From Iamia majanohamensis (GTDB taxonomy: Bacteria > Actinomycetota > Acidimicrobiia > Acidimicrobiales > Iamiaceae): a stretch of 64,000 nt of DNA. The notes beneath the pieces were generated by a model. It was not told the DNA's origin, made no database searches, and saw only the letters and a program-made list of their open reading frames with translations. The position numbers and the translations under genes were made by a program. This document shows positions 1 through 64,000 of this stretch, piece after piece (position 1 is the stretch's first letter; the number at the start of each line of letters is the position of its first letter). The stretch is from assembly GCF_028532485.1 (NCBI RefSeq), contig NZ_CP116942.1, positions 4,216,001 to 4,280,000 on the forward strand, read 5' to 3'.

Positions 1-1
1 C

Positions 2-334
2 GACGCCGGGCCCAACGACGCCTGCGCCGTGGTGCTGATCGACCACCACCTGGAGGACATGACCGGAGTGCAGCTGGCCCGGCTCCTGCGGGCCCAGAGC
101 GGCACGGCCAGCTCGGTGATGTTCCTCCTCACCTCGGCCCCCCAGGTCGCGCGCGACGCGGCCGAGCACCCCGACTTCGAGTCCGTGCTCGTCCGCCCGC
201 TGCGGAACAGCTACCTCCTGCGACGGCTCATGGACGCCCTCGTCTCCGCTCCCCCGACCCTGGCCGCCCCTGCGGCCGACACCCGACCCCCGACCGCCCC
301 CGTGGCGGTCGGCGCCCCGAAAGGACCCACCTAG
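2..334 (+). CDS. C-terminal end of a receiver-domain protein (partial, runs off the left edge)
   Basis: The reading frame is open from the first bases, so the start lies outside the window. The visible part has the beta3 end of a response-regulator receiver fold (VLIDHH, the Asp being the likely phospho-acceptor), then an LTSAP segment and a VRPL segment where the conserved Thr/Ser and Lys of receivers would sit; the Lys is replaced by Arg here. A proline/alanine-rich tail follows. It is most likely the last domain of a hybrid histidine kinase. The stop codon overlaps the GTG start of the next receiver gene (TAGTG), so the two are translationally coupled. Kinase domains cannot be seen, so the full architecture is inference. 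Confidence 0.75.
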   Translation, partial: DAGPNDACAVVLIDHHLEDMTGVQLARLLRAQSGTASSVMFLLTSAPQVARDAAEHPDFESVLVRPLRNSYLLRRLMDALVSAPPTLAAPAADTRPPTAPVAVGAPKGPT

Positions 335-792
335 TGCCCCGCATCCTCCTGGCCGAGGACAATCGGCTCAACCAGCTCGTCGCCGTCGGCGTGCTCCGCA
401 ACCTGGCGTGCGACGTCGAGATCGTCGACGACGGCGCCAAGGCCGTCGAGGCGTGCCTCCGCGACCAGTTCGACGCCGTCCTGATGGACATCATGATGCC
501 GGTCATGGACGGCTACGAGGCCACGGCGCGCATCCGCGCCGGGCAGGAGGCGGCCGGCCTCGCCCGCACGCCCATCATCGGCCTCAGCGCCCGGGCCATG
601 GACGGCGACCGCGAGGTGGCCCTGAACGCAGGGCTCGACGACTACCTCACCAAGCCGCTCCGGGAGGAGCAGCTGCGCGCCGCGTTCCAGACCTGGATCC
701 CGACCCCGGCCGAGGACGAGGTGCTCGGCCCGCAGCCCGCCGCCGGCGCCCTCGACATCACCGTCGACCTGACCGGACGCGGCCTGGGCTGA
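334..792 (+). CDS. Single-domain response regulator (CheY-like receiver)
   Basis: 152 residues starting at a GTG that overlaps the previous stop. A canonical receiver fold is visible: acidic AEDN near residue 8, phospho-acceptor Asp in LMDIMMP (about residue 52), the conserved Ser in GLSARA and the Lys in LTKPL. There is no output domain; residues after about 130 are a short tail. The overlap with the upstream receiver gene suggests a phosphorelay in which this protein is the terminal or shuttle receiver of a hybrid kinase. A terminator-like hairpin follows the gene. Confidence 0.9.
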   Translation: MPRILLAEDNRLNQLVAVGVLRNLACDVEIVDDGAKAVEACLRDQFDAVLMDIMMPVMDGYEATARIRAGQEAAGLARTPIIGLSARAMDGDREVALNAGLDDYLTKPLREEQLRAAFQTWIPTPAEDEVLGPQPAAGALDITVDLTGRGLG

Positions 793-809
793 GCCCGGCC
801 GCGACCGGG

Positions 810-835
810 ACGGGCCGCCGTCGGGTGCGGCCCGT
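810..835. terminator. Bidirectional hairpin between convergent genes
   Basis: A perfect 9-bp inverted repeat (ACGGGCCGC / GCGGCCCGT) with an 8-nt loop sits in the 43-bp gap between the response regulator and the convergent phosphotriesterase gene. No U-tract follows, which is common in high-GC actinobacteria. Confidence 0.6.
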
Positions 836-1825
836 TCAGGCCGCGCCGGTCTCGAAGTGGCGTCGGGGGACGTCGACGAGCATCGTCGTGATCTGCTCCT
901 CGGTCACGCCGTGGTCGCGGAGGTAGGGCAGGACGTCCTGCTCGATGTGCAGGTAGTGCCACTGGGGGAGCATCGGGAGCAGCTCCGGGTCGATCCAGTC
1001 GATGTAGCAGGCGGCGTCGTGGGACAGGACCATCGACCCCGCGAAGCCGCGCCGGCACAGCTCGACGACGGTGTCGGCCCGGGCCTCGAAGGTGGTGTCG
1101 AGGTTGACGCCGAAGCGGTCCATGCCGAGCACGAAGCCGGCCTCGGCGAGGGTGCTCAGGTGGTCGACGTCCGCGCTGTCGCCGCTGTGGCCGAGCACGA
1201 CGGCGCCCGGGTCGACGCCCTCCTCGTCGGCCAGGACCCGCTTGACCTCGAGGCCGGTCTCGGTGCCGGGGTGGGTGTGGACCGTGATCGGGGCACCGGT
1301 GGCCAGGTTGGTGCGGGCCACGGCGCGCATGATCCGCTCGACCCCCGGCGTGAGCCCCTTCTGGTCGATGGCGCACTTGAGGAAGCCGGCCCGCACGCCG
1401 GTGCCGGCGATGCCGTCGGTGATGTCGCCGGTGAACATGGCGACCATCGGGTCGGCGTCGTCCAGGCCGAGCAGGGCCTTCACGCCCGGGTCCCGGTGGT
1501 GGAAGAAGAAGGGGACCTCGTCGTAGGTGTAGCAGCCGGTCGCGACCACGATGTTGAGCTGCGGGACCTGCTCGGCGATGCGCGCGATGCGGGGGATGTA
1601 GCGGCCCAGGCCGATCACCGTCGGGTCGACGATGGTCTGGACCCCCTGGTCGGCGAGGGCGGTCAGGCGCTCGACGGCGTCGGCCACCCGGGCGTCCTCG
1701 TCGCCCCACTCGTCGGGGAAGTTCTGCTGCACGTCGGGCGTGAGGACGAAGACGTGCTCGTGCATGTAGGTGCGGCCCATCGCCGTGGTGTCGATCGGGC
1801 CGAGGACGGTGGGGACGGTGGCCAT
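836..1825 (-). CDS. Phosphotriesterase-family metal-dependent hydrolase
   Basis: 329 residues, the usual size for the amidohydrolase-superfamily PTE branch (organophosphate hydrolase, lactonase and related). All expected binuclear-metal ligands can be placed: HEH at residues 22-24, the bridging Lys at about 150 (FLKCAI), His at about 183 (TVHTH), His at about 213 (LGHSGD) and Asp at about 270 (SHDAA). The ATG start is preceded by GAGGAG at good spacing. The true substrate (lactone, phosphate ester or other) cannot be read from sequence; many family members are quorum-sensing lactonases. The gene stands alone, convergent with the response regulator. Confidence 0.88.
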   Translation of the reverse strand: MATVPTVLGPIDTTAMGRTYMHEHVFVLTPDVQQNFPDEWGDEDARVADAVERLTALADQGVQTIVDPTVIGLGRYIPRIARIAEQVPQLNIVVATGCYTYDEVPFFFHHRDPGVKALLGLDDADPMVAMFTGDITDGIAGTGVRAGFLKCAIDQKGLTPGVERIMRAVARTNLATGAPITVHTHPGTETGLEVKRVLADEEGVDPGAVVLGHSGDSADVDHLSTLAEAGFVLGMDRFGVNLDTTFEARADTVVELCRRGFAGSMVLSHDAACYIDWIDPELLPMLPQWHYLHIEQDVLPYLRDHGVTEEQITTMLVDVPRRHFETGAA

Positions 1826-1928
1826 GGGGGGACTCCTCGGGGCGGGCGGGCCGGGCCGAGCCGGCGCGGCCGACCCTACCGACGGCCGTCGCCCGCCACC
1901 GGCGCCGGCCCGGTGGGGGGCGCCGCGG

Positions 1929-4529
1929 TCAGCTCGGCGCCACCGCCACCTGCATGCGACGGGTGAACGCGGCGGCGACCTCGGCGGCGTGGGGGTCGTT
2001 GAACAGCCGGTCGTGGGGGGCGTCGAGGTCCAGGACCTCCACGCCGTCCGTGGTGTGGGGAGCCCAGCCCACGTCGTGGCCGGGGGGGCCCGGCACCCTG
2101 CGGGTCGAGCGGACGACGAGGGCCTGCCCCTCGAAGCGCCCGGTGGGCCGGTAGTCGAGGGTGAGGCGCCCGTAGGCCTGGAGGACGACGTCGGACCGGG
2201 CCCTCCCCTGGCGCTCCCACCACGGCCGGCGCCGGCGGGTCGCCGCCCGGGTGGCCGCCCGGCGGGCGACCCTGACCGCCTCGGGGACCCCTCGGCGCAC
2301 GCCCATCGCCAGCAGGGCCCCGGCCCGGTGCCGGGCGCGGGGGCCGCTGCCCCGGACGAGCTGCTGCGGATCGGTCACCGGCCCGTCCGGCCCCAGGCCC
2401 ACCACCCCCGGGGGCAGCGAGTCACCGATGCCGAGCAGCCCGACCGCCCCCCCGTCGTGCTGGAGCTGGAGGGCCATCTCGAAGGCCACCAGCCCTCCGA
2501 AGGAGAGCCCGGCGAGGTGGTGCGGCCCGTCGGGCCAGACCTCCCGGACCTGGCCGAGGTACCGCGTCGCGAGGGCGGGGATCGACGGGTCGGGGGGCCG
2601 GCCGTCGACCAGGTCCGGCGCCCGGATGCCGTAGACGGGCTGGTCCCGACCGAGGTGGCGGGACAGGTCCCGGGCGAAGAGCACCCCGCCCGCCCCGGCG
2701 TGGACCACGAACAGCGGCGGCCGGGTGCCGTCGACCTGCACGGGCACCAGCAGCGAGTCCTCCGGGAGGGCGAGGGCGATGGCGAGCTGGGCGACGGTGG
2801 GGGCCTCGAGCAGCAGCGACACCGGACGGGCCGGGCCGAGCTCACGCTCGATCTCGGCGAAGAGCCGCACGGCGCGCATGGAGTCGCCACCGACCTCCCA
2901 GAAGTCGTCGTGGCGGCCGATGTCCGTGCGCCCCAGCACCCGCTGCCAGAGGTCGAGGAGGGCCCCCTCCCGCTCCCCCTCGGGGCGGTCCGTCGCCTCC
3001 CCGTCCTCGGGCAGGGTGGCAGGGTCGGGCAGGGCACTGCGGTCGACCTTCCCGTTGGCCAGCTGGGGCAGGGCCGCCACCACCGAGGTGCGCTCGGGGA
3101 GCATGTGGGGGGGCAGGCGCCGGCCCAGGGCGAGGCGGAGGGACCGGTGGGTCACGTCGGTCCCCGGCGCGGCGGTGACGTAGGCGACCAGCCGCACCTG
3201 GCCGTCCGGGCCGGTGTGGGGCCGCACCGCGCCGTCGGCGACGCCGGGGGCGGCGCGCACGGCCGCCTCCACGTCGCCCAGCTCGACGCGGTGGCCCGAC
3301 ACCTTCACGACGTGGTCCAGACGCCCCTCGACGTGCAGGACCCCGTCGGCGTCGAGGTGGCCGGCGTCGCCGGTGCGGCAGCGGCGACGCCCGTCGCCGA
3401 GGTCCTCCCAGGTCGACCGGGTGAGGTCGGGCCGGCGCCAGTAGCCGAGGCCCACGCCCGCGCCGGTCACCACCACCTCGCCCGTGCGCCCCGTGGCCAC
3501 CGCGTGCCCGTCCTCGTCGACGACCTCGACCTCGACGCCGGGCACGGGCCGGCCGGCCGGGAGGAGGCCGCGCCCGAGGGCGTCGTCCGCACCGACGTCG
3601 AAGGTGGAGATCGACCCCGTCTCGGTGGTGCCGTAGCTGTTCTGCACGACCGCCCCGGCGGGCAGGTGCCGACGCAGGCCGGCGACGTCCTCCCACGTGG
3701 GCGCCTCGCCGGCCATGACCACGATGCCGAGGCGGGGGAAGGTGCGGCCCTCGTCGATCGTCGGCAGCAGGAAGCGCAGCACCGTCGGCACCGTGGCCAT
3801 GGCCTCGATGCGCTCGTCGTCGAGCCAGTCCGGCATCGGGCCCAGGCCCAGGCGGCGGATGTCGTAGGCGACGATCGTCCCCCCGGTGAGCAGGATCGCC
3901 TGGAGGAGGGCCTCGGTGAAGCCGACCGTGCCCACCGACAGCACCCCGACCCGGAGCCCCTCCGGGAAGGAGGACCGGCAGAGGGCCTCGACCTGGCGCC
4001 GCTGCTCCGGGCTCACCATGATCCCCTTGGGGACGCCGGTGGACCCCGACGTGAACAGCACGGCGATGGGCTCGTCGGCCGGCACCTCCGGCGGGACCAC
4101 GGGCGCCGGGGCGGGCGGCAGGTCGGACGCGGGGTCGAGCACGGGCACCCCGTAGCCCGCGTCGGGGTCACCCACCACGTCGCTCAGCAGGACCGCGGGC
4201 TCGACGTCGTCGAGCACCAGCCGGACGCGGTCGGGCGGTGCCGTGGGGTCCACGGGCACCGACACGCCGCCGGCCCGCAGCACGGCCATGGAGGCGACGA
4301 GGACGGAGCCGGTCCCGTCGAGGCGGAGGGCGATGCGGTGGCGCCCGGGGCCGAGGCGGGCCACGAGGGTGGCCGCCAGCGCGTCCACCCTGCGATCGAG
4401 CTCGGCGTAGCCGGTGACCACCCCGCCCTCGACCACCGCGACCCGGTCGGGGTCCGTGCGGGCGAGGTCGCGCAGCCGCTCCGAGGGGGTCGGGCCGGTG
4501 CGGCCCGCGTCGTCGATCGTCACTCCCAC
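1929..4529 (-). CDS. NRPS-like single-module enzyme: adenylation, carrier, thioesterase (A-T-TE)
   Basis: 866 residues. The adenylation domain occupies about 1-500, with the P-loop-like TSGSTGVPKG at about 160-169, an NSYGTTE core at about 297-303, TGD at about 387 and the NGKVD lysine motif at about 492-496. A carrier domain at about 525-590 has the GGDS phosphopantetheine site with Ser550. A thioesterase fold from about 600 has the nucleophile in GLSFGG (Ser676). There is no condensation domain, so it does not make peptide bonds in the standard way; free-standing A-T-TE enzymes activate one acid and release or dimerise it. A phosphopantetheinyl transferase gene diverges from it across 80 bp and is the obvious activator. 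The substrate is not predicted. Confidence 0.9.
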   Translation of the reverse strand: MGVTIDDAGRTGPTPSERLRDLARTDPDRVAVVEGGVVTGYAELDRRVDALAATLVARLGPGRHRIALRLDGTGSVLVASMAVLRAGGVSVPVDPTAPPDRVRLVLDDVEPAVLLSDVVGDPDAGYGVPVLDPASDLPPAPAPVVPPEVPADEPIAVLFTSGSTGVPKGIMVSPEQRRQVEALCRSSFPEGLRVGVLSVGTVGFTEALLQAILLTGGTIVAYDIRRLGLGPMPDWLDDERIEAMATVPTVLRFLLPTIDEGRTFPRLGIVVMAGEAPTWEDVAGLRRHLPAGAVVQNSYGTTETGSISTFDVGADDALGRGLLPAGRPVPGVEVEVVDEDGHAVATGRTGEVVVTGAGVGLGYWRRPDLTRSTWEDLGDGRRRCRTGDAGHLDADGVLHVEGRLDHVVKVSGHRVELGDVEAAVRAAPGVADGAVRPHTGPDGQVRLVAYVTAAPGTDVTHRSLRLALGRRLPPHMLPERTSVVAALPQLANGKVDRSALPDPATLPEDGEATDRPEGEREGALLDLWQRVLGRTDIGRHDDFWEVGGDSMRAVRLFAEIERELGPARPVSLLLEAPTVAQLAIALALPEDSLLVPVQVDGTRPPLFVVHAGAGGVLFARDLSRHLGRDQPVYGIRAPDLVDGRPPDPSIPALATRYLGQVREVWPDGPHHLAGLSFGGLVAFEMALQLQHDGGAVGLLGIGDSLPPGVVGLGPDGPVTDPQQLVRGSGPRARHRAGALLAMGVRRGVPEAVRVARRAATRAATRRRRPWWERQGRARSDVVLQAYGRLTLDYRPTGRFEGQALVVRSTRRVPGPPGHDVGWAPHTTDGVEVLDLDAPHDRLFNDPHAAEVAAAFTRRMQVAVAPS

Positions 4530-4609
4530 CAGCCCTCACCTCTCGTCCGCCCCGCGCCGGAGAGCGTACCCCGGCCACGAGGCGGAGGGCCCCTGGCTAC
4601 CGTGCGGCG

Positions 4610-5254
4610 GTGGCCCTCGCCGCGGTCGACGTGCAGCTGGTGCCGGTGGACGGTGCGGGGCCGCACGACGCGGACCTGGCCCTCCTGCCGGTCCGGGAGC
4701 GGGACAGGCTGGCGCAGCGGCGCGACCCGGCCGACCGCCACCGCTCGGCGGCCGCCCACGCCGCTCTCCGCCGCCTGCTCGGCTCGCGACTCGGGCGGGA
4801 CCCGGCCGACGTCGAGGTGGGGCGCAGCGAGACGGGGGCGCTGGTCGTGGGCGAGCAGGGCTGGTGGGCGTCGGTCGCCCACAGCGCGGACCTGGCCGCG
4901 TGCGCCCTGGCCCGCCGGCCGGTGGGCGTGGACGTCGAGGGGGCGTCGCCCCCCACCGATCCCGCGGCCCTGGCCCGGTGGTGCTCGCCCGCCGAGGTCC
5001 GGGCCCTGGGGAGGGCCTCGCCGACGGGCCGGGACGCGGCCGTGCGCCGCGCCTGGGCGCGGAAGGAGGCGGTGGCCAAGGCCCTGGGCGCAGGGCTGGC
5101 CGTCCCCTTCGCCGACCTCGACGTGCGGCACGCCCTCGTACGGGTCCCCGGTCGCCGGCGCCCGGTCGCAGTGCGCGACGTCGACGTGGGCCCGGGCCGG
5201 TCGGGGGCGGTGGCCCTCGACCACCTCTGGGTGGTGGTGCGCACCCGGCGGTGA
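4610..5254 (+). CDS. 4'-phosphopantetheinyl transferase, Sfp type
   Basis: 214 residues from a GTG start. The Sfp/Gsp signatures are present: VGVDVEG (metal-binding Asp/Glu) at about 103-109 and WARKEAVAKALG at about 143-154. The SVAHS segment at about 87-91 matches the CoA-binding region. It transfers the phosphopantetheine arm of CoA to a carrier-protein serine. Its divergent partner across a shared 80-bp promoter region is the A-T-TE enzyme whose Ser550 needs exactly this modification, so a dedicated pair is likely. The length is typical of compact actinobacterial members. Confidence 0.9.
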   Translation: MALAAVDVQLVPVDGAGPHDADLALLPVRERDRLAQRRDPADRHRSAAAHAALRRLLGSRLGRDPADVEVGRSETGALVVGEQGWWASVAHSADLAACALARRPVGVDVEGASPPTDPAALARWCSPAEVRALGRASPTGRDAAVRRAWARKEAVAKALGAGLAVPFADLDVRHALVRVPGRRRPVAVRDVDVGPGRSGAVALDHLWVVVRTRR

Positions 5255-5264
5255 CGGCACCGAC

Positions 5265-5281
5265 CCCCGACATCATCGGGG
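5265..5281. terminator. Short hairpin between convergent genes
   Basis: CCCCGA and TCGGGG flank a 5-nt loop just after the PPTase stop, in the gap before the convergent phosphoribosyltransferase gene. The stem is only 6 bp, so this is tentative. Confidence 0.35.
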
Positions 5282-5310
5282 CGGGTCGCCGTGGGGGGCG
5301 TCGAGGGTCG

Positions 5311-6036
5311 TCAGCCCCCGTCGTGGGGCGGGGTCCGGCCCAGGAGGCGGAGGACCTCGGCGTCGCCGGTCTGGCCGAAGCGGTCGTACCACTGCCCCAC
5401 GGCGCGGAAGCGCTCCGGGGCGAGGGGGCAGACCACCTCGTCGGCCACCGCCCCGAGGCGGGCCACGGCCTCGGGGGCGCCCACGGGCACGGCCAGCACG
5501 ATGCGGTCCGCACCGAGCGCGCGCAGCCCCCGCACCGCGGCCTCGGCGGTGACCCCGGTGGCCAGGCCGTCGTCGACGAGCACCACGACGTGGTCGTCGA
5601 GCGGGGGCCGCGGCCGGCCCCCGCGGTAGGTGGCGACGCGGCGGCCGAGCTCCTCCCGCGCCGCCGCCGTGGCGGTCGTCAGGGCGGCATCGGAGACCCC
5701 GAGGGCGCGGACGGAGGCGGCATCGAGCACCTCGCCCCCTCCCTCGGCGACGGCGCCGATGCCCAGCTCCGGCTGGCCCGGGGCGCCGACCTTGCGGGCC
5801 ACCACCACGTCGAGGGGGCAGCCCAGGGCGGCGGCCACCTGGGCGGCGACCGGCACCCCGCCGCGGGGCAGGCCCAGCACCAGGGGGTCCTCCGGTGCCC
5901 GCTGGCGCACGACCTCGCCCAGCCGGGCGCCGGCGTCGGCCCGGTCCCGGTAGCTCACCGGTCGCGGTGGCGCGCTGCGGACATGGGACGCCTCTCCCCC
6001 GCCGCGCCTCGGCGACACGTCGCCGTCCGGCGCCAC
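5311..6036 (-). CDS. Phosphoribosyltransferase-domain protein
   Basis: 241 residues from a GTG. The PRPP-binding loop of type I phosphoribosyltransferases is clear (VLVDDGLATGVTAEAA, about 149-164), preceded by the LGLPRGGVPVA segment at about 53-63 typical of the actinobacterial subgroup often found beside stress or dienelactone-hydrolase genes. The first 28 or so residues are disordered, and an internal start is possible. The base or ribosyl acceptor is unknown; most members of this subgroup have no tested activity. Its stop faces the PPTase stop. Confidence 0.82.
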   Translation of the reverse strand: MAPDGDVSPRRGGGEASHVRSAPPRPVSYRDRADAGARLGEVVRQRAPEDPLVLGLPRGGVPVAAQVAAALGCPLDVVVARKVGAPGQPELGIGAVAEGGGEVLDAASVRALGVSDAALTTATAAAREELGRRVATYRGGRPRPPLDDHVVVLVDDGLATGVTAEAAVRGLRALGADRIVLAVPVGAPEAVARLGAVADEVVCPLAPERFRAVGQWYDRFGQTGDAEVLRLLGRTPPHDGG

Positions 6037-6064
6037 GTCGTCGCGTCTCCCGCCGGGGGCCTCG

Positions 6065-6964
6065 TCACCCGAGGCGCTCGGTCGGGTAGCCGGCGTAGGA
6101 CTCCTTGAACACCCCCGAGTGCAGCAGCACCGAGGCCACGTCGACGCCGGTGGCGGTGTCGGTGACGGTGGTGCGCACCCAGTAGGACTCGGTGCGGCGG
6201 CTCTGGCCCAGGGCCACCACCTCCCGCACCAGGGCGTACTCCTGGCCCACGAGGAGGGGGCCGGCGAGGAGGCGGACCTCCAGGTCGAGGAAGAGGCCGA
6301 GGGCGGGGCCCCGCACCGGCAGGTCGACCCCGGTCTTCTGGGTCAGGACGCTGGCCATCTCGAAGGGCAGCACCGGCCGACGCCACGGCGTGTCGGTCGA
6401 TGCGTACCAGGGGCTGGGCTCGGTGATGGCGTCGAGCTTCCGGGCCAGGGAGAAGGGGTACAGCGGGCCGTTCCCGTCGTCGGCGGTGATCGTCGCCGGC
6501 GGGGACTCGATGCGCTGGCCCACCTCGAGGCGGTCGACGATGAACAGCTCGCCGGGGTCGCCGATGCCCGCCAGGCGCCGGTCGAGCTCGCTCTCGGCGG
6601 TGGGGTCGATCGAGGCGGTGCCGGTGAGCACCTCGGCCCCGTCGGGCTTGCTGGCGGCGATGCGCGCGACAGGGCCGCCGTCGGTGCGGAGGGTGGCGGT
6701 GACCTCCTCGCCGTCGACCACCATGGTGCGGAAGTGGGCGCTCACGCAGCCGGTCTCGAACCAGCGCGAGCCCCACACGGCGACGGCGAGGGGGTCGATC
6801 TGGGAGAGGTGGGTCGGGCCCTCGATCGGGGCCCCCGAGAGGCCGAGGGAGCCCGCAGTCGCCTCGTCGTGGACGCTGGCGTGGCCGTCGTAGCTCTGGT
6901 CGTCGAGCAGCTGGCGGGGACGGCGGGCGGGGCCGGTGAGGGTGATCGGGGTGGTGAACGTCAT
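6065..6964 (-). CDS. Hotdog-fold (MaoC-like) protein of unknown function
   Basis: 299 residues, taking the ATG at 6964 because the fold begins immediately there; a longer in-frame extension to 7078 is low-complexity. The N-terminal half (SYDGHASVHDE, then APIEGPTH) resembles a hotdog/MaoC-type acyl-thioester domain, and a second similar half appears from about 170, suggesting a double hotdog. The catalytic Asp-His pair of enoyl-CoA hydratases is not clearly seen, so hydratase activity is not claimed. It is divergent from the esterase gene at 7051 across 86 bp. Confidence 0.6.
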   Translation of the reverse strand: MTFTTPITLTGPARRPRQLLDDQSYDGHASVHDEATAGSLGLSGAPIEGPTHLSQIDPLAVAVWGSRWFETGCVSAHFRTMVVDGEEVTATLRTDGGPVARIAASKPDGAEVLTGTASIDPTAESELDRRLAGIGDPGELFIVDRLEVGQRIESPPATITADDGNGPLYPFSLARKLDAITEPSPWYASTDTPWRRPVLPFEMASVLTQKTGVDLPVRGPALGLFLDLEVRLLAGPLLVGQEYALVREVVALGQSRRTESYWVRTTVTDTATGVDVASVLLHSGVFKESYAGYPTERLG

Positions 6965-7050
6965 GGTGCTCGTCTCGGCCGGGGGTCCCAGCCTGCCCCA
7001 CCACCGGCCCCGTGCGCCGGGCGTCGCGGGTGCGTCGTAGGGTCGTCGCC

Positions 7051-7935
7051 GTGGACCCGCGGGTGGTGGAGCTGGCACCGATCATCGAGAGCTTCGGCCT
7101 GGGCGCGCCGACGATCGCCGAGGTGCGGGAGCGGTTCCACGCCACCGCGTCGCAGATCCCCGCCCCCGAGGGGGTCGAGGTGGAGCACACCACGGTGGCG
7201 GGCCTCGCCGCCACCCGCATCCGTCGGGGCGACCGACCGCCTGCGGGGAGGGTGCTGCACCTCCACGGCGGCGCCTTCGTCATCGGGTCGGTCGAGGTCC
7301 AGCTGGGCGTCCCCGCCCGGCTGGCGCTGGCCACCGGCCACGAGGTGGTGTCGGTCGACTACCGGGTGGCACCCGAGGCCCCCCTGCCCGCCGCCACCGA
7401 CGACGCCGTGGCCGCCTACCGCACCCTGCTCGACGAGGGCCCGGTCGATGCCGTCTCGGGCGACTCGGCCGGCGGGGCCCTGGCGGTCCTGGCCGCGGTC
7501 GCCCTGCGCGACGCGGGCGTGCCCCTCCCGGGCGCCCTGCTCGCCTTCTCGCCGTGGACCGACCTGGCCGGCACCTACGCCCGTCCCCAGACGCCGTCGT
7601 TCGAGGACGCGGTGCTGCCCCGCGGCTTCCTGGCCATGGCGGCCGAGGCCGCCCTGGGCGACCGGACGGCCGACGACCCCCAGGTCACCCCCACCTGGGC
7701 CGACCTGCGGGGCCTCCCGCCCACGATGGTCCACGTCGGCGGGGACGAGATGCTCCTCGGCGACTCCGTCGCCCTGGCCGAGGACCTGGCCAGCAGCGGG
7801 GTCGAGGTCGCGCTGCGGTCGTGGCCGGGGATGATCCACGTGTTCGTGGCCTACCCGTCCCTGGCCCCCGAGAGCGACGCCGCCCTGGCCGAGGCCGCGA
7901 CCTTCCTGGCCGCCCACCCCCCGCCCGGCACCTGA
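7051..7935 (+). CDS. Alpha/beta hydrolase, hormone-sensitive-lipase type esterase
   Basis: 294 residues from a GTG at 7051; a longer frame to 7012 adds only an Arg-rich stretch. It has the oxyanion HGG motif (HLHGGAFV, about 67-74), the nucleophile elbow GDSAGG at about 135-140, and C-terminal Asp (HVGGDEM) and His (IHVFVA) triad positions. It should hydrolyse short acyl esters in the cytoplasm. The natural substrate is unknown. It is transcribed in the same direction as the membrane protein at 7998. Confidence 0.88.
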   Translation: MDPRVVELAPIIESFGLGAPTIAEVRERFHATASQIPAPEGVEVEHTTVAGLAATRIRRGDRPPAGRVLHLHGGAFVIGSVEVQLGVPARLALATGHEVVSVDYRVAPEAPLPAATDDAVAAYRTLLDEGPVDAVSGDSAGGALAVLAAVALRDAGVPLPGALLAFSPWTDLAGTYARPQTPSFEDAVLPRGFLAMAAEAALGDRTADDPQVTPTWADLRGLPPTMVHVGGDEMLLGDSVALAEDLASSGVEVALRSWPGMIHVFVAYPSLAPESDAALAEAATFLAAHPPPGT

Positions 7936-7997
7936 CCCCGACCCGGGCCGATCACCTCGGGAGGGTGATGGCCCGGTCCGGGCGGCCGCGGTAGAAG

Positions 7998-9401
7998 GTG
8001 GGGGTGCCGGACCCGACCGAGGCCGAGGCGCTGGCCGACGAGGTGCAGCGGCTGCGCGAGGAGCGCGACCGGCTGGCCGACGAGACCGCCCGCCTCGACC
8101 GGCGGCTCCACGGCGGGCGCACCCGGCGGGTGCTCGTGGGCACCCTCGTCGTGCTCACCTGCCTCTCCTTCCTCGCCGCGTCGACGGCGTTCTGGGTGAA
8201 CCGCAACCTCCTCGACACCGACGTGTGGGTCGGCCGCGTCGCACCGCTGGCGTCGGACCCGGCGGTGCAGGCGGCCCTGGCCGACGCCATCACCGCCCAG
8301 GTGCTCGAGGTCGTCGACCCCGAGGCCCTCTTCGAGGAGGCCCTGCCCGAGCGGGGCCAGGTGCTGGCCGGCCCCCTGGCCGGGGTGGTGGACTCCTTCG
8401 TGGCCGACGTGGTGCGGAGGTTCGTGGCCTCGGACGCCTTCGCCGAGCTCTGGACCAGGCTGAACGAGCAGGGGCACCGCAGCGCGGTGGCGCTGCTCCG
8501 GGGCGAGGACCCCGACTCGCCGCTGGTGGACGCCGACGCGGGGACCGTGACGGTCAGCCTCGTGCCCGCCATCGACGCCGTCCTGACCCGGATCTCCGAG
8601 GTCAGCCCGGAGGTGCTGGGCCGCACCGTCGACCTCCCCGAGCTGCAGGTCGACGACCTCCCGGACGCGGCCCGCGCCGAGATCGGCGACGCCCTCGGCG
8701 TGACCCTCGACGACGACTTCGGGGTCATCACCGTCTACGACGGCGACGCCCTGAGCGCGTCCCAGACGGTCCTGCGGTGGTTCGACCGCCTGCTCGTCGT
8801 CTCCACCCTGCTCACCCTGGCCCTGCTGGCCGCGACCCTGGCGATCTCCCGCCAGCGCCGCCGCACCGGCCTCCAGCTCCTCGTGGGGTTCGCCCTCGCC
8901 CTCGTGCTGGTGCGGCGGCTCGCGCTCCGGCTGGTCGACGACGTCGTCGCCCTGGCCCAGGTCCCGGGCGACCAGGCCGCCCTCGACGCCATCCTCCGCG
9001 CCTTCGCCGACCCCCTCCTCGATGCGACCGGTTGGATCCTCGCCGCCCTCGGCGCTGCCGTCGTCGTGCTGCTGGTCTCGGGCCCGTACCCGTGGGCCCG
9101 GGCGCTGCGTGGCGGTGTCGCCGGGCTGGCCCGGGGGACCGCCGGCGCCGCGCAGGGGGCCGCGGGGGCACTCGGTGACCAGGGCCGCCAGGACGCCGCC
9201 GTGGCCTGGGTGCGTCGCCGGTCCACCGCCCTGCGGGCCGCCGGCCTGGTGGTCGCGGTCGCCGTGCTGTGGTGGGGAGACCTCTCGTGGCTCGGCCTCG
9301 TCGTCCTCGTGGCCCTCGTGGGCGCCTGGGAGATCTGGCTCCGGCGCCTGGTCGACGTGAACCGGAGCGCGGACGAGGCCAGCACCGCCTCTGCGACCTG
9401 A
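7998..9401 (+). CDS. Integral membrane protein with N-terminal coiled coil
   Basis: 467 residues starting at GTG 7998 (GTG 8004 is also possible). Residues 8-38 form a charged coiled coil, residues about 46-68 a first membrane helix, then a large soluble, probably extracytoplasmic, domain to about 255. A set of four or five hydrophobic helices follows (about 260-280, 292-312, 338-362, 418-450). I do not recognise a catalytic motif; the layout matches uncharacterised actinobacterial membrane proteins. A run of GTAGAAQGAAGA residues near 378-390 forms a Gly/Ala-rich linker. Confidence 0.75.
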   Translation: MGVPDPTEAEALADEVQRLREERDRLADETARLDRRLHGGRTRRVLVGTLVVLTCLSFLAASTAFWVNRNLLDTDVWVGRVAPLASDPAVQAALADAITAQVLEVVDPEALFEEALPERGQVLAGPLAGVVDSFVADVVRRFVASDAFAELWTRLNEQGHRSAVALLRGEDPDSPLVDADAGTVTVSLVPAIDAVLTRISEVSPEVLGRTVDLPELQVDDLPDAARAEIGDALGVTLDDDFGVITVYDGDALSASQTVLRWFDRLLVVSTLLTLALLAATLAISRQRRRTGLQLLVGFALALVLVRRLALRLVDDVVALAQVPGDQAALDAILRAFADPLLDATGWILAALGAAVVVLLVSGPYPWARALRGGVAGLARGTAGAAQGAAGALGDQGRQDAAVAWVRRRSTALRAAGLVVAVAVLWWGDLSWLGLVVLVALVGAWEIWLRRLVDVNRSADEASTASAT

Positions 9402-9427
9402 CCGCGACCCAGGGGTGCCGGGCGCCG

Positions 9428-12046
9428 TCAGAGGAGGCCGAGCTCGGTGGCCCGGGCCACCGCTGCGTCGCGATCGCCGACCCCGAGCTTCCGGTAGATG
9501 TTGCGGAGGTGGGTCTTCAGGGTGTTCACCGAGATGAACAGCTCGGCCGCGATGTCGGTGTTGCTGAGCCGCGTGGGCAGCCGGACCAGGATCCCCTGCT
9601 CGCGCTCGGTGAGGGGCTCGACCATGGCCCCCGCCACGGCCCGGACCACGTCGGGTTCGACGGGGAGGTCGAGGATGGACGCGGCGAAGGAGTGACGCCC
9701 TCCGTGGGGGAGGCCCCGCAGGAGCGCGAGGGCGGCGGGGACGCTCCGGAAGGGCTGGCGCAGACCCTCTGCCGCGGCCCGGTCCACGGCCTCGGCGAGG
9801 ACGACGCCCGCCGCCTCCCCGGACCCCTCGAGGTCCAGGACCACCGCGGTGCGGATGCCGTGCTGCACCTGGCCACGGAGGTCGCGAGGCTCCGGTCGCC
9901 AGGTCGCGAGCAGGCGCCGGGCCCCGGCGGCATCGGCGCTCGCCAGGCGGTGGTCGATCCGGGCCGGGAGGGTGGCGGGCTCGTCCGCCGCCCGCCGCAG
10001 AACCGTCTCGGCCTGGGTCAGCCGCCCGACCTTGATCAGCAGGGAGGCCTCCAGGCCGTCGGCCGCGGCCACAAAGAGGCCCCGGGCCCCGCCCACCCCG
10101 ACGGGGCGCCGGAGGGCGTCGAGGCCGGCCCAGGGGCCCTGCGTCGCGGCGAGGTGGCGGGCCCGCACCAACCGCTGCAGGTCCCGGTAGGTCGCACGCT
10201 GGCTGCGGCGCGTGCACAGGTCGGCCTTGTCGAGGCTCCGACCGGCCTCCTCGTGGTCGCCACGCTCGAGGGCGACCGTGGCCAGGGCCATGTGGCTGAG
10301 GGCGGCGGACACGTGGTGGACGACGCTCGCCTCACGGGCCAGCGCCAGGGCCGCCTGGGCGTGGCGGACCGCCTCGGTGCACCGCCCGTCCCACGCCGCC
10401 TCGACGCTCGCCCAGCCGAGCGCGTTGACCCGCCACACCGGGTAGCGCAGGGCCTCCAGTGACAGGAGGGCGTCGAAGCCGCCGCGAGCGCGGTCCCGCC
10501 CCCGGTGGAAGCGGGCCACGGCGGCCCCGTACTGCGCCAGCGCCTCCACCGACGCCAACCCCCCGACGCCCAGCACCTGGGGCATGGCCGAGGCGTCCAG
10601 GTGGGGGAGGGCGGTGGCGACCGCGTCGGTGGCCCGCTGGACCTCGTCGGGCGGCAGGTCGCAGTGGGCCAGCACGGCGTAGAAGGCGTGGGCGGTGGCC
10701 CTCTCCTCGGCGGACAGGTCGTCGCGGAGGCAGAGGTCGCGGTAGGTGCGCGAGGCCCCGGCCGAGGCATCGGCACCCACCTGGGCACCGAGGAGGTCGA
10801 GCGCTGCGGTGGCCGGCGGGTGGGGCTCGGCCGTGACGATCGCGTCCAGCCACCGCACCAGGGTCCCCGACTCGCCCCGCTCGTAGAGCTCGCGCCCCCG
10901 CCGGGAGAGGATGTCGGCGACGGCGAGCCGGTCGCCGGCCCGGAGGAGGTGGTCGATCGCCTCCTCCATGGCGCCGTGGTCGAGGAGCCACCGGGCCGCC
11001 AACCGGTGCCGGCGTCGCGGGGCCTCCGGGTCGTCCCGCAGCAGGCGGAGCCGGAGCAGCTCGGCGAACAGGTGGTGGTACCGGTACCGCTCCCCCCGCC
11101 GGTCGAGGGGGACGAGGAAGAGGGAGCGGCCGGAGATCACGTCGAGCATCTCCCTCGCGCCCTCCTCCTCGGTCACCGCCTCGCACACCTCGGGCGACAG
11201 CCACTCGAGCACCGACGTGCGCAGCAGGAAGCGACGCACCTCGGGTTCCTGGCGGTCGAGGACCTCGGCGGTCAGGTACTCGGCGACGAGGCGGTCGTCC
11301 CCGGCGAAGGCATCGATCGCGGCGGAGACGTCGGGCGCGCCCTTGAGGGCCACCGCCGCGAGCTGGAGGCCGACGGCCCACCCGTCGGTGCGGGACACGA
11401 GCGCCGCCGCGCTGTCGTCGCTGAGCGCCTGGCCCGACACCGCCTCGACGAGGGTGCGACCCTCGTCCGATCCGAAGGCCAGGTCGGTCGCCCGCAGCTC
11501 GACCAGCCGCCCGTCCAGCCTCGGCTGCCGCACCGCGAAGCCCGGGTCCCAGCGACTGGTCACGATGGCCCGGACGTTTCCCGGGAGACGGGTGAGGAGG
11601 TGGCCGAGGTCCTCGACGAGCGCCGGGTTCTCGATCACGTGGAGGTCGTCGACGGCGAGGAGCACGCCGTCGTCGATGCCCGCCAGCGCGGCCAGGAAGG
11701 CGGCGACGAAGTCCTCGCCCAGCGATCCCCCGCCTGCGGCGACGACCTCCCCCAGCCCGTCGGCGGCACCGGGGGCGACCGCGTCCAGGGCGGCGACGAG
11801 CCGGCGCCCGCAGCAGACGGCGTCGGAGTCGCCCGGCGCGAACCTGGCGGTGGGCTGCACCGGCTCGGGCGCCTCGGCCAGCCACTGGGCCAGCAGCACC
11901 GACTTGCCGGACCCTGCCGTGGCGACGATCAGGCCCAGGCCTCCTGGGGGGACGCGACCGAGCAGGCGTTCCAGGCGGGGACGGGCCACGACGAACGGGG
12001 GGAGCGCGCCCAGGTCGGGGGACCCGGGCGCGACTGCTGTGCCCAC
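9428..12046 (-). CDS. LAL-family (MalT-like) ATP-dependent LuxR transcriptional activator
   Basis: 872 residues from GTG 12046; the frame extends to 12214 but that part is low-complexity. The N-terminal STAND NTPase has the Walker A ATAGSGKS (42-49) and Walker B AVDDLHV (131-137) motifs. A long helical repeat middle follows and a LuxR-type HTH ends the protein (LTEREQGILV, SNTDIAAELF, VNTLKTHLRNIY). MalT-type regulators oligomerise with ATP and an inducer and bind GGRKGA-like boxes. Palindromic GGGTGA sites occur before several nearby operons, making this protein the best candidate to bind them. It is the last gene of the 15923-9428 minus-strand run, so it would be autoregulated. Confidence 0.88.
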   Translation of the reverse strand: MGTAVAPGSPDLGALPPFVVARPRLERLLGRVPPGGLGLIVATAGSGKSVLLAQWLAEAPEPVQPTARFAPGDSDAVCCGRRLVAALDAVAPGAADGLGEVVAAGGGSLGEDFVAAFLAALAGIDDGVLLAVDDLHVIENPALVEDLGHLLTRLPGNVRAIVTSRWDPGFAVRQPRLDGRLVELRATDLAFGSDEGRTLVEAVSGQALSDDSAAALVSRTDGWAVGLQLAAVALKGAPDVSAAIDAFAGDDRLVAEYLTAEVLDRQEPEVRRFLLRTSVLEWLSPEVCEAVTEEEGAREMLDVISGRSLFLVPLDRRGERYRYHHLFAELLRLRLLRDDPEAPRRRHRLAARWLLDHGAMEEAIDHLLRAGDRLAVADILSRRGRELYERGESGTLVRWLDAIVTAEPHPPATAALDLLGAQVGADASAGASRTYRDLCLRDDLSAEERATAHAFYAVLAHCDLPPDEVQRATDAVATALPHLDASAMPQVLGVGGLASVEALAQYGAAVARFHRGRDRARGGFDALLSLEALRYPVWRVNALGWASVEAAWDGRCTEAVRHAQAALALAREASVVHHVSAALSHMALATVALERGDHEEAGRSLDKADLCTRRSQRATYRDLQRLVRARHLAATQGPWAGLDALRRPVGVGGARGLFVAAADGLEASLLIKVGRLTQAETVLRRAADEPATLPARIDHRLASADAAGARRLLATWRPEPRDLRGQVQHGIRTAVVLDLEGSGEAAGVVLAEAVDRAAAEGLRQPFRSVPAALALLRGLPHGGRHSFAASILDLPVEPDVVRAVAGAMVEPLTEREQGILVRLPTRLSNTDIAAELFISVNTLKTHLRNIYRKLGVGDRDAAVARATELGLL

Positions 12047-12071
12047 GGGGTCAGCCTGGCAGAGCCACCTC

Positions 12072-12299
12072 TCACCCACAAGGGTGGGGACCGCGGCGCG
12101 TCGGGAGGCGATCCACGTGGTGCAGCTCCAGGCGGTGGTCCTGCACCACGCGCAGCACCCCGTGCAGCGCGGCCTCGTCGGCCACCTCGCCCTCGAGGCG
12201 GACCTCGTCGGCATCGCTCTCGACGACGGCGAACCCCCCCAGGGCCTCGAGCACGAGGGGCCCCACGGGACCCCGCACCACGAGGGAGAAGCGGGGCAC
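12072..12299 (-). CDS. Small conserved protein preceding the LAL regulator
   Basis: 75 residues from GTG 12299. The sequence is a short alpha/beta-looking protein ending in a DEAALHGVL segment and a LELHHVDRL strand. I recall similar small proteins in actinobacteria beside regulators, but no function is assigned to them. It sits 33 bp after the sulfatase stop and 25 bp before the regulator start, in one operon-like run. Its codon choice (G/C third positions) supports coding. Confidence 0.55.
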   Translation of the reverse strand: MPRFSLVVRGPVGPLVLEALGGFAVVESDADEVRLEGEVADEAALHGVLRVVQDHRLELHHVDRLPTRRGPHPCG

Positions 12300-12332
12300 C
12301 GCGAGGTCCCGATCCGTGCTCGCCGGCAGGCC

Positions 12333-14702
12333 CTACTGGCGGGCCATGGCGATGCGGTGGCGCTCGTCGGGGTCGACGAGGTGGTCGTGGCTGTCGTCGC
12401 CGATGTCGATCCGCACCTGGTGGATCGTGCCCCGGAAGCGGCTCGTGGCCGTCGAGTAGTCGGCGCTGACGGCCGTCCCGGACTCGTAGCCGACGTCGGT
12501 GGTCTCGTCGGCCGAGAAGACCATGGGCTGGGTGGCCTCCACCCGCCCGGCGCCGACCTGCTCGCCGTCGTGGTGCAAGGTGACGTCCCCGCCCTTGGCC
12601 AGGCCGCCGCCGTCGTAGGCCAGGTCCATCCGCACCTGGTGGCGACCGGCCGGGATGGCCACGTCGGCCACCGTGCGGAACTCCTGGATGCCGAGGACGT
12701 TGTAGCTGAAGGCGAGCGCGCCCTCCTTCACGTACACCGCCCAGCCCCCGAAGCGACCCCCCTGGGCGATGATCACGCCTCCGGCGCCGGCCTCGGGGAC
12801 CTCGATGTCGGCCGTGACCGAGAAGGAGCGGTTCTTGATGCTGAGGACGCTGTTCTCCGACAGCCGACCCATGCCCGGGTAGAAGGTCTGCGACGTGCCC
12901 TGGATCAGCGTCGGACGGCCGGCCAGGTCGGGGTTGGCCCGCTCGCCGGTGCGGTCGTCCATCGGGAGCACGCCGTACTTGGTGGCCTCGATGAGCCAGA
13001 GGCGCTGGAGGTGGGCCAGGCGCTCGGGCTGCTCCGACGCGAGGTCGCGGGCCTGGCTGTGGTCGACGGACCCGTCGTAGAGCTCCCACACGTCGTCGTC
13101 GAACGCGGCCAGATCGCCTCCCACCATGTCCCACGGGGTGCGGTGCTTGGTGACCGCGCTCCACCCCTGGTGGTAGATGCCGCGGTTGCCGAACATCTCG
13201 AAGTACTGGAGGTCGTGGCGCTCGGGTGCCCCGGCCTCGCCGAAGCTGTACAGCATGCTCGTGCCCTCCATGGGCGACTGCTGCACGCCGTTGACCATCG
13301 TCGGCTCGGGGATCCCGGCGGCCTCGAGGATGGTCGGGGCCAGGTCGATGACGTGGGTGAACTGGCTGCGCAGGCCCCCGGGCTCGTCGATGCCGCGGGG
13401 CCAGTGGACGATGGCCCCGTTGCGGGTGCCGCCCCAGTGCGAGGCCACCTGCTTGGTCCACTGGAAGGGCGTGTTCATGGCCCAGGCCCAGCCCACCGAG
13501 TAGTGGTTGTAGGAGTCGGGCGAGCCGAAGTCGTCGACCTTGGAGAGCAGGAACTCCGGGGTCTCGAGGCCGGCCATGCCGTTGAAGTTCGCCATCTCGT
13601 TGAAGGCGCCGTTCACGGTGCCCTCGGCCGATGCGCCGTTGTCGCCGACGATGTAGTAGATCAGCGTGTCCTCGAGGACGCCGAGATCGTCGATGGCGTC
13701 GATCACCCGGGCCACGTGGTGGTCGGTGTGCTCGAGGAAGCCGGCGTAGACCTCCATCTGGCGGGCCAGGACGGGCTTCAGCTCGTCGGGCATGTCGTCC
13801 CACGCCGGGATCTCGTCGTGGCGGGCGGTGAGCTCGGCGTCGGCCGGGATCACCCCCAGCTCCTTCTGGCGGGCGAAGGTGCGCTCGCGCTGGACGTCCC
13901 ACCCGTCGTCGAACCGGCCGGCGTAGCGATCGGCCCACTCCTTGGGCACGTGGTGCGGGGCGTGGGTCGCGCCCGGCGCGAAGTACAGGAAGAAGGGCTT
14001 GTCCGGCATCAGCGCCTTCTGCTGGCGCACCCATCCGACGGCCCGGTCGGCCAGGTCCTCGGTGAGGTGGTAGCCCTCCTCGGCCGTGGCCGGCGGCTCC
14101 ACCGGGGTGGTCCCCTCGTAGAGCGCCGGCTCCCACTGGTTGTTCTCGCCGCCGATGAAGCCGTAGAAGGTCTCGAAGCCGCCACCGCCCGACGGCCAGG
14201 CGTCGAAGGGGCCGAGGGGCGACGACTGCCAGACCGGCACCTCGTGGCACTTGCCGAACTGCGCCGTCGAGTACCCGTTCAGCTTGAGCGTCATGGCCAG
14301 GGGCGCCTTGGTGTTGGGCCGCACCGAGCTGTTCCCCGGCGCCGAGGTCGCCGTCTCGGTGATGCTGCCCATGCCCACCGAGTGGTGGTTGCGCCCGGTG
14401 AGCAGCGCCTGGCGCGTCGGGGCGCAGAGGGCGGTGGTGTGGAACCGGTTGTAGGTGAGCCCGCCGGCCGCCAGGCGCTCGGCCGTCGGCGTCGCGCACG
14501 GGCCGCCGAAGACGCTGGCAGCGCCGAACCCCACGTCGTCGAGCAGGACGACCACCACGTTCGGGGCCCCCGCCGGGGGCAGGAGCGGCTCGATCGGGGG
14601 GTACGACGTGGCCGGGTCCTTGGCGTCGTAGGTCGTGAGCCCCGGCCGCGGCAGGTCGGGGATCGGCAGCATCGACCGGGCGTGGCGGTCAGGGGTGGTC
14701 AT
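12333..14702 (-). CDS. Arylsulfatase (type I, formylglycine-dependent)
   Basis: 789 residues. The sulfatase signature is intact: Cys93-Ala-Pro95-Thr-Arg97 followed by TGRNHH, so Cys93 should be oxidised to formylglycine. Metal ligands Asp55-Asp56 (LLDDVGFG) and the later GDNGAS segment are present. It is longer than classic arylsulfatases; the extra C-terminal 200 or so residues form a beta-rich, lectin-like region seen in large actinobacterial homologues. No signal peptide is visible, so the protein appears cytoplasmic. A matching formylglycine-generating enzyme is encoded at 21529. It lies inside the LAL operon, 54 bp after the SHOCT gene. Confidence 0.92.
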   Translation of the reverse strand: MTTPDRHARSMLPIPDLPRPGLTTYDAKDPATSYPPIEPLLPPAGAPNVVVVLLDDVGFGAASVFGGPCATPTAERLAAGGLTYNRFHTTALCAPTRQALLTGRNHHSVGMGSITETATSAPGNSSVRPNTKAPLAMTLKLNGYSTAQFGKCHEVPVWQSSPLGPFDAWPSGGGGFETFYGFIGGENNQWEPALYEGTTPVEPPATAEEGYHLTEDLADRAVGWVRQQKALMPDKPFFLYFAPGATHAPHHVPKEWADRYAGRFDDGWDVQRERTFARQKELGVIPADAELTARHDEIPAWDDMPDELKPVLARQMEVYAGFLEHTDHHVARVIDAIDDLGVLEDTLIYYIVGDNGASAEGTVNGAFNEMANFNGMAGLETPEFLLSKVDDFGSPDSYNHYSVGWAWAMNTPFQWTKQVASHWGGTRNGAIVHWPRGIDEPGGLRSQFTHVIDLAPTILEAAGIPEPTMVNGVQQSPMEGTSMLYSFGEAGAPERHDLQYFEMFGNRGIYHQGWSAVTKHRTPWDMVGGDLAAFDDDVWELYDGSVDHSQARDLASEQPERLAHLQRLWLIEATKYGVLPMDDRTGERANPDLAGRPTLIQGTSQTFYPGMGRLSENSVLSIKNRSFSVTADIEVPEAGAGGVIIAQGGRFGGWAVYVKEGALAFSYNVLGIQEFRTVADVAIPAGRHQVRMDLAYDGGGLAKGGDVTLHHDGEQVGAGRVEATQPMVFSADETTDVGYESGTAVSADYSTATSRFRGTIHQVRIDIGDDSHDHLVDPDERHRIAMARQ

Positions 14703-14756
14703 GGGGCTCTCCGGGGTCGGGGGGATCGGGGTGGCGGTGGCGGGGTGGCCGTGCCC

Positions 14757-15059
14757 TCAGGCGAGGATCCGGGCCTTCTGGGCCGCGAACTCGTCCTCGG
14801 TGAGGATCCCCTGGGCCTTCAGCTCGGCCAGGTCCTTCAGCTGCTGGATGGGGTCGACCGGCGACGCAGCCGGTGGTGCCGCCGGCGCAGGGGCCGGCGG
14901 CGCCTGCGCTGCGGCGTAGGCCTGCTGGCGCTCGGCGGCGATCTGGGCGTCGCGCCCGGCGAAGCGCTCGGCCTGGCGGCGTTGCACCCGCCCGTTGACC
15001 GCGGACGCGGTGCCGGCGATGACGGCGGTGCGGGCGACACCCCGCAGGAGTCCTGGCAT
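14757..15059 (-). CDS. SHOCT-domain protein
   Basis: 100 residues. The C-terminal third is a SHOCT domain (QQLKDLAELKAQGILTEDEF), a short helical module thought to mediate oligomerisation. The N-terminus resembles the usual MPGLLRGVARTAVIAGTA leader of actinobacterial SHOCT proteins, and the middle is an Ala/Pro linker. It lies 25 bp downstream of the DUF6325-like gene and upstream of the sulfatase on the same strand. Confidence 0.85.
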   Translation of the reverse strand: MPGLLRGVARTAVIAGTASAVNGRVQRRQAERFAGRDAQIAAERQQAYAAAQAPPAPAPAAPPAASPVDPIQQLKDLAELKAQGILTEDEFAAQKARILA

Positions 15060-15084
15060 GGTCGTGTCCTCTCTGGGGGTGGGG

Positions 15085-15528
15085 TCAGCCGACGGGCTCG
15101 GCCAGGTCGAGGACCTCGATGAGGACCTCGGCGGGGATGCGCTGGCTGGCGACGACCTGGCCGCCGGCGGCGTGGGCGGCGCCGACGAACGGGCGGACCC
15201 AGGTGTTCTCGAAGGCCACCAGCAGGCCGACCGTCCCGGGCTCGAGGGCGCCGGCCGCCTGCGCCAGGTCGCCGTCGTCGAAGAGGTCCGACTGGGCCCC
15301 GGCGAAGGGGGCGAAGCTGCGCGCCCCGGGGTGGTCGGGGTGGCTCAGGTCCAGCCGTCGCACGGAGCCGTCGCCCGCCTTGGCCACCATGGCGATGTCG
15401 AACAGGCTGATCGTGCCGGCGTCGAGGAGGGCGTGGAGGGCCCGGCCGGCACCGTCGGTGGCCGCCGCCTCGGGCAGCTCGATGACCACCACGTCGACGG
15501 GCCCGGGCACCTCGTCGGCACCGCTCAC
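15085..15528 (-). CDS. DUF6325-like protein
   Basis: 147 residues from GTG 15528. It begins with a PVDVVVIELP strand and has a conserved-looking core (GTISLFDIAM, LEPGTVGLLVAFENTW) that I associate with the actinobacterial DUF6325 family. The function is unknown. The start overlaps the stop of the upstream membrane-protein gene (GTGA), showing translational coupling and a shared operon. Confidence 0.75.
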   Translation of the reverse strand: MSGADEVPGPVDVVVIELPEAAATDGAGRALHALLDAGTISLFDIAMVAKAGDGSVRRLDLSHPDHPGARSFAPFAGAQSDLFDDGDLAQAAGALEPGTVGLLVAFENTWVRPFVGAAHAAGGQVVASQRIPAEVLIEVLDLAEPVG

Positions 15529-15923
15529 CCGACCATCTCCACGTCGCGCCCGTGGGCGGTGAGGGCCCAGATGATCGCCACGTCGATGGCGATGAGGACG
15601 GCCCCCCACACCGGGTACCACGGCAGGTAGGCGAAGGCGGTGATGGCGCTCACGCCGGCGATGAGCACGCCGACCATGCGGGCCAGGAGGTTGCCGGTGA
15701 GGATGCCCGCACCCACCAGGACGAGGAGGATGCCGACCACGAGGTGCACCCACCCCCAGGTGGTCGCGTCGAGCTGGAGGACCCACTGCCGACCCTCGAC
15801 GTAGATCTCGTCCTCGGCGATGCCGGCGATGCCGGCGATGCCCTGGAAGACCCCCGTGAGGATCAGCATCCACCCTGCGAACGACGCCCAGCCGATGGCC
15901 CAGGCACTCGGTTGCTCGCTCAT
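15525..15923 (-). CDS. Small four-helix membrane protein (DUF7144-like)
   Basis: 132 residues with four hydrophobic helices (about 13-33, 56-76, 79-99, 104-124) and a short polar tail. The layout (GWMLILTGVFQ, then EIYVEG between helices 1 and 2) matches the DUF7144 group of actinobacterial membrane proteins. It is the first gene of the operon running to 9428, with a palindromic site and a -10-like TACCTT upstream. Confidence 0.78.
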   Translation of the reverse strand: MSEQPSAWAIGWASFAGWMLILTGVFQGIAGIAGIAEDEIYVEGRQWVLQLDATTWGWVHLVVGILLVLVGAGILTGNLLARMVGVLIAGVSAITAFAYLPWYPVWGAVLIAIDVAIIWALTAHGRDVEMVG

Positions 15924-15955
15924 CTCTTCGCTCCGATCGTGTGGCGGCCCGGCGC

Positions 15956-16000
15956 AAGGTACGAGGGGGTGCGGACCCCGTCATCACCCCCCACGGGTGA
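15956..16000 (-). promoter_or_regulatory. Predicted LAL-regulon promoter of the minus-strand operon
   Basis: An inverted repeat TCACCC-N5-GGGTGA (15984-16000) lies 61 bp upstream of the first operon gene. Reading toward that gene, exactly 22 nt separate it from a -10-like TACCTT (15956-15961). The half-site GGGTGA fits the MalT-box form GGRKGA. The same arrangement with the same 22-nt spacing occurs before the DUF2252 gene. Confidence 0.6.
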
Positions 16001-16018
16001 CCCCGACCGGTGACCCGA

Positions 16019-16064
16019 TCACCCCCGCCGGGTGAGCCCGCCCCACCGGCGACCGTCGTACCGT
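16019..16064 (+). promoter_or_regulatory. Predicted LAL-regulon promoter of the repeat lipoprotein
   Basis: A second perfect TCACCC-N5-GGGTGA (16019-16035) is followed after 23 nt by a -10-like TACCGT (16059-16064), reading toward the lipoprotein gene at 16131. Together with the 15984 site it forms a divergent double-operator region. Confidence 0.55.
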
Positions 16065-16130
16065 CACCGCGCTCCCCCGTCCCCGAGGTGAGCGCCACCG
16101 ACGGCCCCCGCCGTCTGCGAGGAGGACCCC

Positions 16131-16397
16131 GTGAGCCCACGCCGTGCCACCACCCTGATCGCCTCCGTCGCCCTGGTCGCCGGGTCGTGGTCGCTCGCAT
16201 CCTGCAGCGACGACTCCAGCGACGGCGGCGACCCGACCACGACCACCGCGGGGGACGTCAGGACCAGCGTCTCCGAGGGGGCCGACGATGCCGTCACGAG
16301 CGTCTCGGAGGCTGCGGACGACGCCGTCACCAGCGTCTCGGAGGCCGCCGACGACGCGGTGACCAGTGCGTCCGACGCCGTCGAGGGCGAGGGGTAG
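16131..16397 (+). CDS. Small lipoprotein with 11-residue tandem repeats
   Basis: 88 residues. An N-terminal signal ends in a lipobox LASC (Cys25), followed by an acidic linker. From about residue 45 a unit of the form TSVSEAADDAV is repeated with an exact 11-residue period, twice perfectly and with degenerate copies at each end. An 11-residue period suits an amphipathic helix or right-handed coiled coil. The GTG start is preceded by GAGGAGG. The function is unknown. It diverges from the LAL operon and shares its palindromic promoter element. Confidence 0.8.
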   Translation: MSPRRATTLIASVALVAGSWSLASCSDDSSDGGDPTTTTAGDVRTSVSEGADDAVTSVSEAADDAVTSVSEAADDAVTSASDAVEGEG

Positions 16398-16431
16398 GCC
16401 CCCGCCCCCTCCCCCGGGGCCGACGGGGCGG

Positions 16432-17841
16432 TCAGGCGGCGGGCGGGGCGCCCGTGACCCGGGCGACGAAGTCGGCGTGGTCGCGGGCGTTCTGGTCGGC
16501 GTAGTCCGACGCGAAGCGGGCCATGGCCCGGGCCATCGACCCGCCTCGGCCGACGTAGGCCGAGATCGCCACCGGGTCCCCGGTCCGGGCGTGGGCCCGG
16601 GCGAGGGTGCGCCCGCACATGTGGGCGTAGCCGCCGAGCAGGGTGGGGTCCATGTCGTCGACCGCGGCCGAGCCCTTCCAGTCCCACAGCTGGCGGAAGT
16701 AGAAGTCGTGGGTCGCACCGTCGGGGGTCTCCAGGCGCTCCCAGCCCAGCAGGACGTCGCTGGCCGACTGCACCAGCTTCTGGCCCTCCACCACCCGCTG
16801 GCCGTGCTGGGCGCAGGCACTGGGGCCGAGGTGCGCCTCGAGCACCGAGGCCTCGGCCTCCTTCACCTGCAGCAGCAGCGGGTCGGTCTCGTCCCGGCCC
16901 ATGAGGAGGGCCACCCAGCAGCGCGTCCCCACGCTGCCGACGCCCACGACCTTCCGCGCCAGGTCGACGAACCGGTAGCGGTGGAGCAGGATCCGCCGCT
17001 CAGGCGAGAGGGTGCGGCCGTAGGCCTCCAGGGCGTGGGCCACGAAGGCCTTCTGGTCGACGTGCTCCATCCCGGGGAGGAGCTCCTCGGCCCGGACGAG
17101 GAGGGGAGGGTCGCTCACGAAGCGGGGCTCGCCGTCGACGGTGGTGATCAGCTTGTCGAAGGCCCGGAGGTTGTCCTTGCCCCGGGCCTTGCGGAGGGCC
17201 CGCTGGACCCGCGCCCGGACCGCGGGCGAGGCCACGGCGTCGAGGCTCGAGACGGCCTCGTCGAGGCTCAGCCGCGAGTACCACACGTCGAGGTGGCCGG
17301 TGCCCGCCAGCTCGGCCATCGCCGTCGCGTACGACCGGGTGAGCACCTGCTGGGTGGCCTCCCGCTCCTCGGGGTCGTGCCCGTTGGCCCGGGCCGCGAC
17401 CTCGACGCTGGCCGCCAGGCGGGCGAGGTCCCACTCGAAGGGGCCCGGGAGGGTCTCGTCGAAGTCGTTGAGGTCGAACACCAGGGTGCGCTCGGGTGAC
17501 GCGAAGGCCCCGAAGTTGGCCAGGTGGGCGTCGCCGCAGAGCTGCACGGTGAGCCCGGTGTGGTCCCGGGACGCGAGGTCGGCCGCGAACACCGCGGCCG
17601 CCCCCCGGAAGAAGGCGAAGGGCGAGGCGGCCATCCGCTCGTGGCGGACCGGCACCAGCTCGGGCACCCGGCTGGCCTCCTGGTCGGCCAGGATCGCGAC
17701 GGGGTCCCGACGGGACGGCGATGCCTCCCAGCGCCCGAGCGACGACCGGGGCAGGCGCGCCCGCACGTCGCGGCCGGCCTGCGCCCTGGCCGCGAGGTCG
17801 TCGGGGGCGGGGGGCGGCGGTGGGGCGGCGACGGCGGACAT
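16432..17841 (-). CDS. DUF2252 family protein
   Basis: 469 residues from ATG 17841. The family hallmarks are clear: FFRGAAAVFAADL, the GDAHLANFG motif and the FDLNDFDETLPGPFEWDL motif, a kinase-like (aminoglycoside phosphotransferase-related) arrangement of His/Asn/Asp residues. DUF2252 proteins are widespread in actinobacteria but lack a proven substrate. The promoter carries TCACCC-N5-GGGTGA 60 bp upstream, the same element as the sulfatase operon. Confidence 0.88.
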   Translation of the reverse strand: MSAVAAPPPPPAPDDLAARAQAGRDVRARLPRSSLGRWEASPSRRDPVAILADQEASRVPELVPVRHERMAASPFAFFRGAAAVFAADLASRDHTGLTVQLCGDAHLANFGAFASPERTLVFDLNDFDETLPGPFEWDLARLAASVEVAARANGHDPEEREATQQVLTRSYATAMAELAGTGHLDVWYSRLSLDEAVSSLDAVASPAVRARVQRALRKARGKDNLRAFDKLITTVDGEPRFVSDPPLLVRAEELLPGMEHVDQKAFVAHALEAYGRTLSPERRILLHRYRFVDLARKVVGVGSVGTRCWVALLMGRDETDPLLLQVKEAEASVLEAHLGPSACAQHGQRVVEGQKLVQSASDVLLGWERLETPDGATHDFYFRQLWDWKGSAAVDDMDPTLLGGYAHMCGRTLARAHARTGDPVAISAYVGRGGSMARAMARFASDYADQNARDHADFVARVTGAPPAA

Positions 17842-17872
17842 GGCGGACCTCCTCGGCCGGGACGGCCGGCTC

Positions 17873-17917
17873 AACCTAGGACCGGCGGCGCAGTGCGTCG
17901 TCACCCGTGCGGGGTGA
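17873..17917 (-). promoter_or_regulatory. Predicted LAL-regulon promoter of the DUF2252 gene
   Basis: A perfect TCACCC-N5-GGGTGA (17901-17917), embedded in the last codons of the neighbouring membrane gene, is followed on the minus strand after 22 nt by TAGGTT (17873-17878). The palindrome extends to 10 bp on each side (GTCGTCACCC / GGGTGACGAC). The geometry is identical to the site at 15984. Confidence 0.6.
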
Positions 17918-18817
17918 CGACGACGGGGCCGCGTCGCCGTCGGCGGCCGACTCCACCGGCAACAGCACGGCCCCGACGAGGAAGCCGACGGCGCCCACGA
18001 ACGTGCCCAGGTTCACGAGCGTGATGTTGGCCGGCTCGCCAGTCGTGGTCACGATCCGGGCCGCGACGGCCGAGACCCCGAAGGCGATCGACCCCACCAG
18101 GTTCACCAGCCCGATGCGCCACCCGACCGAGCCGTCGGGCCGGGGCCGCACCCCCCGGTTCACCTCCGACCAGGCCATCCCGCTGGCGACGAGGAAGCAC
18201 ACCGAGCCGTAGACGTCGGGGGCCCACACCAGCCGCCGGACCTGCTCGGCGTCGAGGTCGGCGCGGGTCGCGGCGAAGGTGCTGACGTTGAAGAGCACCG
18301 TGCCGACCAGCTGCACCGCCGACGCCCACCAGTCGAGGCGGTGCGGCTTCCACCGGACGAGGTGGCGGAGCCCCGGACGGGCCGAGTCGGGCAGCACCCC
18401 CTCGGGGGCTCTGGCCGCCTCGTGGTACTGGACGGCCGCCGCCGCGGTGAAGGCGAGCGAGCCGACGAAGAAGGTGGCGGCCACGACGCTGCCGTCGACG
18501 TGGTCGAAGAACAGCGGGACCGACCCCAGGGCGAAGCACACCGACCCGAACGCGAACAGGCCCCCCATCCACCAGCTCGACGCCTGGGGACGCCCGCCCC
18601 AGCGCCCCTCGACGGCGCGGAGCCGGTGGCCGTCGGGGCGCCGGAGGCCCAGCCCCTTGCGGTGCCGGCGCGACGACCACTCGACCTCCGTGCCGTCGGG
18701 GCGGCGCAGGAGGGCGTGGGTGGTGAACGAGAGCGGCCCCCAGGTGCGCACCACGGTCCACCCGTCGGGCAGGGCGGGGAGGTCCCCGCCCCGCCCGGTG
18801 GCGGGCGGACCGGTCAC
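17876..18817 (-). CDS. Polytopic membrane protein
   Basis: 313 residues from GTG 18817. Residues 1-75 are soluble with a WTVVRTWGPLSF start; about six hydrophobic helices follow (from about 78), arranged in pairs with short charged loops and resembling the YrhK-like membrane-protein layout. No catalytic motif is seen. The GTG start overlaps the TGA stop of glutamate decarboxylase (GTGA), so it is co-translated with that enzyme; a role in the same acid or GABA physiology is inference. Confidence 0.75.
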   Translation of the reverse strand: MTGPPATGRGGDLPALPDGWTVVRTWGPLSFTTHALLRRPDGTEVEWSSRRHRKGLGLRRPDGHRLRAVEGRWGGRPQASSWWMGGLFAFGSVCFALGSVPLFFDHVDGSVVAATFFVGSLAFTAAAAVQYHEAARAPEGVLPDSARPGLRHLVRWKPHRLDWWASAVQLVGTVLFNVSTFAATRADLDAEQVRRLVWAPDVYGSVCFLVASGMAWSEVNRGVRPRPDGSVGWRIGLVNLVGSIAFGVSAVAARIVTTTGEPANITLVNLGTFVGAVGFLVGAVLLPVESAADGDAAPSSSPRTGDDALRRRS

Positions 18818-20232
18818 CGCACGTGGCGCGTGCGGGCCTTGCCGTGGGCCGCAGCGTGCTGAGGCGCGGTCCACAGGTCGGGCTTGCTGCTGGAGCGGGT
18901 GACCGGCTGCTCGGCCTCCAGGTCGTCCCACGCCTTGGCCAGGTCGCGCAGGAGCAAGTCGATCATCTGGCGGCTGAGGTCGAGGCGGACGACGACGCGC
19001 ATCAGGTGCACGTCCTCGGCGTCGGGCGGGAGGCTGTAGGCGGGCACGATCCACCCGTCCTCGCGCAGCCGGGCGGAGAGGTGGTACACGTCGAAGCCCG
19101 GGTCCCCCGCGATCTTGAAGGTGACCACCGGCTCGGCCAGGCCCGGGTTCAGGATCTCGAAGCGGCCCGTCGCCTCCAGCTCCTCGTTCAGGTGGCGGGC
19201 GTTGGCCAGGGTGTTGGCCACGATCGACGAGTACCCCGTCCGGCCGAGGCGGAGGAAGTTGTACATCTGGGCCTGGATCATGGCCGAGCCCCGGGAGAAG
19301 TTGAACGTGTAGGTGGGCTGGGCCCCGCCCAGGTAGTTCACGCTGAAGACCAGGTCCTCCGGCAGCTTCGACTTGTCCCGGAAGACGAGCCAGCCCACCC
19401 CCGGGTAGACGAGCCCGTACTTGTGGCCCGACGCATTGATCGACGCCACCTGCTCGAGGCGGAAGTCCCAGCGCAGGTCCGGGTGGGCGAAGGGGGCGAC
19501 GAAGGCGCCGCTGGCCCCGTCGACGTGCAGCGGGATGTCCCACCCCTCCTCGGCCTTGACCCGCACCAGGAGGTCGTTGATCTCCTCGATGGGGTCGGCC
19601 TCGCCGATGTGGGTGGTCCCGAGCACCGCACCCACGGCGATGGTGTTCTCGTCGAGGTGGCCCTCCACGTCGGCCGCGCTCAGCACGTAGCGGTCCGGCT
19701 GCATGGGGATCTTGCGCATCTCGACGTCGAAGTAGTTGGCGAACTTGTCCCACACGACGTGGGTCTCGGCGCCGAACACGACGTTGGGGCGGTCGGTGGG
19801 CAGGCCCTCGGCCTGGCGCCGGTCGCGCCAGCTGCGCTTGTGGGCGAGGAGGCCGAGCATGATCGCCTCCGACGACCCGATGGTGCCGACCCCCACGACC
19901 TCGGCCGGGTCGGGCGCGTTGAACAGGTCGCCCAGCATGTGGACGCAGGCCTCCTCGACCAGCGAGGCCGCCGGGTACTCCTCGTGGTCGATGTGGTTCT
20001 TGCGCAGCGAGTCGTGGATCAGGGCCTCGGCCTCGGGCTCCATCCAGGTGGTGACGAACGAGGCCAGGTTGAGCGTCTCGCGCCCGTCGAGCATGAGGGC
20101 GGTGTGGAGCAGCTCGTAGGCCTCGTCGGCCTGCATCCCCTCGGCCGGGAAGCGGGTCGGGTCGACCCGCTCGCGGAAGCCTCGGCGCCCGTGGATCGGG
20201 CCGAAGGGGTCGTCGGTCGGGGTCTCGGTCAC
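18814..20232 (-). CDS. gadB: Glutamate decarboxylase (PLP-dependent, group II)
   Basis: 472 residues from a GTG. The hallmarks of bacterial GadB are present: HEEYPA near 83, GTIGSSEAIMLG at 117-128, HVDGASG with the cofactor Asp238, and the SGHKYG motif with PLP lysine 271. The C-terminus is full length. It converts glutamate to GABA and CO2 while consuming a proton, a classic acid-resistance reaction. No antiporter gene is adjacent; the coupled membrane protein is a possible but untested partner. A variant TCACCC-N5-GGATGA site lies about 195 bp upstream. Confidence 0.93.
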   Translation of the reverse strand: MTETPTDDPFGPIHGRRGFRERVDPTRFPAEGMQADEAYELLHTALMLDGRETLNLASFVTTWMEPEAEALIHDSLRKNHIDHEEYPAASLVEEACVHMLGDLFNAPDPAEVVGVGTIGSSEAIMLGLLAHKRSWRDRRQAEGLPTDRPNVVFGAETHVVWDKFANYFDVEMRKIPMQPDRYVLSAADVEGHLDENTIAVGAVLGTTHIGEADPIEEINDLLVRVKAEEGWDIPLHVDGASGAFVAPFAHPDLRWDFRLEQVASINASGHKYGLVYPGVGWLVFRDKSKLPEDLVFSVNYLGGAQPTYTFNFSRGSAMIQAQMYNFLRLGRTGYSSIVANTLANARHLNEELEATGRFEILNPGLAEPVVTFKIAGDPGFDVYHLSARLREDGWIVPAYSLPPDAEDVHLMRVVVRLDLSRQMIDLLLRDLAKAWDDLEAEQPVTRSSSKPDLWTAPQHAAAHGKARTRHVR

Positions 20233-20556
20233 GTCAGGTCTCCTGGTGGTGGGTCGGCGACCCCGGTCGGGGGGCGCGGGGGTCGGCGGCCGGCGCACGG
20301 CCGGGGCGGCGGCGGGGGGCCATCTTGTCCATCGACGTCGTCGCCTGCTCGGTGAGGGTCGGGGGACCGCGACGGGGCGTCGCGGCCGTCCCCGCCCCAG
20401 CCAACCGCCGGACCGGCCCGGCATCATCACCCGGCTCGGATGAGCGGGTGGCGGGGCGCGACCTCGTCGGGGGCGTCCACCGCCACCGGCGGCACCGCGA
20501 TGTGGTTCACTCTCCCGGGGCGCTCGGGGGCGAGCGCCGATCGGGGGTCTGCTGCC
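20233..20556. other. Divergent intergenic region (324 bp)
   Basis: Very GC-rich spacer between glutamate decarboxylase (minus) and a lipoprotein hydrolase (plus). Apart from the palindromic operator variant at 20427-20443 I see no gene or RNA. A GTG-initiated extension of the hydrolase frame to 20440 exists but encodes a non-signal-like leader. Confidence 0.5.
20427..20443 (-). promoter_or_regulatory. Variant LAL-regulon site upstream of glutamate decarboxylase
   Basis: TCACCC-N5-GGATGA, one mismatch from the perfect sites; GGATGA is itself a classic MalT box. Reading toward gadB, the GGGTGA half is followed after 22 nt by TTGGCT (20399-20404), a poor -10. The 5' leader would be about 160 nt, so this assignment is weaker than the others. 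Confidence 0.4.
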
Positions 20557-21492
20557 GTGAAGCGCCAACGCCGTGTCCTGGCGGTGCTCGTCGTCCTCGC
20601 CGTGGCCCTGCTCGGCGCCTGCCGGACGAACGCGACGGTCACGGTCCAGACGACGACCCTGGGCCTGCCCTGCGGCGGGGGCACGACCGTGGGGGCCCGC
20701 TGGGCGCTGCCCACCGACGTCGCTCCCCGGGCCGTGGTCTACCTCCAGCACGGGTTCGCCCGGTCTGCCGCCCGGGTGGACGACGTGGCCCGCTCGATCG
20801 CGGCTCGAGGGCTGGCCGTGGTCTCGCCGGACCTGTCGGGCTTCGGCTCGTGCGCGATCAACGAGTCGGCCACCAGGGCCGCCGTGGCGGACCTGCTCGA
20901 CGGCCAGGGCCCCGACGGGCTCCAGGCCAGCGCCGACCGGGCCCGGGCCGCGGCCGGCCTGGCCCCGGCGCCCCTGCCGGCCGCGGTCGTGCTCGCCGGG
21001 CACTCGGCCGGCGGCGCGCTGGTGACCGCCGCTGCCGCCCGCCTGGCGACCGACCCGAGCAGCGCCGTCCGCCAGCGGCTGCGCGGCGTCGTCCTCCTCG
21101 ACCCGGTGGAGACGAGCGACCGGGCCATGGCCGCGGCGTTGCCCGCCCTGCGGTCCACCAGCGTCCTCACCGTCTCCGCCCCCGCCGGCGCCTGCAACGC
21201 CTCCGGCAGCGGGACGGCCGCGCTGGTCGCGGCCCGCACCGGCTTCGCCGGCGTCCGGCTGCCGACGGGGTGCCACTGCGACGCCGAGGCCGACTCCACC
21301 GACGCCCTGTGCACGCTGGTCTGCGGCACGCCCAGGGCGGGCAACGAGGCCGCCCTGAAGCGCCTCGCCTCGGACTGGGCCGACGACATGGCCCGGGGCC
21401 GGCGGGTCGACGGCGAGCCCTACCCCGGTGGCGGCTGGTTCGAGTCCCAGCGCGGTGCGGGCACCGTCGTGGCCCTCACCGGCACGGCCTAG
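20557..21492 (+). CDS. Secreted lipoprotein alpha/beta hydrolase
   Basis: 311 residues from GTG 20557. Basic n-region, hydrophobic core, then lipobox LLGAC (Cys22). The alpha/beta hydrolase fold is visible: YLQHGF, SPDLSGFGS and the nucleophile elbow GHSAGG. Several cysteines (CNASG, CHCDAE, CTLVCG) probably form disulfides, fitting an extracytoplasmic location. It resembles chlorophyllase/PHB-depolymerase-like hydrolases only in fold; the substrate is unknown. Confidence 0.8.
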   Translation: MKRQRRVLAVLVVLAVALLGACRTNATVTVQTTTLGLPCGGGTTVGARWALPTDVAPRAVVYLQHGFARSAARVDDVARSIAARGLAVVSPDLSGFGSCAINESATRAAVADLLDGQGPDGLQASADRARAAAGLAPAPLPAAVVLAGHSAGGALVTAAAARLATDPSSAVRQRLRGVVLLDPVETSDRAMAAALPALRSTSVLTVSAPAGACNASGSGTAALVAARTGFAGVRLPTGCHCDAEADSTDALCTLVCGTPRAGNEAALKRLASDWADDMARGRRVDGEPYPGGGWFESQRGAGTVVALTGTA

Positions 21493-21528
21493 CCGGCCGG
21501 CGCCGCCACCCGGCCCGCGCACCCGCCC

Positions 21529-22491
21529 TCAGGGGGCGGCGGCCGCGACCCGGAAGCCGATGTTGCCGGCCGTGCTGTCGGGGGTGTTGGCGCTGCGCGC
21601 ATCGACGCGGTAGCGCCAGCAGTAGCTCTCGTGGCAGAGGTAGGAGCCGCCCCGCATCACCCGGGCCTGGCCGCGGTCGGGGCCCTGCGGGTCGGTGCGG
21701 GGGGACCGCCGGTAGTAGGTGGGGTCGAACCAGTCGGCGCACCACTCCCACACGTTGCCGGTCACCTCGTGGAGCCCGAGCCCGTTCGGGGGGAAGGTCC
21801 CCACCGGGCAGGTGCCCCGCCACCCGTCCTCGCCCCGGTCCTCCTGGGGGAAGGCCCCCTGGTAGGTGTTCATGCGGTGCGCGCCCCCGGGCTCGCGCTC
21901 CTGGCCCCAGGGGTAGTGGGCCCCGTCGTCGGGGTGGCCGCCGCGGGCGGCGCGCTCCCACTCGGCCTCGGTGGGCAGGCGGGTGCCGCTCCAGGCGCAG
22001 AAGGCCACGGCGTCGTCCCAGCTGACGTGGACCACGGGGTGGTCGCCACGGCCGGCGACGTCGCTCTGCGGCCCCTCGGGGTGGCGCCAGTCCGCCCCCT
22101 CCACCAGGCGCCACCAGGGCGCCGCGGCCACGCCCCGGGTGGGCGGGAAGTCGTCGGGCAGCAGGCCGGCGAACACGAACGAGTCACCCAGCCGCTCCGC
22201 GGTGGTGCGGTGGCCGGTGGCAGCCACGAAGGCGCCGAAGAGGGTGTTGGTGACGGCGTGGCGCCCGATGGCGTGGGCGCCCACGTCGACGGGGTGGGCC
22301 GGGCCCTCCCCGTCGTCGCGGTAGCCCCGGGGGTCGTCGGTGCCCATCACGAAGGTGCCGGCGGCCAGCGCGACCAGGTCGAGGGCCGAGCGGTCGGGAC
22401 CCGCCCGCCCTCCGGGCGGCGGCGGGGGCGGGTCCTCGCCCGACGAGGTCCGCCCGGGGCCGCAGCACGCGCTCACCCCGCCAGTGTGCAC
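21529..22491 (-). CDS. Formylglycine-generating enzyme (sulfatase-modifying factor)
   Basis: 320 residues. The FGE-sulfatase fold is complete, ending in VMRGGSYLCHESYCWRYR followed by ARSANTPDSTAGNIGFR. The copper-binding cysteines Cys286 and Cys291 with C-x4-C spacing mark a true formylglycine-generating enzyme rather than an EgtB-like or non-catalytic homologue. It should oxidise the Cys of CxPxR sulfatases, and the arylsulfatase at 12333 (Cys93) is the only visible client in the window. It shows no signal peptide, consistent with a cytoplasmic sulfatase partner. It is not in the same operon as the sulfatase, about 7 kb away. Confidence 0.92.
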   Translation of the reverse strand: MHTGGVSACCGPGRTSSGEDPPPPPPGGRAGPDRSALDLVALAAGTFVMGTDDPRGYRDDGEGPAHPVDVGAHAIGRHAVTNTLFGAFVAATGHRTTAERLGDSFVFAGLLPDDFPPTRGVAAAPWWRLVEGADWRHPEGPQSDVAGRGDHPVVHVSWDDAVAFCAWSGTRLPTEAEWERAARGGHPDDGAHYPWGQEREPGGAHRMNTYQGAFPQEDRGEDGWRGTCPVGTFPPNGLGLHEVTGNVWEWCADWFDPTYYRRSPRTDPQGPDRGQARVMRGGSYLCHESYCWRYRVDARSANTPDSTAGNIGFRVAAAAP

Positions 22492-22583
22492 CGTGCGACG
22501 CCCCCGACCCGGGTGGGTGCGGGCGTGCTCCGGGCCGGGGGATCGGACGCCCCGCCGGGGGAGGCCGCCTATCCTCGCCCGGC

Positions 22584-23807
22584 GTGGGACGGCACCGGGC
22601 GACGCGACCGGCCTCGCTGGGCGCGGTGGTCCTGGCCGCCCTCCTCGGTGGCGCCTTCGCCGGCTTCCTCGCCTCGGTGTTCATCTGGCTGGTGGACGGC
22701 GGCACCGACCTGCTGTGGACCGAGCTGCCCGACCGGGTGGGGGTGGAGCCCTACGGGACGTGGTGGATGTTCGCGGTGCCGATCGTGGGCGGCGCCCTGG
22801 TCGGGCTCGGCCAGCGGTTCCTCGGCAACTACCCCCGTCCCATCGACGAGGCCATGGCCACCTGGAAGGCGGGCGGCCACCTCGACCCGAGGACGGTCCC
22901 CAAGACGGTCGTGAACTCGCTCGTCGCCCTCGTCTTCGGCGGGCCGGTGGGCTTCGAGGCCGCCCTCACCGGACTGCTCGGCGGCACCGCCACCCTGATC
23001 AGCACGCAGCTGCACCGGGCCGGCCGCTTCGTCCGCCAGGCCTGGGGGGCGGAGCGGATCGAGGCCGTCCCCCACGCCGTGCAGGTGCTGCCGTTCTACC
23101 TGGCCGCGCTGGCCGGCCTCTTCACCTACAAGGCCCTGCCCTTCGGCACGATCGATGTCGCCTTCCGTTTCGCCCCGAACCGCGAGGTGATGGGTGCCGA
23201 CGACGCGGTCGTCGTCGCCCTGTTCGCCGCGCTCGTCACCGTCCCCATCGCCTGGGCAACCGTCGCCATCCACCGGGCCGAGGCGGCCACCCTGTTCCGC
23301 CGGTCCCCCGTGGTGATCGGCATGGCCGGCGGGCTCCTGTTCGCCACCCTGGCGCTCGGGAACGACGCCGTGCTCTTCTCGGGTCAGGGGTCCATCCAGG
23401 ACCTCGGGGGCGTGGCCATCGCCTCGCTGCTGTACCTCACCGTGGCCAAGGTGGCCGCGCTGGTCATCGCCTACCTGGCCGGGTGGCGGGGCGGGCCGGT
23501 CTTCCCCTGCTTCCTGGCGGTGGCGGCGCTGGCCACCGCGGTGTCCGCCGGTGTCGGGACCTCGCCCGACCTGGTCATGATCGGCGGGATCGCCGCGGTC
23601 AGCTCGGTGTTCCTGAAGGGCCGGATCCCGGCCGCCTTCCTGCTGTCGCTGTACGTCGTGCCGCTGTCCTACGCCGGGGTCATCCTCGTCGGCGCCGCCG
23701 CCGCGGCCGCGGCGCTGGCCCTCGGTGCCTCCCTCGGGATCGTGCCGACGCCGGAGGCCCCGCCCGACCCGGAGGGCGCGCCGCCGACCGGGACGGCGAC
23801 GACCTAG
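22584..23807 (+). CDS. ClC-family-like chloride channel/transporter
   Basis: 407 residues with ten or more hydrophobic helices. GGPVGFEAALTG (about 113-124) corresponds to the ClC selectivity/gate motif GxxGxExP in a relaxed form, and WRGGPVFPCFLA (about 302-313) to the second GGxFxP-type motif. It is slightly shorter than typical ClC proteins and the gating-Glu context is altered, so ion specificity is uncertain. Its 3' end overlaps the convergent SGNH hydrolase by 4 bp. Confidence 0.75.
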   Translation: MGRHRATRPASLGAVVLAALLGGAFAGFLASVFIWLVDGGTDLLWTELPDRVGVEPYGTWWMFAVPIVGGALVGLGQRFLGNYPRPIDEAMATWKAGGHLDPRTVPKTVVNSLVALVFGGPVGFEAALTGLLGGTATLISTQLHRAGRFVRQAWGAERIEAVPHAVQVLPFYLAALAGLFTYKALPFGTIDVAFRFAPNREVMGADDAVVVALFAALVTVPIAWATVAIHRAEAATLFRRSPVVIGMAGGLLFATLALGNDAVLFSGQGSIQDLGGVAIASLLYLTVAKVAALVIAYLAGWRGGPVFPCFLAVAALATAVSAGVGTSPDLVMIGGIAAVSSVFLKGRIPAAFLLSLYVVPLSYAGVILVGAAAAAAALALGASLGIVPTPEAPPDPEGAPPTGTATT

Positions 23808-24697
23808 CGCCTCGGGCCCGCCGACGAGGCGACGGCCGACGTCGCGTCGACAGCCGCCCGGGACCCGACCCCGACGCGGCCGAACGCCTCCTGGAGGCCC
23901 GGCCGCGCCGCATCGGCCCAGCGGGCGTGGCCCTCGGGGCCGGGGTGGAAGAGGTCGGGGGCGAACACGGTGGGGTCCCGGAAGGCCACGTCGGCCGGGG
24001 TGACGTCGAGCAGGACGGCGGAGGGGTGCCGGGCGACGACCGCCTCGATGGCGAGGCGCACGCGCCGGGAGCGGAGCCGGAGCGCGTTCTCCAGGGGCGG
24101 GCGGACGCGGGCCACGTTGCCCAGGTCGCCCACGTTGGCCACGGCCAGCACCGGCACCGCGGCGCCCAGGTGGCGCAGCACGTCGTCGAGGTGGGCCACG
24201 ACCTGGCGGGTGGGGGTGCCGTGGACGACGTCGTTGGAGCCCACCGCGACCACGACGACGTCGGGCTCCAGGGCGACGGCCTCGGGGACCCGACGGGTGA
24301 CGTCGGCGGTGCGGGACCCACCGACCGCCAGGGAGGTCAGCGCGACCGGTCGGTCGAGGTGCAGGGCGACGAGGGCCTGCCGCAGCCAGATGGCGTCGGG
24401 GTCGTCGAGCCCGGGGCCGGTGAGGCTGCTGTCGCCCAGGGCCACGAGGCGCACGGGCGCACCGACGCCGGCGCCGGGCACCAGGCCCGAGGCGTCCAGG
24501 CCGACCAGGCCCGGCAGCGGGCGGTGGACGGTCCAGGCCAGCTCGGCCACGATGCCGGCGGCCGCCGCCGTCGCCAGCAGGGCCGGGCTCCAGGGCACCA
24601 CCCGCCGCAGGCGCGCCGTCAGACCTGCGGGTCGGGTCGCTGCGGTGCGGTCGGGGTGCCGGTCCATGGGTCCCTCGTGCCGGTGGGCGGCGTCCAC
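23804..24697 (-). CDS. SGNH/GDSL-family hydrolase with membrane anchor
   Basis: 297 residues (an internal ATG start at codon 11 is possible). One hydrophobic helix (about 38-56) anchors or exports it. The SGNH blocks are present: ALGDSS (Ser90) for block I, VGGS for block II, VGSNDVV for block III and DLFHPGPEGH for block V with its Asp-x-x-His. It should be an extracytoplasmic esterase, lipase or acetylhydrolase. Confidence 0.85.
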   Translation of the reverse strand: MDAAHRHEGPMDRHPDRTAATRPAGLTARLRRVVPWSPALLATAAAAGIVAELAWTVHRPLPGLVGLDASGLVPGAGVGAPVRLVALGDSSLTGPGLDDPDAIWLRQALVALHLDRPVALTSLAVGGSRTADVTRRVPEAVALEPDVVVVAVGSNDVVHGTPTRQVVAHLDDVLRHLGAAVPVLAVANVGDLGNVARVRPPLENALRLRSRRVRLAIEAVVARHPSAVLLDVTPADVAFRDPTVFAPDLFHPGPEGHARWADAARPGLQEAFGRVGVGSRAAVDATSAVASSAGPRR

Positions 24698-24825
24698 CTC
24701 ACTCTCCGGTCGGTGCGTCCGTCAACCACCTTCCGCTCGCTCCGCGGGGCCGCAGGGCGCGAGGGAGCGGTCCGGGCGGTCGGTACCATCGGCGCCGCCG
24801 CGGCCCCTGCTCACGAGGACGATCC

Positions 24826-24861
24826 ATGACCGACCCGATGCGCGCCTCGGTCCGCTCGTGA
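24826..24861 (+). CDS. Possible 11-residue leader ORF before the dihydropteroate synthase gene
   Basis: ATG at 24826 follows a reasonable GAGGAC ribosome-binding site and reads MTDPMRASVRS before a TGA that overlaps the GTG start of the next gene (GTGA). The downstream GTG has no Shine-Dalgarno of its own, so coupling through this mini-ORF would explain how it is translated. It could also be chance. Confidence 0.35.
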   Translation: MTDPMRASVRS

Positions 24862-25817
24862 GCGGCCCGGGGACCCCGTCGGGTCCGGACCCGGCCCCTG
24901 CACCGGTGCTGCGGGTCCGGGACCGCACCGTCGACGTCAGCCGACCGCTGGTGATGGCCATCGTCAACGCCACCCCGGACTCGTTCTCCGACGGCAGCCT
25001 CGACCCGAGCCCGAGGGCCCGGGTCGACCGGGCCCTGGCGGCGCTCGACGCCGGCGCCGACCTGGTCGACGTCGGGGGGCAGTCGAGCATCACCGGCGTG
25101 GCCGAGATCTCCGTCGCCGAGGAGCTCGACCGGGTCCTGCCGGTGCTGGAGGGCATCGTCGCGGCCCGACCCGACGCGCTGGTCTCGGTCGACACCTACC
25201 GGGCGGAGGTGGTGCGCCGGGTGCTCGACGCAGGCGTGGCCATCGTCAACGACGTGAGCTGCCTGCGCGACCCGGACGTGGCCCGGGCCTGTGCCGACGC
25301 CGACGCCGGCCTGGTCGTGATGCACACCAAGGCGGCCCCCAAGCAGCGCTACCAGGACCCCGACGCCTACGACGACGTCACCGCCGAGGTGACCGCCACG
25401 CTGCGGGACCGCCTGGCCCTGGCGCGCGAGCTGGGGGTGGGCGACACCAGCACGATCGTCGACCCGGGGGTCGACTACGCCAAGACGCCGGCCCAGTCCA
25501 TCGCCCTGCTGCGCGACCTCGACCCGGTCCTGGCCCTCGGTCGGCCCGTCCTCTGGGCCCTCTCCCGGAAGGACTTCGTGGGCGCGCTCACCCGGCGGGC
25601 GCCCAGCCGGCGCGACGCCGGGTCCCTCGCGGCGGTGAGCCACGTGGGCTGGCGTCCCGGGGCCATCTTCCGCGTGCACGACGTGACCGCCACCCGGGAC
25701 CACCTGGCCGTGGCCGGTGCGCTGGCCGGCACCGTGCCCGTGGCTCGGGACCTGGTCGTCCCCGACGAGATCCGCTGGGAGGACGGTCGGGCCGGCCAGG
25801 CCACGGCGCCGACCTGA
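24858..25817 (+). CDS. Dihydropteroate synthase family protein (FolP-like, divergent)
   Basis: 319 residues from GTG 24858. The DHPS TIM barrel is recognisable: MAIVNATPDSFSDG, SVDTYRAEVVRRVLDAG, IVNDVSCL, and the C-terminal RVHDV. The pterin/pABA loop normally read as GGESTRPG is here GGQSSITG, losing the Arg and Pro of the classic motif. That pattern suggests a FolP2-like paralogue that may not make dihydropteroate. No other folate gene is adjacent. The length exceeds the usual 280 through an N-terminal proline-rich stretch. Confidence 0.85.
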   Translation: MSGPGTPSGPDPAPAPVLRVRDRTVDVSRPLVMAIVNATPDSFSDGSLDPSPRARVDRALAALDAGADLVDVGGQSSITGVAEISVAEELDRVLPVLEGIVAARPDALVSVDTYRAEVVRRVLDAGVAIVNDVSCLRDPDVARACADADAGLVVMHTKAAPKQRYQDPDAYDDVTAEVTATLRDRLALARELGVGDTSTIVDPGVDYAKTPAQSIALLRDLDPVLALGRPVLWALSRKDFVGALTRRAPSRRDAGSLAAVSHVGWRPGAIFRVHDVTATRDHLAVAGALAGTVPVARDLVVPDEIRWEDGRAGQATAPT

Positions 25818-25835
25818 GGCCCCGTCGGCGGGGCC
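25818..25835. terminator. Hairpin between convergent genes
   Basis: GGCCCCG / CGGGGCC with a TCGG loop directly after the FolP-like stop and before the convergent VanY-type gene stop. A stable 7-bp all-GC stem. Confidence 0.55.
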
Positions 25836-25841
25836 CCGGCC

Positions 25842-27149
25842 TCAGCCGCCGGTGATCGACCAGTGCCAGGGCTCGGAGGGCAGGTTGGTGAAGCCGAACT
25901 CGGCGGCGTGCTGGTCGAGCCACTGCCAGCACGGCGTGGAGCGGGTGCTGCACTGGTCGAAGTCCACGGCCAGGCCGAACTCGTGGAGCGACGACCCGGG
26001 GCGGGCCGTCGGGGGGCTGCAGGCGCCCGACGACGCGCCGTAGACGTCACCCCCGCAGTGGGCGGCGCGGAGCGCGACCTGCTCCTCCAGCGATCGGTAG
26101 CCGCCGCCGGTGAGGGTGAGCCCGTCGGCCGCGGCGGTGAGCAGCATGCGGCCCAGGTCGCCGGCGATGAGGCAGCTCACGGTGATCCCGCCCACCGTGC
26201 AGAGGGCCAGCCCGCCCGGGGCCACCTCGTCCGACAGCACGCCGCCGGGGCCCGGGTCGGCGTCCTGGTCGGTGGGGACCACGACCCCGGCCAGCTCCTC
26301 GAGGGCGGCCGCGTCGCGCGCCCGGGCCGCGGCCTCCAGCCGGGCCCGCCGGAGCGCCTCCTCGACGCGCGCCTGGAGGAGCAGCGCGGCCTCGGCCCGG
26401 TCGGCCCGCTGGGCCCGCAGCGACGCCAGGAGGTCGTCGAGCTGGGTGCGCTGGTCGGCGAGGTCGTCGCGCAGGTCGCCGAGCTCGGCCCGCCGGTCGC
26501 GGAGCGCCTCGCGCTGGTCCTCCAGCCGCTCGGCGATCCGCTCGTCGGTCTGGGTGCGGGCCTCGGCGTAGATCCGGCGGATGACGCCCTCGTCGACGGC
26601 GGGGTCGAGCCCGAGGCCGAGGCCCTCGCCGGTGGCCCCGTCGGCCATGTAGGTGCGGGCCAGGCGGTCCCGGAGCTCGGCCTCGAGCACGGCGATCTGG
26701 GTGGTGGCGTCGGTGATCGAGGCCTCGGTGGCCTCGACGTCGGACTGCACGGTGGCCCGCTCCCGCCGGAGGGCCTCGGCGCGCGTCGTGGCCCCCGAGA
26801 TGCGGGTGTCGAGGGCGTCGAGGTCGCGGTTGGCGGTGATGAGGTCGCGGACCAGGGCCAGGTCGGGGTCGTCGAGGAGCGGCACGGGGTCGGCCCCCGC
26901 GCCCGCACCCTCCTCGGCCGGTGACGAGGCGTCGCCGGCGCCGTCCACCGGCGGCGTGGGGCGGGTCGGGTCGTCGGGCGGGGCCGCCACCGCAGGGACC
27001 GCAGGGCCGACGAGGGCGAGGAGGAGGACGGCGACGGCGACGCGACGGAGCCAGGCGGGGTGGGGTCCACGCCGGACCGGGCGCGCCACGGGCCGTGCCC
27101 GGGCGCTGCCGAGGACCGGTGCTCCTGCCAACCTTCTCCCCCTCGTCAC
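25842..27149 (-). CDS. Coiled-coil protein with C-terminal M15B (VanY-type) peptidase domain
   Basis: 435 residues. A basic N-terminus and hydrophobic segment (about 36-55) form a secretion signal. An acidic Pro-rich linker follows, then a long coiled coil (about 95-290) like those of CwlO/RipC-type cell-wall hydrolases. The C-terminal domain (about 320-435) is a D-Ala-D-Ala carboxypeptidase-like M15B: YRSLEEQ, SLHEFGLAVDFD with its His and Asp zinc ligands, and EPWHW with the last His. It should trim peptidoglycan stem peptides outside the cell, with the coiled coil probably controlling it through a partner such as FtsEX. Confidence 0.88.
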   Translation of the reverse strand: MTRGRRLAGAPVLGSARARPVARPVRRGPHPAWLRRVAVAVLLLALVGPAVPAVAAPPDDPTRPTPPVDGAGDASSPAEEGAGAGADPVPLLDDPDLALVRDLITANRDLDALDTRISGATTRAEALRRERATVQSDVEATEASITDATTQIAVLEAELRDRLARTYMADGATGEGLGLGLDPAVDEGVIRRIYAEARTQTDERIAERLEDQREALRDRRAELGDLRDDLADQRTQLDDLLASLRAQRADRAEAALLLQARVEEALRRARLEAAARARDAAALEELAGVVVPTDQDADPGPGGVLSDEVAPGGLALCTVGGITVSCLIAGDLGRMLLTAAADGLTLTGGGYRSLEEQVALRAAHCGGDVYGASSGACSPPTARPGSSLHEFGLAVDFDQCSTRSTPCWQWLDQHAAEFGFTNLPSEPWHWSITGG

Positions 27150-27299
27150 CAGGTGCGCCTTCCGACGGTCACCTCACATCGAGCCGCACGGGCACAGGGT
27201 GCCACACCTCCGAGCCCGGCGGCGATCGCCCCCGCGGGTGGCGATGGTGCGGCGCGGTCGGCCGTTTGAGGGGGCGGCCGACCGGGAACCGCAGTTACC

Positions 27300-28178
27300 A
27301 TGAGTAACGCGACGATCACGCACGACCGCGTCCAGGTCCGGCACCCTGCGCTCGACGATCCCCTCGCCGACCTCCCGAAGTACTTCATGGGCGTCGACGC
27401 GCCCGACGAGGTCGTCGGCTGCCACCTCATCGCGGTCCTGTCGGCCATCTTCCCCCCGGGCGAGGACTTCTTCGTCCGGTCGGTGGCCCGGGTCCGCCAC
27501 CGGGTGGGCGACCCCGAGCTGCAGGCCCAGGTCGACGCCTTCATCGGCCAGGAGGACCAGCACGGCGAGCAGCACCGTCGCCTGAACGAGCGCCTGGCCG
27601 CCCACGGCTACCCGGTGCGGAGGGTGAGCCGGTTCGTCGACCGCGTCGCCCGGGCGGTCGAGGGGCGCCTGTCGCCCGAGGCCAACCTGGCCGTCACCGC
27701 CGCCCTCGAGCACCACACCGCAGTCGTGGCCGAGACCCTCCTCGACATCGAGGCGTCCCGCGACCACTTCGCCCACGACGGCGTCCTGGCCCTCTTCTGC
27801 TGGCACGCCCTGGAGGAGAGCGAGCACAAGGCGGTGGCCTTCGACGTCTACCGGGAGATCGGGGGCACCGAGGCGATGCGGATCCGGGCCATGCACGTGA
27901 TGAACGTGCTCTTCGCGGTCGAGGTCGCCCTGGCGACGGCGGAGTCGACCCTCCGCGACCGCGACGCCTGGCGCCACCCCGTCGTCACCCTCCGCAGCGT
28001 GGGCGCCCTGGCCCGGTCGCCCTTCCTGTCCCGGCGGCTGGTCCGCCGGGTGGCCGACTACCTCGACCAGGGCTTCCACCCCGACGACGCCGACACCGAG
28101 GAGATGATCGCCCGTTGGCGGCGCGAGCTCTTCGGCGCCGACGGCCGCCTCGTCGACACCGCCGCCGGCGCTGCGTAG
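27300..28178 (+). CDS. PF10118-type predicted metal-dependent hydrolase
   Basis: 292 residues from an ATG. All-helical with ferritin-like Glu/His pairs: EDQHGEQH (about 85-92), EHHTAVVAE (about 142-150) and EESEHKAVAF (about 178-187). These are the metal ligands of the PF10118 family. The substrate is unknown. The start codon lies in the loop of a small inverted repeat GTTAC-N5-GTAAC, which may be accidental. Confidence 0.82.
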   Translation: MSNATITHDRVQVRHPALDDPLADLPKYFMGVDAPDEVVGCHLIAVLSAIFPPGEDFFVRSVARVRHRVGDPELQAQVDAFIGQEDQHGEQHRRLNERLAAHGYPVRRVSRFVDRVARAVEGRLSPEANLAVTAALEHHTAVVAETLLDIEASRDHFAHDGVLALFCWHALEESEHKAVAFDVYREIGGTEAMRIRAMHVMNVLFAVEVALATAESTLRDRDAWRHPVVTLRSVGALARSPFLSRRLVRRVADYLDQGFHPDDADTEEMIARWRRELFGADGRLVDTAAGAA

Positions 28179-28199
28179 GCCCGGCTCCGTGTCGCCCGC

Positions 28200-29234
28200 T
28201 CAGGGCGCCGAGGGCGCCGGGTCGGCGATGGCGCCGAGGCGCGAGGGGCGGACGAGGCCGGCGGCGGCCCAGGCCCGGAGGGAGACCTCGAGCGTCTCGA
28301 GGAGGGGTCGGGGTGTGAGGCCGAGGGCGGTGGCGGTGCTGTCGTCGGTGCCCTCCCAGCGGGTGATGAGGGCCATGCCCTCCTCGGTGAGGGGACCGGG
28401 CACGGGCACGAGACGCCGACCTGCATCCAGCGCCCGACCGGCTCCGACGAGGACGGCGGGCGGGGTCGGGAGCACCGTGAACCGGCGTCCGGTGAGGTCG
28501 GACAGGGCGCGGGCCAGGGCGGCCATGGTCACGAGGTGGCCGCCGACCACCACCCGCGGCGTCCCCGCCCCGGGGGCGAGGAGTCGGACGTGGAGCGCGG
28601 CCAGGTCGCGCACGTCGACGATCGAGAGGGCCGCCTCGCGGGTGGGCACCACCCCGGTGCGCACGAAGGTGGCCAGGGCGGTCGACGTGGCGCCGAGCGC
28701 ACCCCCGGCTCCGGGCCCGAGGATGCCGCTCGGGTAGGTGATGACCACCGGGGCGCCCTCGTCCTGGATCCGGCGGGCCTCCACCTCGGCCGCGGCCTTG
28801 GAGCGGGCGTAGGGGTCCGTCGCCGGCGCCACCGGCAGGTCGCCGTGGAGCGGTCCGACGCCGGGACGGAACAGGGCGCTGGTGCTCGAGACGTGCACGA
28901 TGGGATCGAGGCCGAGCTCGGCGGCCCGGCCGACGACGGTGGCCACGCCCACGGGGTTGTCGGCGCGCATGCGGGTGGCGTCGCGACGGTCGAGGCTGAC
29001 CACCGCGGCGGCGTGGACCACGGCGTCGCAGCCGTCGAGCAGCTCGGTCACCGCGCCGGCGTCGGTCATGGCGCCCACCACCGCATCGGGGGGATCGACC
29101 CCCAGGTCGTCCACCACCCTCTCGAGGCGGCCCCGGTCGCGCACCAGGGCCCGCACCTCGTGTCCGGCGGCGAGGACCGCAGCGGTGGTGTGGGCCCCCA
29201 CGAACCCGGTCGCACCGGTGATGGCCACGCGCAC
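28200..29234 (-). CDS. NAD(P)-dependent extended SDR (epimerase/dehydratase-like)
   Basis: 344 residues from GTG 29234. The N-terminal TGATGFVG (residues 6-13) is the extended-SDR dinucleotide loop; VHVSSTSAL provides the catalytic Ser region and DPYARSKAAAE the Tyr-x-x-x-Lys. It is close to dihydroflavonol-reductase or hopanoid-associated SDR types. Substrate unknown. Convergent with the PF10118 gene. Confidence 0.88.
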   Translation of the reverse strand: MRVAITGATGFVGAHTTAAVLAAGHEVRALVRDRGRLERVVDDLGVDPPDAVVGAMTDAGAVTELLDGCDAVVHAAAVVSLDRRDATRMRADNPVGVATVVGRAAELGLDPIVHVSSTSALFRPGVGPLHGDLPVAPATDPYARSKAAAEVEARRIQDEGAPVVITYPSGILGPGAGGALGATSTALATFVRTGVVPTREAALSIVDVRDLAALHVRLLAPGAGTPRVVVGGHLVTMAALARALSDLTGRRFTVLPTPPAVLVGAGRALDAGRRLVPVPGPLTEEGMALITRWEGTDDSTATALGLTPRPLLETLEVSLRAWAAAGLVRPSRLGAIADPAPSAP

Positions 29235-29510
29235 GGGCGTCAGCCCCGGACCGGGAGGCCCGGCGCGGCGCGACAGACGACATCGTCCTCGACCATCGGG
29301 TGGACACTACGGGCCGCCCACCGACCTCCCCCGGGTCCGGGGGGCGACCCCGCCGGTGGGCGAGACGCTCCATCGGCACCTCCGCCGGCCGCCGGCGGGT
29401 GGCGGTACGGTCGGGCGCCGCAGGCCACGCCCCCGGACGGGAGCACGGCCCGCGCCACCGGACTCGGCCCGCAGGGGGCCGGCCCGACCACCGCCGCAGG
29501 GAGACCGAGC

Positions 29511-29960
29511 ATGTCCGTGTTCGACGACGCCGAGTACGAGCCCAGCCCGTGGGAGCCGATCGCCGAGGAGGTCGAGCGCTACGAGCGGAGCGACGGCGCC
29601 GAGCCCAGCGACCTGGTCGGCGACGAGTGGATCGTGCTGTGGACCCTCGGGGCCCGCACGGGCAAGGTGCGCAAGACGCCGCTGGTGCGCATCGCCGACG
29701 GTGAGGGCCGCTACGCAGTGGTCGGCTCGCAGGGCGGTGCGCCGACCCACCCGCAGTGGGTGCACAACGTGCGCGCCCACCCGGTCGCCCGCGTGCAGGA
29801 CGGGTCCGTGCGGACCGACCTGACGGTGCGCGAGGCCGAGGGGGAGGACAAGGCGCGGTGGTGGGAGCGGGCCCGCGCCGCGTGGCCGGACTACGACGCC
29901 TACCAGGCCGCGACCGACCGGGTGATCCCGCTCTTCGTCCTCGAGCCCGGCGCCGACTGA
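29511..29960 (+). CDS. Nitroreductase-family deazaflavin (F420)-dependent oxidoreductase
   Basis: 149 residues from ATG 29511 with an AGGGAG ribosome-binding site. The split-barrel DDN-type fold is recognisable by WIVLWTLGARTGKVRKTPL, the VVGSQGG loop and HPQWVHNVRAHP. Actinobacterial members use coenzyme F420H2 to reduce quinones or nitroaromatics. The physiological substrate is unknown. Confidence 0.9.
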   Translation: MSVFDDAEYEPSPWEPIAEEVERYERSDGAEPSDLVGDEWIVLWTLGARTGKVRKTPLVRIADGEGRYAVVGSQGGAPTHPQWVHNVRAHPVARVQDGSVRTDLTVREAEGEDKARWWERARAAWPDYDAYQAATDRVIPLFVLEPGAD

Positions 29961-30075
29961 TCCCGGCGGGTCACGACCGGGCGGGAGCAGCTCGGCCTCC
30001 AGCAGGTCCACGAGCCCGCGCTCGTCGCCGGCGACGTCCCGCGACCACCACCACCCCAACCCACGAGGAGACGCC

Positions 30076-30468
30076 ATGGCCACGCCCGACGCCGCGCCGG
30101 AGGACCGCATCACCGCGATCATCGACGGCCTCGACGACTGGAGGGGCGCCACCCTCGCCCGCCTCCGCACCCTCATCCACGAGGCCGATCCCGACGTGGT
30201 CGAGGAGATCAAGTGGGTGAAGCCGACCAACCCGGCAGGGGTGCCGACCTGGACCCACGACGGGATCATCTGCACCGGGGAGCTGTACAAGGCGAAGGTG
30301 AAGCTCACCTTCGCCCGGGGCGCCTCGGTCGACGACCCCACGGGCCTGTTCAACTCGAGCCTGGGCGGCTCGACCCGGCGGGCCATCGACATCGCGGAGG
30401 GCGAGGAGCTCGACGCCGAGGCCTTCAAGGACCTCGTCCGCGCCGCCGTCGCCCGCAACGAGGCCTAG
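30076..30468 (+). CDS. DUF1801 domain protein
   Basis: 130 residues. The family core is visible: LRTLIHEADPDVVEEIKW, a glycine-containing turn, LYKAKVKLTFARGA and a C-terminal helix. DUF1801 proteins are small alpha/beta proteins of unknown role. Same strand as the deazaflavin oxidoreductase, 115 bp apart. Confidence 0.85.
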   Translation: MATPDAAPEDRITAIIDGLDDWRGATLARLRTLIHEADPDVVEEIKWVKPTNPAGVPTWTHDGIICTGELYKAKVKLTFARGASVDDPTGLFNSSLGGSTRRAIDIAEGEELDAEAFKDLVRAAVARNEA

Positions 30469-30510
30469 CCCCTCCCGCCGGAGGAGGCCGGCGGCTCGGC
30501 CGAGCCACCG

Positions 30511-31071
30511 TCAGGGCGGCGGAGGCGGGCGACGGCCGGTGACGCCCAGTCGTCGCGCCGCCCGGTCGGCGGCGCCGCCGCCGCCGAGCAGCCGCATGAG
30601 CAGCAGGCCGTCGAGCAGGGCCACGGCCGCCTCGGCCTCGGCCCGGCGACGGTCGCGCCGTCCCTCCAGGAGCCCGGCCGCCCAGTCGACCCACCGCCCG
30701 ACGAGCAGGGGGACGAGCTCGGCGTAGGGGGCCAGCCCGGTGGCGGCGAGGCCGTTGGCCTCGAAGAAGAGGGCGAAGACCCGGTCCGCCTCCTCGTCGG
30801 CGAGGACGGGCCAGGCCCGGCGGGCCAGCGCCAGGTGGTCGGGGAAGGGCCCCGCCATGGCCGGCGCGAGCACGTCGACGAGGCGCGCCCCGAGGGCGAG
30901 GAGCACCTCACCGACCAGGTCCTCCTTGGACGGGAAGTAGTACACGACCGTGCGGTCGCTGATGCCGAGGTGGGCGGCGACCCGCCCGTAGGTGACGCGG
31001 CTCAGGCCGTCGGCGAAGGCGACGGCGACGGCCCCGTCCAGGATCTCCGTCGAGGTGTGCTTGTGGCCCAT
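30511..31071 (-). CDS. TetR-family transcriptional repressor
   Basis: 186 residues. The N-terminal TetR HTH is clear (TEILDGAVAVAF, VTYGRVAAHLGISDRTVVYYF, SKEDLVGEVL). The C-terminal helical ligand domain is family-typical and ends in a proline run. It diverges from an alpha/beta hydrolase; the 70-bp gap holds two near-identical palindromes that are very probably its operators. The regulator likely represses both genes and responds to the hydrolase substrate or product. Confidence 0.92.
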   Translation of the reverse strand: MGHKHTSTEILDGAVAVAFADGLSRVTYGRVAAHLGISDRTVVYYFPSKEDLVGEVLLALGARLVDVLAPAMAGPFPDHLALARRAWPVLADEEADRVFALFFEANGLAATGLAPYAELVPLLVGRWVDWAAGLLEGRRDRRRAEAEAAVALLDGLLLMRLLGGGGAADRAARRLGVTGRRPPPPP

Positions 31072-31084
31072 GCGGCCCTTGATC

Positions 31085-31098
31085 GTAGTGATCGCTAC
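31085..31098. promoter_or_regulatory. TetR operator 1
   Basis: GTAGTGATCGCTAC, a 14-bp palindrome with a single mismatched pair, 13 bp upstream of the TetR start. Confidence 0.75.
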
Positions 31099-31109
31099 AC
31101 ATATGGTTC

Positions 31110-31123
31110 GTAGTGATCACTAC
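31110..31123. promoter_or_regulatory. TetR operator 2
   Basis: GTAGTGATCACTAC, a perfect 14-bp palindrome 18 bp upstream of the hydrolase ATG. Its centre is 25 bp from that of operator 1, and the flanking TC-GTAG...CTAC-A context is shared. Confidence 0.8.
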
Positions 31124-31141
31124 AAACCCGGAGAGAGCGCC

Positions 31142-32029
31142 ATGACCCCGATCCCGACCCTGAGCGAGGACGCCGCGACCGATCTGTTCCGCCGGCCCCC
31201 GGACCGGCACGTCGACGTCGGAGCCGGGGCGGTGGCCGTCCGCAGAGTGGGTCGCGGCCCGGACGTCCTGTTCGTCCACGGCTGGCCGATGAGCGGGGCG
31301 ACCTTCCGCACCCTCCTGCCCCACCTCGTCGACCACGTCACGTGCCACGTCCTCGACCTCCCCGGGGCGGGCGACAGCCGCTTCGGGGCCGACACCCCGC
31401 TCTCGATCGAGGACCACATCCGGACGGTCGGGCGGGTGCTGGACGGGCTGGGGCTCGACGACGTCGCCGTGGTCGGCCACGACAGCGGGGGCCTGATCGT
31501 CCGCCACGGCCTCGTCGACGACCCCCGGGTGCGGGCCTTCGGGCTCGTCGACACCGAGCAGCCCCAGGGGCTGGCCTGGCGCTTCCGGGCCTTCCTCGCC
31601 GCCGGGCGGCTCCCCGGCCTGGCGCCCGCCCTGCGGTGGGCCCTCGCCCGCCCTCGGGTGCGGCGCCACCCGTTGGTCCTGGGTGCCGCCTTCGTCGACC
31701 GGTCCCACCTCGACGGCCCGCTCGACGAGCTCATGATCCGCCCCCTGGTCGACGACCCCGCCCGCCTCGACGCCGCGGTCCGCCTCCTCCGGGGCTTCGA
31801 CGTGCGCTGGGTCCACGACCTGGCCCGGGTGCACCGCCGCATCGAGGTGCCGGTGCAGCTGGTGTGGGGCGCGCACGACGCCTTCTTCCCGGTCGCCCGG
31901 GCCCGGGAGATGGTCGGCACCTTCCCGGACGCCCGTCTCGCCGTGGTGGCCGACGCCGGCCTGTTCGCCCACGAGGAGCGACCCGAGGCCGTGGCCGAGG
32001 CCCTCCTCCCGGTGCTCACCGCCTCCTGA
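31142..32029 (+). CDS. Alpha/beta hydrolase with Asp nucleophile (dehalogenase/epoxide-hydrolase type)
   Basis: 295 residues from ATG 31142 with a GGAGAGAG ribosome-binding site. FVHGWPMSG holds the oxyanion region, and the nucleophile elbow reads VGHDSGG, placing Asp rather than Ser at the GxNuxG position as in haloalkane dehalogenases and epoxide hydrolases. HDAFFPV supplies a late acid and FAHEERPE the His. The compound is unknown; control by the divergent TetR suggests a xenobiotic or signal ester inducer. Confidence 0.85.
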   Translation: MTPIPTLSEDAATDLFRRPPDRHVDVGAGAVAVRRVGRGPDVLFVHGWPMSGATFRTLLPHLVDHVTCHVLDLPGAGDSRFGADTPLSIEDHIRTVGRVLDGLGLDDVAVVGHDSGGLIVRHGLVDDPRVRAFGLVDTEQPQGLAWRFRAFLAAGRLPGLAPALRWALARPRVRRHPLVLGAAFVDRSHLDGPLDELMIRPLVDDPARLDAAVRLLRGFDVRWVHDLARVHRRIEVPVQLVWGAHDAFFPVARAREMVGTFPDARLAVVADAGLFAHEERPEAVAEALLPVLTAS

Positions 32030-32161
32030 CCGCGGCCTCGCCCGGACGCGTGCCGGCGCGATCACCACGACGAGACCTGGTACCCGACCTGTGCGCACCC
32101 CCGGCCCCCGGCGCGCCCCCCGAGCACCCCGAGGGGACCGCAGCCGGGGCGACGGCGTCGC

Positions 32162-34369
32162 TCAGGCGGCCCGGTGGGGCTGGCGGCTGCGGTTGCGGAT
32201 GGGGGCGGCGGGCCGGCACGGCTGGCCCCGGTGGGCGTCCGGGGGCGGGTGCTCCTCGGGGTGGTCGAGGGTGATCGGCCACCGGGGGACCACCAGCGAC
32301 GAGGCGTGGTCCCCGCCGCAGCCGACCCCGTGGGCCGCGCCCGCCCGGACCGGCGGCTCGAAGCTCCAGAAGGGGTGGTCACGACCCGGGGTGGAGAGCG
32401 CGATGCGCACCCGGGAGCCGGACCGGAAGAGGTGGGCGACGGGGTAGATCGGGACCCGGGTCCGGACCCACTCCCCCGGGGTGAGCGGGCGGTGGTGGGC
32501 GGCGGTGTAGGTGTGGTCGACGCAGAGGGCGTCGGAGGCGAGCGGGTCCTCCTCGCGGTGCGCGGGACGGTGCCAGCCGCACTGGACGCGCTGCTCGGTG
32601 CCGTCGGGCCGGATCTCGGTCAGGGTCACCTGCACCGCGGTGTCCTCGGCGTCGGGCTGGAGCCAGAGGTCGACGTGGCCGGCCCCGGCGACGAGGAGGG
32701 GCTCGTCGAGGGGTGCGGTCTCGTAGGCGCAGCGGTGGGCGTCGTCGAAGCGGGTCCACTCGATGGGCACCTGGGGCCGGGTGAAGCGGTCGAGGTCGTG
32801 GAGGACCTCCGAGGAGTAGGCGTGGGCGCCGGCGTCGAGGTCGTCCTCGTACTCGTCGGCCCCCGCCGCGGCGGGCGGGTCGTCGACGAGGCGGCCACCC
32901 GCCTCCAGCCACCAGCGGCGGGGGACGACCTCGGCCGGGGGGAACCGGTCGGCCTGCACCTCGAAGCGGTGGCCGGCGCCGCCGGGGGTCTCGGTGCCCG
33001 CCCCGCTCTCGAAGAGCAGGCGGACGGGGGGCTCGGCCAGGTACTCGGCCCGGGCGGCCTCGACGTCGTCGTGGTGGGCGAAGCGGTCCGGCTCCAGGGC
33101 GCCGTCGACGCCGAACACCTCCTGGAACTGCACCGGTGCCAGCTCCCGGATGAGGGGGTGGACCCGGGGCACCTCGCGGGCGACGTGGAACGACAGGAAC
33201 TCGAACCAGCGGGCGACCACCATCGGGCTGTAGCCGTCGGGGTGGTGCCCGTTGAAGAGGGTGAAGCGCACCGACGGGCTGGAGGTGAACCGCTGGAGCA
33301 TCAGGGCGAAGCGGCTCCCGGTCTGCTCGTCCTGCCACGCGCCGGTCAGGTAGACGGGCACCTCGATGCGATCGACCAGGGACGCCACCCGCCGGTCCTC
33401 CAGCATCGGGCCGAAGTGGGGGGTGCTGCGCCCGAAGTGCTCGAAGTCGAGGTTCTGGGTGCGGATGCGCTGGTTCCGCTCCGCCACCTCGTCGCCGGCC
33501 TCGATGCGGGCCTGGTCCCAGGCCTGGCCACCGGCACGGGTCTGCAGGTCGCGGGTGGCGAGCCAGGCCCGGGTGAAGCCGGCGTTGTAGATCCCGCCGG
33601 GCCACTGCTGGCGCCAGAGGTCGTCGATCACCGACATCGGCGCGATGGCCGCCAGGTGCGGGGGCCGGGTGGCGGCGACGAAGAGCTGGCTGATGCCGGG
33701 GTAGCTGAGCCCGACCATCCCCGGACGCCCGTGCCGCACCCACGGCTGGCGGGCGACGATCTCCACCACGTCGTGGCCGTCGGCCGCCTGGGCCGGGCTG
33801 AGCACGTCGAACACGCCGCCCGAGCAGCCGCTGCCGCGCATGTTCACGCCCACCACCGCGAAGCCGAGCAGGTTGGCCAGCAGCGTGGAGGGCTGCGGGG
33901 CGTCGGGGTCCGAGGGCGAGTAGCCGGAGTACTCGATCACCGTGGGCCAGGGCGCCGGGCCGTAGAGGCCCTCGTCCGGGAAGCGCACCATGGCCGAGAG
34001 CTGCACCCCGTCGCGCACCGTGAGGTAGGTGAAGCCGGCGTCGAGGGGCTGGTCGTACAGCGACGGGTCGGGCAGGTCGTCGAGGGCGCGCACGGTGACG
34101 GTCCCGACCGGGTCGCCTCGACCATCGTCGTCGTCGAAGAGGCGGTACACGCCGGGCGGCAGGGCCCGGCCCCCGACGAGGACCTCGGCCAGGGCCTCGG
34201 GCGAGTCGAGCACCAGGTGGTGGTCGGGCACGAAGGCCACGTGGGCGTTCCCGGCGTGGTCCACGACCACCGTCACCCGGTCGCGACCGACCTCGTCGAC
34301 CACCCGCAGCCGCGTCCCCGGGACGGCGTCGGTGACGGTCAGGGTCTGGACCCCGCCTCGCAGCTGCAT
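32162..34369 (-). CDS. CocE/NonD-family X-Pro dipeptidyl-peptidase-like hydrolase
   Basis: 735 residues from ATG 34369; the open frame to 34531 is a low-complexity extension. An unusual N-terminal domain of about 130 residues precedes the S15-type hydrolase core (DGVQLSAMVRFP, then VVGVNMRGSGCSGG and the nucleophile elbow GLSYPG). A C-terminal jelly roll is recognisable by VDLWLQPDAEDTAVQV and SRVRIALS. CocE-type enzymes hydrolyse esters and amides such as acylated antibiotics or cocaine. Location appears cytoplasmic. Confidence 0.87.
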   Translation of the reverse strand: MQLRGGVQTLTVTDAVPGTRLRVVDEVGRDRVTVVVDHAGNAHVAFVPDHHLVLDSPEALAEVLVGGRALPPGVYRLFDDDDGRGDPVGTVTVRALDDLPDPSLYDQPLDAGFTYLTVRDGVQLSAMVRFPDEGLYGPAPWPTVIEYSGYSPSDPDAPQPSTLLANLLGFAVVGVNMRGSGCSGGVFDVLSPAQAADGHDVVEIVARQPWVRHGRPGMVGLSYPGISQLFVAATRPPHLAAIAPMSVIDDLWRQQWPGGIYNAGFTRAWLATRDLQTRAGGQAWDQARIEAGDEVAERNQRIRTQNLDFEHFGRSTPHFGPMLEDRRVASLVDRIEVPVYLTGAWQDEQTGSRFALMLQRFTSSPSVRFTLFNGHHPDGYSPMVVARWFEFLSFHVAREVPRVHPLIRELAPVQFQEVFGVDGALEPDRFAHHDDVEAARAEYLAEPPVRLLFESGAGTETPGGAGHRFEVQADRFPPAEVVPRRWWLEAGGRLVDDPPAAAGADEYEDDLDAGAHAYSSEVLHDLDRFTRPQVPIEWTRFDDAHRCAYETAPLDEPLLVAGAGHVDLWLQPDAEDTAVQVTLTEIRPDGTEQRVQCGWHRPAHREEDPLASDALCVDHTYTAAHHRPLTPGEWVRTRVPIYPVAHLFRSGSRVRIALSTPGRDHPFWSFEPPVRAGAAHGVGCGGDHASSLVVPRWPITLDHPEEHPPPDAHRGQPCRPAAPIRNRSRQPHRAA

Positions 34370-34616
34370 CTGGTCTCCCCTGTCGGTTCGGTCGGCCGCC
34401 GAAGGTACCCCGCGCCCGCCCGCACGGAGGTCGGCGCGACCTCGGGGTGACGGCGTTCGTCGGTCGCGCCACGCCGGTCGTGCGACCGGTGCGGCGGCTG
34501 CTGATCGACCCCCGACCACCGGTGGCTCCATCCCACACCGTCACGGCCATCCGGGCTTGTCGCCCCCGACGAGGAGAGACCATGCTCTCGCGGCAGACCC
34601 GGCGGAGGATGTCACG

Positions 34617-35399
34617 GTGGCGGAGACGACGAGGGGCCTGCGCCGCACGACGCCGCTCACCGGTGCCGCGGCGCTGGTCGCGCTCGTGCTGCTGGCGGCC
34701 TGCTCCCCGCTGCGGAGCCCCCTCTGGACGGCCTCGGCCACCGGCGACCGCTACGGCTCGGCCTTCCTCACCCGTGACGGCGGGGACTACATCCAGGTCC
34801 AAGGGGTCAGCACCGGGGTCCACACCCAGGCCCTGCCGACGAACGAGGAGTCCAACACCCGCGCCGTCTTCTGGCCCAAGGGCGTGCACGCGTCGACCGA
34901 CGGCGAGTCCTGCGCCACCTGGTCCGGTCGCCAGGGGGATGCCGCCCAGCAGGGTGCCGCCCTGCGGGTGACACGGGCGGACGGACGGGTCCGAGCCGTC
35001 ACCGTCACCCAGAACATCCTCTTCGGCATGGGGTGGGTCTTCAACGTGCACACCTGGGACACCGCTCGTCGCGGTGACCCCTGGGACCTCGCCGGGCGCG
35101 TCGACCTCTCCGCCACGTTCTTCTCCCAGCAGCGACCCATGCCGTGGTCGTTCTGCGCCCGGGTCATCGGCGACGTCGTGGAGATGAAGGTCTGGGAGTC
35201 CGACGTCGAGCCCGAGCCGCAGTGGGGCGACCCCTACCACGGCGGGGACGTCACGCTCCCACCGGGGTGGCGCTACCCCGGCCAGGTCGGGTGGTACATC
35301 GGCCACCTCCGGGGCGGCGACCACGCCGACTTCCTCGGCACATCGACCTGGACCTACGACCCCCAGCGCTCCCGCACCCGTGTCGCCGCCGGCGGGTAG
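34617..35399 (+). CDS. Lipoprotein of unknown function
   Basis: 260 residues from GTG 34617, which has a GGAGGA ribosome-binding site. The signal sequence ends in lipobox LLAAC. The mature part has alternating beta-type sequence (YIQVQGV, VTVTQNILFGMGWVFNVHTWD) and conserved Trp/Cys residues. I do not recognise a family. An ATG at 34582 with an even better ribosome-binding site opens a different, Arg-rich frame that looks non-coding. Confidence 0.65.
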   Translation: MAETTRGLRRTTPLTGAAALVALVLLAACSPLRSPLWTASATGDRYGSAFLTRDGGDYIQVQGVSTGVHTQALPTNEESNTRAVFWPKGVHASTDGESCATWSGRQGDAAQQGAALRVTRADGRVRAVTVTQNILFGMGWVFNVHTWDTARRGDPWDLAGRVDLSATFFSQQRPMPWSFCARVIGDVVEMKVWESDVEPEPQWGDPYHGGDVTLPPGWRYPGQVGWYIGHLRGGDHADFLGTSTWTYDPQRSRTRVAAGG

Positions 35400-35698
35400 G
35401 CCGCCGTTCCGGCCGGTTGCGCCGCCCGACGGCCCTACGCTCAGCGCCGACGGAGCCGGACCCCGCAGCGCAGCGGGTCCTCGACCACGCCTCGCGCCGG
35501 CCCCGGGCCACTGAGGACGGCGTGAAAGTCCTGCGCCGCTGGTCAGCGCCACGCCCGTTCCGGGTCCGGAACGCGATTCGGCCATACCCGGTACGCAACG
35601 AGGAGCCTGGCGCAGCGTCGAGGACCCGTCAAGAGACCTTCGCAGCCGCTATCGGGCCACAGAACGTCGGAAGCCGATGGGTACCGTGCCTCTTGGCC
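35400..35698. other. Left edge of the foreign island (non-coding)
   Basis: About 300 bp with no supported gene. The sequence is host-like and GC-rich to about 35,520, then becomes mixed and lower in GC. I found no tRNA, direct repeat or attachment core here. Confidence 0.45.
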
Positions 35699-36190
35699 AT
35701 GGCTAGCAGCGCGGTGGAAGTCCTCGGACGCTCCGCCCTCATCGCAGAGCTCACCCGCAGCGGCGTGGAGGTCGCGCAACCTGCGCGGGACATCGGGGTC
35801 GATCTCGTCGCTTACATAGAGACCCGGATGCGCCTTTCGTCGCCGTGCCGATCCAACTCAAGGCCGCTGCGCGCCGCTCGTTCACGATTAACCGCAAGTA
35901 CGAGGCCATGCCGGCACTCCTCATGGTCTTCGTGTGGAACCTTGCCGGTCCCGGCAGTCCCGAGTCCTACGCCCTGACCTACACGGACTCACTGCCGATC
36001 GCCGACGACTTCGGGTGGACAGCCAACGAGACCTGGACAGCCTGCGGCCACTGGAACGTGACCCGACCAGGCGCTGATCTCCGCTCCGCACTCGAACCTC
36101 ACCGGGTGGCCGGCGACCGTTGGCGCGAGGACGTCACCGCGACCTGGTCTGCGTCCGTGCGCTCGATCCCGTCGACCACCAGCCACCCGC
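35699..36190 (+). pseudogene. Frameshifted PD-(D/E)XK-like nuclease-like gene (DUF4365-like)
   Basis: Frame 2 from ATG 35699 reads a helical start and then RDIGVDLVAYI. The homologous continuation DPDAPFVAVPIQLKAAARR is in frame 1 from 35821, so one base is missing near 35819-35820. The joined product has GVDLVAY...VPIQLK, the D...(E/Q)xK arrangement of restriction-endonuclease folds such as DUF4365, followed by VFVWNLAGPGS and YALTYTDSL. The frame then runs on without a natural stop and decays after about 36,130. The gene appears inactive. It lies upstream of the methyltransferase and could be a lost restriction partner or an unrelated remnant. Confidence 0.55.
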
Positions 36191-36229
36191 CACCCGCCGA
36201 TCTCGATCGAAGAGGCCATCACGGAGAAG

Positions 36230-36619
36230 GTGGGCTGGCCAGCGCTGCCCGACCACGGCAAGTTCCACCCAGAGCCGCCTGCAGTGGCGTTGCCCATCCT
36301 CTTGGGTGCACGAGGCTCCGAGGCGACACTCATCGTGCGCTCGCACACCGAGGGCCTCGGCCCAAAAGCGATCTTCGGCATGGTGACAGGGCTGTGCGAT
36401 GTCTTCGTTCGCCGGTACGGGCGTCTCCGGCCCTACCCAGCGCTCCAGGTTCAGACCGACCAGCGCAGGGTGGTGATACCGCTGAACCTGATCGAGGGCA
36501 TCCTTCCCGGCAACGAGCTCGAACAACTCCAACTCCCCGACCCCTACGACTTCCGGGGCATGACTCCCGCGGACAAGACGACGGGCGCCGACTACATCGT
36601 GCAGTACCCCCAGCCCTGA
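36230..36619 (+). CDS. Hypothetical protein, possibly the surviving part of a decayed gene
   Basis: 129 residues from GTG 36230. Coding-like sequence extends upstream to about 36,190 (ISIEEAITEKVGWPAL) without a start codon in frame, so the N-terminus may be lost. The body (GPKAIFGMVTGLCDVFVRRY, then VVIPLNLIEGILPGNELEQL) looks like a real folded protein, but I do not recognise it. It follows the frameshifted nuclease-like gene and could have been its downstream partner. Confidence 0.45.
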   Translation: MGWPALPDHGKFHPEPPAVALPILLGARGSEATLIVRSHTEGLGPKAIFGMVTGLCDVFVRRYGRLRPYPALQVQTDQRRVVIPLNLIEGILPGNELEQLQLPDPYDFRGMTPADKTTGADYIVQYPQP

Positions 36620-36623
36620 GGGG

Positions 36624-36780
36624 ATGCGGGCGGAGCTGGGGCGTGAGTTCGGTCGGCCCTACGACCTCGAGATCATCGCACTGCGCCACCAGCTGGCAGT
36701 CCCGACCGTATCGCCCATCGCTAGCCGAGGCCGCAGAACGACGCTCCTGGGTCCGACGGGCGATCGCAGAGCCCGGCTAG
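36624..36780 (+). pseudogene. Remnant of an insertion-sequence transposase N-terminus
   Basis: The first frame reads YDLEIIALRHQLAV, the helix typical of integrase-type transposase N-termini. After a shift at about 36,703 another frame continues RPYRPSLAEAAERRSWV, the usual next segment of such proteins. Only about 50 residues remain. Short and inferred from motif memory. Confidence 0.4.
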
Positions 36781-36883
36781 GAAGGGCTAGGCCAGGCAGG
36801 CGCACGCGACTACCAGAACCAGCAGCGCCGCCCGTATCAGAAGGGCACCTGAGTCCTCTCGGCCACCCCTCCGGGGTCAGCGT

Positions 36884-36909
36884 CACCCCTACCCGCAGCC
36901 GTAGGGGTG
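36884..36909. terminator. Strong hairpin upstream of the methyltransferase cassette
   Basis: A perfect 9-bp stem CACCCCTAC / GTAGGGGTG with an 8-nt loop. It would insulate the methyltransferase cassette, starting 187 bp later, from upstream transcription. Otherwise 36,781-37,095 holds no gene that I can support. Confidence 0.5.
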
Positions 36910-37095
36910 GGAGTACACCGCACCATTGAGCATGAACTCCCTCAAGGTCCGTGCGCCCCACCTCCGGGGCGTCCGACCTGAAGGCGCCCAGGCCTCGAAT
37001 CAGCGACAGGGCCGTGGAGCGCTTCAGACTGGTCGTCGCGCCAGCGGGCCTCAGACCAGCGCTAGCAGCCCGTCAGAGCGCACTACGGTTCCCGC

Positions 37096-38133
37096 ATGGC
37101 TGCACGGCCCGACACTGCGCTCGACCTCTTCGCAGGTCCAGGAGGCATGACCCAAGGCTTCCGGACGGCAGGCTACAAGGTCGTTGGCGCTGTCGAGATC
37201 GACGACCTCGCCGTCGAGACTTACGAAGCCAACCACCCAGGCGTCCCAGTGTTCCACAACGACATCCGATCGTTGAGCCCGACCCAGTCGCGTCGTCGCT
37301 TGGGGCTAGAGCGGTACGAACTCGGCCTACTCGGCGGCTGTCCACCCTGCCAGGGCTTTTCATCGACCCGTACCCTCAACGGGTCAAGGCGGGTACGCGA
37401 CCCAAGAAACGCCCTAATGGATGTGTATTGTGACTGGGTCGAGGAGTTCATGCCTCATGCGCTACTTCTTGAGAACGTCCCGGCAATGCAGTCGGACTGG
37501 CGATTCGCAGTGTTTCGGAGGCGACTTCGCTCCCTGGGCTACGAGACTAGGCACTCAACGGCAACACTCAATGCCTCCGACTATGGTGTCCCCCAACGAA
37601 GACGGCGGCTAGTAGTCGTAGCAGCCAGAAACCGCATCCTATCGCTAGCGTCTGCTCCACGGGTACCTCCACGAACTGTACGCGACGCGATCGGAAAGCT
37701 GCCGTCAGCCGGGTCGAGCGGCGACCCGCTACACGACATGCCGGAGCGACGAAGCGAAACCGTGCGCCAGTTGATAGCTCTTATCCCGAAGGACGGCGGA
37801 AGCCGGAGCGCCCTACCGGCCGACAAGGTGCTGGGCTGTCACCGGCGGTCGGACGGCTTCAGTGATGTCTATGGCAGAATGGCCTGGGACAGACCTGCGC
37901 CCACAATTACTGGCGGTTGCTTCAATCCTTCGAAGGGACGATTCCTTCACCCCTTGGAGAACCGAGCGATAACCCTCCGCGAGGCCGCGCTTCTACAAGG
38001 CTTCGCCCCCGACTACACATTCAGCTTACGAAGAGGGAAGGAGGCCGCTGCCGGGATGATTGGCAATGCGCTGCCACCACCATTCGTCGCTGCCCAGGCC
38101 TCACACATCCTTGCCTCGATGGCATGCCATTGA
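37096..38133 (+). CDS. DNA (cytosine-5-)-methyltransferase, Dcm family
   Basis: 345 residues. The conserved blocks are all present: motif I DLFAGPGG (10-17), motif IV GGCPPCQGFS with catalytic Cys85, motif VI ENVP (126-129), motif VIII VPQRRRRL (about 166-172), motif IX RPAPTITGG and LREAALLQGF, and motif X GNALPPP. The target-recognition region between VIII and IX is short (about 90 residues). Codon use is mixed (AGA, CTA, TTA appear), unlike the host genes. No intact restriction nuclease is adjacent; instead a GHKL protein starts 18 bp downstream, suggesting one transcriptional unit. Confidence 0.95.
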   Translation: MAARPDTALDLFAGPGGMTQGFRTAGYKVVGAVEIDDLAVETYEANHPGVPVFHNDIRSLSPTQSRRRLGLERYELGLLGGCPPCQGFSSTRTLNGSRRVRDPRNALMDVYCDWVEEFMPHALLLENVPAMQSDWRFAVFRRRLRSLGYETRHSTATLNASDYGVPQRRRRLVVVAARNRILSLASAPRVPPRTVRDAIGKLPSAGSSGDPLHDMPERRSETVRQLIALIPKDGGSRSALPADKVLGCHRRSDGFSDVYGRMAWDRPAPTITGGCFNPSKGRFLHPLENRAITLREAALLQGFAPDYTFSLRRGKEAAAGMIGNALPPPFVAAQASHILASMACH

Positions 38134-38151
38134 ACGCCAACTAGGTCGTCG

Positions 38152-41061
38152 ATGCCCCCGTTCAGAACTAGTGGCCGAACAGTCGACATGCTCGGCCGGC
38201 AGCAGATCGCTGGGCCCTCTACGGCCATTAGCGAAATCTTCAAGAACGCCCACGATGCGTATGCGACCGAGGTTCGCGCAGACCTCTACCCCGATGATCA
38301 ACAGTTGCTAATTCGGGACAATGGTGTCGGCATGTCGCCCCGAGCGTTCCGAGCCAACTGGCTCACTCTAGCAACGGACTCGAAGCTACTGGGCGGCCTG
38401 CCGCCACCACCCGACGGGTTCGCTAGCAGGCCCCCTCTGGGGGCCAAGGGAATCGGACGACTCGCAATAGCAGTGCTAGGTACCCACCTTCTGGTCGTGA
38501 GCACTCCAGCGGGCAAGGGAAAGACAGTCCTCGCCTTTATCAACTGGAGTGTGTTCGAGTTGCCCGGGACGAGTCTCGACCAAATCGACGTTCCGGTCCT
38601 GGAACTCCCACGGGGCCGACAGGCGTCGCCGCAGGACGTCGAGCGTCTCGTTGAGGACTGTCGAACGAACATAGCGCAGATTGCAACTCAAGATCGCGCA
38701 CGAGGGCTCCTCCGAGAGCTCGATGTTCTCGACATAAACGCTGTCACCCGACTGTATGAGACTCCTGGGCCGATGAACGGTGACACCCAAGGTGGAACTG
38801 CCTTTCTGGTGCAAGGTATTCACGATGAGGAACTTCTGAACCGTCGTGCAGGGGGGGGTGACTCCGACGTCGTACTGACGCTGGCCGGCTTTGCCAACAC
38901 GATGACGCCGGGCCGGCAGCCTCCGCGCATCTCTCCCTCGCTGTGGATCCATTCGAGGGAAGACCTCACGCCTCGGAACGTTCTGGACGACACGTCGTTC
39001 TTGACGGAGGAGGAATTCTGGGCGGCCGACCACCAGGTCGTGGGCGAGTTCAACGATGAAGGTCAGTTCAGTGGTCGCGTAACGGTCTTTGGTACACCTC
39101 ATGACTACGCCCTCGACTCGCCCCTATCGCCCAGAAGGAGTGCGTGCGGGGGCTTCCGCTTGGAGTTCGCCGTCATTCAACCCCGGGCGATCGAGAGCCG
39201 CATGCCGCCGTCTGACCACCAGCGTTTGGACGAAAAGCTGAGACGTTTCGGTGGAATCTACGTGTATCGCGATGAGATTCGAGTCCTTCCGTATGGACGG
39301 CCAGACTACGACTGGCTTGATATTGAAGAGAACCGCACCAAACGCCTGGGCAGCTATTTCTACAGCCACCGTCGGATGTTTGGGGCTGTGTTGCTCGATG
39401 GACAGGGTAACGAGCGCTTGGAGGAGAAGGCAGGCCGAGAAGGATTTCAGCAGAACGCTGCATTTCGGCAGTTGCAACGCCTCATCAAGAACTTCCTTCG
39501 ACAGTCCGCCGTCGACTTCTTTCGCGAGTCAGGCGACTACGGCAGGTCTTACGCTGAACAGAAAGATCGGGCTAACCGCAAGGCAAGCGCCAAGAGGCAA
39601 CGAGACAGTCGCGTGGCTGCTGCGCAGAGCAGTTTGGCTGCCGAAGTGGCTACAAAGTATCTTCGGATACTCGACGGTCCAGCTGACAGCGAGCTCGCAG
39701 CGATCCTGGATGAGCACCGAGCTTCGATCGAGCGAAGTTTGACCGGCGATAATCCGGACGCGCCCGAGGTGATTCTGACGCGCACTCGGTCACAGTTGAA
39801 GGCGCTGCAAGACGGGTTGCGGGTCGCACCGTCCTCCGAGATCCCACTGACACGAACGCTGCATCGCGATCTTGACTCCTATCAAGTCGCCTATGCAGAT
39901 TTCGTCAACGGACCGCTTGTCAGAGCGCGGGCGGCAGCCGAAGAGCTCGTTGCACAGGTAGCAACCACCAGTTTCCGCCCGGATACTCAGACGGTCGTAC
40001 GAGAGGCGCGTAGATCCCATGCGGATCGCTTCCGATCGGCTGTCGCCGCGCTCGAACCCGCCGTGGAGCGGTTGAGCGATAGATCATCCGCCCTTGAGCA
40101 GGCGGCGAGGCAGTTGATTGAAGATGGCATCCTGCGGGAGCTTGCGCTCGACAGGCTCGCTGGAGCTGACGGGTTGGATGCAGGGACGTACTCAACTCTG
40201 CGGCACGCAGTTGAGACAGAAGTTGCCGAACTCTACGAAGCACAATCAACGGCTGTTCGCGCATTCGTGGCTTCCGTTGACCGCGCCAAATGGTGGATCG
40301 TTGGCGAGGAAATCGTCACATCCTCTGATGAGGATGCCGCGCTCGGCGAGGAGCTGGCTGAGTTGCAGCAGAGCGCTGACGAAACCCTAGACCTTGTCCA
40401 AATTGGAATGGCGCTTGCCGTGGTCGACCACGAGTTTGGTGTCACCGTGAGGACGATTCGAGAGAGTCTCCGACAACTAAACACGTGGGCCGACCTCAAC
40501 CCATCACTGGCACCGCTCGCTCACCGGCTCTCGGCTACTTTCGATCACCTAGATGGGTTTCTCGCGCTCCTGTCGCCACTCCAGCAGCGCTCAAATCAGC
40601 GGCCTACTGTGATGACAGGAGCGGAGATCTATGCGTTCGTGGCAGAAGTCCATCGTGCCACGCTGTCGAGCGGTGAGGTTGAACTGTTTGCAACTGATGA
40701 GTTTCTTCGGCACTCGTTCCGAGGTCGGCGTTCGGTTTGGTATCCTGTCTACGTCAACTTGGTCGATAACGCGATTTACTGGGTCGCGCGTGCAGCCCCG
40801 CCGCGCCGGATACACCTGGGGTTCGACAGCTCAGCTCAGGCGTTGTGGGTCGGCGATTCTGGTCCTGGTGTAGGTCCTGAGGACGTGGAGCGGATATTCG
40901 AACCGCGCTTCTCGCTTAAGCCAGGCGGACGAGGGCTTGGACTTACAATCGTGCGTCAGGTTCTGTCCAACCAGGGCTTCACGATCTCCGCTGCGGTTGA
41001 CCCCGAGTTGGGTGGAGCTCGCTTTGTCATAGCCGGAGGGGAACAGTCGGGTGTCGGATGA
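38152..41061 (+). CDS. Dual-GHKL ATPase / histidine-kinase-like protein
   Basis: 969 residues. N-terminal GHKL ATPase: N-box SEIFKNAHDAY (Glu28, Asn32, Asp35), G1 DNGVGM (56-61), G2 GAKGIGRLA (97-105), as in MORC/Hsp90/MutL-like proteins. The middle (about 430-740) is helical and charged, probably coiled coil. At about 750-780 there is a kinase-like H-box, VVDHEFGVTVRTIRESL, with His760 as candidate phospho-acceptor. A second GHKL module follows: N-box NLVDNA (869-874), G1 GDSGPGVG (901-908), G2 GRGLGLTIV (926-934). No membrane helix. The partner receiver gene overlaps its 3' end by 11 bp. Combining MORC-like and kinase-like modules beside a methyltransferase suggests a sensor in a conflict system; that role is inference. 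Confidence 0.85.
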   Translation: MPPFRTSGRTVDMLGRQQIAGPSTAISEIFKNAHDAYATEVRADLYPDDQQLLIRDNGVGMSPRAFRANWLTLATDSKLLGGLPPPPDGFASRPPLGAKGIGRLAIAVLGTHLLVVSTPAGKGKTVLAFINWSVFELPGTSLDQIDVPVLELPRGRQASPQDVERLVEDCRTNIAQIATQDRARGLLRELDVLDINAVTRLYETPGPMNGDTQGGTAFLVQGIHDEELLNRRAGGGDSDVVLTLAGFANTMTPGRQPPRISPSLWIHSREDLTPRNVLDDTSFLTEEEFWAADHQVVGEFNDEGQFSGRVTVFGTPHDYALDSPLSPRRSACGGFRLEFAVIQPRAIESRMPPSDHQRLDEKLRRFGGIYVYRDEIRVLPYGRPDYDWLDIEENRTKRLGSYFYSHRRMFGAVLLDGQGNERLEEKAGREGFQQNAAFRQLQRLIKNFLRQSAVDFFRESGDYGRSYAEQKDRANRKASAKRQRDSRVAAAQSSLAAEVATKYLRILDGPADSELAAILDEHRASIERSLTGDNPDAPEVILTRTRSQLKALQDGLRVAPSSEIPLTRTLHRDLDSYQVAYADFVNGPLVRARAAAEELVAQVATTSFRPDTQTVVREARRSHADRFRSAVAALEPAVERLSDRSSALEQAARQLIEDGILRELALDRLAGADGLDAGTYSTLRHAVETEVAELYEAQSTAVRAFVASVDRAKWWIVGEEIVTSSDEDAALGEELAELQQSADETLDLVQIGMALAVVDHEFGVTVRTIRESLRQLNTWADLNPSLAPLAHRLSATFDHLDGFLALLSPLQQRSNQRPTVMTGAEIYAFVAEVHRATLSSGEVELFATDEFLRHSFRGRRSVWYPVYVNLVDNAIYWVARAAPPRRIHLGFDSSAQALWVGDSGPGVGPEDVERIFEPRFSLKPGGRGLGLTIVRQVLSNQGFTISAAVDPELGGARFVIAGGEQSGVG

Positions 41062-42694
41062 AGGCAGTGACGTTGCGGTGACGGACGACATGGACGAAGG
41101 CGATGAGATTGAGACATCGCTCGATAGTCTCATCGTCGGTCGCTATATATCATCGGTTCTGATTGTTGATGACCAGCCTACATTTGCTGTCGATGCGCCG
41201 GTGACTGCCAGCGCGACCGAGGCTGCTGCCCAGCCTCTCGAGGCGCCGATTGGCGGCGCGCCAACGGCCGGGCTGGCCGTGCCTGACGAGGCGGATCTAG
41301 AAAGTCACGAACTACCAGCCGGTCCGGTCACTCGGGCTTTCGCGGACATCGGCATGATGTGCGGAATTGTTGAACCCTTCGGACAGACTGGCGAGCCGAT
41401 AAACTCTAAAGTTGCCGCTCGCGCTGACGTGGTGATCCTCGATTGGAGGTTGCGAAGCGGTGAACCGGTCGGAGCTAGCGCGACTGCCCTACTGCGCGAT
41501 CTAGTGTCACCCGATCGTCGGCAGCCACTTCGACTCGTCTGCATCTACACTGCCGAGCCGAACGTAGCAGCGATCGCCGGCGAGATTGCTGAGTCGTTCG
41601 GTGTTGAGACTGAATCTGAGTTCGCGGTCAAGATCTCTTCTACACGGGTCATAGTCCTCGGAAAGCCAGGCAACTTGGCCTGTGACGAGGATCGTCAGGT
41701 TGAGTGGTCTGCGCTTCCTGCGCGGCTCTTGGCTGAGTATCTCGTGGTGGTAGACGGCCTGTTGCCGCTGTTCTCGTTGGCGGCGATTGGCGCACTGCGA
41801 GATGCGTCTGGCCTAGTGGTGTCTAGATTCGATGCCTTGATTGATCCTGCCGTACTAGGCCATCGAACTATGCTTCCGCAGCCGGCTGACCTAGTCGAGC
41901 ATTTGGTGGACGCTCTGACCGATGAGTTCCGGGCCGTGGTGTCTGCCGATCTTCTAGTGGAAGGCAGCTTGTCGGAGGAGCGGTGCTGGCAGGTCGCATC
42001 TGGCTCAGTGATCGCGGAGGATGAACTGCCCGCTATAGATGCGCGCTTCACGAATGCGAACCCTATGGCGGAGGTTGAGCGCATGGTGCGACTTGGCACA
42101 CCTACCGGCGGAAAGATTCGTCAGGCAAAGTACGCAACCCGACTCTTCTCCAGCGGTGGACCAGCCGCGACCACTGCCGATATTCGCTTCGCGAGTCTTT
42201 TGCATTCCCGTAGCCACTATATGACTTCGCCCCCGACCCTTGGGCTAGGGGCCATTGTCGAGTTGGTCGCAGAAGATGCTGCTGGTATCCCGGTGGGTTA
42301 CTACCTTTGCCTCAAGGCCCTGTGCGATAGTGCGAGGCTCGAAGCGGCTGAGCCATTTGCATTGTCGCCGCTCGCCACGACCCTGACGGCGCCGGTGACG
42401 TTCGTCATCGACGACGACTCAGTGCCTCGACCGCTGGCAGCTCAGATCGACCTTAGCCTTGTTGTCCATGCGCCGTTTGCGCCTTCGGAGGCGCCCGGCC
42501 CTGTCCAGGCCTCCTACGACAACGGGCAGTGGGTCTTTCTCTCAGCCCACGATGAGCCGGCACGCTTTCGGTACGTCGGGCGGCTCCGGGATGCGTTCGC
42601 GCAGCGGTCCGTACACGAACTTGCGACCCAAGCATCCCGGATTGGGCTGAACGACGCTGAGTGGGTGCGTGTCAAGCGTCCGGCAGAGGGCTGA
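41051..42694 (+). CDS. Receiver-domain protein with large unknown C-terminal region
   Basis: 547 residues from a GTG inside the end of the kinase-like gene. After an acidic 30-residue start, VLIVDDQPTF (Asp40-Asp41) begins an atypical receiver domain with a long insertion; the phospho-acceptor is Asp131 in VVILDWRL, followed by LVCIYTAEP and VIVLGKPG in the Thr/Lys positions. Residues about 220-547 form a mixed domain with no motif I recognise (LADYL-like helices, then a beta-rich end). It looks like an output or effector whose receiver is fed by His760 of the upstream protein. It resembles receiver-like domains described in bacterial conflict systems, from memory only. Confidence 0.78.
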   Translation: MSDEGSDVAVTDDMDEGDEIETSLDSLIVGRYISSVLIVDDQPTFAVDAPVTASATEAAAQPLEAPIGGAPTAGLAVPDEADLESHELPAGPVTRAFADIGMMCGIVEPFGQTGEPINSKVAARADVVILDWRLRSGEPVGASATALLRDLVSPDRRQPLRLVCIYTAEPNVAAIAGEIAESFGVETESEFAVKISSTRVIVLGKPGNLACDEDRQVEWSALPARLLAEYLVVVDGLLPLFSLAAIGALRDASGLVVSRFDALIDPAVLGHRTMLPQPADLVEHLVDALTDEFRAVVSADLLVEGSLSEERCWQVASGSVIAEDELPAIDARFTNANPMAEVERMVRLGTPTGGKIRQAKYATRLFSSGGPAATTADIRFASLLHSRSHYMTSPPTLGLGAIVELVAEDAAGIPVGYYLCLKALCDSARLEAAEPFALSPLATTLTAPVTFVIDDDSVPRPLAAQIDLSLVVHAPFAPSEAPGPVQASYDNGQWVFLSAHDEPARFRYVGRLRDAFAQRSVHELATQASRIGLNDAEWVRVKRPAEG

Positions 42695-42859
42695 CTCGGC
42701 CGCTGTGCCGTGACCGCAGCTCGTCGCCCGACCAGGATCGTCAGACGATGCTCGCCATCAAGTTGGCACGCGGGTCCTCCGAACAGGCCGATCGTCCGTG
42801 GGGGGCCGGGCTGCAATGATTGGCCCCATCGCCCACCAAAGCTCCCGGACCACGGCCGC

Positions 42860-43063
42860 TCACCGCTGCCGTGAACGACCCCACGCGACGACGTCGGCGC
42901 GTGCCCACAGTTGGCAGCGTCCCGAGCTGCGCTCCAGCACCGGAGCGGGAAAGTCGCTGTAGCGACGCCTGTAGACGCTGACGGCACCTCGGCTGCTGAG
43001 GCCAAGCACCTCGGCCACCTGCTCCGCATCGAGCAGGTCATCTAGCTCCACCTGCGGCGCCAT
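42860..43063 (-). CDS. Small MerR/AlpA-type helix-turn-helix protein
   Basis: 67 residues. DDLLDAEQVAEVLGLSSRGAVSVYRRRYSDFPAPV is the excisionase/AlpA-type winged HTH signature with the FPxPV turn, and the protein ends in an Arg-rich helix. Such proteins act as excision factors or local regulators of mobile elements. A 7-bp hairpin lies 42 bp upstream in the divergent promoter. The 165 bp between this gene and the cassette end contain nothing I can identify. Confidence 0.8.
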   Translation of the reverse strand: MAPQVELDDLLDAEQVAEVLGLSSRGAVSVYRRRYSDFPAPVLERSSGRCQLWARADVVAWGRSRQR

Positions 43064-43104
43064 CGCCGGAGCCTAGTTGCGCCAAGACAACCACAGGGCG
43101 TAGG

Positions 43105-43124
43105 CTGTTGCTCTAAGGCAACAG
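43105..43124. promoter_or_regulatory. Inverted repeat in the HTH gene promoter region
   Basis: CTGTTGC-TCTAAG-GCAACAG, a perfect 7-bp dyad between the divergent HTH gene and the 101-residue ORF. It may be the operator of the HTH protein; the 6-nt spacing suits a dimeric regulator. Confidence 0.4.
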
Positions 43125-43190
43125 ACGAGTGGCCCCGGCGGTGCGCCAACACCCCGGGGCCCGGCCGCTACCTGACTTGGAAGTACTGAC

Positions 43191-43496
43191 GTGAATGAGC
43201 GTACGCGCCTGCTCGCGCCCGGGCTGGATGGTGCTGGGGTGCTCGCCGAGTACGTGCGGGACTGGATGGCCTGCTACCGGCCATTGGTCGAGGCGGCGGG
43301 CACGCTCCGAGTGGAGGGCTCCGAGCCCGAGGCACTGATCGCGTTGCTGCAGACCGCTGCGGTCGCTCGGCTGACGCAGTCGTGGGAGCTGTGGGAGGAC
43401 TGGACTGGCCAGGACTCGGTCGCCGCCGATCGGCGGCTCGCAGTGCACCTCGGGACCGAGGCGGTGGCGTGGATCCGGTTCTCCCTGTGGGGCTGA
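43191..43496 (+). CDS. Hypothetical protein
   Basis: 101 residues from a GTG with a weak GGAAG ribosome-binding site. Mostly helical with several Trp (SWELWEDWTG). It divides the island between the HTH gene and the recombinase-like gene. No family recognised; a member of the mobile element's cargo is likely. Codon use is compatible with coding. Confidence 0.5.
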   Translation: MNERTRLLAPGLDGAGVLAEYVRDWMACYRPLVEAAGTLRVEGSEPEALIALLQTAAVARLTQSWELWEDWTGQDSVAADRRLAVHLGTEAVAWIRFSLWG

Positions 43497-43716
43497 GAGC
43501 CTCCGGAGAGCCCCTCCGACCCCCGTGCGGCCGGAGGGCAGTGGATGAGCGGGATCGATTGGGGACAACTGACCGCCCTCGCACGATGCTTGTGACCTGG
43601 GGATTCTCGGTTCAGCCGATTGATGGTCCCCAGTTCAGGACTAGTCCGGCGCTGAACGAGGACACGCGGGGCGTGGTCGGCAACCTGTTCGTCCGCCCCC
43701 ACCTGCTGGAGCAGAC

Positions 43717-44784
43717 GTGTCGGACACAGAGAAGTGCGAGCCGCGTCAACTCCCGTTCGATGGGACCGTTCCGGTCGCGCACCGCCTGGTGGGCCGGCTG
43801 GTCAGCGATGTCGGCGCACCCGGCCGTCATCTCGCCGTCGGGTGGTCGCACGAACGGACGTATCCCGGGATCCTGCTGGAGCCCCGCGACGTCCTCGCCA
43901 CGGCCGCCACGGTGACGGCCCCTCGGCTCATGGAGGTCATCGGGCTGGTCGGGTCGCACCTCGGCTCGGTGCGGGACGTCCGGGAGCAGTCTGGTGTCCG
44001 CCTGATGGCGGAGATCAAGCGCTTCGCGCTCCGCTTGGAGGCAAGCGGCGTCAGGTCTCTCGATCAGGTCACCTCGGCGGACTGCTGCGACTTCATCGAC
44101 GAGGCGGTCACGACTCGGACCGGCGGATGGTCTGAGCCCTCGGTATCGACTCGTTACCTTCGCCGCAGCGCGATCCGACTCCTGTTCGGGACCGCACGAA
44201 GGCTGCAGCTCGCGACCGGCGACCCGACGCTGGACATCGCGCTGCCGCCGCGCCCTGCGCTGACGACCCGGCCGCTCGACGACGCAGAGGAGATGGTGGG
44301 ACGCGTCTGGGCGAAGCCGACGCTCACAGGGACGCGCCACGCAGCCGCCTGGGCCTTGGGCCAGGCCACCGCCACCGGGTCCGAGCAGGCCGCCGCGCGG
44401 GTCGGGGACCTCGACCTGGAGCGGGGGCGCGTCAAGCTCCACGGAAACGAAAGGTCTCGCAAGCCTCGGTGGGGTCAGCTCACCGACTGGGGCGTCAATC
44501 AGCTTGAGCGGCGACTGGACGCCATCGGGACCGACCCGTCAACACCCCTCGTCACGTCGGCACGGGCATCGCGCAACGCCCGGCAGGCATCCTCGTGTGC
44601 CGCGGTGAGCGAAGTGCTCCGCGCCGCGCAGCTCAACGTCGATCGCTCAGTCAGGCCAGCATCGCTTCCGGCGTGGGCCGGCCGCGCCGTGTTCGACGCC
44701 AACCAGCGCATCGACGAGGCCGCTCACGCACTCGGTGTTCGCAGTCTCGACCAGGCCGCCTCGGTCATCGGGTGGAGCTGGTGA
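43717..44784 (+). CDS. Tyrosine-recombinase-like protein lacking catalytic residues
   Basis: 355 residues from GTG 43717 with GGAG 8 nt upstream. Residues about 80-160 look like a SAM-like core-binding domain (IKRFALRLEASGVRSLDQVT). The C-terminal part follows the integrase layout (ALGQATATGSEQAAARVGDLDLERGRVKLHG; then a C-terminal helix pair ending IGWSW). The first catalytic Arg, which normally sits where this protein has TGSE, and the terminal Tyr are missing. It may be a non-catalytic DNA-binding relative. The 220 bp upstream contain a GC hairpin (CCCTCCG / CGGAGGG near 43,516) but no gene that I can support. Confidence 0.6.
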   Translation: MSDTEKCEPRQLPFDGTVPVAHRLVGRLVSDVGAPGRHLAVGWSHERTYPGILLEPRDVLATAATVTAPRLMEVIGLVGSHLGSVRDVREQSGVRLMAEIKRFALRLEASGVRSLDQVTSADCCDFIDEAVTTRTGGWSEPSVSTRYLRRSAIRLLFGTARRLQLATGDPTLDIALPPRPALTTRPLDDAEEMVGRVWAKPTLTGTRHAAAWALGQATATGSEQAAARVGDLDLERGRVKLHGNERSRKPRWGQLTDWGVNQLERRLDAIGTDPSTPLVTSARASRNARQASSCAAVSEVLRAAQLNVDRSVRPASLPAWAGRAVFDANQRIDEAAHALGVRSLDQAASVIGWSW

Positions 44785-44862
44785 CGTCGACGACCGGCGT
44801 TCCGGCCAAGCGTGCCCCCCCGCACAGCGGGCCGTGACCTGCCGCGCGTCGGGCTGGCAGAG

Positions 44863-46309
44863 ATGGCGCGGAGGCTGGCCCGGTGGAAGCCCCTGTTCGA
44901 CATCGCGTCAGTCCTGCCCCACCTCGAGCCTCCGCGACCAGACGGTCCACCGAGGCGCAGCGGGGGCCGGCCGCCGAAGTACCCACCCGAGGCGTACCTC
45001 ATCCTCGGGTTCGTCCGCGGCGAGCTCGCCAGCATGCGGGAGGCCGAGCGAACCCTTGCCGATCGCGGGATCTGGGAGTCGGTGCGATCGGAGCTCCACA
45101 AGCGCTTCCCCCACTACGAGGGACTCGCGCCGGAAGAGGGTGCGCCGACCCGGTCCGGGTTCCACCCCTGGGCCAACTCACTCGACCCCACCGATCGCGA
45201 CCGACTCGGCACCCCGTTCAGCGTGGTCATGGCTCAGGTCGCTCTCGAGATGGGCATGTTCGACCCGTCTCGGACAGACCTGACCCACCCGTGCATCGCT
45301 GACCAGCTCATCGGCGACGGCTCCCACCTCACCGCCATGTTCAATGCCCTCGCTGGAGAGATGCAGCGCGAACCGGAGACCGGTGAGCTGACCGAGAAAC
45401 GGTACGACCCCGACGCCAAGAAGCAGGTCCACCGCAGCGAAGACGACATCGACTATGTCGCCAGCGCCGGCGTCCACCACGGTCTCGTCCATGCGACCAC
45501 CGGCCACGTCAACGAAAATCTCGTCCTCGGCTCGTTCCATGTCCCCAACGGGTCGGGCAACAGCGAGATGGCCCTCGGCCTCGCCTACATCGACATGCTG
45601 CGCCGCATCTTGCCCGGCGCATCGGGGGTGATGTGGGACAAGGCCATGCGCGGCACGCACATCGACACGCTCTACCAGTGGGGCCTCCAGGGCCACGCGC
45701 GGGTGTCCGCCGCGACCGGCGGCCGCCCCAAGGAGAAGCTCGTCGAACAGGCCGACGTCACCGTCTGCGGGCAGAAGGTCGGCGCCCTTCCCCTCGTCGC
45801 ACTGGACGGCGCCGCACACGTCCGCGTCAACGTCGGAGGCGAGGACCATCTCATCCGCCTGGTGCCCGCTCAGACCCGCCGACACAAGAACCGGTCGGCG
45901 AGAGCCAAGACCTTCCGCTGGTACAGCGGAGTACACGCTCTCCGACGACCCCCGCCTGCCAGCCAGGTACCGCGGTGGGCACATCCGGACCCGACTCCAC
46001 ACCACCGACGCCGAGAGGGCCAGCGGTCTCAACCGCGCCGAAGTCCTTCGCCCCGTCGCCCGCGGCGACTCCGACTGGGCCGAGATCGGCGGCCAGCGCT
46101 CGCGGGCCGAGTCGATGTTCAGCCTTATGAAGTAGTCCTGGCCCTCCGCCGCCGGCAGGCGCAGCGCCCGCATCAGGACCGTCGGTGCGCACCGCCAGCA
46201 GCTCCGGATCCTCACCTGGGCCCTCGGACAGAACCTCCGTGCCTGGGAGACGTACAGGACCCGGCAGGACAGCCAGAACCTCGGCCCTCCGGGCCTCGCC
46301 GCTGCGTGA
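44863..46309 (+). pseudogene. Broken DDE-type transposase
   Basis: Frame 1 from ATG 44863 encodes a helical DNA-binding start (GGRPPKYPPEAYLILG), then a DDE-like core: IGDGSHLTAMF, VMWDKAMRG. At about 45,928 one extra base (AGCGGAG for AGCGAG) throws it out of frame; frame 2 continues EYTLSDDPRLPARYRGG and RSRAESMFSLMK, probably with the final acidic residue, before an in-frame TAG at 46133. Transposase-like sequence (HRQQLRILTWALGQNLRAWETY) persists after the TAG to 46309. A shift plus a stop makes this a dead element. The IS ends are not visible. GTG 44812 is an alternative start. Confidence 0.7.
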
Positions 46310-46498
46310 CCAACTCGACCTCCGCCACCTCGAGCACGGCCGCGTCCCACCACAGCGCCGACGCCAGGCGAGGCACCCCCGCGGAGGTCGATCTCCCACT
46401 CGAAGCTCTCCGAGCCGACGCAGCGAGCGTCCACGAGTACGGCCGGTAGGTTCTGGCCATCGGGGTCGGGTTTCGCGCCGCGAACCGCGCCGTCCCCC

Positions 46499-46574
46499 GG
46501 GCCACTAGCTCAACTGGCAGAGCATCGGGCTTTTAACCCGCTGGTTCAGGGTTCGAGTCCCTGGTGGCCCACCA
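46499..46574 (+). tRNA. tRNA-Lys (anticodon TTT)
   Basis: 76 nt with full cloverleaf: acceptor GGGCCAC / GTGGCCC, D-stem GCTC/GAGC, anticodon loop CTTTTAA (anticodon TTT), T-arm CAGGG TTCGAGT CCCTG, discriminator A and an encoded CCA. The anticodon stem has one unpaired closing position. It lies at the right border of the island, but the island is on its 5' side and I found no copy of its 3' end at the left border. Confidence 0.95.
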
Positions 46575-46665
46575 CCCGCCCGCACCACGTCGGCCGAGCG
46601 CTCACCGGAGGGTGTGCGGACACCCCTACCCGTGTGGCGGGTGATCGACCGCTACCGTCGCCGCC

Positions 46666-47826
46666 GTGCGGACGACCCCTCCTCCTCTGCGGCGCGCCGC
46701 CGTGCTCGCCCTCCCCCTGCTCCTGCTGGCCCTGCTCGTCGGGTGCTCCGACGACGAGGGCGAACCCGGCTCGTCGGCGACGACCACGACCGCGCCGACC
46801 GGTCCGCCGGTGCTCGACGCCGCCCTCACCGACGAGCTCCAGGCCACCACCGACGCAGTGGTCGAGGAGATGGGCGTGCCCGGCGCGGTTGTGCTGGTCA
46901 CGACCCCGGACGACCGGTGGGAGACGGCCGTCGGGGTGACGGACCTCGAGACCGGCGAGCCGATGGAGACCGGCCTGCGCTGGCCCCTCCGCAGCATCAC
47001 CAAGTCCTTCACCGTCACCCTCGTGCTCCAGCTGGCCGATGAGGGCCTCGTCGACCTGGACGACACCATCGACACCTACGTGGACGGGGTGCCGAACGGC
47101 GACCAGGTGACGCTGCGCCAGCTGGCCGACATGTCGAGCGGCCTGCCCGACTACACCAACGAGGCGTTCATCGCCGCCTTCTCGGCCGACCCCGAGCGCC
47201 AGCTCTCCGTCGAGGAGCTGCTCGCCTTCGCCACCGCCGAGCCGGCGCGGGCCGAGCCCGGCACCGACCGCGTCTACACCAACACCAACACGCTCCTCTT
47301 GGGCGAGGTGGTCGAGGAGGCGACCGGCCAGCCCTTCGCCGAAGCCCTCCAGGAGCGGATCCTCGGGCCCCTGGAGCTGGAGGACACGACCTACCCCATC
47401 TCGCCCGACGACTGGACCACCGACGCCGTGGGCTACCAGCCCGACGACGACGGCGAGCTGGCGCCCCAGCCCGTGAACTACTCGGTGTTCGGCCCGGCCG
47501 GGGCCATGATCGCGAGCCTCGACGACCTGGCTGCGTGGGGACCCGTCCTGGCCACCGGTGACCTGGTCGAGCCGGCCACCCAGCAGGCCCGCCTCGAGGG
47601 GGCACCGCTCGACGAGGGGCCCGAGTACGACAGCTACGCCCTCGGAATCGGCGAGCTGGACGGCTGGTGGGGCCACACCGGCGAGGGCTTCGGCTTCACC
47701 GCGCTGGTGATGCACGACGCCGACATCCAGACGACCGTGGCGGTGGCCATGAACGCCTCCCAGCTCGAGAGCCACGCCCCCACCACCCTGTTCCGGGAGC
47801 TGGCCCCGATCCTCGAGGGCACCTGA
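46666..47826 (+). CDS. Serine hydrolase lipoprotein (class C beta-lactamase/DD-peptidase fold)
   Basis: 386 residues from a GTG. Lipobox LLVGC, then a Thr-rich linker. The penicillin-binding fold motifs are intact: SITK (Ser-x-x-Lys), YTN (Tyr-x-Asn) and HTG. A surface-anchored esterase, DD-peptidase or beta-lactamase is expected; family membership alone does not prove resistance activity. It begins 92 bp after tRNA-Lys. Confidence 0.9.
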   Translation: MRTTPPPLRRAAVLALPLLLLALLVGCSDDEGEPGSSATTTTAPTGPPVLDAALTDELQATTDAVVEEMGVPGAVVLVTTPDDRWETAVGVTDLETGEPMETGLRWPLRSITKSFTVTLVLQLADEGLVDLDDTIDTYVDGVPNGDQVTLRQLADMSSGLPDYTNEAFIAAFSADPERQLSVEELLAFATAEPARAEPGTDRVYTNTNTLLLGEVVEEATGQPFAEALQERILGPLELEDTTYPISPDDWTTDAVGYQPDDDGELAPQPVNYSVFGPAGAMIASLDDLAAWGPVLATGDLVEPATQQARLEGAPLDEGPEYDSYALGIGELDGWWGHTGEGFGFTALVMHDADIQTTVAVAMNASQLESHAPTTLFRELAPILEGT

Positions 47827-48098
47827 CCCGAAGCCCCCGCCCCCGGTGCGACCGGGTCTCGGGGCCGACCCGTCGGGCGGGGCCCGCGGCCGGACGGGAG
47901 CGCACGGAGGCCGGGTGCGGCGACGCCGGACCCGGCGGCCGGTCGGTTCGCGGTCACCCCAGGACCACGGGTGCCCCGCTGGTGACAGAGCGCCGGCTCG
48001 GCGCGCGATGCGACCAGCGGACCACGCTGTCGGTCGCCGGCCCCGACGGGGAGCCGTCCCCCTGCCCCACCCGGCAGGTCCGGTCGTACCCTCCCGCG
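47827..48098. other. Intergenic region (272 bp)
   Basis: GC-rich spacer between the serine hydrolase and the DUF2510 gene. I see only GC-rich inverted repeats too short to call; an in-frame extension of the DUF2510 frame into it looks non-coding. Confidence 0.35.
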
Positions 48099-48986
48099 GT
48101 GCCGACCCACCACGACGCCGCACCCGCCGAGGGTCCGACCGCATCGGGATCGTCCGAGCCGGACCCGTCGGAGCTGGGACCGTCGGCGCCGGACCCGGCC
48201 GCGCCGGGCCCGTCCGTGTTCGCGCCGGCCGGCGGGTGGCACCCCGACCCGACGGGGCGGTACCCGCACCGCTGGTGGGACGGCACCGCGTGGACGGCCC
48301 ACGTCAGCCGGGACGGGACGGTCGGCGAGGACGCCCTCGCCCGTTCGACGGCCATGTTCGACGCTCGGGAGCTGGCGGTCGAGCTCGGGCCCAAGGGGGT
48401 GCGGGGCGAGGGGACCTGGGCCGTCTGGGACCAGGCAACCGAGGCCCGCGTGGGCTCGATCGAGGCGTCGTGGGGCTCGGGGTTCGTCGTGCGGGTGGGC
48501 TACACGATCCGCGACGCAGACGGCCGGGTGCTCACGGCCCTGGAGCGGACCCCCCAGGTCGGCCTCCCCGGCCTGGTGGGCCGGGACCACCTGGGCCGGC
48601 GCTCCGTCCGGGCCGAGGTGCGGGGAGAGGCCTTCACCCTGTGGGCGCCGCGGACCGACGAGCACGGTGCCCCGGAGGTGGTGTGGGCGACGGGCCGGGC
48701 GTCCGGGCTGCGCTTCGTCAGCCAGGGCCGGGCCCTCGAGGGGCCCCTCGTCGCCGAGCTGACCGCCCACGACGGCTCCCCCGCCGGGATCGTCCAGGTG
48801 TCCGAGCCCCCGCCGCCCCACCCGTACCGTCCCGGCGACGGACCCCACTGGGCCCACCTCCACCGCCCCGACGGCCTCCCCCCGGCGCTGCGGACCCTCG
48901 GCGTGGTGGCGGTGCCGCTCCTGGCCCTGATGGCCATGGAGCGCCGGGACGAGCAGTCCCGCCGCGCCCGCAGCCGCGGCCTCTGA
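48099..48986 (+). CDS. DUF2510 domain protein
   Basis: 295 residues from GTG 48099. After a Pro/Ser-rich start, the DUF2510 motif appears (GWHPDPTGRYPHRWWDG, then TAWTAHV), a short module common in actinobacterial envelope proteins. The rest (about 90-270) is a beta-rich domain (phospholipid scramblase or LURP-like in feel: VGSIEASWGSGFVVRVGY). A weak hydrophobic segment lies at about 268-280. Function unknown. Confidence 0.8.
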   Translation: MPTHHDAAPAEGPTASGSSEPDPSELGPSAPDPAAPGPSVFAPAGGWHPDPTGRYPHRWWDGTAWTAHVSRDGTVGEDALARSTAMFDARELAVELGPKGVRGEGTWAVWDQATEARVGSIEASWGSGFVVRVGYTIRDADGRVLTALERTPQVGLPGLVGRDHLGRRSVRAEVRGEAFTLWAPRTDEHGAPEVVWATGRASGLRFVSQGRALEGPLVAELTAHDGSPAGIVQVSEPPPPHPYRPGDGPHWAHLHRPDGLPPALRTLGVVAVPLLALMAMERRDEQSRRARSRGL

Positions 48987-49004
48987 CGCCCCCCGGAGGA
49001 CCTC

Positions 49005-49039
49005 GAGCACATGTGCGCCACATGCGGCGACATGTGCTC
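49005..49039. terminator. Hairpin after the DUF2510 gene
   Basis: A perfect 10-bp stem GAGCACATGT / ACATGTGCTC with a 15-nt loop that itself contains GCGCCACATG. Lies 18 bp after the stop; it could be a terminator or, given the neighbouring IS110 element, a structured IS end. Confidence 0.5.
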
Positions 49040-49053
49040 AGGGTTGGGTGGGT

Positions 49054-49084
49054 CCGACGGGTCGTGCCGGGCACGACCCGTCGG
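49054..49084. repeat. Dispersed palindromic repeat, copy 1
   Basis: A perfect 14-bp stem with a 3-nt loop: CCGACGGGTCGTGC, CGG, GCACGACCCGTCGG. The same 29-31 nt architecture (GAC-GGT-GTGCC-n-GGCAC-ACC-GTC) occurs at 57172, 57202 and 61453. This copy lies 28 bp beyond the IS110 transposase stop. Confidence 0.7.
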
Positions 49085-49111
49085 GCTCAGACATCCCACG
49101 TGCGGGTGGTG

Positions 49112-50380
49112 TCAAGCGGCGAGGTCGTTGCGGTGGGCCCAGGCGGTTGCTTCGTCGTAGGGGGTGCGGGTGCGGAGGCAGCCGTGGAGGATGGCGACGA
49201 GGCGGTTGGCGACGACGCGCAGGGCGCCGGAGTGGGTGTCGCCGGCGGTGCGTCGGCGGTCGTAGAGGGCACGGGCGCCGGGGGATCGGGTGATGGCGTT
49301 GAAGGCCCACCAGTGCAGGGCGTCGGCCAGGCGCCGGTTGCGGATGTGGCGGGCTCGGACGGTGCGGCGGGTGCCGGAGGCGACGGTGAGGGGACTGGTG
49401 CCGGCGTAGTTCCGTCGGGCCCTGGCATCGGCGTAGCGGGCGGGGTCGTCACCGAACTCGGCGAGCACCCTGGCACCGGTGACGACTCCGAGGCCGGGAA
49501 GGCTGCGAAGGATCGTGGCGTCAGGGTGCTGGCCGAAATGGGCCTCGAGGACCTCGGCCAGCTCGGCGATCTGGGTGGTGTGGGCGGCGATGACCTTGAC
49601 CAGCGAGGCCACGATGTTGCCGTAGGCATCGGCGACCATTGGTGGCTGGGTGAGGTGCTCGGTCCGCAGCGCTGCCTGGATCGCCTCGGCCCGGTGGTCG
49701 ATGTTGAGCTGGCGGCCACCGCGGCGCAGCGCCGATGCGATCTTCGAGCGTGAGAGTCCCTTGGCGGCCTCGGGGGTAGGGGCGACTCCGAGCACGGCGA
49801 TGGCGTCTGCGCTGGTGAGGTCGTCGAACGCGACTAGGGCGGCAGGGAAGAACTCCCGCAACGCCGAGCGCAGCTGGTTGGCCAGCCGTCGTCTCGACCA
49901 GATGGCCGACTGGTGCGATCGGGCCACCAGCTTGATCGCCTCGGCCAGATCCGAGTCGGCCGCCACCGGCCGGTGCTGGTGAGCATCAGTGCGGACCATG
50001 TCAGCCAGCACCCGGGCATCGCCGGGGTCGGACTTCGCGCCCGAGACTCGGGCCCGGTCCCGGTAGCGGTCGACACTGAGCGGGTTGACCGCCAACACCC
50101 GATACCCAGCGGTCACCAGTGCCCGCACCAGCAGGCCCCGGTCGGTCTCGATCCCGACGACGACCTCCACATCGACCTCGTCGACCTCGTCGGGCACTGC
50201 GGAGGCGATCAGGTCATGGGCCCGAGCGACACCGGACAGATCATCTGTGACCCGCCCCTTCGCTCGGACCTTGCCGGCGGTGTCCACCACGCACAGATCG
50301 TGATGGTCCTCGGCCCAGTCCACTCCTACGAACAGCTGCACCGTCCTGACCTCCTGGCTCGACGACAACGGCGTGAGCAA
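49112..50380 (-). mobile_element. IS110-family transposase gene
   Basis: 422 residues. DEDD-type catalytic residues of the RuvC-like domain: Asp21 (GVDWAEDHHD), Glu78 (GIETDRG), Asp118 and Asp121 (SDPGDARVLAD). The C-terminal Tnp20 domain follows with LRSLPGLGVVTGARV and an AGTSPLTVASGTRR segment holding the catalytic Ser. Starts at ATG 50380 or GTG 50341. IS110 enzymes use a bridge RNA encoded in the element's non-coding end; the 188 bp upstream of this gene could encode it. The frame is intact, so the element may be active. Confidence 0.93.
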
Positions 50381-50568
50381 GGAACCCCGAGCAGCTGACT
50401 AATGGATCTTGTGCTCGGATCGGCACGTCATCCCACCTGCTGTTCACGGGCTTCCCAAGAAGCCCCCGGGGGCACGGTCTGAGCCCAGCACTCAACGGTG
50501 CAGTCAGCGGAAGTGCTCACCCAAGAGCCGCTCGGACCCAGCCTCTCACGACGACCGGGCAGCACCCA
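50381..50568 (-). ncRNA. Candidate IS110 bridge-RNA region (left end)
   Basis: The non-coding flank on the 5' side of the transposase, where IS110-type elements carry the bridge RNA. It contains hairpin-forming segments (GGGCTTC / GAAGCCC-like near 50,447-50,463) and is bounded by an inverted pair GACTAATGG (50397-50405) and CCATTAGTC (50566-50574). The RNA ends and loops are not determined. Confidence 0.4.
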
Positions 50569-53076
50569 TTAGTCGGCGGTCTCGACGGCGAGGGCGACGC
50601 GGTGGTCGATGGCGTCGGCCGAGCGGCCGAGGCGGAGCTCGTAGGTGCCGGGGTCGACCCGCCACCCCTCGGGGCGCACGACGGCCCCGTCGTCGGGCGG
50701 CCGCAGCGGCAGCCGGTCATGGACCTCGGCCCGGGCCGCGTCGCCCACGTCCCACCAGGCGAAGGCCCGATCGCCGAGGGCCATGGTGACGGTCGTGGAC
50801 TCGCCCGGGCCGAGGTGGACCTTGGCCCACGCCCGCAGCTCCTGGGCCGGGCGGGGCACCGCGGTGCGGGCGGGAGGGCGGACGTAGAGCTGCACCACCT
50901 CGGAGCCGGCCCGGTCGCCGGTGTTGGTGACCTCGACGGTGACCTCCACTGTGCTCCCGGCGGTGAACGACGGTGCCGACAGGGTGGGCGCGCCGACGGC
51001 GAAGGTCGTGTACGAGAGGCCGTGGCCGAACGGGAACCGCACCGGCAGGTGCCGGCTCTGGTACCAGCGGTAGCCCACGAACACGCCCTCGCCGTAGCGA
51101 TGGACGTCGTGGTCGCCAGGGAAGGTGCCGAAGGTCGGGTTGTGCTCCAGCCGCACGGGGATGGTGGTGGGCAGGCGGCCCCCGGGCTCGGCGTCGCCGG
51201 TCAGCACCCGGGCCAGGGCCGGGCCCATCTCCTGGCCGCCGAACCAGGCCTGCACCACCGCGGCGGGCTCGTCGGCCCAGTCCATGGTCACCGGTGCCCC
51301 GGCGTTGAGCACCACGACGGTGCGGGGGTTGGCCGCCGCCACCCGGTGGACGAGCTCGTCCTGGTCGCCGGGCAGGTCCATCGACCGCCGGTCGAAGCCC
51401 TCGGACTCCCACTCGTCGTCGGTGCCGACCACGACGACCGCGACCTCGGCGCCGGCCGCCGCGGCCACGGCCCGGTCGAGGGCGTCGTCGGGGAGGCTGG
51501 CCCGGACGCCCACCCGCAGGCCGAACACGCCGTCGGCCCCCTCGGAGGTGTACTCGGCGACGACCTCGACGGGCTCGCCGGCGACGAGGTCGACGGTGCC
51601 ACTCCCCTCCTTGGACCCGAAGCCCATGAAGCTCCGCCCCCGGGGGAGCGGCTCGGCCATGCCGTCGACCACCACCTGCCCGGCCACGGTCACCCGGGCC
51701 CGGCCGGCCTGCACGAGCGTGAAGGTGTGGGGCCCGGTGCGCGCCGGCGTGTAGGTCGTGCGGGCCAGGACCTCGAAGTCGGCGGGCAGGCCGTCGGGCG
51801 GGCCGAAGCTCACCAGCTGGGCCGTGGGCCACGTCTCGGTGCGCACCACCTCCCCACCGGTCGACAGCTCGGCCTCGACCGGGCCCGGGACGGCCACCGC
51901 GGCCTTGGTGATGTCGACGCCCGGCTCGTGGGTCACCTCGACGTCGGGGCCGAGGTGGGCGCGCAGGGCGGCGAGCGGGGTGGTGAGGTGCGCGGGGGCC
52001 ACGTGGGAGGAGCCGCCGCCCATGATCACGGCCCGGTCGGCGTTGGGCCCGACCACGGCGACGCGCCGCAGGGCGGTGCGGTCGAGCGGCAGGGTGCCGT
52101 CGTTGGTGAGCAGCACGGTGCCGGCCGCCGCGGCCTCGGCCGCGAGGGCCCGGTCGGCGGGCTCGTCGGCCTCGGTGGGCTCCTCCTCACCGGTGTCGTC
52201 GAGGGCGCCGATGCGGTCGAAGACCGACAGCATGCGGGTGACCTGGGCGTCGAGGTCCCCCTCGTCGACCGCCCCGGCGTCGACCGCGGCGGCCAGGGCG
52301 GGCCCGTAGGCCCGGGCCGGTCCCGGCATCTCCAGGTCGACCCCGGCGGCGGGGGACACCTCGGTGGTGGTGACGCCGTACCAGTCGGTGACCACGAAGC
52401 CCTCGAAGCCCCACTCGTCGCGCAGGATCCCGCCGAGGAGGTCGGCGTCCTCGGTGCACCAGCGGCCGTTGAGCCGGTTGTAGGACGTCATCACGCCCAG
52501 GCTCCCGCCGGCGGTGACGGCCAGCTCGAAGGGGACCAGGTAGATCTCCCGGAGGGTGCGGGCGTCGACCTCGGAGCTCATGGAGGTGCGCTCGGTCTCG
52601 GCCTCGTTGGCGACCAGGTGCTTGACCGTGGTGGCCACGTCGCGGCTCTGGGCCCCCCGCACCAGCGCGGCCGCGGCCTGCCCGGAGAGCAGCGGGTCCT
52701 CCGAGTAGCACTCGAAGTTCCGCCCTGCGAGGGGCGAGCGGTGGATGTTGACGGTGGGGGCGAGCAGCACCCGGCACGCCTTGCGACGGGCCTCGGTGCC
52801 GAGCAGGGCGCCGACGCGCTCCACCAGGGCAGGGTCCCACGTGGCACCCAGGGCCGTCCCGCAGGGCACGCACACCGCCCCGAGTCCGCCCTCGCCCCGG
52901 GTCCACGGGCCCCGGGCCCCGTTGGGCCCGTCGGTCACGCGCACCCGCGGCAGCCCCACCCGGGGCACGGCGAGGGTCGACCAGAAGTCCACCCCGGCGG
53001 TGAGCGCCGCCTTCTCCTCGAGCGAGAGGCCCGCCACCATCTCGGTGACGCGGGCGGACGGCGAGGGTGCGGGCAC
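50569..53076 (-). CDS. Glycoside hydrolase family 3 beta-glucosidase-like enzyme
   Basis: 835 residues from GTG 53076; the frame extends upstream into repeats and is unlikely to be translated. The GH3 N-terminal barrel has VTDGPNGARG, KHLVANEAETER and the nucleophile Asp in VVTDWYGV. The second alpha/beta domain begins near 330, with a PA14-type insertion (TYTPARTGPHTF) at about 440-570, then the GGQEMGPALARVLTGD segment and a C-terminal Fn3-like domain (VTVEVTNTGDRAGSEVVQLYV). No signal peptide, so it probably cleaves imported oligosaccharides or glycosides. Confidence 0.92.
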   Translation of the reverse strand: MPAPSPSARVTEMVAGLSLEEKAALTAGVDFWSTLAVPRVGLPRVRVTDGPNGARGPWTRGEGGLGAVCVPCGTALGATWDPALVERVGALLGTEARRKACRVLLAPTVNIHRSPLAGRNFECYSEDPLLSGQAAAALVRGAQSRDVATTVKHLVANEAETERTSMSSEVDARTLREIYLVPFELAVTAGGSLGVMTSYNRLNGRWCTEDADLLGGILRDEWGFEGFVVTDWYGVTTTEVSPAAGVDLEMPGPARAYGPALAAAVDAGAVDEGDLDAQVTRMLSVFDRIGALDDTGEEEPTEADEPADRALAAEAAAAGTVLLTNDGTLPLDRTALRRVAVVGPNADRAVIMGGGSSHVAPAHLTTPLAALRAHLGPDVEVTHEPGVDITKAAVAVPGPVEAELSTGGEVVRTETWPTAQLVSFGPPDGLPADFEVLARTTYTPARTGPHTFTLVQAGRARVTVAGQVVVDGMAEPLPRGRSFMGFGSKEGSGTVDLVAGEPVEVVAEYTSEGADGVFGLRVGVRASLPDDALDRAVAAAAGAEVAVVVVGTDDEWESEGFDRRSMDLPGDQDELVHRVAAANPRTVVVLNAGAPVTMDWADEPAAVVQAWFGGQEMGPALARVLTGDAEPGGRLPTTIPVRLEHNPTFGTFPGDHDVHRYGEGVFVGYRWYQSRHLPVRFPFGHGLSYTTFAVGAPTLSAPSFTAGSTVEVTVEVTNTGDRAGSEVVQLYVRPPARTAVPRPAQELRAWAKVHLGPGESTTVTMALGDRAFAWWDVGDAARAEVHDRLPLRPPDDGAVVRPEGWRVDPGTYELRLGRSADAIDHRVALAVETAD

Positions 53077-53157
53077 GGGTGACCTCCAACGGGGCGGGCG
53101 TCGCATCATCGCCGATGGCGCCGAGCCCCCGCGGCCCCGCTTCCCCCGAACCGGTGT

Positions 53158-53282
53158 GGGATCTGGTGGCCAGGAACGACCACATCCCGCGCCAGTACGA
53201 GAGCAGGGTCGAACCGGGCCGGGATCTGGTGGCCAGGACGACCAGATCCCGCGCCAGTACGAGAGGACGGCCGGACCGGGCC
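53158..53282. repeat. Tandem 62-63 bp repeat with hairpins and a sarcin-ricin-loop-like segment
   Basis: Two head-to-tail copies in the divergent gap before the GH3 and photolyase genes. Each copy carries an inverted repeat: GGGATCTGGT / ACCAGATCCC, perfect in copy 2 (53221-53250) and one mismatch in copy 1. After the hairpin both have GCGCCAGTACGAGAG; copy 2 reads AGTACGAGAGGAC (53256-53268), identical to 13 nt of the 23S rRNA sarcin-ricin loop. No rRNA gene is here. The rest of 53,077-53,363 holds no gene. Confidence 0.7.
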
Positions 53283-53363
53283 GCGAGGTGACGGCACCCG
53301 CAACGGTGGACCCGCGCGCTCCGAGGCGACAGGGGGGCGGGCGAGGGGCGACCATCGGGGGCC

Positions 53364-54863
53364 ATGGGCCGCACCACATGGGTCTTCGGCGACCAGCTCA
53401 ACCGGCGGATCGGCGCCCTGGCCGACGCCGACCCCGACCACGACACCATCCTCCTGGTGGAGAGCCGGGCCCTGCTCGACGCGGCCAAGCACCGCCAGCG
53501 GGGCCACATGGTGCTGACCGCCATGCGCCGCTTCGCCGACGAACTGGCCGACGCCGGGTTCACCGTCGACGTCCGCCGGGCCGCGACCCTGGCCGACGGC
53601 CTGGAGGCCCACCGGGCCCAGCGCCGACCCGACGAGGTGGTGGCCACCGAGCCGCTCAGCTGGGACGCCCGCCGCCGCCTCGACGACCTCGACGTGGCCC
53701 AGGTGCGGTCCGACCAGTTCCTCTGCCACGAGGCCGACTTCGCCGAGTGGGCCGGCGGCCGGGGCGACAAGCGCCTGCTGATGGAGGACTTCTACCGCTG
53801 GCAGCGACGCCGGCTGGGCTACCTCATGGACGGCGACGACCCCGTCGGCGGGGTGTGGAACCTGGACTCGGAGAACCGGGAGCCGCCGCCCAAGGGCGAC
53901 GACCGGGCCGAGGGCTGGCCCCAGCCCGTGACCAGCCGCCTCGACGACGTCGACGAGGAGGCCTTGGCCGACCTGGGCGACGCCGCCTTCGGGGCCCCGC
54001 CCGACGGCTGGTGGCCCACGACCCGCCGCCAGGCCCTGGCCCGGCTCCGCCACGTGGTGCGCGAGGTCCTGCCCCGCTTCGGGCCCCACGAGGACGCCAT
54101 GCTCACCGACTGCCCGCAGATGGCCCACAGCCTGCTGTCGGCGCCGCTCAACATCGGCCTCCTCCTCCCCGGCGAGGTGGCCGACGCGGCCGAGGAGGCG
54201 TACCGGGCCGGCGACGTCCCCCTGGCGTCGGCCGAGGGCTTCATCCGCCAGGTCATCGGCTGGCGGGAGTACGTGTGGGGCCTCTACTGGCTGTGGATGC
54301 CGGACTACCGCGACGTCAACGCCCTCCAGGCGCGCCGTCCGCTGCCGCCCGCGTTCCGCACGGCCGAGACCGACATGGCCTGCCTGCGCACCGCCCTGGA
54401 GGGGGTGCGGGACCACGGCTGGGTCCACCACATCCAGCGCCTGATGGTGCTGGCCAACCTGTCCACCCTGGCCGGCACCGACCCGAAGGAGGTGGTGCGG
54501 TGGATGACCGACTCCTTCGTCGACGGCCAGGAGTGGGTGATGCTGCCGAACGTGCTCGGCATGGGGCTCCACGCCGACGGGGGCCGGATGGCGACCAAGC
54601 CCTACGTGTCCGGCGGCGCCTACATCAACCGCATGAGCGACCACTGCCGGGGCTGCCGGTTCGACCCCAAGGCCCGCACCGGCGACGACGCCTGCCCCTA
54701 CACCACCCTCTACTGGGACTTCCTGGCCCGCCACCGCCGCCGGTTCGAGGGCAACCACCGCATGGCGCGCCCGGTGGCGAACCTCGATCGGCTGGGCGAC
54801 CTCGACGAGGTGCGGGCCCGGGCCGACGAGGTCCGCGCCGCCCTGGAAGACGGCACCCTCTGA
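53364..54863 (+). CDS. Cryptochrome/photolyase family protein, FeS-BCP (PhrB-like) type
   Basis: 499 residues from an ATG. VFGDQLN start, a Rossmann-like N-terminal domain, then the helical FAD domain ([53 protein letters not shown] in successive parts). Four cysteines able to hold the [4Fe-4S] cluster are visible: one in DMACLRT and three in [11 protein letters not shown]...DDACPY. This subgroup repairs (6-4) photoproducts using light. Upstream lies the tandem hairpin repeat. Confidence 0.93.
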
Positions 54864-54963
54864 CAGGTGGGCCCCCGGACCCATTGACGCGGCCCGCCGC
54901 CGCGACCACGCTGACGCACCACCGGTCGTGGTGGGCCGGTCATCGACGGTGAGGGGATCCGGG

Positions 54964-56433
54964 GTGGGGGACGACGCACATCTGACACCCGGGGGCGACG
55001 TCGACCTGGCCTGGCGCGACGGCTGGCCGGTCGGCGACCCCGAGCTGTGCCAGCGCGTCCTGCTCGACGACCCCTACGCCCGCGTCCTGGTCGACGCCGA
55101 GGCCCGGGTGCTGCGCCTCAACCCGGCGGCGGCCGAGCTCTTCGGCCGGCCCGTCGACGAGATCCTGGGCCGCTCCCTGGCCGCCTTCCTCACCCGGGCC
55201 AGCCTGCGCACCGCGGCCGACGTCTTCGCCCAGGTCTCCCGCGACGCCATGGCCGACGTGGAGGACATCCCGGTCGACCTGGAGGTCGAGCAGCCCGACG
55301 GCACCGTGGTGGCCGTCGAGGTCGGCGGCCACCGCTACTTCGACGACGCCGACCACCCCGGGCTGCACCTCCGCATGCGCCCGGCCACCCGGCAGCGGTG
55401 GGTGGAGGCCTTCCTCACCGCCCTGGTGGCCGGCACCCCCCTGGCCGCGTGCCTGGAGCCCCTCGCCCGGGCCTTCGACGCGAGCGTCCCGGGAGCCCAC
55501 ACCGCGCTGCTCTACGAGCGCAGCGACACCGCCTTCGAGCGGGTCACCGGCCCCTCCATCCACCCGGACCTCTACGCCGCGGCCCGCGTCGCCCCACGCG
55601 AGATGACCTCGGAGGCCACCCCGTGGGTCGGCGCCGCCCTGTCCGGCACCCCGACCTTCGCCTCGGTCGACGACCTCCCGGCCACCCTGCGCATGGGCGC
55701 CCAGCAGGCCGGCTACCGGTCGTGCTGGGCCTTCCCCGTCGTCGTCCCGCCCGACGAGTCGACCTCGGCCGTCGTCGTCATGTTCCGCAAGGTGCCCGGG
55801 GCTCCGCTGATCGGCCAGGGCCTCAGCGTCGAGAAGCTCCGCGACCTGGTGACCCTGGCCATCGAGCGCAACCGGTCGCACCGGCGCCTCGTGCGCGCCG
55901 CCACCCACGACTCGCTCACCGAGCTGCTCAACCGGGAGGAGCTGGTGGCGCGCCTGGGCCGGGCCCTGGGCCACCGCGACGGGCAGCCCGCCCCCCGGCT
56001 GGCCGTGCTCTACCTCGACCTCGACCGCTTCAAGCCGGTGAACGACCGCCACGGGCACCGCTTCGGCGACGACCTGCTGGCCCTCGTCGGCCAGCGCCTC
56101 CAGAGCTGCCTCCGCGCCGGTGACGACATCGCCCGGGTCGGTGGCGACGAGTTCGTGGTGCTGTGCCGGGGCATCGACGACGAGGCCGCGGCCCGCCGGG
56201 TCGCCGACGGGCTCATCGCAGCGGCGGCCGAGCCCTTCGTCCTCCACGGCACGACCGTCGGGGTCGGTGCGTCGGTCGGCGTCGCCCTCGCCTCCCGCCA
56301 CGGGACCACCCCGGTGGAGCTGATCGACGCCGCCGACCGCGGCCTCTACCGGGCCAAGCGCGACGGCCGGGGCTGCACCCGCACCGCCCCCGAGCCCGAC
56401 GCGCCGGTCGGGCTGGTGGGGCCCACCGCCTGA
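54964..56433 (+). CDS. PAS-GAF-GGDEF diguanylate cyclase
   Basis: 489 residues from GTG 54964, chosen over GTG 54928 because of the GAGGGG ribosome-binding site. A PAS domain (about 30-140, [24 protein letters not shown]), a GAF-like domain (about 150-310) and a C-terminal GGDEF domain: [27 protein letters not shown], then [14 protein letters not shown] with an intact GGDEF and an RxxD inhibitory site five residues before it. Makes cyclic-di-GMP in response to an unknown cue. No membrane helices. It pairs with the GGDEF-EAL protein at 58238. Confidence 0.93.
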
Positions 56434-56461
56434 GCCGGCCCCGCCGCCCGGCGGCGCGCGC

Positions 56462-57268
56462 TCAGCAGCCCTCGACCGCCTCGGTGCCGTCGGTGTCGTC
56501 GAGCAGGCGCTGGAGGGTCTCCACGGGGACGATCAGCGACCGCTCGGTCTCGACCTCGATGGCGTAGACCACGCCGACGACCCGGTCGTCGGCGTCGACC
56601 ACCGGGCCGCCCGAGCTGCCCGGCTCCACCTCCACGTCGGACCGGATGACCTTGGACAGGTTGCCCAGCCGGGGGTCGGCCTCGAAGTCCTCGACGGTGC
56701 CCTCCGAGACGGTGAGGGCGCCACCGCCCGGGTAGCCCACGGCCCGGATGGCGTCGCCCGGCTCCGGGTTGCGGGGGGCGAGCTCGGCGGTGGCCCGGAT
56801 CGGGGTCTCCACCTCCATGGCGTCGGCCAGCCGGACCACGGCGAGGTCGGCCAGGAGCCCCTGCGACGCGACGTCGACGCTCAACATCTGGCCCTCGGAG
56901 GTCTCCACCTCGAGCACGTCGGCCCCCTCCACCACGTGGCGGTTGGTGACGATGGTGCTCTCGTCGATGAGGAACCCGGAGCCCACGCCCAGGCCCTCGC
57001 AGGTCTGGCTGCGGATGCGGACGGTGTAGGTGCGGGGGTCGACCGTGGCCGGCTCGTCGAGGATCGAGGCGTCGACCGGCGGCTCGTCGGGGGGCGCCAC
57101 GCACCCGGCACCGAGCACCAGCAGCAGCACGGCCAAGACGACGGCGCCCGCCCGCCTCCGCCCCCGGGTGGCGACAGGTTGTGCCTGGCACACCCCGTCG
57201 GCGACAGGTTGTGCCTGGCACCACCCGTCGCGCCCCCGGGTGGGGCGGGGGTCAGAGACCGAGCTCAT
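56462..57268 (-). CDS. Trypsin-like (S1C) serine protease lipoprotein
   Basis: 268 residues from ATG 57268. Lipobox LGAGC follows a hydrophobic segment (about 41-56). The protease triad is intact: His in TNRHVV, Asp in LLADLAVV, Ser in EPGSSGGPVV. No PDZ domain. The first 38 residues are abnormal: they are encoded by two tandem palindromic repeats (reading CQAQPVA twice) before the basic RGRRR of the signal peptide. No other in-frame ATG or GTG lies just before the signal, so either the leader is translated or the real start is a rare codon. Its start overlaps the next gene's stop by 17 bp. Confidence 0.85.
   Translation of the reverse strand: MSSVSDPRPTRGRDGWCQAQPVADGVCQAQPVATRGRRRAGAVVLAVLLLVLGAGCVAPPDEPPVDASILDEPATVDPRTYTVRIRSQTCEGLGVGSGFLIDESTIVTNRHVVEGADVLEVETSEGQMLSVDVASQGLLADLAVVRLADAMEVETPIRATAELAPRNPEPGDAIRAVGYPGGGALTVSEGTVEDFEADPRLGNLSKVIRSDVEVEPGSSGGPVVDADDRVVGVVYAIEVETERSLIVPVETLQRLLDDTDGTEAVEGC
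57172..57230. repeat. Dispersed palindromic repeat, copies 2 and 3 in tandem
   Basis: CGACAGGTTGTGCCTGGCAC followed by ACCCCGTCG, then, after one base, CGACAGGTTGTGCCTGGCAC followed by CACCCGTCG. Each 29-nt unit folds as an imperfect hairpin around GTGCC-TG-GCAC. The period is 30 bp. They lie inside the 5' coding end of the S1C protease gene. Confidence 0.7.
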
Positions 57269-57965
57269 CGATGGAGTCCTCCAGGGCGGAGGACTCCGCC
57301 AGGGCGTCGTCGCAGATGTCGTTGACCTCGGAGATCCGGCGCTGGATGGAGGCCACGTCGGCGCTCGGGTCGCCCACCGACGCGATGATGTCGTTGGTCA
57401 GGTCGGTGGTCTCCTGCTGGCACTCCCGGAGCGCGGCGGTCACCTCCGGCGCCTGGGCGACGATGTCGGACAGGATGCGGTTGCGGTCGGTCTCGCCGGC
57501 CTTCTCGGCCGCCAGCTCCCGGAGCTGCTCGCGGGCGTCGTCGACCTCGGCCGAGGTGGTCTCGACCTGGTCCAGGCTCTCCTCCAGGCGGGCGTCGGCG
57601 GCCTCGCTCCGCTCGCGCCACTCCTGGGCGCTCGACCGGTTGGCCAGGCCCCAGGCGGTCAGCCCGCCGAGGGCGGCCAGCACGACGAGCACCACCAGGG
57701 CCCGGCCGACGATGCGCAGCCGACCACGGCCACCGGGTGACGGCGCCGGTGCGCCCCCGGCGTCGGTCGGGGGCGGGGCGCCCCAGCCCCCGGCCGGACC
57801 GGGGGAGCCGGGGGCGGCGGCCCACCCGGCGGGCCCGGAGGACGACGCCGGGCCCGGCCCGGGGGCGGGCCGCGCCGGCGGGACGCCGGGGACGACCGGG
57901 CCGTCCGCCCAGCCGGACGGGCGGGTCGGGTCGTCGGGTCCCGGCGGGCCGGACGGGTTGCTCAT
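57252..57965 (-). CDS. Membrane-anchored coiled-coil protein
   Basis: 237 residues from ATG 57965. The first 80 residues are a Gly/Pro/Ala-rich cytoplasmic tail, then one membrane helix (about 87-108), then an extracytoplasmic acidic coiled coil (about 112-160) and a helical end with two Cys (ALRECQQ, NDICDD). No enzymatic motif. It precedes the protease lipoprotein in the same direction with a 17-bp overlap; envelope quality control or septation is only a guess. Confidence 0.7.
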   Translation of the reverse strand: MSNPSGPPGPDDPTRPSGWADGPVVPGVPPARPAPGPGPASSSGPAGWAAAPGSPGPAGGWGAPPPTDAGGAPAPSPGGRGRLRIVGRALVVLVVLAALGGLTAWGLANRSSAQEWRERSEAADARLEESLDQVETTSAEVDDAREQLRELAAEKAGETDRNRILSDIVAQAPEVTAALRECQQETTDLTNDIIASVGDPSADVASIQRRISEVNDICDDALAESSALEDSIDELGL

Positions 57966-58237
57966 CACGGGTCCTCGGTCGTTGGTGGGCCGGCCGGTCT
58001 GCGCCGGGCCGCAGCCAGTCTTGCCGCCGGCCAGGGGGCCGACACCCGCGGCGGGGCCGGAGGGGTGCCCCTCCCCGGCGGGCCCGCCCCTCGTCCCGGG
58101 ACCCTCACCCCGGCACCGGCGCCCGGTCGACGGGTCCGGACCGGTGCCCGCCGGGGCGCGGGGCACACCACGGCGGGCCGGTGGCGCCCGTTATCCTCCG
58201 TGGTGGTATCCCCACGCAGCGAGCGGAGAGGCAGGGA
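57966..58237. other. Divergent intergenic region (272 bp)
   Basis: GC-rich promoter region between the membrane coiled-coil gene and the GGDEF-EAL gene. Contains GGTCGACGGGTCCGGACCGG-type dyads but none matching the repeat families in this window. No gene seen. Confidence 0.35.
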
Positions 58238-61200
58238 GTGAGCGCACCACGGCCGGCACCGGCCCCCACGGCGCCCCCGGCCCCGGCGGACCCGAGCGGG
58301 GCGCTCGACGCACCGGCGGCGCACCGCCCCGGCGGCGTCGCCGTGCTCGTCGCCGACGCCGCCGGCGTGGTGCTGCAGGTGGGCGGCGCGGCCGAGTCCC
58401 TGCTGGGCCTGCCTGCGGTGGAGCTGGTCGGCCGGCGCGTCACCGACCTGCTCGTCGCCGACGACGGCGCCGCCCTGGCCGCCGCCGTCGTCGCCGTGCT
58501 GGGCGGCGAGGCCGACGCCCGCGTGACCGCCTCGGTGCGGGACGAGATGGGGCTCCCCCGGCCCCTGGAGGCCTCGCTCTGCCTCATCGACGGCGACCCC
58601 GACCTCCTCGTGGTCACCCTGGCGCCGGACCCGGGCCAGCCCCACCTCCACGTCGGGGTCGACCCCGCCCGCACCCTCATCACGATCACCGACGCCGCCG
58701 CCACCGTCGTGCACGTCAGCCGCGGCGCCACCGCCCTGCTCGGCTGGACGCCCTCGGAGGTCGCCGTCCGGGGCGCGCCCGGCGTCATCCACCCCGACGA
58801 CCTGGCCCACTTCACCTCGGTGGGCACCGAGCTGCGAGCCGAGCCGGGGGCGGTGCGCTCCGCGCGGGTCCGAGCCCTGACCGCCGACGGCGGCACCCGG
58901 TGGGTGCGCGCCATGGGCATGAACCTGCTCCAGGACCCGGGCGTGGGCGGGCTCGTCACCTGCATCACCGACGCCACCGACGAGGTCCGCGACGAGCTGC
59001 GTGCCGCGGCCGCCGACCTCGAGGTGGCCGGGGCCCTGGGCGAGGCCACCCTGCGCGCCACCCCCGACGGCATGGTCTCCTTCGCCTCGGAGGGGGGCGC
59101 CCGGGCGCTGGGCCACCGCCCCGAGGCGGTGCTCGCCACCCGGCTGGGCGGGCGTCTCGACCCCGAGGACGACGGCGAGCTCAGCCGGGCGCTGGCCGCG
59201 GTCGCGGCCGAGCCCCGGCTGCGGCGGACCATCGACGTCCGCCTCCCCACCGACCACCGCGGCGACCGCCGCCTGCGGATCGAGGTCGAGGGCCCCGGCG
59301 AGGGCGTCGAGGGGCCCGACCTCATGGTCCACCTCACCGACGTCACCGAGAAGGTGCAGGCCACCGAGGCGGTCCGGGCCAGCGAGCGACGGTTCCGCAC
59401 GCTGGTGCAGAGCGCCACCGACATCCTCGCCGTCGTCGACGCCGACCTCCGGGTGAGGTGGGTCAGCCCGGTGGTGACCACGGTGCTCGGCTACCCGCCC
59501 GAGGCCCTGGTCGACCTGCCCGCCACCAGCTTCCTGCACCCCGACGACGCCGAGCGGGTGGCGACCGAGGCGGCCCGGCTGGCCGACGAACCCCACCCCG
59601 ATCCGCTGGCCCACGTCCGGGCCCGCGCCCGCCACGCCGACGGGGGCTGGCGCCACATGAGCCTCTCGGGCACCGACCTGACCTCGGACCCCGACGTCGG
59701 GGGGCTGCTCATCACCGCGCGCGACGTCACCGTCGAGGTGGAGGCGGAGCGGGGCCGGGAGCGGCTGGCCCAGGTGCTCCAGGCCTCGACCGACCTGGTG
59801 GCCATCGCCCACCGGGGCACCGACCTCATCGACCTGAACCGGGCCGGGTGCCGGGTGCTGGGCCTCGGCGACGGCGAGGAGGCGCCGGCCATCTCCCTGG
59901 AGGCCCTCGCGGCCCGCACCCCTCCGTGGGTGCAGCGGCGCTTCCTCGCCGAGGTGGTGCCGACCCTCGAGTCGAGCGGCATCTGGGAGGGCGAGCTGGC
60001 GGTGCACGACCGCGACGGCGACGTGGTGCCGGTGTCGGTGGTGGTCATCGCCCTCCGCGACCGCGACGGCGCCATCGAGACCCTGGCCTGCTGGGCGCGC
60101 GACATCAGCGACCGCAAGGCCTTCGAGGACCAGCTCGAGCACCAGGCCACCCACGACCCGCTCACCGGGCTCCCCAACCGGACCCTCCTGCTCGACCGCC
60201 TGCGGGTGGCGGTGGGCCGGGCCCAGCGCCAGTCGACGCTCACCGCGGTGCTGTTCCTCGACCTCGACAACTTCAAGCTGATCAACGACAGCCTGGGCCA
60301 CTCGGCCGGCGACGTGCTGCTGGTGGAGGTGGCCCGCCGCATCGAGGGCGCGGTGCGGCCGGGCGACACGGTGGCCCGCTTCGGCGGCGACGAGTTCGCG
60401 GTGCTCTGCGAGGACCTGTCGGACCGGGTGGAGGCCGTGGCCATCGCCACCCGCATCGAGGAGGCGGTCGGTCACGCCCTCGAGATCGAGGGGACCGAGG
60501 TGATGGTCACCGTCTCCATCGGGGTGGCCAGCTCCGACGGCGACCACGACGCCGAGTCCCTCGTGCGGGACTCCGACGCGGCGATGTACCAGGCGAAGGC
60601 CCGGGGTCGGTCCCGCACCGAGGTCTTCGACCGCGACATGCACGTCCAGGCCGTCGACCGCCTGGAGCTGGAGACCGCCCTCCGCCGCGCCGTCGACCGC
60701 CACGAGATGCGCGTCGCCTACCAGCCGCAGTACGACCTGCGCACCGGCCGCCTCGACGGGGTGGAGGCGCTGGTCCGCTGGGAGCACCCCGAGCGGGGGA
60801 TCCTGCTGCCCGGCGAGTTCCTGCACATCGCCGAGGAGACGGGCCTGATCGTCGCCATCGGCAACTGGATCACCTCGGCCGCCTGCCGGGCCACGGCCCG
60901 CCTCCACGACCTGGCCCCGGACGCATCCGACATCGTGGTCAGCGTGAACCTGTCGGCCCGGCAGCTGGCCTCACCCCGGCTGATCGACGACGTGGCCGCC
61001 ATCGTGGCCGCGGCCGACCTGCCGCCGGGCGCGCTGGTGCTGGAGCTGACCGAGACGGTGCTGATGGACGTCGACGCCTCGGGCGAGGCCCTCACCCGCC
61101 TGCACCAGCTGGGCGTGGGCATCGCCGTCGACGACTTCGGGACGGGCTGGTCGTCGCTGCGCTACCTGCGGGACTTCCCCGTCGACATCCTGAAGGTCGA

Positions 61201-61444
61201 CCGCACCTTCGTCGCCGGGCTGGGCCAGGACCCCGAGGACGAGGCCATCGTCGCCGCGGTGATCGACCTGGCCCACGCCCTCGGCCTGAAGGCCGTGGCC
61301 GAGGGGGTGGAGGACGAGACCCGCCTGGCCCGGCTCCGGGCCCTCGGCTGCGACTCGGCCCAGGGCTGGCTCCTCGGCCGCCCCATGGCCGAGGCCGACC
61401 TCATCGACCTCGTCCTGGCCCAGAGCCCCCCGCCCGACGCCTGA
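58238..61444 (+). CDS. PAS-GGDEF-EAL cyclic-di-GMP protein
   Basis: 1068 residues from GTG 58238 with a GGAGAGGCAGGG ribosome-binding region. About four PAS-like modules occupy 30-620 (LLVADDG, HPDDLAHF, HPDDAERV, ISDRKAFEDQL ends). GGDEF domain: DNFKLINDSLGH, RPGDTVARFGGDEF with GGDEF at 716-720 and an RxxD I-site. EAL domain: GVEALVRW (EAL at 843-845), LELTETVLMD, DDFGTGWSSLRYL and DRTFV, all phosphodiesterase residues present. Both domains look competent, so direction is set by PAS signals. No membrane helices. Confidence 0.94.
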   Translation: MSAPRPAPAPTAPPAPADPSGALDAPAAHRPGGVAVLVADAAGVVLQVGGAAESLLGLPAVELVGRRVTDLLVADDGAALAAAVVAVLGGEADARVTASVRDEMGLPRPLEASLCLIDGDPDLLVVTLAPDPGQPHLHVGVDPARTLITITDAAATVVHVSRGATALLGWTPSEVAVRGAPGVIHPDDLAHFTSVGTELRAEPGAVRSARVRALTADGGTRWVRAMGMNLLQDPGVGGLVTCITDATDEVRDELRAAAADLEVAGALGEATLRATPDGMVSFASEGGARALGHRPEAVLATRLGGRLDPEDDGELSRALAAVAAEPRLRRTIDVRLPTDHRGDRRLRIEVEGPGEGVEGPDLMVHLTDVTEKVQATEAVRASERRFRTLVQSATDILAVVDADLRVRWVSPVVTTVLGYPPEALVDLPATSFLHPDDAERVATEAARLADEPHPDPLAHVRARARHADGGWRHMSLSGTDLTSDPDVGGLLITARDVTVEVEAERGRERLAQVLQASTDLVAIAHRGTDLIDLNRAGCRVLGLGDGEEAPAISLEALAARTPPWVQRRFLAEVVPTLESSGIWEGELAVHDRDGDVVPVSVVVIALRDRDGAIETLACWARDISDRKAFEDQLEHQATHDPLTGLPNRTLLLDRLRVAVGRAQRQSTLTAVLFLDLDNFKLINDSLGHSAGDVLLVEVARRIEGAVRPGDTVARFGGDEFAVLCEDLSDRVEAVAIATRIEEAVGHALEIEGTEVMVTVSIGVASSDGDHDAESLVRDSDAAMYQAKARGRSRTEVFDRDMHVQAVDRLELETALRRAVDRHEMRVAYQPQYDLRTGRLDGVEALVRWEHPERGILLPGEFLHIAEETGLIVAIGNWITSAACRATARLHDLAPDASDIVVSVNLSARQLASPRLIDDVAAIVAAADLPPGALVLELTETVLMDVDASGEALTRLHQLGVGIAVDDFGTGWSSLRYLRDFPVDILKVDRTFVAGLGQDPEDEAIVAAVIDLAHALGLKAVAEGVEDETRLARLRALGCDSAQGWLLGRPMAEADLIDLVLAQSPPPDA

Positions 61445-61452
61445 GGCCGGGG

Positions 61453-61483
61453 TGATCAGGGTGTGCCTGGCCCACCCTGGTCA
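61453..61483. repeat. Dispersed palindromic repeat, copy 4
   Basis: A 31-nt imperfect palindrome between convergent genes, TGATCAGGGTGTGCCTGGC then CCACCCTGGTCA, sharing the GTGCCTGGC core with the copies at 57172 and 57202 and the length of the copy at 49054. Probably also serves as a terminator for both flanking genes. Confidence 0.65.
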
Positions 61484-62137
61484 GGCGTAGGCGGCGAGGG
61501 CCTCGGCCAGGGGGGCCTCGGCCACGCCGGGGGCACCGGCCACCGCGGCCAGCCAGGGCGGGCGCACGACGGTGCTCACCGTGAGCGGGGTGTCGAGCCC
61601 AGAGAGGTGCACGGCCTGGTGGACGAAGGAGGCCGCGTAGTCCGGGGGGCGCACGTCGCGGGTGAGCTCGACCAGGGCGTAGGGGTCGGGCGGCCCCGGG
61701 GGGAGGCGGACACCGGCCAGCATCATGGGCGAGCCCGGGAACGGTCCCCCGCCGGCCAGGCCGGGGCCGTCGAGGAGGATGGCGCCGCGCACCAGGTCGG
61801 CCCGGGCGCCGGCGGCGAGGAGGGCCACGTAGGCCCCCAGGCCCCGGCCCACGAGGGTCGACGGCCCGAGGTGGCGGAGGGCGGTGTCCACGTCGGCCAG
61901 GAGGATCTCGGCCGTGTAGCCGCCGCCGACGGAGGGGTCCGAGGCGCCGTGGCCGGTGAGGTCGAGGCCCCAGACCGGCCCGGGCCACGGGTCGAGCCAC
62001 GCCGGGGCGGCCTCCGGGGTGCGCTCGCCCAGGCCGTGGACGGCGAGCAGCGGGCGGACCGCGGGGTCCGAGCCGTCGCGGAGGTGGTGGAGGGCGAGGG
62101 CGACCCGGTTGTGGGTGAGGGTCACGGTGGCGGTCAC
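61481..62137 (-). CDS. Alpha/beta hydrolase-fold protein with lost nucleophile
   Basis: 218 residues from GTG 62137. The fold is clear (LLAVHGLGER, GLDLTGHGAS), but the nucleophile elbow reads VGRGLGAY, placing Gly where the catalytic Ser should be. The protein is shorter than usual and ends soon after the cap region. The GTG overlaps the TGA of the upstream hydrolase gene (GTGA), so the two are co-translated. A non-catalytic or scaffolding role is possible, or the enzyme uses another residue. Confidence 0.8.
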   Translation of the reverse strand: MTATVTLTHNRVALALHHLRDGSDPAVRPLLAVHGLGERTPEAAPAWLDPWPGPVWGLDLTGHGASDPSVGGGYTAEILLADVDTALRHLGPSTLVGRGLGAYVALLAAGARADLVRGAILLDGPGLAGGGPFPGSPMMLAGVRLPPGPPDPYALVELTRDVRPPDYAASFVHQAVHLSGLDTPLTVSTVVRPPWLAAVAGAPGVAEAPLAEALAAYA

Positions 62138-63108
62138 GACAGGTGCTCCAGGACCAGGTCGGCGATGCGCCGGGGCTGCTCGATGTGGAGGAAGTGGCCG
62201 GCGCCGTCGAGGCCGACGTAGCGGCCGCCGGGCGGCAGGTTGGGCACCACGTCCTCCGGCAGCGTGCCCCAGCCCATGACCTCCAGCTCCAGGCCGAGGA
62301 CGCAGAGCACCGGCATGCCCAGGCTGGGGAGGCGCCACATGGACCACTCCGGCCGCCACGGGCCGAAGCCCCCCATGCGCATCGAGGGGTCGATCTTCCA
62401 GCGCCAGCCGTCGTCGGACCGGCGGGCCCCGATGGGCACGACGTAGCGCAGCCACGCCGGGTCGAGGCGGGGGTTCATGCGGCCCCGGCGGGTGGCCAGG
62501 TCCTCGATGGTGCCGGGGCGCCGGTCCTTGGTGCCCGCCGCGGCGCGGTGGTCGAGCCAGGCCTCGAGCTCCTCGGCCCGCAGGCGGGTGCGGTGGTGCT
62601 CGGGGACGTCGGGCCAGCTGCGGGCGGAGGGCAGGCCGTCGAGGTTGACCAGGCGGCTGACCCGGTGGGGGCAGGCGTCGGCCAGCTGGAGGGCGAGGGC
62701 GCCCCCCTTGCTGTGGCCGAGGACGGGGAGGGCGCCGTCGGTGACCGAGGCCAGCACCGCGGCGGCGTCGCGCAGGTCGGCCTCCCACGAGTACAGGGGG
62801 GCGTGGTCGGAGTCGCCGTGGCCCCGCTGGTCCCAGGCCACGACCCGCCAGCCCTCGTCCGCGAGGAGGGGGGCCAGGCAGTCGTAGGTGCCGGCGAAGT
62901 CGAACCCGCCGTGGGCGAACAGCACCGGCGGCCCGTCGGCCGGGCCCCACTCCCAGGTGCTGAGGCGCAGGCCGTGGCTGTCGACCCACCGGTGGCGGTC
63001 GGGGCGACGGGCCCCCGGGTAGCTGTGGTCGACGCCCTCGGGCCCCGGCTCGGAGGCCAGGCGGGCCCGGTCCCGGCCGGCGGTGGGGACGGGGGCCGCG
63101 ATGGTCAC
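62134..63108 (-). CDS. Alpha/beta hydrolase
   Basis: 324 residues from GTG 63108. LFAHGGFDF (oxyanion), VAWDQRGHGDS, the nucleophile elbow GHSKGG, and C-terminal DGAGHFLHIEQP with the catalytic His. A serine hydrolase of unknown substrate, co-translated with the nucleophile-less homologue downstream; the pair probably arose by duplication. Confidence 0.88.
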   Translation of the reverse strand: MTIAAPVPTAGRDRARLASEPGPEGVDHSYPGARRPDRHRWVDSHGLRLSTWEWGPADGPPVLFAHGGFDFAGTYDCLAPLLADEGWRVVAWDQRGHGDSDHAPLYSWEADLRDAAAVLASVTDGALPVLGHSKGGALALQLADACPHRVSRLVNLDGLPSARSWPDVPEHHRTRLRAEELEAWLDHRAAAGTKDRRPGTIEDLATRRGRMNPRLDPAWLRYVVPIGARRSDDGWRWKIDPSMRMGGFGPWRPEWSMWRLPSLGMPVLCVLGLELEVMGWGTLPEDVVPNLPPGGRYVGLDGAGHFLHIEQPRRIADLVLEHLS

Positions 63109-63228
63109 CGGGCGAGGATACCGAGCCGGTTGACCGCGCGGTCAAGACGACGGTGGGCCCGGCCGACACTTCGACGGCGACGGAGGAGATGGGAGCGCGT
63201 GACCGATGACCGGTAGCCTCTGGTGCCT

Positions 63229-64000
63229 GTGAGGAGCCCTGTCCCCAAGGCCCGCCTGCGTCGGGCGCAGGGCCATCGCAACCTCCTCACCGGCTCGGCG
63301 ATGCTCGTCGTGGGCGCCGGCATCCAGGCCCTCTCGGGGGCGGTGTTCTGGCTCATCGCGGCCAAGCTCGACACCACCGCCGACGTCGGCGACGCGGCCA
63401 AGCTCTTCCAGTCGGTCCTGTTCGTGACCTACCTGGCCGGGCTCGGCCTCCCCATCTCGCTGGCCCGCTACGCGGCCGGGCGCGACGAGGAGAGCGACGT
63501 CACCTTCACCTGGGGGGTGGTGGCCACCGTCAGCGCCGGGGTGGTGATGGGGCTGGCCTACGTGGCGGCCCTGCACTCGTCGGCCACCGACGTCCTCACC
63601 GACTGGAACCCGGTGCTCGGGCCGATGCTGTTCGCCGTCATCGTGGCCGGCGCCGCCCTGTCGATGATCGCCGACGTGCGGTGCATGACCGCCCGGCGCT
63701 GGAACCTCGTCATCCTCCGCATCAGCCTCGTGGGCCTGGCCCGGTTCCCCCTGCTGTTCCTCATGCGCGACGGCGAGCACCGGGGCCTGTGGCTGTTCGT
63801 CTTCGCCACCGCCCCGCTGGCCGCCTCCGGCATCATCACCGCCGTGGTCGCCCCCCGCCTGGCCGGGGGCCGGCTCCGCCTCGGGCCCCGCCCGTCGACG
63901 GCCCGCCAGGCCGTGCGGTACTCCGGGGTCAACTACGTGTCCCAGCTGGCCTACCAGGCGCCCTACTTCGCCCTGCCGGTGATCGTGCTCACCTTCGTCA
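63229..64000 (+). CDS. Polysaccharide flippase/O-antigen transporter-like membrane protein (partial)
   Basis: Open from GTG 63229 to the right edge, 257 codons visible with no stop. Starts with a basic stretch, then GSAMLVVGAGIQALSGAVFW and at least six hydrophobic helices arranged as in MOP-superfamily (Wzx/MATE-like) lipid-linked oligosaccharide flippases, including the GLPISLARYAAGRDE loop. It would move undecaprenyl-linked sugars across the membrane. The 3' end lies outside the window. Confidence 0.8.
   Translation, partial: MRSPVPKARLRRAQGHRNLLTGSAMLVVGAGIQALSGAVFWLIAAKLDTTADVGDAAKLFQSVLFVTYLAGLGLPISLARYAAGRDEESDVTFTWGVVATVSAGVVMGLAYVAALHSSATDVLTDWNPVLGPMLFAVIVAGAALSMIADVRCMTARRWNLVILRISLVGLARFPLLFLMRDGEHRGLWLFVFATAPLAASGIITAVVAPRLAGGRLRLGPRPSTARQAVRYSGVNYVSQLAYQAPYFALPVIVLTFV

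Follow-up and report, generated by a model that had tools for sequence, protein, structure and literature searches.

A putative stand-alone NRPS-like A-T-TE synthetase facing an Sfp-type phosphopantetheinyl transferase gene in Iamia majanohamensis

In a stretch of 64,000 nucleotides of the Iamia majanohamensis genome (the window), we identified a monomodular NRPS-like protein of 866 aa (1929..4529, minus strand, GTG start; ORF and Pfam), in which an adenylation (A), a carrier or thiolation (T) and a thioesterase (TE) domain follow one another, and whose gene faces that of a 4′-phosphopantetheinyl transferase (PPTase). We tentatively propose a stand-alone synthetase that would be primed by the PPTase, with phosphopantetheine attached to Ser550. 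The A domain would then adenylate a carboxylic acid devoid of an alpha-amino group (an alpha-keto or alpha-hydroxy acid being the likeliest) and load it onto the carrier; the TE would accept the acyl group on S676, and release would most likely couple two units through a C–C or ester bond, with simple hydrolysis as the other option. The features seen that speak for this proposal are the domain order, the catalytic residues, the loss of the equivalent of GrsA D235 and of the Pro in motif A5, and the lack of a condensation (C) domain match over the cut-off.

The Pfam matches occur in the order AMP-binding (E 9e-56), AMP-binding_C (1e-7), PP-binding (4e-13) and Thioesterase (2e-20), all on the minus strand. 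The adenylation core (PF00501, Pfam and alignment) spans residues 22–364 (3438..4466) and the adenylation C-terminal subdomain (PF13193, Pfam and motif), with the catalytic Lys494, residues 420–494 (3048..3272); the carrier domain (PF00550) covers residues 523–584 (2778..2963). Ser550 (codon 2880..2882), predicted by its motif to be the phosphopantetheine attachment site, sits in GGDS, while the TE motif GLSFGG occupies residues 674–679; both positions had been given correctly in the sequence-only reading. On motifs that we take to be diagnostic, the expected catalytic residues are found in all three domains (K494, Ser550 and S676/D703/H839), and the protein is apparently intact, with a full catalytic set predicted. 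Among the best 25 of the 106 NCBIfam matches, none reached its cut-off, the top one being TIGR01733 with 247 bits versus a cut-off of 317.

The TE domain occupies residues 597–866 (1932..2741, minus strand; Pfam, alignment, motif and AlphaFold2 model), with a proposed triad of S676 (codon 2502..2504), D703 (2421..2423) and H839 (2013..2015), of which the Asp and the His were picked by alignment to nine relatives. The Pfam match spans residues 605–709, the first half only. Nevertheless, the domain looks complete, because the AlphaFold2 model of residues 597–866 (mean pLDDT 85.8, with merely 52–78 in the middle, lid-like part) matches NRPS and FAS/PKS thioesterases of solved structure along almost the full length. 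The top structural match is 7crn (E 7e-17, TM 0.69, rmsd 8.9); the best-ranked solved TEs are epimerising or cyclising ones and the nocardicin TE, and those of Pks13 and fatty acid synthases match as well. A complete adenylation–carrier–thioesterase protein, as claimed earlier, is thus borne out by the Pfam order, the catalytic residues and the full-length TE model.

In the whole genome (a single contig of 4.58 Mb), no match to the Condensation family exceeds the cut-off (one weak match, E 1e-3) and MbtH has no match. A C domain is also absent from the A-T-TE protein and from the tested neighbour genes between −11 kb and +14.7 kb, a set comprising all but two left-hand genes that are short or truncated (1–246 and 3099–3488 of the window’s locus, L032) and a 75-aa gene on the right. 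The lack of a condensation domain, first read from the window, therefore holds in the protein, in the tested neighbours and, over the cut-off, in the genome. Since the genome has neither a Condensation match over the cut-off nor MbtH, the product is likely to be a single unit or to arise by self-condensation, and activation plus release or dimerisation of one acid, as suggested at the outset, is the natural reading.

The PPTase gene (4610..5254, plus strand; 214 aa) is separated from that of the A-T-TE protein by a divergent intergenic region of 80 bp (4530..4609), in keeping with the arrangement described before. Its product matches PF01648 (E 2e-14) and carries both expected motifs, VGVDVE (residues 105–110) and WARKEA (149–154), at a length of the Sfp type (about 200 aa or more); VGVDVE-like and WxxKEA-like motifs and size are what we take to mark that type. 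Among the NCBIfam matches listed for it, no equivalog scores above its cut-off. The PPTase had been called the synthetase’s own: the adjacency stands, and only at this locus among the 11 A-T-TE loci examined is a PPTase found nearby, but exclusivity is doubtful. Apart from a probable AcpS, it is the only free-standing gene of the PPTase superfamily in the genome, a third copy being fused to a PKS. The genome has seven carrier-domain matches, including a second A-T-TE protein, a paralogue encoded 0.94 Mb away, and no PPTase was found within the 19-kb stretch around the latter. For these reasons, the PPTase probably serves the paralogue’s carrier too. It is quite possible that it is simply the strain’s general Sfp-type enzyme, placed beside the A-T-TE gene by coincidence or convenience, which would be compatible with the synthetase proposed here. 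The sole free-standing copy and the several carriers favour this; against it, none of the three other genomes of this genus contains a relative of the PPTase at E ≤ 1e-5, and it is, therefore, not a conserved gene of the genus.

The specificity code of the A domain reads G203, F204, A207, A245, V271, A273, S298, S306, I307 and K494 (GFAAVASSIK), which is unmatched to any experimentally defined code. In GrsA, the Asp of D235 holds the alpha-amino group of the substrate. Its equivalent here is Gly203 by alignment to LgrA, ungapped inside motif A4, and the helix in the AlphaFold2 model, which begins at V202, gives the same register. MAFFT puts Thr205 at this position; Asp is absent in both registers, although only Gly203 is a small or aliphatic replacement. 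Motif A5 (VVQNSYGTTET) has YGTTE instead of YGPTE, with Thr301 in place of the Pro. In two hydroxy-acid A domains, the Asp is described as changed to Ala (engineered TycA) or Gly (EnSynA1), and the keto-acid domain StsA is described with Ile for the Asp and Met for a Pro conserved in amino-acid A domains (PMC11253843). By our reading of the LgrA numbering, Thr301 would fall on that same Pro site (StsA M415/LgrA P483), a replacement that agrees with a keto-acid-activating A domain. Two other classes fit less well: the A5 motif QQVxFMAEGL described for aryl-acid domains (DhbE/EntE) is absent from the A5 motif here, and the Asp at 235 that VinN-type beta-amino-acid domains are described as keeping to bind the beta-amino group is absent in either register (PMC11253843). 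The lack of both the Asp and the A5 Pro favours a non-amino acid, such as an alpha-keto or alpha-hydroxy acid, and the substrate is probably an acid without an alpha-amino group. No gene for a keto-acid supplier was recognised near the A-T-TE gene. Among PDB entries (E ≤ 0.1), the A4–A5 stretch matched only 8xjz (E 2e-6), which has a similar non-Asp A4 and YGLTE; 8XJZ was found in none of the open-access papers searched. The bulky residue at 236 (F204) would suit a VinN-type A domain.

The protein is of a known enzyme type, with no close relative in the genomes searched: no match to it in other genomes exceeded 39% identity. A scan of genome contigs, with seeds that reach close relatives only, yielded seven distant loci. 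Among plasmids, 960 records match at E ≤ 1e-15 (down to 2e-68), the best-ranked being 37% identical; in both records inspected, the matching region belongs to a larger NRPS. The alignment and tree comprised 23 A-T-TE regions, leaving out L011 (query residues 22–731, into the TE) and 11 other loci that end no later than residue 590; a codon-score predictor, poor on lower-GC loci (L042 and L043), supplied the gene starts at the loci. Nine of the 23 regions, including the window’s, form one group (support 100/99). D235 is present in none of the nine versus 12 of the 14 outside, and the A5 Pro is distributed in the same proportions (0/9 versus 12/14).

The eight other members of the group are 33–36% identical to the window’s protein. 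Five of them (L002, L004, L014, L053 and L056), from genomes of the same class, form a subgroup that shares with it the A-T-TE architecture and the loss of D235 and the A5 Pro, but differs in identity (34–36%), in code (AVYxxGGVxK) and in recurrent neighbours: a carbamoyltransferase adjoins L014, L002 and L056, and Amidohydro_2 proteins neighbour L002, L004, L053 and L056. The earlier concern that homologues might always sit in a larger cluster missing here is thus partly substantiated, five of the eight having such neighbours, although only in relatives of that low identity. Among the open-access papers searched, none brings together three of the four subjects NRPS-like enzymes, carbamoyltransferases, amidohydrolases and Acidimicrobiia. 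Loci of the sister subgroup also include a sulfotransferase (L105) and a DegT aminotransferase (L107), and together these could be decoration loci, as would befit an acyl donor: the A domain would load a non-amino acid, and the TE pass the acyl group to an acceptor such as a sugar or lipid, at a hydroxyl or amine, and not to another copy of the acid. The resemblance of the TE model to the Pks13 and fatty acid synthase TEs agrees with this, but we consider it unlikely, as neither carbamoyltransferase nor amidohydrolase was found at the window’s locus (L032), the support of the sister branch is moderate (88/83), and the best-ranked solved TEs are the epimerising, cyclising and nocardicin ones.

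Activation of an alpha-amino acid in spite of the lost Asp, with the TE hydrolysing it or forming a diketopiperazine or oligomer, is improbable. By fold, the A domain comes closest to amino-acid A domains, which, in our impression, make up the bulk of solved A domains. McyG, described as taking L-Phe with Val at the Asp position (PMC11253843), is a precedent, so that a non-Asp residue at 235 leaves room for an amino acid. Against this, two pocket positions are changed together in all nine group members, and the genome lacks a C domain over the cut-off.

Judged from its sequence, the protein would work like the non-reducing NRPS-like A-T-TE synthetases, sharing their A, T, TE order, the lack of a C domain and the catalytic residues, and may be a new member of that type. 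Bacterial EchA and RalA have this architecture. EchA of Streptomyces sp. LZ35 is described as an NRPS-like enzyme producing polyporic acid (PMC9047271), and RalA and EchA as bacterial counterparts of fungal synthetases (PMC10316625). The likeness to these keto-acid synthetases is one of description: code position 5 is Val here, and polyporic acid synthetases are described with Ile or Val there (PMC10316625), yet this is merely compatible, amino-acid domains having either as well (GrsA I299; PMC11253843). The fungal non-reducing synthetases of quinones and furanones are eukaryotic and are likened here by description too, the code not being known to be shared past position 5. The C-A-T-TE termination modules SrfA-C, EntF and AB3403 align over their A-T-TE part (e.g., residues 31–700 with 4zxh), but own a condensation domain, whereas the window’s protein has none.

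Synthetase and activating enzyme make up a self-contained two-gene system that is easy to express, and one purified protein could settle substrate and product. An A-T-TE group that has no amino-acid anchor, found here in a genome where no C domain match passes the cut-off, would extend what is known of NRPS-like chemistry in bacteria, and Acidimicrobiia are described as underexplored for biosynthesis (PMC8692599). More speculatively, and against what we would expect, the window’s protein could be a divergent branch of a group, represented by nine genes of its class, that no longer recognises amino acids and that, where condensation domains are missing from the genome, makes a new class of small self-condensed acids, the TE setting a new linkage chemistry and the divergent PPTase acting as a dedicated or genome-wide switch.

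A phosphotriesterase (PTE)-family gene (PF02126; 836..1825), encoded like the A-T-TE gene on the minus strand and 103 bp downstream of it, qualifies the earlier statement that tailoring genes are missing. PTE-family members include lactonases, and the NCBIfam phospho-furanose lactonase model matches the protein (E 1e-15), far under the cut-off; a two-gene pathway, with the A-T-TE protein producing a lactone or furanone whose ring the PTE-like enzyme opens or closes, is, however, very improbable, as relatives of the PTE gene (E ≤ 1e-40) occur in 15 of 31 genomes, including this one (46–79% identity in the other 14), no A-T-TE gene was seen beside it in six relatives’ loci, two of which (L097 and L101) end near it, and in a genome of the same genus (L099), the same kinase/regulator pair is found near it. 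Since it persists in relatives with no adjacent A-T-TE gene, the PTE gene is probably unrelated and an unlikely tailoring partner. A role in defence was also discarded, as none of the A-T-TE, PPTase and PTE proteins matched PADLOC at E ≤ 0.001. At one of the six PTE loci (L098), the adjoining gene encodes a 536-aa protein that is 27.9% identical to the A-T-TE protein.

A single reading frame of 866 aa (1929-4529, minus strand) encodes a complete adenylation-carrier-thioesterase (A-T-TE) protein, along which Pfam places, in this order, the adenylation domain (PF00501, residues 22-364), its C-terminal subdomain (PF13193), a carrier domain (PF00550, residues 523-584) and a thioesterase (PF00975, residues 605-709 matched). 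The adenylation motifs TSGSTG (at 160) and K494 are present, the carrier Ser550 sits within GGDSM, and the thioesterase motif GLSFGG contains S676, with D703 and H839 located by alignment; the sequence-only reading, which had named the three domains with the GGDS and GLSFGG motifs, was right in this observation and correct in outline. The best alignment among PDB sequences is to LgrA, and C-A-T-TE modules align too. As the Pfam match ends half-way through the thioesterase, residues 597-866 were modelled (18 aligned rows; mean pLDDT 85.8, the middle part weaker), and the model matches solved thioesterases over nearly its full length (best 7crn, E 7e-17, TM 0.69). To the earlier interpretation, in which the mechanism is one that we infer, we add an apparently non-amino-acid pocket, a group of relatives, a genome lacking a condensation-domain match over the cut-off and probable sharing of the phosphopantetheinyl transferase (PPTase).

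The residues lining the pocket suggest that the adenylation domain is not built for an amino acid. With LgrA as the reference and no gap inside the A4 motif, the position of GrsA D235 (the Asp holding the alpha-amino group) is Gly203 (code G F A A V A S S I K), a register favoured by the AF2 model of the domain (19 rows, mean pLDDT 88.1), in which the A4 helix begins at V202. MAFFT places a gap in A4: it reads Thr205 and Glu206 for the first two positions, leaves the third empty and has Met, not Ala, at the fourth. Neither register has an Asp at the D235 position, and the A5 motif is YGTTE, not YGPTE. A review (PMC11253843) gives Ala or Gly at 235 for two hydroxy-acid domains, and, for the keto-acid domain StsA, Ile at 235 and Met at the Pro conserved among amino-acid domains; the same review has McyG activating Phe despite Val at 235, for which reason the pocket is only suggestive.

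No protein exceeding 39% identity to the A-T-TE was found in another genome among 61 relatives (own included), 395 genomes of the class and 100 of the phylum. With at most 15, 2 and 9 candidates scored per genome, respectively, matches came from 13 of the 61 (E <= 1e-40), 15 of the 395 (E <= 1e-80) and, in the phylum search, from the own genome solely (E <= 1e-90). The query was aligned with 22 loci from the relatives and class searches; 12 relatives-search loci were left out, of which only L011 extends into the thioesterase. In the midpoint-rooted tree, the query falls within a group of nine (support 100/99), together with L050, L049, L061 and a moderately supported sister group (88/83) of L002, L004, L053, L056 and L014, the latter being the paralogous A-T-TE of the same genome. 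The 1202-aa frame of L061 has no Pfam domain ahead of the adenylation domain and is, therefore, in effect another A-T-TE. Both the D235 Asp and the A5 Pro are absent from all nine members, and each is present in 12 of the 14 other rows. The architecture alone is no sign of a changed pocket, since the stand-alone A-T-TE proteins L055 and L010, outside the group, keep Asp and Pro. The exact place of the query is uncertain because of its long branch (1.38) and an amino-acid composition departing from that of the alignment. A keto acid could come from the gene neighbours of one A-T-TE of the group (L103, 5006-9975), a PLP enzyme (PALP) and a DAO-type flavoprotein encoded in the same row.

Eleven A-T-TE loci of 6.4 to 20 kb (10 stand-alone and L061) were compared. 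A carbamoyltransferase occurs in three of the five sister loci (L014, L002, L056), a first type of amidohydrolase in four (L002, the source of the query protein, and L004, L053 and L056 at 63-68% identity) and a second in three (L002, again the source, and L053 and L056 at 56-58%). The L004 contig is only 6.4 kb long, the L014 locus has no amidohydrolase match, and that of L049 has one of 26%, some 8 kb off. The possibility that homologues sit in a larger cluster missing here is partly borne out: these genes recur near five of the eight other group members, which are only 34-36% identical to the query, and neither the carbamoyltransferase nor either amidohydrolase was found in the stretch around the window's A-T-TE. 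Such a set lies in L033 (8743-13408, own genome), L035, L037, L105 (with a sulfotransferase) and L107 (with a DegT aminotransferase): an A-T-TE (code AVYxxGGVxK) is joined by a carbamoyltransferase in 3/5 loci and by Amidohydro_2 proteins, either one or two, in 4/5; a search of open-access literature gave no account of it.

The Sfp-type PPTase (4610-5254, plus strand; 214 aa, with VGVDVE and WARKEA) lies 80 bp from the A-T-TE gene, and this is the only one of the 11 loci with a PPTase nearby, as judged by tblastn with three PPTase queries (E <= 1e-4) and a motif scan, which a very divergent one could escape. Its relatives (E <= 1e-5) occur in 15 of the 61 genomes, own included, and in none of the other three of the genus. 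The genome (one contig of 4,576,919 bases, completeness 99.4) holds seven carrier-domain matches and three PPTase-superfamily matches: a 166-aa open frame, probably AcpS by its size, the PPTase of the window, and a domain fused to a PKS protein. The window's enzyme is, therefore, the natural candidate to modify the carriers of both A-T-TE proteins and is probably shared by them, so that the description of a divergent PPTase of the enzyme's own holds for type and proximity but probably not for exclusivity. The 1508-aa PKS protein (L034, 7467-11993) has ketoacyl synthase, acyltransferase and dehydratase domains, with the PPTase domain near its C-terminus. The absence of a condensation domain, noted earlier, extends to the whole genome, where PF00668 has no match over the cut-off; one below it (E 1e-3) is some 6 kb away from the gene for this PKS protein. 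MbtH (PF03621) has no match in the genome.

From -11 kb to +14.7 kb of the pair, no larger biosynthetic cluster is recognisable. The former side carries, by Pfam names, an ABC transporter, a Polyketide_cyc2 (cyclase/lipid transport) protein, a TauD-type dioxygenase, TetR, MOSC, cation efflux, phosphatase and peptidase proteins and a histidine kinase with its response regulator; the latter, a phosphoribosyltransferase, an esterase, a LuxR-type regulator and a sulfatase, besides two proteins of 299 and 467 aa (6065-6964 and 7998-9401) that no Pfam family matches at E <= 0.001.

A phosphotriesterase-family gene (836-1825, minus strand) lies 103 bp downstream of the A-T-TE gene and is co-directional with it. 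Of 31 genomes, own included, 15 have a match to it at E <= 1e-40, those of the other genomes being 46-79% identical. No A-T-TE was seen alongside it at six relatives' loci, where the contigs of L097 and L101 stop close to the gene; in L098, it adjoins a protein of 536 aa that shares 27.9% identity with the A-T-TE. In L099, from the same genus, 1.7 kb separates it from homologues of the kinase/regulator pair by which it is flanked here, which suggests that it is part of an old neighbourhood, to which the A-T-TE/PPTase pair is probably a newer neighbour. Elsewhere, G+C drops to 0.60-0.67 at 36001-44000, compared with 0.70-0.80 across the remainder of the window, possibly marking an acquired island.
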